14,691 nucleotides of DNA, taken from contig JAVEEO010000309.1 in the NCBI GenBank assembly GCA_030840415.1, positions 1 through 14,691 on the forward strand. The letters are read 5' to 3'. Made by a program: the position numbers and the translations under genes. Shown here piece after piece: positions 1 through 14,691 of this stretch. Each line of letters begins with the position of its first letter. Within the stretch, counting starts at the first letter, position 1. The DNA comes from Pseudonocardiales bacterium. GTDB taxonomy: Bacteria > Actinomycetota > Actinomycetes > Mycobacteriales > Jatrophihabitantaceae. The notes under the pieces are model-generated. The model was not told where the DNA came from, ran no database searches, and saw only the letters and a program-made list of their open reading frames with translations.

Positions 1-246
1 CAGTTCAGCTACGTGGTCGAGACCGAGCGCCGGTTCTACCTCACCAACGACGTCCAGCTGGTACCCCGCAATGCCGACGGCGAGGTCTACTTCGAGGTGA
101 CGATGCGCGACGCCTGGGTCTGGGACATGTACCGCCCGGCGCGCTTCGTCAAGAACGTCCGGGTGCTGACCTTCAAGGACGTCAACGTCGAGGAGCTGGA
201 GAAGCCGGACCTCGATCTGGGCGGCAAGAGCCCGTTCGGCACCTGA
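1..246 (+). CDS. DUF2469 family protein (3' part)
   Basis: The reading frame is open from base 1, so the gene starts outside the window; an internal GTG at 13 is not the real start. About 81 residues are visible. They match from memory the C-terminal four fifths of the roughly 100-residue DUF2469 family (Rv2901c in M. tuberculosis), with the conserved runs VETERRFYL, DGEVYFEV, DAWVWDMYRPARFV and VLTFKDVNVEE. The family has no established biochemical function. In actinobacteria it usually sits between rnhB and yraN, which agrees with yraN following here. A strong hairpin begins 47 bases after the stop, so this is probably the last gene of its transcript. Family assignment is secure; function is unknown. 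Confidence 0.93.
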   Translation, partial: QFSYVVETERRFYLTNDVQLVPRNADGEVYFEVTMRDAWVWDMYRPARFVKNVRVLTFKDVNVEELEKPDLDLGGKSPFGT

Positions 247-292
247 CTTTGCACGGTCGGGGTGAGGTGGCGATGCCGCTGCCCCAGAACGA

Positions 293-323
293 CGAACGCC
301 CCCACCTTCGGTGAGGGCGTTCG
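293..323 (+). terminator. Hairpin terminator after the DUF2469 gene
   Basis: CGAACGCCC (293-301) pairs perfectly with GGGCGTTCG (315-323). After one mismatch (302/314), CACC (303-306) pairs with GGTG (310-313) around a TTC loop. There is no T tract after the stem, which is common in high-GC actinobacteria. It stands 47 bases past the DUF2469 stop and well before yraN. Confidence 0.8.
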
Positions 324-576
324 CTCGATGACGCTGGATCCGCGACTGCGCCTCTCGGCGAGTGGCCGCTCGTAGCGGCGAAGGGGTTGGCGCCCGGGGC
401 ATGCACGCGGACCAGCAAGGTTGTCAACGGCTTCGGTCGGTCAAGCATTCCCTGTCGGCCAGCCTGCACCGGACGCGCCTTCGAGCGGACCTGACGGCCG
501 TCCACAGCGGTGCTCGTTTTCCACAGCAGGCGTTTGTCGCCCGGATGTGTACTCCCATTCGGGCAGGGTCAGGTCC
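324..576. other. Non-coding gap before yraN
   Basis: Together with the terminator, 247-576 is a 330-bp gap. I see no convincing gene: the frames that cross it have atypical composition, and the frame running into yraN only becomes YraN-like at 577. The gap must hold the yraN-comM promoter, but I cannot pick one with confidence. TTGTCA at 420-425 could be a -35, with no good -10 at the right distance. Confidence 0.5.
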
Positions 577-933
577 ATGCACTTCAAGGACGCGCTGGGA
601 CGCTACGGCGAAGCGATCGCCGCTCGCTGCCTGACCGACTCCGGTCACCGGCTGATCGAGACCAACTGGCGCTGTGACCGGGGCGAGATCGACATCATCG
701 CCGCAGACGGGCGCACTCTGGTTATCTGCGAGGTCAAGACCCGCACCTCGCTGGCCTTCGGCGAGCCGGCCGAGGCGGTGGGCGAGGCGAAGTCCAGACG
801 GTTGCGGTTGCTGGCCACCCGATGGTTGGCCGAGCATCCCGGCGGCTGGGAGTCGGTCCGCTTCGACGTGGTGTCGGTGCTGCGCCTGGCGCACGGGCCG
901 GCGCAGGTGCGGCATCTGCGGGCGGTGTTCTGA
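577..933 (+). CDS. yraN: YraN / UPF0102 family endonuclease-like protein
   Basis: 118 residues, the usual YraN length (about 115-125). The family has a restriction-endonuclease-like fold with an unproven role in DNA processing. The nuclease-like core is visible: RYGE near residue 9, then ETNWRCDRGEIDIIAADG and LVICEVKTR, where E of GEIDII, D of IDII and the E-V-K triad correspond to the PD-(D/E)xK signature. I chose the ATG at 577 because AGGG (565-568) lies 8 bases before it and the family begins at about this point. The open frame extends back to 421, but that extension has no family similarity. The stop TGA overlaps the comM ATG (TGATG), implying one transcript and translational coupling. 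Confidence 0.92.
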   Translation: MHFKDALGRYGEAIAARCLTDSGHRLIETNWRCDRGEIDIIAADGRTLVICEVKTRTSLAFGEPAEAVGEAKSRRLRLLATRWLAEHPGGWESVRFDVVSVLRLAHGPAQVRHLRAVF

Positions 934-2375
934 TGGCGCTGGCCGGCACCCTGTCGATCGCGCTGTCCGGGGTGTCCGGGCGGCTGATCGAGGTCGAGGC
1001 CGACCTGTCCGCGGGATTGCCGGGCCTGACGTTCACCGGACTGCCTGACGTCTCGGTGCTGGAATCCCGCGACCGGATCAGGGCAGCGGTCCTGAACTCG
1101 GGCTGGGCCTGGCCGAACAAGCGGATTACCGTCGCGCTGCTGCCGGCCGACGTCCGCAAGTACGGCTCGGTGTTCGACGTGGCGCTGGCGGTGTCGGTGC
1201 TCGCCGCGGCCGGCGAGGTACCGGCTACCGCGGTGGCCGGAGTGGTGTGGCTGGCCGAGCTGGGGCTGGACGGGCGGCTGCGGCCGGTCCGCGGAGCGCT
1301 GCCCGCGGTGCTGGCCGCGCGCGAGGCGGGGGTGCGGCGGGTGGTGGTGTCACCGGGCAACGCGGCGGAGGCGGCCCTGGTGACCGGCCTGGACGTACTG
1401 GTGGCCGGCTCGCTGACCGAGGTGGTGCTGGCCCTGCGCGGCGGCGCGCCACTGGTGCCGGCACCGGCGAGCCACTCCGATCCGGGCGCGGCGTTGCCCG
1501 ACCTCGCCGACGTGGTGGGCCAGCCGGTTGCCCGGCGGGCCCTGGAGATCGCTGCCGCAGGGGCGCACCATTTGCTGCTGGAGGGCGCGCCTGGAGCCGG
1601 CAAGACCATGCTGGCCGAGCGGTTGCCCTCGATCCTGCCGGAGCTGGAGCCGGCGGCCGCGCTGGAGGTGACCGCGATCCATTCGGTGGCCGGCGTGCTT
1701 CCCGGCGGTGCCGGCCTGCTGCGGCGGCCACCGCTGCAGGCACCGCACCACACCTCGTCGATGGCGGCCCTGGTGGGCGGCGGCAGCGGGCTGGGACGGC
1801 CGGGTGCCGCGTCGCTGGCCCACCGTGGCGTGCTGGTGCTCGACGAAGCGGCCGAGTTCAAGCCCACCGTGCTCGACTCGCTGCGCCAGCCGCTGGAATC
1901 GGGGGAGATCGTGCTGCACCGGACCGGGGGAGCGGTCAGCTACCCGGCCCGGTTCCAGCTGGTGATGGCCACCAACCCGTGCCCGTGCGGGGCCAGCAAG
2001 GACACCGACTGCTCCTGCACGCCGGATGCCCGCCGCCGGTACCGGCGCCGGCTGTCCGGTCCGCTGCTGGACCGGATCGACCTGCAGATCCCGATCGATC
2101 CGGTCTCGCGTGCCGAACTGATGCAGGATCTGCAGGCTCGAGAGCCGAGCGTCGCGGTGGCCGGCCGGGTGGCCGGCGCCCGGGCGGCAGCCAGGGACCG
2201 GTGGGCACCGTTCGGCTGGAACACCAATGCCGAGGTGCCCGGGCCGGTGCTGCGCTCCCGCGCCTGGCGGCCACCGCGCCAGGCCCTGAGCCGCTTGGAG
2301 GACGAGCTGGAACGGGGTGGGCTGAGCGCGCGCGGCTGCGACCGGGTGCTGAAGCTCTATTGGATAGCGGTCTAG
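933..2375 (+). CDS. comM: YifB/ComM Mg-chelatase-like AAA+ ATPase, 3' end replaced by element
   Basis: ComM is a hexameric AAA+ branch-migration helicase that helps integrate incoming DNA during natural transformation in Gram-negative bacteria; its role in actinobacteria is not established. Visible parts: N-terminal Lon-protease-like ChlI domain (about 1-170), Walker A GAPGAGKT (218-225), Walker B LVLDEAAE (301-308), a cysteine cluster NPCPCGASKDTDCSC (348-362), and GPLLDRIDL (about 376-384). The start overlaps the yraN stop. The host frame continues to K474-L475; after that the mobile element contributes Y-W-I-A-V and a TAG. Normal family members continue with a conserved helix beginning like SWTLADLAG, and exactly that sequence is found at 11618 onward. 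The 480-residue product lacks the end of the C-terminal Mg-chelatase helical domain. It is probably impaired, though it may still fold. Confidence 0.96.
   Translation: MALAGTLSIALSGVSGRLIEVEADLSAGLPGLTFTGLPDVSVLESRDRIRAAVLNSGWAWPNKRITVALLPADVRKYGSVFDVALAVSVLAAAGEVPATAVAGVVWLAELGLDGRLRPVRGALPAVLAAREAGVRRVVVSPGNAAEAALVTGLDVLVAGSLTEVVLALRGGAPLVPAPASHSDPGAALPDLADVVGQPVARRALEIAAAGAHHLLLEGAPGAGKTMLAERLPSILPELEPAAALEVTAIHSVAGVLPGGAGLLRRPPLQAPHHTSSMAALVGGGSGLGRPGAASLAHRGVLVLDEAAEFKPTVLDSLRQPLESGEIVLHRTGGAVSYPARFQLVMATNPCPCGASKDTDCSCTPDARRRYRRRLSGPLLDRIDLQIPIDPVSRAELMQDLQAREPSVAVAGRVAGARAAARDRWAPFGWNTNAEVPGPVLRSRAWRPPRQALSRLEDELERGGLSARGCDRVLKLYWIAV
2341..2375 (+). other. attL: left attachment junction
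   Basis: Host comM reads through codon K474 (AAG at 2352-2354), then the core AGCT at 2353-2356, then element sequence CTATTGGATAGCGG. Compared with the right junction, identity is limited to AGCT; the flanking bases differ on both sides (A versus T before, C versus G after). A core this short is typical of serine integrases. The exact cut dinucleotide cannot be told from the product sites alone. Confidence 0.88.
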
Positions 2376-2382
2376 CAGAGGT

Positions 2383-2434
2383 GGCATAAGAGGGTTGCCG
2401 CCCGGGCATATCTGCGGGCATAGTTACTGGCATG
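2383..2434 (+). promoter_or_regulatory. Left-end promoter region with GGCATA repeats
   Basis: GGCATA occurs at 2383-2388, 2405-2410 and 2417-2422, and GGCATG at 2429-2434, the last three copies spaced 12 bp apart. TTGCCG (2395-2400) and CATAGT (2419-2424), 18 bp apart, could be -35 and -10. Transcription would then begin at or next to the ATG at 2432, giving a leaderless message. No Shine-Dalgarno sequence precedes that ATG. The repeats look like an operator, but no regulator is identified. Confidence 0.42.
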
Positions 2435-2629
2435 GCTGATAGCACACCCGACAAGGTGTTGGAGAACCGCCTTCGTCGTATGGCTGCCCGCCAGGGGTAC
2501 ACCGTTCGCCGCACCCGGCGACGCGATCCCCGCGCCATCGACTACGGCACCTACTCGGTGCTGTCGCCGGCCGGCGAGGTCGTGGTCGAGGGCTTGACCA
2601 TCAAACAGTTGGAGGAATGGTTGGACTGA
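2432..2629 (+). CDS. Conserved small basic protein, 65 aa
   Basis: Small soluble protein of a type I recognise from many actinobacteria and their phages without a known function: an N-terminal basic helix (ENRLRRMAARQGYTVRR), the motif RRRDPRAIDYGTY, and a C-terminal part with a glycine turn and a final helix (LTIKQLEEWLD). No transmembrane segment or signal peptide. It is the first gene inside attL, transcribed into the element, opposite to the phage structural genes. No ribosome binding site is seen, and a possible -10 lies about 8 bases before the ATG, so leaderless translation is plausible. A strong hairpin follows at 2638. The frame's conserved character makes it a real gene; any role in lysogeny or immunity would be a guess. 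Confidence 0.75.
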   Translation: MADSTPDKVLENRLRRMAARQGYTVRRTRRRDPRAIDYGTYSVLSPAGEVVVEGLTIKQLEEWLD

Positions 2630-2637
2630 CAGCAGAC

Positions 2638-2676
2638 GGCCCCCGGTGCGGTGTTGGTAGCACCGAACCGAGGGCC
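2638..2676 (+). terminator. Hairpin terminator after the 65-aa gene
   Basis: GGCCCCCGGTGCGGTG (2638-2653) pairs with CACCGAACCGAGGGCC (2661-2676), 14 of 16 positions matching, around a 7-base loop. TTGATCG follows, so there is no real T tract. It separates the 65-aa gene from the next rightward gene. Confidence 0.65.
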
Positions 2677-2727
2677 TTGATCGAAACCCCCAGCGATCCG
2701 CTACAGAGCCCAGGAAGGTTCCGACCC

Positions 2728-3198
2728 GTGAACAAGAGTACCCAGCCCGACCCTGTGATACGCCCGGACGACCTCCTCCTCACCGAGCAGGAATGGCACG
2801 CCCGAGCGCGTGACGAACTCGCGCACATGATGGGCGCCGTGGTGATCTTCACCTCGGACGCACCGATGAGCGACAGTGAACTGCTGTCGGTGTTCAACTT
2901 CCTGGAGATTGGCCCCGATGGCCGGCACCCCCGAGAGGGCAGGCTGTACGGGCGACTGGGCGCCTGCCAGGCTGTGATGTTCGTGCACTGGCCGGACTCG
3001 GCCGCGCGGCTGCTCACGATCAAGTACAACCAGAAATTGGCGACCATCGGACAGCCGGGGCTGATCAGCTCATTGGGCCAAGACATGCGCAGGGGCATCG
3101 GGCGAGATGGCCTGCCCGACATGGACGAGTTGCTGATCGGCGCGCGGCTGGACCTCATCGTCCAGCGGGAAGCGTTCAACGTCAGGACCGCCTGGTGA
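2728..3198 (+). CDS. Hypothetical element protein, 156 aa
   Basis: I do not recognise the family. The product is soluble, with no signal peptide or membrane helix, and has the look of a compact alpha/beta domain: an early acidic helix (LTEQEWHARARDELAHMM), a hydrophobic strand (GAVVIFTSD), a middle part (GRLYGRLGACQAVMFVHW) and a C-terminal helix ending in FNVRTAW. I placed the start at the GTG (2728) because AGGAAGG (2712-2718) lies 9 bases upstream. The frame is open back to 2617, but that would run through the hairpin at 2638-2676. It is in the rightward left-end cluster, away from the structural genes, where satellites often carry immunity or accessory genes. No function can be assigned. 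Confidence 0.72.
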   Translation: MNKSTQPDPVIRPDDLLLTEQEWHARARDELAHMMGAVVIFTSDAPMSDSELLSVFNFLEIGPDGRHPREGRLYGRLGACQAVMFVHWPDSAARLLTIKYNQKLATIGQPGLISSLGQDMRRGIGRDGLPDMDELLIGARLDLIVQREAFNVRTAW

Positions 3199-3238
3199 GC
3201 GGGCACCCGTTGATGCTGCCCGAGTCGGTGAGCTGACC

Positions 3239-3430
3239 GTGGCGTACTGGGACGACTGGGAGGATCGGGCGAGGCGATACGTGCCGCCACCACGGCGCCG
3301 CCGCACCGACCGGTGGCAGCACAAGCTACAGGTAGCCCTTGCGCTGCTCGGGTCGCACTCTGCGGTGTGGGCCTGCACGCAGTGGTGGGTGGAGGTCAAC
3401 CGCTTCATGAGCGGGCCGCACCAGCGCTGA
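3239..3430 (+). CDS. Small tryptophan- and arginine-rich protein, 63 aa
   Basis: Unrecognised. GTG start with a weak GGTGAG (3227-3232) six bases upstream. The N-terminal half is acidic and aromatic (MAYWDDWEDRARRYV), then a run PPPRRRR, then a mildly hydrophobic stretch (QVALALLGSHSAVWA) and a second tryptophan pair (TQWWVEVNRF). The hydrophobic stretch is short for a membrane helix. It lies in the same direction as the neighbouring rightward genes and is followed directly by a perfect palindrome and a long hairpin. It could be spurious, but the ordered placement between regulatory structures favours a real small gene. Confidence 0.45.
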   Translation: MAYWDDWEDRARRYVPPPRRRRTDRWQHKLQVALALLGSHSAVWACTQWWVEVNRFMSGPHQR

Positions 3431-3459
3431 TTTATCGCGGGCAAGTTGGCCGCGATAAA
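3431..3459. promoter_or_regulatory. Perfect 10-bp inverted repeat
   Basis: TTTATCGCGG (3431-3440) and CCGCGATAAA (3450-3459) are exact reverse complements around 9 bases. It starts directly after the stop of the 63-aa gene. As RNA it is a stable hairpin flanked by A/U on both sides, and as DNA it is a symmetric protein-binding site. Terminator and operator are both possible. Confidence 0.55.
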
Positions 3460-3464
3460 CGGGG

Positions 3465-3504
3465 GAGCCGGGCTGTTGTCATAAATCTGACACCGGCCCG
3501 GCTC
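3465..3504 (+). terminator. Long interrupted hairpin, probable terminator
   Basis: GAGCCGGGC (3465-3473) pairs with GCCCGGCTC (3496-3504). Inside, TGTCA (3477-3481) pairs with TGACA (3488-3492) around TAAATC, with a 3-by-3-base internal loop between the two stems. TCTGTTGTG follows. It lies between the 63-aa gene and the 55-aa membrane gene, so it either ends the first transcript or forms the leader of the second. Confidence 0.6.
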
Positions 3505-3518
3505 TCTGTTGTGTCACG

Positions 3519-3686
3519 ATGACGGGCATGTGGTTCATCATCGCCGGGCTGTGCTTCGGGGTGGCCTGCGGAACGATCGCTCAGCAGCGCGGCCGGGCGT
3601 TCCTAGAGTGGTTCGTCATCGGGGCGGTGACGGGCATCTTCGGGCTTGGGTTCCTGCTCTACCGCACCCGCGACCGCTACGTCTAA
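3519..3686 (+). CDS. Small two-helix membrane protein, 55 aa
   Basis: A short frame from ATG 3519 to TAA 3684-3686. It encodes two hydrophobic segments (WFIIAGLCFGVACGTIA, residues 5-21, and WFVIGAVTGIFGLGFLL, residues 31-47) joined by a polar loop QQRGRAFLE and ended by RTRDRYV. The pattern of small-residue helix, IAxxxGR, W-F, glycine-rich helix is common in small membrane proteins of actinobacteria and their phages. No Shine-Dalgarno is seen before either M1 or M4. Its last 84 bases overlap the end of the leftward 98-aa gene. A membrane role such as superinfection exclusion is conceivable but unsupported. Confidence 0.62.
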   Translation: MTGMWFIIAGLCFGVACGTIAQQRGRAFLEWFVIGAVTGIFGLGFLLYRTRDRYV

Positions 3687-3899
3687 CGCGACCCCCAAGA
3701 TCTTCTGCTGCTCGCGGAGCGTCAACACGGCCGCAGTGAGCAAGTCCCACAGGAACTCGATGTCGACCCGCCCCTCGTCATCGGTGGGCACCCACTCGCT
3801 GTAGGCAGCCAGCACCGGCGAGTGGCTGAGCACCAGCCCTTGCAGGCAGTCCATCACACTGCGGACGTTCTTCGTCGTGTCGTCCTCGGGCCAGGTCAC
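3603..3899 (-). CDS. Hypothetical protein coupled to the tape measure gene, 98 aa
   Basis: GTG start overlapping the tape measure TGA by four bases (GTGA), so translation is almost certainly coupled. The product is acidic and soluble, with a central amphipathic/hydrophobic part (IEFLWDLLTAAVLTLREQQKILGVALDVAVAGAV, shown here as two helical segments around residues 46-60 and 62-80) and a charged tail. I do not recognise it. In tailed phages the genes after the tape measure encode baseplate or tip proteins, but this one is far too small for a distal tail protein. Its 3' end overlaps the convergent 55-aa gene by 84 bases. Confidence 0.7.
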   Translation of the reverse strand: MTWPEDDTTKNVRSVMDCLQGLVLSHSPVLAAYSEWVPTDDEGRVDIEFLWDLLTAAVLTLREQQKILGVALDVAVAGAVEQEPKPEDARHRPDDEPL

Positions 3900-6370
3900 C
3901 AGGGCATCCGCATCCCGTTGCGCTCGGCCTGAGCCAGCGCGGGGACGACGGCCCGGGCGATCTGGTCCGCGCTGGCCAAAGGCTGGGCGACGTGAACGTG
4001 GACGTGAGTGTCGCCACCACGGCCACGGCTCGACGAGTCCATAGCGCGGACCTGGGACGCCGACGCGACCCGGGAGCCACGGGGCAGGAACACCCGCTCG
4101 CGGCCCTGCTCACCTACATCGGCCCACCCACCGGGCGCGTAGGTGGTGCCGGATGCGAACGCCTGCCGCCCGCCCGATACGCCGTGCGAGGTTTGCGTCA
4201 CGACGTGGATCGTAGCGACCTGACCGTTCGCGTAGTCGATGACGGAGCGGATCACGGCCCTAGCGGCACCAGCGCCGACGACCGCAAGGCTGGTGCTCAC
4301 GCTGTTGGGTATGTGGTGCAGCGCGGCCTGGTGGGCGGCGACCGCCGCCCGGGCCGCCTTGTCCTCCACCTCGATATCGGTCTTGATGGACTTCGGCACC
4401 CCACCGTACTTTTTGATCAGCGCGTCAACGGCGTCCTTGCTGAACCCCGCCGCGACAGCCTGCTTCCGCAGCGCCGCCTCATCCGTGAGGTAGTGCCGGG
4501 CGGCGTTCGCGGATGACTGCCCGGCCTTCTCCAACGCCACGGCGTGAGCCTGCGCAGCCTTGATCGAGGACAGCACAGCCTCTTGGTTCGTCCGGCCCTT
4601 CGCGGAGTTGTCGTCCAGCGCGTGCCCGTTCTCCTTCACTCCCTCGGTCAGAGCGTGTACCGAGTCGAGGAACCCGAGCTGGGCGGACTTGACGTCCAGC
4701 GATCGGCCGTTGAGGAAGTCCAGCCCTGCCGCCAGCGACGCCGCCGCCTTGGCCTCGGCGGTGATATCGGCAGCAGCCTGCCGAGCTGCTTCCGCCTGCG
4801 CCTTCGTCGCGGCAGTCTCGGCAGCTGCAGCATCGGCTGCGGCCTTGTTCGCTGCGGCGCTGTCGTCGGCGGCCTTGGTGGTGGGCTTGTTCTTCGGCTG
4901 GCTGGGCTTGTCGCTGAACGGCTTCCAGTTCTGGAGGTTGAACGGGTTGCGGTCCTCCCACCACAGCTTCGGCTTCGTCGCTAGCTGCTTGTTCTGCTGG
5001 GCGATCCCTACCGCCAGGCCAGCGGGAATCGCGGCAATCCTGAGCATGGATGCAGCACCGGCGGTGCGCGCGGCGGCAAGGTGGCGTGTAGCGACCACTT
5101 CGGACTCGATCGCGGATGCCGTCGCCGCCGATTGGAAACCGAGAGCACGCGACAGGGGTATTGCGAGCTTGGCTGAGGCATTCCAGGCACTTGCTGCAAC
5201 GGCCGCACCGGCAGCGGCTAGCTTGAACCCGACAACCCCGACGACGACCGCCTCAATCGCTGTCGCGTTGTCGTTGATGATGTGGAGCCCGTCATTGATG
5301 ACGGGTAGCAGCTTGTTTCCGATGCTGATTTCCAGCGAACTGACGTTGGCCTCAAGGGTCTTCATCTGACCCTCGTTCGACTTCAACCAGTCGTTCCAGG
5401 ACTGGTTGAAGGTCTTGCCGCCCCGCGCGACCTCCTCCGTCTTCAAGCGGTACCGGTCTATCTGGCCGATGAGCACCGCGAGCCCCGGGCCGGCCTTCTT
5501 GCCGAACACCTCGGTCAACACGCCGCCGACCTCGGTGGTGCCGACCTTCGCGGCTTTCAGGTGCGCGTAGAGGTCTTCGAGCGCCGAGCTCAACCCGCCC
5601 TTGGCCATGTCGTCGCGGAGCTTCGTTGTCGACAGCCCGAGCCGCTTGAGGGTGTCCGCACCCTGAGCCGCCGGGGTGGACAACGCCTGCACCGCCATGC
5701 GCAGCATGGTCGCGGCGTCGGCGCCTCGGATGTTGTTGTCACCGAAAGTGGCAAGCGCCGCGCCTACGTCGTTGAGGCTGAGTCCGTAGCCCTTGACCAC
5801 CGTCAGGACACCCGACGCCAGGGCATCGTTCAGGTCTTGCATCTTCATGTCACCAGCGCCGACGATGGCGTTCAGCGAGCCCATCGCGGCGGCCATGTCC
5901 TGCACCCCGGGGATGCCGGACGCGATGGTCGAGGTCAGCGCGTTGGTGGTGGCCTCGAGGTCCGCGTGCCCGACGTTCGCACCCTCGGCCGCGATCCTGA
6001 CAGCCTCCAGGCCCTTCGCGCCGCGCAGCCCGGTCGATTCGATGTGATAGAGGCTGACGGCCATCTCGTCCGCGCCGGTGGCGACCTGCGGAGCCAGCTT
6101 CAACAACTGCCCGGACTGCTTGTTGACCTCATCCATCGACACGCCCGCTTGGGTGTGCAGCAGCAGCATGTCCGACTGGTACTTCGTCGCCTTCTTGGCT
6201 GCGTCGGCCAAGCCGATAGCCAGACCGGCAGCGGCCAGCGCGCCGTGCTTGATGAACGCGCCGGACATCTTGGCCCCGGACGCCTCGGCTTCACCGGCGA
6301 CCTTCTTGAACACCTTGCCGGCGGTGACGTCCTCGCCGAACAGCAGGAAATGCAGTGACTTACTCGCCAT
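3896..6370 (-). CDS. Phage tail tape measure protein (TP901 type)
   Basis: 824 residues. Tape measure proteins fill the tail tube of long-tailed phages, fix its length and are ejected at infection. Visible parts: short N-terminal start (SLHFLLFGEDVTAGKVF), the TP901-type core from about 60 to 300 with YQSDMLLLHTQAG, ATGADEMAVSLYHI and DVGAALATFGDNN, hydrophobic segments at about 371-398 and 436-456, an alanine-rich coil at about 499-550, and the typical C-terminal WADVGEQGRERVFLPRGSRV. Frame and C-terminus are intact. ATG at 6370 has GGAAGG 9 bases upstream, but that site lies inside a hairpin. By the usual rule of about 0.15 nm per residue it would specify a tail near 120 nm. Oddly, no tube, terminator or chaperone gene accompanies it, and the capsid gene is the direct upstream neighbour. 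Confidence 0.93.
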   Translation of the reverse strand: MASKSLHFLLFGEDVTAGKVFKKVAGEAEASGAKMSGAFIKHGALAAAGLAIGLADAAKKATKYQSDMLLLHTQAGVSMDEVNKQSGQLLKLAPQVATGADEMAVSLYHIESTGLRGAKGLEAVRIAAEGANVGHADLEATTNALTSTIASGIPGVQDMAAAMGSLNAIVGAGDMKMQDLNDALASGVLTVVKGYGLSLNDVGAALATFGDNNIRGADAATMLRMAVQALSTPAAQGADTLKRLGLSTTKLRDDMAKGGLSSALEDLYAHLKAAKVGTTEVGGVLTEVFGKKAGPGLAVLIGQIDRYRLKTEEVARGGKTFNQSWNDWLKSNEGQMKTLEANVSSLEISIGNKLLPVINDGLHIINDNATAIEAVVVGVVGFKLAAAGAAVAASAWNASAKLAIPLSRALGFQSAATASAIESEVVATRHLAAARTAGAASMLRIAAIPAGLAVGIAQQNKQLATKPKLWWEDRNPFNLQNWKPFSDKPSQPKNKPTTKAADDSAAANKAAADAAAAETAATKAQAEAARQAAADITAEAKAAASLAAGLDFLNGRSLDVKSAQLGFLDSVHALTEGVKENGHALDDNSAKGRTNQEAVLSSIKAAQAHAVALEKAGQSSANAARHYLTDEAALRKQAVAAGFSKDAVDALIKKYGGVPKSIKTDIEVEDKAARAAVAAHQAALHHIPNSVSTSLAVVGAGAARAVIRSVIDYANGQVATIHVVTQTSHGVSGGRQAFASGTTYAPGGWADVGEQGRERVFLPRGSRVASASQVRAMDSSSRGRGGDTHVHVHVAQPLASADQIARAVVPALAQAERNGMRMPW

Positions 6371-6378
6371 GTGCTACG

Positions 6379-6398
6379 GCCTTCCAGTGAGGGAAGGC
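6379..6398 (-). promoter_or_regulatory. Hairpin enclosing the tape measure ribosome binding site
   Basis: On the minus strand GCCTTCC (6398-6392) pairs with GGAAGGC (6385-6379) around CTCACT, a perfect 7-bp stem. The second arm contains the Shine-Dalgarno GGAAGG, 9 bases from the ATG at 6370. While folded it should hide the ribosome binding site. Confidence 0.6.
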
Positions 6399-6493
6399 GC
6401 GACGGCGGAGGGTGGGGCCTTGGACCGACCGGTACCACCGGTCTTGCCCATCCCTTAGCGGACCAGAAGATGCCGCCTTGCCGCCGTCGCGCC
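6396..6493 (-). repeat. 13-bp perfect inverted repeat between capsid and tape measure genes
   Basis: GGCGCGACGGCGG (6396-6408) and CCGCCGTCGCGCC (6481-6493) are exact reverse complements, 72 bp apart. One arm begins five bases after the capsid stop codon. The other shares three bases (6396-6398) with the hairpin that hides the tape measure ribosome binding site. Between the arms lies a second palindrome, GACCGGT-ACC-ACCGGTC (6427-6443). Confidence 0.7.
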
Positions 6494-6498
6494 AAGTT

Positions 6499-8007
6499 CT
6501 AGAAGGTCGGGGCTACCTGACCGAAACCGGCCGCCGAGTTGCCGCCGATGATCTGCACCGCGTTCGGGTACCGGGCTGCCGTGAATCCGAAGTAGCCGTA
6601 GCTGACCAGCTTCACGGTGAGCTGGTTGCCCAGCGTCTGCTCGAACCGCAACTCGCGGGGCATCCCGTCGCCGTCCTCGAACAGGATCAGGTCAGCCGCC
6701 CGGTACACGATCACCAGGTCTTCGGGGCCGGAGCCGACCGCGACCGGCATGCTCGGGTCCACCACCTGGTGCAGGTTCAGCAGCTCCTTGTCGACACCGA
6801 CCGCGTTCTGCGGGGCCTGCGAGCTGGGCACGACCAGCGGCCGGCCGTTGTTGTCGAACTGGTTGGACAGCCAGCTCGAGCGGCGCGGCGCAAGGGCCAT
6901 GTGGGTCGGTGCGAGGAAGCGGCTTGACGTGATCGCCGAGACCGCGCCGTTGACCTTGCTGTAGAACGTCTGCACCGTGGCGGCGGCGGTGTACGCGGTG
7001 GCCTGCAACACCCCGGAGGTGTTGAGCACGCCCAGCACCTGACCGGACGAGCCCGAACCGGAAAGGAGCTGCTGGTCGAGGTTGACCGCGTACGCGCCTG
7101 CGAGGTCCATGAAGACCAGGGCGTCATTGCCGGCTGCGCCCCGCTCCAGGGACTGCCGGGACACGTCCTGCTGCCCAGCTGCGGTGGCGACGGGCAGCAC
7201 CAGATCGCCCCACACCTCATCCGTCGAGGAGACCGAGGTGTTCTGGGTCGACTGGATCGCCACCGATGCGCCGGTGGTGCCCTTGGGGATGTTGAACGTC
7301 ATGCCGGTCTCGGGCAAGGGCAGATTGGTCACCGTGTTGGCGAACGGCCGGCCGGCGCGGACCACCGGGGCCACCAGGTCGAGCAGGTACTGCGGCGGGA
7401 CGTTGCCGGCGAACGAGCCCGTCGACAGGGCGCGGCTCGTCTGCTCATTGTTGACCTCGACCTCGCGGGCGTGACGCTGCAACCGGATCCGCGCGCCTTC
7501 GTCGTTGTGCACGTTCATCCGGTACAGATCCTTCAACCAGGACCGCGGCCCTTCCCGGTCGAGACTGTTGTTCGCGTTGTCCGGGTTGTACGTGCGCTGC
7601 TCGTAACCGATCACACCGTCACCAGCGTTCCGGGAGAACCCGGCCCGCTGCTGGCTCGCACCGCCGCCGACCGACGAACGGTCATCGCCCACGCTGTAGG
7701 TGGTGGTGGTGTACGCACTGACTGCAGCGGTCGGTGTGGTCACGGCAGCTCGGGCCGCGTCGACCTCATCACGCTGGGCCTCGGACTCGACGGCCCGCAA
7801 CTGGGTGCGCAGCCTGGACACGTGCGGGTCAGCGTCGATCAGCTCGACAGCGGCGCGGACCCGCTCAGACTCAGCCGACGTCGGCTGACGTCCACCGCCA
7901 GCAAGACACGCGGCCTGCACGGCGCGGATCTGGGTGTACTGCGGGTGAGACTGACGGGCCTGTTCGATCTGCTGCTCAACCTGAGCACGGAGTTCATCAA
8001 GCGTCAT
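6499..8007 (-). CDS. Phage major capsid protein, HK97 fold
   Basis: 502 residues that build the icosahedral shell. The N-terminal part (1-90) is a charged coiled coil (LDELRAQVEQQIEQARQ, then VSRLRTQLRAVESEAQRDEV), resembling the scaffolding/delta region of HK97-type capsid proteins. It is followed by a low-complexity linker rich in T, S and Y (91-130). The shell domain runs from about 190 and includes VPPQYLLDLVAPVVRAGRPF, FNIPKGTTGASVAIQ, an arm with AYAVNLDQQLLSGSGSSGQVLGVLN (here recognised as the usual DQxxLxG-GxGxxxGxLN pattern), and a C-terminal VKLVSYGYFGFTAARYP. ATG at 8007 is preceded by AAGGGGA about 10 bases upstream. No prohead protease or portal gene is adjacent, so assembly would need proteins from elsewhere. 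Confidence 0.93.
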   Translation of the reverse strand: MTLDELRAQVEQQIEQARQSHPQYTQIRAVQAACLAGGGRQPTSAESERVRAAVELIDADPHVSRLRTQLRAVESEAQRDEVDAARAAVTTPTAAVSAYTTTTYSVGDDRSSVGGGASQQRAGFSRNAGDGVIGYEQRTYNPDNANNSLDREGPRSWLKDLYRMNVHNDEGARIRLQRHAREVEVNNEQTSRALSTGSFAGNVPPQYLLDLVAPVVRAGRPFANTVTNLPLPETGMTFNIPKGTTGASVAIQSTQNTSVSSTDEVWGDLVLPVATAAGQQDVSRQSLERGAAGNDALVFMDLAGAYAVNLDQQLLSGSGSSGQVLGVLNTSGVLQATAYTAAATVQTFYSKVNGAVSAITSSRFLAPTHMALAPRRSSWLSNQFDNNGRPLVVPSSQAPQNAVGVDKELLNLHQVVDPSMPVAVGSGPEDLVIVYRAADLILFEDGDGMPRELRFEQTLGNQLTVKLVSYGYFGFTAARYPNAVQIIGGNSAAGFGQVAPTF

Positions 8008-8125
8008 TTGGGAGAATCCCCTTGGAGGAATGCGCGAACGGCAAGCCGCGCAGAACGGATTGGTAGGGGCGGACGAGAGACCCGCAACCCGAGGCAGAGC
8101 GCCGGGGCAGTCTCAGATCGTCAAG

Positions 8126-8151
8126 GCCAGTCTGTGACGCCAGTCTGTAAC
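8126..8151. repeat. Tandem 13-bp repeats in the capsid leader
   Basis: GCCAGTCTGTGAC (8126-8138) is followed at once by GCCAGTCTGTAAC (8139-8151), differing in one base. A related CAGTCTCAGA sits just before, near 8108. They lie between the proposed capsid promoter and the capsid start, suggesting a binding site for an activator or repressor. Confidence 0.6.
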
Positions 8152-8170
8152 AGTCCCCATCCGGGGCGTC

Positions 8171-8193
8171 CTTGGAGCGACGTTCTTGGAGCG
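8171..8193. repeat. Direct repeat CTTGGAGCG, two copies
   Basis: CTTGGAGCG at 8171-8179 and again at 8185-8193, 14 bp apart, just downstream of the proposed capsid promoter on the minus strand. A shorter CTTGGAG recurs near 8027, close to the capsid start. Confidence 0.5.
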
Positions 8194-8207
8194 GCTTGCC
8201 GAGTTCA

Positions 8208-8213
8208 ATTATC
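8208..8213 (-). promoter_or_regulatory. Candidate extended -10 for the capsid operon
   Basis: On the minus strand the sequence reads TGTGATAATTG: a GATAAT hexamer with TG one base before it, the best -10-like sequence in the element. No clear -35 is seen, which is allowed for extended -10 promoters. It would give a leader of about 190 bases before the capsid start at 8007, containing both repeat pairs. Confidence 0.45.
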
Positions 8214-8400
8214 ACACACGGACCCGACAGCGGACGGGTTTTCTACATGGGCACGCCGCGCGACCTGCCCAGTCGAGCTTTTTATATCCCCCCGAGAAAA
8301 AAACAGCCCAGGGGCAAGTAGGTGGTGGAAAAAAACGCGATAGATAGAAAACGGGGACGACTGGCTGGGTCGTGGCGTGGTGCTGTGTAGAAAACTCGGC

Positions 8401-8418
8401 GGGGCCGAGGCTGGCCCC
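8401..8418 (-). terminator. Hairpin after the HNH gene
   Basis: GGGGCC (8401-8406) and GGCCCC (8413-8418) form a 6-bp stem around six bases. On the minus strand it stands 12 bases past the HNH stop and is followed by GCCGAGTTTTC, a short T run. It plausibly ends the early leftward transcript. Confidence 0.5.
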
Positions 8419-8430
8419 ACCACTGAGAAC

Positions 8431-8721
8431 TCACCAGTCCCGCGACGACCGGCGTGATGGTGGCGGCGGCGGTCGGTGGCCGTGCCCCCGTCGGCGGTTG
8501 CGTGCCACGTTGCAGTAGCGGTGCGCCGGCCGAAGGTTGTGGGCGTCGTCGGTACCCCCGTCCTCCTTCGGGATGATGTGGTCGACCTGAAAGCTAAGCG
8601 GGTGCCAGTACGGCGCGTCATAGTCGATGGCTCCGCCGCAGAGTCCGCACGGTTGGCGTTGCGCCCGTAGCCGTTGGGCCTTGACCCGAAAGGCATACGT
8701 CCGCGATGAGTGCCGAGACAC
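8431..8721 (-). CDS. HNH endonuclease
   Basis: 96 residues with a complete HNH (beta-beta-alpha metal) motif: CGLC (C25, C28), VDHIIPKEDGG (D47, H48), N62 in HNLRP, H67 and a late CN (C70). The C-terminus is a basic proline/arginine tail. HNH proteins of this size are common next to terminase genes in HK97-like cos phages, where they stimulate the terminase; others are free-standing homing nucleases. Here it is the last gene of the overlapping early block (start 6 bases after the previous stop) and has no terminase beside it. GTG start with no clear ribosome binding site, so it likely depends on coupling with the gene upstream. A role in packaging with a helper terminase is inference. Confidence 0.88.
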   Translation of the reverse strand: MSRHSSRTYAFRVKAQRLRAQRQPCGLCGGAIDYDAPYWHPLSFQVDHIIPKEDGGTDDAHNLRPAHRYCNVARNRRRGHGHRPPPPPSRRSSRDW

Positions 8722-8727
8722 ACGACG

Positions 8728-9036
8728 TCAGGCGAGGGATGAGGCGTCATCGGGTGCACTGTCGATCAGGTCACCGCATCCCCGGTAGTAGTCGAGGGTG
8801 TCGGGGTGGTCGCCAGCCAGCAGCCGGGACACCCGGTCGAGCACCACGGCCCGCTTCTCCACCAGCGCCGGCAGGCCATACCGGGCCACGGCTTCCACGG
8901 TGTCGTGCAGCCTGAGCTTGCGCCGGATCAGCGCGAGCCCGGCCGTGTTCATCCCTGCTACGTCGAGGAGTTCGCCCACGACGGTGAGTTCGACAGCGAG
9001 CATCAGAGCTTCGTCCTGCTGGGTCGGGCCGTTCAC
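8728..9036 (-). CDS. Hypothetical protein, 102 aa
   Basis: GTG start at 9036 overlapping the preceding stop by four bases (GTGA). The frame stays open to 9105, but the coupled GTG fits the spacing of the whole block. The product is mainly helical: an N-terminal LMLAVELTVVGELLDVAGM, then LIRRKLRLHDTVEAVARYGL, VEKRAVVLDRVSRLLAG, and an acidic C-terminus. I recognise no domain. Its place between the initiator-like gene and HNH, with overlap on one side and a 6-base gap on the other, marks it as part of the early replication/recombination block. Confidence 0.72.
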   Translation of the reverse strand: MNGPTQQDEALMLAVELTVVGELLDVAGMNTAGLALIRRKLRLHDTVEAVARYGLPALVEKRAVVLDRVSRLLAGDHPDTLDYYRGCGDLIDSAPDDASSLA

Positions 9037-9581
9037 GCCGCGTCCTTCCGGTGCTGCTTGCAGGGTGTGTTGTTGAAGACCAGCGAGCGCTGGCAGTCCG
9101 GACACGACAGGTCGACAGTTCCAGCTAACTCACCTTCCGCTAACTGAGTCCTGTCCTGTGCCTGTCCTGCGGGGAGAGTGCTTACGTCAGGGCTTACGTC
9201 ATCGCTTACCCCGAGAGATTCCCCCTTCGCGGCCTCCTCGGCTGCCTTCCGGGCTCGGTGCTCTGCCTGGTACTTCCGGTTGTTTGCTTTCCGTGTGGCA
9301 ACGGTCGCGGCCGACTCCTGACCGGAGGCGCCGGTCCAGTCAGGGATGTAGTAGCCGTCCGGTCCGGACTTCCACCAGCCGGCCGAGACCAACTCCTCCG
9401 CAGTCGGGTTGTCCAGGCCGAGCGGGTGCAGGAACCCGTAGCACTCGGGCGGCAGCTTGCCGTCGGTGCCGGACTCGTTGGACCACATCAGCGAGGCGGT
9501 GAAGGTCCGGGCGGCGCGGTCGGACAGCCGCATCCACTGCAACCGAAACAGCCACGGCCCAGGCAGCCGCGCGTCGGTCAC
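9033..9581 (-). CDS. Replication-initiator-like (replisome organiser type) protein
   Basis: 182 residues, GTG start overlapping the TGA of the 48-aa gene. The N-terminal half (WLFRLQWMRLSDRAARTFTASLMWSNES, then a glycine-containing turn, LPPECYGFLHP, AEELVSAGWW and GYYIPDW) has the layout of a family common in actinophages and integrative elements next to xis genes: a winged-helix-like domain that senses DNA, then a basic helix (VATRKANNRKYQAEHRARKAAEEA). The C-terminal tail holds CPDC and CKQH, a possible zinc-binding group seen near residues 161-177. Relatives are annotated as replication initiators or DnaD-like organisers mostly by context. A role in replicating the excised circle is plausible but unproven; a transcription regulator is the alternative. 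Confidence 0.62.
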   Translation of the reverse strand: MTDARLPGPWLFRLQWMRLSDRAARTFTASLMWSNESGTDGKLPPECYGFLHPLGLDNPTAEELVSAGWWKSGPDGYYIPDWTGASGQESAATVATRKANNRKYQAEHRARKAAEEAAKGESLGVSDDVSPDVSTLPAGQAQDRTQLAEGELAGTVDLSCPDCQRSLVFNNTPCKQHRKDAA

Positions 9582-9724
9582 GCAGCACCTCGTTCTTGTC
9601 CCCCGTCGCCACGGAGCAGGACGGCGAGGCGGTCTCGCTGTGCTGTCGTCAGCGGTGGCCAGTCCGCAACCATCTTGTCGATCGTGTGCTTGATCTCGTC
9701 GGTGATGCCTTCGCCGTCGGCCAT
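9578..9724 (-). CDS. Small conserved protein downstream of xis, 48 aa
   Basis: Reads from ATG 9724 to TGA 9580-9578. The product begins MADGEGITDEIKHTIDKM and continues with WPPLTTAQRDRLAVLL, a pattern (PPLT-x-x-QRDRLAxLLR) I know from small proteins in actinobacterial integrative elements, usually next to an excisionase. The ATG overlaps the xis stop (TGATG), and its TGA overlaps the GTG of the next gene (GTGA), so it is locked into the translation chain. The function is unknown; the length suggests a short helical adaptor. Confidence 0.75.
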   Translation of the reverse strand: MADGEGITDEIKHTIDKMVADWPPLTTAQRDRLAVLLRGDGGQERGAA

Positions 9725-9930
9725 CACTGCCCCAGCCGCAGAGCCTCGACGTCGACGCGGACGAGCCGGCTGCCGGGGAGCCGCCCTCCGGCGAGGTCGC
9801 CCCGCTCGACCATTCGCCGCACGGTCTGGGCCGAGATACCCAGGACGGCGGCGGCGTCGGTCGTGGAGACGTAGCGCTGTGCCCGCCGTTCTCGGCGGTT
9901 GCGTGGGGTCGGTTGATCGGTCTGCGACAC
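9724..9930 (-). CDS. xis: Excisionase-like HTH protein (candidate recombination directionality factor)
   Basis: 68 residues with a MerR/Xis-type winged helix-turn-helix: YVSTTDAAAVLGISAQTVRRMVERGDLAGGRLPGSRLVRVDVEAL (helix-turn-helix at about 22-42, wing with GGRLPG-SRLVR). A short basic leader precedes it. GTG start with GGAAAGG nine bases upstream. Proteins of this type direct excision for tyrosine integrases, and at least one, Rv1584c of phiRv1, does so for a serine integrase. It is the first gene of the overlapping early block and the only good candidate in the element to reverse integration. It could also act as a repressor of its own promoter, given the repeats upstream. Confidence 0.85.
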   Translation of the reverse strand: MSQTDQPTPRNRRERRAQRYVSTTDAAAVLGISAQTVRRMVERGDLAGGRLPGSRLVRVDVEALRLGQ

Positions 9931-9970
9931 TTGTGTCTGCCTTTCCCGCTTCCGTGTGGGGAGGTAGCGG

Positions 9971-10006
9971 CCCCGGCCCAGCGCCTAGGAAACGAAAGGG
10001 CCGGGG
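9971..10006 (-). terminator. GC-rich hairpin between int and xis
   Basis: CCCCGGCCC (9971-9979) pairs exactly with GGGCCGGGG (9998-10006) around 18 bases; the stem can extend with a bulge. It lies in the xis leader and downstream of the int stop on the same strand, with no T tract. It could end int transcripts or attenuate entry into the xis block. Confidence 0.5.
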
Positions 10007-10113
10007 ACCGCGCTAACGGTTACGGTTGGAATTCTCTCAGCGCTTACTGACGCTCTCGCGCTCGTTCGCAACACAGCGCCCTTGGCCGAGGGTTTCAGCG
10101 GACACAGAATGAC

Positions 10114-10153
10114 GTCAGGGGTAGTCACGGGCAGTCAGGGGCAGTTAAACGCA
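10114..10153. repeat. 10-bp tandem repeats between int and xis
   Basis: GTCAGGGGTA (10114-10123), GTCACGGGCA (10124-10133) and GTCAGGGGCA (10134-10143) follow without gaps, and GTTAAACGCA (10144-10153) looks like a degenerate fourth copy. A 10-bp period puts each copy on the same face of the helix, as for cooperative binding of a Xis- or MerR-type protein. Nearby, CGTTACGC (10163-10170) and CGTTATGC (10174-10181) form a further pair at an 11-bp period, partly inside the int 3' end. Confidence 0.68.
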
Positions 10154-10175
10154 CAGGAATGCCGTTACGCAATCG

Positions 10176-11591
10176 TTATGCGGCCGGCGTGTCCTTCGAC
10201 GGGGTGCACAACACGGTGCGCCGGTCGAAGGTGCGGACTCCCCGGCCGGGCGGCAGGATCGTGACCTCCATCAACAGCCCGATCACGGCCCGCTTCCGGT
10301 CGGTGCTCAGCAACTCCCAAGTGCCCCGCACGTCGGCGGCATCGACCAGCGGCCCGAGCATGTCCAGCCGGGCGCCGTCGATCTGCTTGGCCTCGATACC
10401 GGCCAGCTTCTCCCGTAGCCGTTCGTTGATGATCCGGAGCTGTCCGGGCTCGAGGTCGCCTTCGGCGAACTGGACGGCGGCGGCGTCCATGCGAGCCCGG
10501 ATCGCCGTAGCCTCGGCCCGGAGTCCTGCCAGGTCAGGGACGGCCCGGTCGATCAGCAGTTCGCGCGCGTCGGGGCGACTGAGCCGGGCGACAACCACAT
10601 CGCCGACGTAGCGGTCGACGGGATCGGCCTTGCGCCCAAAGTGGCCGACGGAGCCCGAGCAGCGGTAGTTGGTGGTGCCCTTGCCTCGGCCCCCGCCGGC
10701 GTGCACGGTGGCGCCGCAAACGCCGCAGCGGGCGAGTCCGGTCAGTAGGGCCTTGGCGTTCGAGGCGCCGGTCATCCGGCGGGGGTCGTTGAGCAGCCCG
10801 ACGGCGGCGGTGAAGGTGTCCTCGTCCACGATGGCGGGCCAGCAGGCCGGGCCCATGTACTCGCCCAGGTGCCACCGCTGGCCGGCGTTGCGCGGGTTCG
10901 CCAGCACCACCCGGACGGAATCCCGGCGCCACGGCGACGGGGCGCCCAGGTTCGCGCCGCGCCGCTCCTGCCCGGTCACGAATCCGCGGTCGTTCCAGTC
11001 TCGGGCGATCTGCCCCAGGGACACCCCGGCGAGAAGATCGGCGTAGCCCTGACGGATGGCGTCGGCCTCGCCCGGGCGCACGGTCACCCCGTCGGCCTCA
11101 TACCCGAACGGGCGCCGTCCCACGGTGCGCTTTCCAGCCTTCGCAGCTTGCAGGTTCGCGGCCTTCTGCCGGGTCGCCTTGCGCTCGACCTCGCCCCGCG
11201 CCACCGACGCGAGGATGCGGGCGACCATGCGGCCCTGATCGGTGGACAAGTCCATGTCCCCGCTCACGGTGGCGATGGCGACGGAGTTCCGTTCGGCGAG
11301 GTCGATGAGCCGTTCGAGGTCGACCAGCGACCTAGTGAGCCGGTCGACGGCCCAGGCAACTACCACGTCAACCTCGCCGCGCTCGATCATGCCGACGAGG
11401 CGCGTGAACCCCTTCCGGGGAGCCTTGCCGAAGGCGCTGACGCTGTTGTCCACGATGGTCTCGCTGACGGTCCAGCCGCGTGCTCGGGCGAGCTGCCGGC
11501 AGGCTTCGTCCTGGCGTTCGACGGCGAGTCCTTCTCCGGTTTGGTCGAGGGATACGCGGGCATAGACCACTGTGCGCGGCTTCGTCATCAC
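10176..11591 (-). CDS. int: Large serine integrase (site-specific recombinase)
   Basis: 471 residues that would join attP and attB without a host factor, through a covalent serine-DNA link. Resolvase domain about 6-150: YARVSLD with nucleophile S14 and R12, VDRLTRS (83-88) and GRMVARILASVARGE. Recombinase domain about 155-260 (GRRPFGYE, VSLGQIARDWNDRG, NPRNAGQR). Zinc ribbon about 285-330 with C289, C292 and C311; the fourth ligand is probably H317, as the usual late cysteine is absent. A coiled coil follows at about 350-395. Two ATGs are adjacent (11591, 11588), with a weak GGCGG before them. Only 23 bp separate the start from the attR core, so its promoter cannot lie inside the element while integrated. 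The gene is intact. Confidence 0.96.
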   Translation of the reverse strand: MMTKPRTVVYARVSLDQTGEGLAVERQDEACRQLARARGWTVSETIVDNSVSAFGKAPRKGFTRLVGMIERGEVDVVVAWAVDRLTRSLVDLERLIDLAERNSVAIATVSGDMDLSTDQGRMVARILASVARGEVERKATRQKAANLQAAKAGKRTVGRRPFGYEADGVTVRPGEADAIRQGYADLLAGVSLGQIARDWNDRGFVTGQERRGANLGAPSPWRRDSVRVVLANPRNAGQRWHLGEYMGPACWPAIVDEDTFTAAVGLLNDPRRMTGASNAKALLTGLARCGVCGATVHAGGGRGKGTTNYRCSGSVGHFGRKADPVDRYVGDVVVARLSRPDARELLIDRAVPDLAGLRAEATAIRARMDAAAVQFAEGDLEPGQLRIINERLREKLAGIEAKQIDGARLDMLGPLVDAADVRGTWELLSTDRKRAVIGLLMEVTILPPGRGVRTFDRRTVLCTPSKDTPAA

Positions 11592-11640
11592 ATCCGCCAG
11601 ACTAACAGGCAGTAGCTGTCCTGGACTCTGGCCGACCTGG
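11590..11640 (+). other. attR: right attachment junction
   Basis: Element sequence (GACTAACAGGCAGT) ends at the AGCT of 11614-11617, after which comM resumes with GTCCTGGACTCTGG. Replacing the junction with the left one rebuilds codons for D-R-V-L-K-L-S-W-T-L in frame, the expected family sequence at this point. Confidence 0.88.
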
Positions 11641-11723
11641 CGGGGCTGGCCAGCCCCGGTCCGGCCGAGGTGGCCGAGGCGATCTGGTTGCGTACCGGCC
11701 GGGCGGCGGTGAGCACGGCATGA
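11616..11723 (+). pseudogene. comM: Detached 3' end of comM
   Basis: Thirty-five codons plus stop, starting with the split leucine codon CTG (11616-11618) and reading LSWTLADLAGLASPGPAEVA, then EAIWLRTGR, to TGA 11721-11723. This is the missing end of the Mg-chelatase C-terminal helical domain. It has no start of its own and is not expected to be translated in the integrated state. The stop overlaps the dprA ATG, which shows the original comM-dprA coupling. There is no frameshift or stop in it, so the gene half is still under selection or was split recently. Confidence 0.93.
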
Positions 11724-12946
11724 CCGCCGCCGCCAACGTCGAACGTGAGCAGCACCTGCTGGCGGCGGCCTTCCTCAGCCGGGTAGCCGAGCCCGCGTCG
11801 GTGCCGCTGTGGATGTTCGTCGAGGAGCACGGCTACCGGGCGGCCGCCGCGGCGGTGCGGGCCGGGGACGTGCCGGCCGAGGTGGCCGCCTGCACCGAGG
11901 CCCGCCGTAGCGCCGCCGATCCGGAGGCCGATCTCTCGGCGGCCGACCGCAACGGCATCCGGCTGCTGACCCCGGCCGACGCGGACTGGCCACATTTCGC
12001 GTTCGCGGCGCTGCGGGCGACCGGGCAGCGACGGGTGGCACAGTGGCGGGTCGGGGCGCGGGCCCGGCCGCAGCGCGGTGAGCTGATCCCGCCGCTGGCC
12101 CTGTGGGTGCGCGGCAACGCGCCGCTGGCCGCGGTGGGGCCGCGTTCGGTGGCGGTGGTCGGCTCGCGGGCGGCCACCGCCTATGGCGAGCACATCGCGT
12201 CCGAGTTCAGCTACGGGCTGGCGCAGCGCGACGTGGTGGTGGTGTCCGGCGGCGCCTACGGCATCGACGCGGCCGCGCACCGCGGTGCCCTGGCCGCCGG
12301 CGGTTGCTCGGTACTCGTGTCGGCCGGCGGCCTGGACCGCCCGTACCCGAGCGGGCACCGCCACCTCTACGACCAGACTGCCGAGCAGGGCCTGCTGGTC
12401 AGCGAGCGGCCACCGGGCAGTGCCCCGCACCGGCAGCGGTTCCTCAGCCGCAACCGGCTGATCGCCGCGCTGGGCGCCGCGACCCTGGTCGTCGAGGCGG
12501 CGCACCGGTCGGGCGCGCTGAACAGCGCGGGCTACGCCCGCGACCTCGGGCGGCCGGTGCTGGCGGTGCCCGGTCCGGTCACCTCGGCGATGTCGGCCGG
12601 CTGCCACCGGCTGATCCAGCGCGAGGAGGAGCCGGCCAGCCTGGTGACCAGCGTGGCCGAGGTGCTGAGCTACTGCGGCTCCGCCGACCTGGTGGACGGC
12701 CCGGGTGGTGCGCCGCTGCCAGGCGGGTCGGCACCGGTCCGGCGGTCCTATGACAGCCTCGATGCGGTGGCACGGTCGGTGCTCGACGGCTTTCCCGGTC
12801 GCGGGCACAGCGTCACCGAGGCGGAGTTGTCCCGGCTCAGCGGCCAGCCGATCAGCAAGGTGATCGCGGCCCTGCCGGTACTGCAGGGCGCAGGCCTGAT
12901 CACCGTGGCACGCGAGGGTTACCGGCTGGCCAGCGTGGCGAGTTGA
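11720..12946 (+). CDS. dprA: DNA-processing protein DprA
   Basis: 408 residues. DprA binds incoming single-stranded DNA and loads RecA in natural transformation; it is also kept in many bacteria not known to be transformable. N-terminal helical region about 1-110, then a Rossmann-like domain about 115-330: VAVVGSRAAT (GSR 148-150), VVSGGAYGIDAAAH (176-187), FLSRNRLIAALG (241-252), HRSGAL (264-267) and AVPGPV (282-287). A winged-helix domain (DprA_WH type) covers about 345-403. ATG overlaps the end of comM; GGTGAG (11708-11713) is six bases upstream. The mobile element cuts it off from its native yraN-comM promoter, so expression now depends on sequence near attR or inside the gene fragment. 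Frame intact. Confidence 0.96.
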   Translation: MTAAANVEREQHLLAAAFLSRVAEPASVPLWMFVEEHGYRAAAAAVRAGDVPAEVAACTEARRSAADPEADLSAADRNGIRLLTPADADWPHFAFAALRATGQRRVAQWRVGARARPQRGELIPPLALWVRGNAPLAAVGPRSVAVVGSRAATAYGEHIASEFSYGLAQRDVVVVSGGAYGIDAAAHRGALAAGGCSVLVSAGGLDRPYPSGHRHLYDQTAEQGLLVSERPPGSAPHRQRFLSRNRLIAALGAATLVVEAAHRSGALNSAGYARDLGRPVLAVPGPVTSAMSAGCHRLIQREEEPASLVTSVAEVLSYCGSADLVDGPGGAPLPGGSAPVRRSYDSLDAVARSVLDGFPGRGHSVTEAELSRLSGQPISKVIAALPVLQGAGLITVAREGYRLASVAS

Positions 12947-13060
12947 CGCGGCTACCGGGCGCGCGCAGTGTCAGCCCATGCCTGCCCGTTCCAGCACCCG
13001 CCGCGTTCCGGTGGCTGGATCGGGGCCGGGAGTCAGCCGACCTGCTGGCCGGCAGGCACG

Positions 13061-14032
13061 ATGGTTGATCCGATGACAGGTGCCCGTCGGGGGAAGGGAC
13101 AGCGGCTCGACCTGGCAGCGCTGCGGGCAGAGCTCGGTCCTGAGCTGCAAGGAGTGCTCGCCGACTTCGAGCGGTTCCTGCGGCTGGAGCGCAACCGCTC
13201 TCCGCATACCGTGCAGGCCTACCTGGGCGACATCACCCTGCTGCTGCACCACCTGCGCTGCGCCGGCGAGGCGGACCTGCGCGGCCTCGACCTGCGGCTG
13301 TTGCGGGGCTGGCTGGCCGGCCTGTACCAGGCGGGCGCCTCGCGCACCACGCTGGCTCGCCGGGCCGCCGCCGCCCGGACCTTCAGCACCTGGGCGTTTC
13401 AGAACCGGTTGCTGGCCGCCGACGTGGCCGAGTTGCTGGCCAGCCCCCGCCCGCACCGCTCGATCCCCACGGTGCTCTCGGCCGACGAGGCGGCCGAGGC
13501 GATCGACTCGCTCGGCGGTGACGAGCCCGAGCAGCTACGAGACCGATTGATCCTGGAGTTGCTGTACGGCACCGGCATCCGGGTCGCCGAACTGGTCGGC
13601 CTGGACCTGCCCGACCTGGACCGCAGCCGCCGGGTGCTGCGGGTGATCGGCAAGGGCGACAAGCAACGCACGGTGCCCTTCGGAGCCCCGGCTGACGCCG
13701 CCCTGCAGCGCTGGCTGGAGACCGGCCGGCCGAGCTGGGCGACCCCAGCCTCGGGCCAGGCGCTGCTGCTGGGCCGCCGCGGCGGACGGCTCGACCAACG
13801 GGCCGCCCGGCGGGTGGTCAACACGGCCACCGCCGACCTGGCCGGCGGCTCGGGACTGTCACCGCACGGGCTCCGGCACACGGCCGCCACCCACCTGCTG
13901 GACGGCGGGGCCGACTTGCGGGCCGTACAGGAGCTGCTCGGCCATGCCAGCCTGGCCACCACCCAGATCTACACCCATGTCTCGGTCGACCGCTTGCGGC
14001 GCAGTTTCGAGCAGGCCCATCCGCGGGCCTGA
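13061..14032 (+). CDS. xerC: Tyrosine recombinase, XerC type
   Basis: 323 residues from this start. Xer recombinases resolve chromosome dimers at dif with FtsK. SAM-like N-terminal domain about 25-115 (FERFLRLERNRSPHTVQAYLGD). Catalytic set complete: R174 (GTGIRVAEL), K198 (GKGDKQR), H269 and R272 (SPHGLRHTAATHLL), H295 (LLGHASL), nucleophile Y304 (IYTHVS). Start is uncertain: the frame is open back to 12968; ATG 13061 has GGCAGG (13051-13056) four bases before it, and ATG 13073 is an alternative, nearer the usual 300-residue length. A 114-bp gap separates it from dprA. The position after dprA fits XerC of actinobacteria. It is host-encoded and unrelated to the serine integrase. Confidence 0.93.
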   Translation: MVDPMTGARRGKGQRLDLAALRAELGPELQGVLADFERFLRLERNRSPHTVQAYLGDITLLLHHLRCAGEADLRGLDLRLLRGWLAGLYQAGASRTTLARRAAAARTFSTWAFQNRLLAADVAELLASPRPHRSIPTVLSADEAAEAIDSLGGDEPEQLRDRLILELLYGTGIRVAELVGLDLPDLDRSRRVLRVIGKGDKQRTVPFGAPADAALQRWLETGRPSWATPASGQALLLGRRGGRLDQRAARRVVNTATADLAGGSGLSPHGLRHTAATHLLDGGADLRAVQELLGHASLATTQIYTHVSVDRLRRSFEQAHPRA

Positions 14033-14046
14033 CCTCAGGGCTTCAT

Positions 14047-14088
14047 CCCCGCTGACCGGGGTGGCCCGCCGGCTGGCCCCGATGGGGG
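14047..14088. terminator. Convergent terminator hairpins
   Basis: CCCC (14047-14050) pairs with GGGG (14058-14061) around 7 bases, and GCCCC (14076-14080) with GGGG (14084-14087) around 3. They lie between the convergent xerC and M23 genes. CCGCCGGCTGGC also occurs twice here (14066-14077 and 14093-14104). Stems are short, so this is a modest call. Confidence 0.4.
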
Positions 14089-14120
14089 TGCTCCGCCGGC
14101 TGGCTGATCCGCCCGTGCGC

Positions 14121-14691
14121 TCAGTCCCAGGGCAGCAACCGGACTACTCCCAGCGGCGCGAGCAGCGACCGCGGATCCAGGTAGGCCGTTGCGCGCCGGG
14201 CGCCCCAGTGCAGGCAGGTCGCCGGCGCGCAGCCGCGGTGTGCCCCGGTTACGGTCCCGATCCGCTGCCCGGCCACCACCCGCTGCCCTGGCACCACGAC
14301 GGCGGCCAGTGGCTCGTACTCGGTGCTGATCCCGTCCGGATGCAGCAGCACTACCACACCGTGGCCGGCGACCGGCCCGGCGAACCCGACCACTCCCGAA
14401 CCGGCGGCCAGCACGGCGGCACCCGCCGGCGCTGCCAGGTCCACTCCGAGGTGGCCCGGGCCGTACTTCTCCGGCGGCGGGGTGAACGGTGTCAGCACTC
14501 GCATCGCGGGCAACGGTGCCCGGTAAGCGGTACCGGCATCCGGCGCCCCGGCCAGCGGCGCACTCGCAATCGGTCTCAGCCCACCCGCCGAACCAGCACC
14601 GGTCGAACCGGCACCCGCCGAACCGGCACCCGCCGAACCAGCACCGACCGGCCCAGCCGCCGACAGGCCCGCCCCGCCCACCGACCCGGCC
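14121..14691 (-). CDS. M23 (LytM-type) metallopeptidase, 5' end outside window
   Basis: About 190 residues are visible; the frame is open at 14691, and the GTG at 14681 is unlikely to be the start because a secreted protein of this class needs a signal peptide. N-terminal linker of Ala-Gly-Ser repeats, then the M23 domain: HLGVDLAAP (H77-D81, counting from the GTG), GVVGFAGPVAGHGVVVLLHPDG, EYEPL, GQRIGTVTG and CLHWGARR (H158). The family cuts cell-wall peptide cross-links outside the membrane. In the usual second motif HxH the first histidine is replaced by cysteine (C156), with C151 nearby; similar LHWG forms occur in actinobacterial relatives, so this may be a family trait and not a defect. 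Convergent with xerC. Confidence 0.88.
   Translation of the reverse strand, partial: AGSVGGAGLSAAGPVGAGSAGAGSAGAGSTGAGSAGGLRPIASAPLAGAPDAGTAYRAPLPAMRVLTPFTPPPEKYGPGHLGVDLAAPAGAAVLAAGSGVVGFAGPVAGHGVVVLLHPDGISTEYEPLAAVVVPGQRVVAGQRIGTVTGAHRGCAPATCLHWGARRATAYLDPRSLLAPLGVVRLLPWD
14583..14642. repeat. 15-bp tandem repeat in the M23 linker
   Basis: Four 15-bp units (14583-14597, 14598-14612, 14613-14627, 14628-14642) based on ACCCGCCGAACCGGC, with one to three changes each. On the coding strand they encode an Ala-Gly-Ser-rich five-residue repeat in the linker before the peptidase domain. Confidence 0.85.

What the first reader, a model, noticed from the sequence alone, without database searches (positions are those of the whole stretch)
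2341..11723. Element splits comM exactly; excision would restore it in frame
Host comM stops at K474-L475 and its remaining 35 codons sit 9,261 bp away, directly before dprA. Joining at AGCT restores D-R-V-L-K-L-S-W-T-L-A in frame with no loss or duplication. Both halves lack frameshifts. With an intact serine integrase and a Xis-like protein in the element, comM could be switched back on by excision, as with the comK prophage in Listeria (active lysogeny). comM is also the known target of AbaR islands in Acinetobacter, so the same gene attracts elements in distant phyla.
Basis: partly seen in the sequence, partly recalled or inferred. Interest (0 to 1): 0.88.

Follow-up and report, generated by a model that had tools for sequence, protein, structure and literature searches.

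The report
Integrase element inserted inside comM gene
A 9.3-kb phage-derived element has cut the DNA-recombination gene comM cleanly in two, in a way that removal would exactly undo; related bacteria show that this gene is a landing site used repeatedly by such elements, which was already known in outline.

Summary
Host comM stops after codon 474, its last 35 codons lie 9,261 bp away, and both ends share AGCT (2353-2356, 11614-11617). Joined there, comM reads through. Seven of eight same-genus genomes carry comM uninterrupted at that point.

It is a serine-integrase element with capsid and tape-measure genes; no terminase, portal or protease was recognised. The likely crossover is CT, bases 1-2 of codon 475: reconstructed attP is symmetric about it, and two other insertions at this codon share GT and AT there.

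comM is split by mobile elements in 17 of 298 sampled genomes of the order (this one included; 18 insertions, not all shown to be independent), at four positions. Integrase clades largely follow position; a prediction from the tree held in Kibdelosporangium banguiense and two more genomes.

The hub is in print: Durrant et al. 2022 report 'magnesium chelatase' genes as targets of 12.4% of predicted site-specific serine recombinases.

Active lysogeny is untested. Selection on the split comM is not relaxed, so the insertion is recent or comM still matters; but in two other genomes with an integrase in comM the rest of the gene was not found. Verdict: a well-supported new member of a known kind.

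The parts
933..2356 (+). comM (yifB) codons 1-474 plus the first two bases (CT) of codon 475; reading continues in element DNA to a stop ending at 2375
   Evidence: Pfam ChlI, Mg_chelatase, Mg_chelatase_C; matches same-genus comM
2353..2356 (.). attL core AGCT; probable crossover CT = 2355-2356
2432..2629 (+). 65-aa ORF, unknown
   Evidence: no Pfam/PHROG match up to E 0.1
2617..3198 (+). 193-aa ORF, unknown
   Evidence: no Pfam/PHROG match up to E 0.1
3519..3686 (+). 55-aa ORF, weak match to phrog_8436 (unknown function)
   Evidence: E 3e-5
3603..3899 (-). 98-aa ORF, unknown
   Evidence: none
3896..6370 (-). tail tape-measure protein, 824 aa
   Evidence: PhageMin_Tail 4e-17; phrog_28 3e-22
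6499..8007 (-). HK97-type major capsid protein, 502 aa
   Evidence: Phage_capsid 3e-16; phrog_2263 8e-43; 456 proteins at E<=1e-10, itself included, among 7,994 candidates scored
8431..8721 (-). HNH endonuclease, 96 aa
8728..9105 (-). 125-aa ORF, unknown
   Evidence: none
9033..9581 (-). replication-initiation-like protein, 182 aa
   Evidence: phrog_2447 8e-12; no Pfam match
9724..9930 (-). HTH_17 protein, 68 aa; candidate excisionase / directionality factor
   Evidence: HTH_17 6e-9; phrog_66 'excisionase and transcriptional regulator' 6e-6, with other HTH families close behind
10176..11591 (-). large serine integrase, 471 aa; start 22 bp from the core
   Evidence: Pfam; aligns with the TP901-1 integrase catalytic domain; C-C-C-H zinc-ribbon pattern as in the site-A relatives aligned
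11614..11617 (.). attR core AGCT; probable crossover CT = 11616-11617
11616..11723 (+). last 35 codons of comM plus stop; the stop overlaps the dprA start (ATGA)
11720..12946 (+). dprA
   Evidence: DNA_processg_A 2e-62

Best explanation
A small phage-derived element (mini-prophage or satellite-like) entered the chromosome by serine-integrase recombination between its attP and an attB inside comM. Strand exchange was probably at CT, bases 1-2 of codon 475. It trimmed ComM of its last 34 residues, added five element-coded ones, and separated dprA from the comM reading frame that it overlaps by 4 bp. The integrase plus a directionality factor, probably the 68-aa HTH_17 protein, could reverse this and rebuild comM exactly. 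comM is a shared landing gene: different integrase clades have taken up at least four positions in it across the order. Shown from sequence: anatomy, empty sites, exact join, recurrence, match of integrase clade and position. Inferred: the crossover bases, which protein is the directionality factor, loss of ComM function, ability to excise.
For: Join and empty sites. Integrase and HTH domains. attP symmetry best at CT in G000 and at GT and AT in the other two joined site-A elements, the last not significant at 0.055. Frame-keeping joins for 12 of the 13 pairs given; the 13th, G219, needed a hand reading with one mismatch in the core. 17 of 298 genomes with comM split. Integrases of site B and of site C each group together (98/97 and 85/97). 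Prediction from the tree confirmed in K. banguiense, G125 and G202. Control gene radA: 294 of 298 matched, 3 of them weak, in fragmented or incomplete assemblies.
Against: Crossover bases and directionality factor are inferred. Site-A integrases were not one clade as labelled (2 changes); the rows that broke it and were tested (L005, L031, L032) proved to be site A too, but L055 in the same branch shows no comM in its 1.5-kb flanks. The integrase nearest to ours in sequence, in G067 (52%), is not in comM. G047's site-C integrase was not in the tree. The tree tool warned of long branches meeting in the site-B group. The radA test is crude: the same cut would flag only 9 of the 17 comM splits. 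No read-level evidence of excision.
Confidence: 0.88

Rival explanations
1. Active lysogeny: the element leaves comM when the host needs it and returns afterwards, as the Listeria prophage does at comK.
For: Exact in-frame restoration, open integrase and excisionase-like gene, no relaxed selection on comM: dN/dS 0.130 and 0.129 against two intact relatives, 0.126 between those. In several other elements the integrase gene follows truncated comM in the same direction, so the comM promoter could drive it.
Against: No excision data. In this window the integrase faces the other way. In G271 and G165 the rest of comM was not found. Near-complete genomes G145 and G259 have no comM match, so comM is dispensable in the order. 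Recent insertion explains the selection result equally well.
Confidence: 0.1
2. Self-protection: by disabling comM the element makes its own removal by homologous recombination with incoming DNA less likely (chromosome-curing conflict).
For: Proposed for A. baumannii, where comM is often inactivated (22% of strains) and AbaR removal raised transformation about 300- to 1,000-fold (passages). Competence genes enriched among recombinase targets (passage). Unrelated machinery, a tyrosine-recombinase element in G109, also hit comM. A comEC-type gene is present in G000.
Against: Natural transformation was not tested for this organism; the comEC family also matches E. coli and 9 other genomes of the 14 controls. 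Site choice by conserved coding sequence explains the same pattern without selection.
Confidence: 0.3
3. Neutral target choice: integrases evolve to use conserved coding DNA, comM happens to offer several well-conserved motifs, and its loss is tolerated.
For: Sites lie in conserved motifs: residues 80-90 and 300-312 average 0.79 and 0.78 against 0.70 for the whole protein in 23 intact sequences, and residues 467-484 around site A average 0.84 by my sum over the columns printed. comM absent or decayed in some near-complete genomes.
Against: radA, another conserved repair gene (its conservation was not measured here), shows no comparable splitting in the same genomes by a crude test, so conservation alone may not be enough.
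Confidence: 0.45
4. Defective remnant: the element can no longer move and only marks an old prophage.
For: No terminase, portal or protease recognised; related capsids sit in contigs whose ORF sizes and order look like a normal siphophage head module (by size only).
Against: All main ORFs open; capsid aligns over its full length with relatives; att sites exact; the site is empty in close relatives.
Confidence: 0.3
5. Assembly artefact joining a phage contig into comM.
For: The genome is a draft of 569 contigs, 86% complete, 4% contaminated.
Against: Both comM halves continue into the expected neighbours and rejoin exactly; other genomes show the same kind of insertion at the same codon.
Confidence: 0.02

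Closest known systems
Large serine recombinases targeting 'magnesium chelatase' genes (PMC10083194, 2022; passages read; author name Durrant recalled)
   Same: Same target gene family (by annotation name), same recombinase class, exact split of the target; target of 12.4% of predicted site-specific integrases, competence genes enriched
   Different: The passages seen give no positions within the gene, codon phase or host group; here four positions are mapped in one order, with integrase clades largely following position. Its supplements were not read
AbaR islands in comM of Acinetobacter (PMC7508600, PMC11472951; passages read)
   Same: comM split by a mobile element; removal restored function there
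   Different: AbaR is described there as Tn7-like; here a serine integrase and phage genes
Listeria comK prophage, active lysogeny (search listing only; otherwise recalled)
   Same: Phage element in a competence-linked gene, exact excision possible
   Different: Regulated excision is reported there; nothing of the kind is shown here
phiRv1-like small prophages of mycobacteria (recalled, no call)
   Same: About 9 kb, serine integrase, small HTH excisionase, capsid gene
   Different: Different target; tape-measure gene here

Membership tests
Large serine integrase element | Resolvase catalytic domain + Recombinase domain + zinc ribbon in one ~470-aa protein | tested here: met
   (zinc ribbon just over cut-off); alignments
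Large serine integrase element | Short shared core, no long duplication, integrase gene beside one att site | tested here: met
   core 4 bp; aligned integrase domain 47 bp from the core
Large serine integrase element | attP with dyad symmetry about the crossover dinucleotide | tested here: met
Large serine integrase element | Uninterrupted attB in relatives | tested here: met
   7 of 8 same-genus genomes
Large serine integrase element | Directionality factor that allows excision | tested here: inconclusive
   HTH_17 candidate only
Phage satellite / mini-prophage | Virion gene(s) present, packaging set incomplete | tested here: met
   capsid and tape measure found; no portal or protease, and only weak hits of the HNH (1e-5) and HTH (6e-4) proteins to terminase-small families that rank below better HNH and HTH hits
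Phage satellite / mini-prophage | Mobilised by a helper phage | not testable with these tools
   needs induction experiments
Active lysogeny (phage regulatory switch) | Excision restores the gene exactly | tested here: met
   in sequence only
Active lysogeny (phage regulatory switch) | Excision occurs when the gene product is needed, without lysis | not testable with these tools
   no reads or cultures
AbaR / Tn7-like element | Tn7-type transposition genes | tested here: not met
   only a serine integrase recognised among the ORFs scanned

The most novel reading that the evidence does not exclude
comM-dprA is under recombinase control in many actinobacterial lineages: several elements place their integrase gene directly behind truncated comM in the same direction (site C 5 of 6, site A 4 of 6 with K. 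banguiense, site B 2 of 5 leaving out the tyrosine-recombinase one), so transcription of comM itself would make integrase and could set off excision and repair of comM. The window's element, with its integrase reversed, would be a variant of the same device.
Probability: 0.08. Interest if true: 0.8.

Novelty: new member of a known kind. Interest (0 to 1): 0.4.

Why it matters
It gives a concrete, checkable attB/attP pair and integrase, and shows in one bacterial order that a gene already known as a favourite of serine recombinases has been entered at four or more positions, by integrases that largely group by position, once twice in one genome, with the inferred crossover mostly at codon positions 1-2. 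That makes the question whether loss of comM is selected or merely tolerated open to direct test. Integrases with matched native att pairs may also be of use as tools.

Tried and rejected
The IMG/VR hit L007 looked like a possible excised copy; it is 100% identical to window 4868-14690, the same contig. G297 looked like a split comM but is a contig end (one search gives the contig length). G003, G010, G027, G053, G055, G114, G126, G138, G141, G158 and G232 show partial, frameshifted, duplicated, very weak or two-contig comM that I could not call; none is counted. A promoter and terminator scan of 11400-11800 found nothing. No tRNA and no Rfam match in the window. Viral-contig scans with the single integrase, capsid and tape-measure proteins gave, beside L007, one, none and two loci; an alignment of 25 capsids gave 80 kept loci of 595, of which 13 were inspected, by ORF size only. 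attB alone shows little symmetry. In one search the best attP centre of G049 (AC) falls outside codon positions 1-2, and those of G263_A (0.055) and G228 (0.0775) are not significant. The idea that a crossover at codon positions 1-2 shields it from silent drift is weakened by G007, whose Leu475 codon differs silently in its first base. Of the 39 rows of the integrase tree, 13 were labelled by site beforehand and 11 more tested for comM in their loci; the other 15 were not tested one by one. Left out of the tree: partial or broken integrases L003, L026, L043 and copies of rows already in. Literature: searches found no relevant paper on comM or (Mg/magnesium) chelatase with serine integrase and integration site or attB; (yifB, prophage, integrase) listed two papers and (phage satellite, tape measure, capsid) twelve of 46, none read; the known result came through and was read in passages.
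Full report
What was checked. The window is the whole of contig C398 of a draft genome (4.14 Mb, 569 contigs, 86% complete). comM starts at 933 by comparison with relatives, reaches codon 474 and the first two bases of codon 475 at 2356, and is then closed by element DNA (Leu475 read as CTC, then YWIAV and a stop). The 35 remaining codons start at 11616. The two ends share AGCT; the distance is 9,261 bp and the join is in frame. Of eight other same-genus genomes, seven carry comM uninterrupted across that point, two of them at 91% protein identity; G003 ends at a contig edge.

What the element holds. On the minus strand, from right to left: serine integrase, HTH_17 protein, replication-initiation-like protein, an unknown, HNH endonuclease, major capsid protein, tape-measure protein, an unknown; four ORFs at the left end read the other way, one of them (3239-3430) doubtful. 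No portal, protease or tail-tube gene was recognised, and of terminase only weak side hits of the HNH and HTH proteins. The integrase aligns with the TP901-1 catalytic domain from the serine region through DRLxRS, and with the solved integrase 9iu2 from residue 18 on (the role of these residues is recalled). It shares the C-C-C-H zinc-ribbon pattern of its site-A relatives.

Crossover point. The three joined site-A insertions share bases at the same place, bases 1-2 of codon 475: CT within AGCT here, GT in G117, AT in G263; K. banguiense shares GTCGC there, read by eye. Reconstructed attP of this element is symmetric about CT (13 of 22 positions, none of 400 shuffles as high; 12 of 20, p 0.0005 of 2,000; several centres and widths were tried). 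Best symmetry centres of the others fall on codon positions 1-2 in 10 of the 11 joins left after setting aside the tyrosine-recombinase element G109; G049 is the exception, and G263_A and G228 are not significant. G219 was not in that call.

comM as a hub. In 298 genomes of the order, drawn evenly from a larger group, the comM search (with rows completed) gave 17 genomes, our own included, with comM split by an element; 18 insertions. Site A (codon 475): G000, G117, G263, G125, G202. Site B (Walker B, about codon 306): G263, G049, G212, G189, G025, G109. Site C (about codon 84): G208, G260, G228, G271, G165, G047. Site D (about codon 279): G219. G263 has two insertions in one comM. G208, G271 and G165 are of one genus with closely related integrases, and G228 and G260 are similar to each other, so these need not be independent events. 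In G212, G208, G260 and G228 the two comM parts are on different contigs. In G271 and G165 only the N-terminal part with the integrase behind it was found. G109 carries a tyrosine-recombinase element. In G189 no serine integrase was found in the 20 kb read at each end. Where both parts are on one contig, inserts run from 8.0 kb (G109) to about 124 kb (G025). Eleven further genomes are ambiguous and not counted; G145 and G259 show no comM match and G265 only a trivial one; six draft genomes show none.

Integrase tree. In 39 integrases the four of site B form one group (98/97; the tool warned of long branches meeting there) and the five of site C another (85/97); G047's was not included. The three site-A integrases known before the tree fell in a branch with K. 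banguiense L005 (94/84), next to L031 and L032 and, further out, L055. I then looked where L005, L031 and L032 sit: all three directly follow comM codons 1 to about 474-477, that is, site A, and matching comM C-terminal parts lie about 42, 17 and 17 kb away. The tree thus predicted the site. Against this, G067's integrase, at 52% the nearest to ours in sequence, is not in comM, and L055 shows no comM in the short flanks held. With K. banguiense, which came from another collection, site A counts six insertions.

Control. The DNA-repair gene radA (TIGR00416) matched in 294 of the same 298 genomes; the four without a match are incomplete drafts. Best E-values worse than about 1e-125 occurred in three, G010, G053 and G138, all fragmented or incomplete. 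By the same cut comM has 18 weak matches and 9 absences, and nine of the weak ones are element insertions. The cut misses 8 of the 17 comM splits, one search used a profile and the other a single sequence, and the row list for radA was cut, so this control is indicative only.

Selection. dN/dS between this genome's comM (joined in a script) and G006 or G007 is 0.130 and 0.129, between those two 0.126, and lineage-specific amino-acid changes are 4, 0 and 4. The lost tail is nearly as conserved as the rest (0.66 for residues 475-509, 0.71 for 1-474). The insertion is therefore recent on this scale, or comM is still used. The comM stop codon reads ATGA in 14 and GTGA in 8 of 23 intact relatives (my reading), which suggests the overlap with dprA seen in the window is common; the dprA starts themselves were not checked there. 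The insertion leaves this overlap intact but cuts it off from the rest of comM.

What is already known. [quoted passage not shown] PMC11472951 reports comM inactivated in 22% of A. baumannii strains and discusses the chromosome-curing conflict (passages); PMC7508600 shows that AbaR removal restores comM function (passages). Author names used here are recalled. So the hub is not new; the map of positions, the crossover phase and this element are additions as far as my searches go. The supplementary data of PMC10083194 were not read and may hold them.

Active lysogeny. The sequence allows it and does not show it. The strongest point for it is precise restorability with open genes; the strongest against is the missing rest of comM in two genomes with an integrase in it, and its absence in near-complete genomes. 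The bolder reading, that comM transcription drives integrase and so its own repair, rests only on gene order and does not apply directly to this window, whose integrase is reversed.

Noticed in passing
3896-8007: Capsid gene and tape-measure gene are 128 bp apart with no connector, tail-tube, terminase, portal or protease gene recognised. In 13 viral contigs with related capsids the ORF sizes and order often look like a normal siphophage head module with a large tape-measure-sized ORF some kb downstream (by size, similarity to our tape measure seen only in L133). Could be a satellite that brings its own head and tail-length proteins, or a deletion remnant.
   Followed up: partly
L087 + L120 (G263): comM cut into three by two different elements, 13,228 bp at site B and 9,346 bp at site A; the site-A one has a self-complementary core (AT) and its integrase lies on the other side than in the window.
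   Followed up: yes
L103 (G271): comM reduced to its first 84 codons followed by an integrase, then dprA from residue 238 only: both genes apparently lost by a deletion after insertion.
   Followed up: partly
L090 (G109): 8-kb element with a tyrosine recombinase (Phage_integrase) and further large ORFs, Tn554-like by recollection, with 12-bp inverted ends, inside the comM Walker-B codons.
   Followed up: partly
G145, G259, G265: Near-complete genomes of the order with no or only a trivial comM match.
   Followed up: no
L007: IMG/VR viral record boundaries are off: it runs from inside the tape-measure gene through dprA, an xerC-like gene and an M23 peptidase to the contig end, missing the left part of the element and including host genes.
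   Followed up: yes
G055 C5 and C8: Two comM-like copies, one of them in pieces about 13 kb apart, not matching sites A-D.
   Followed up: no
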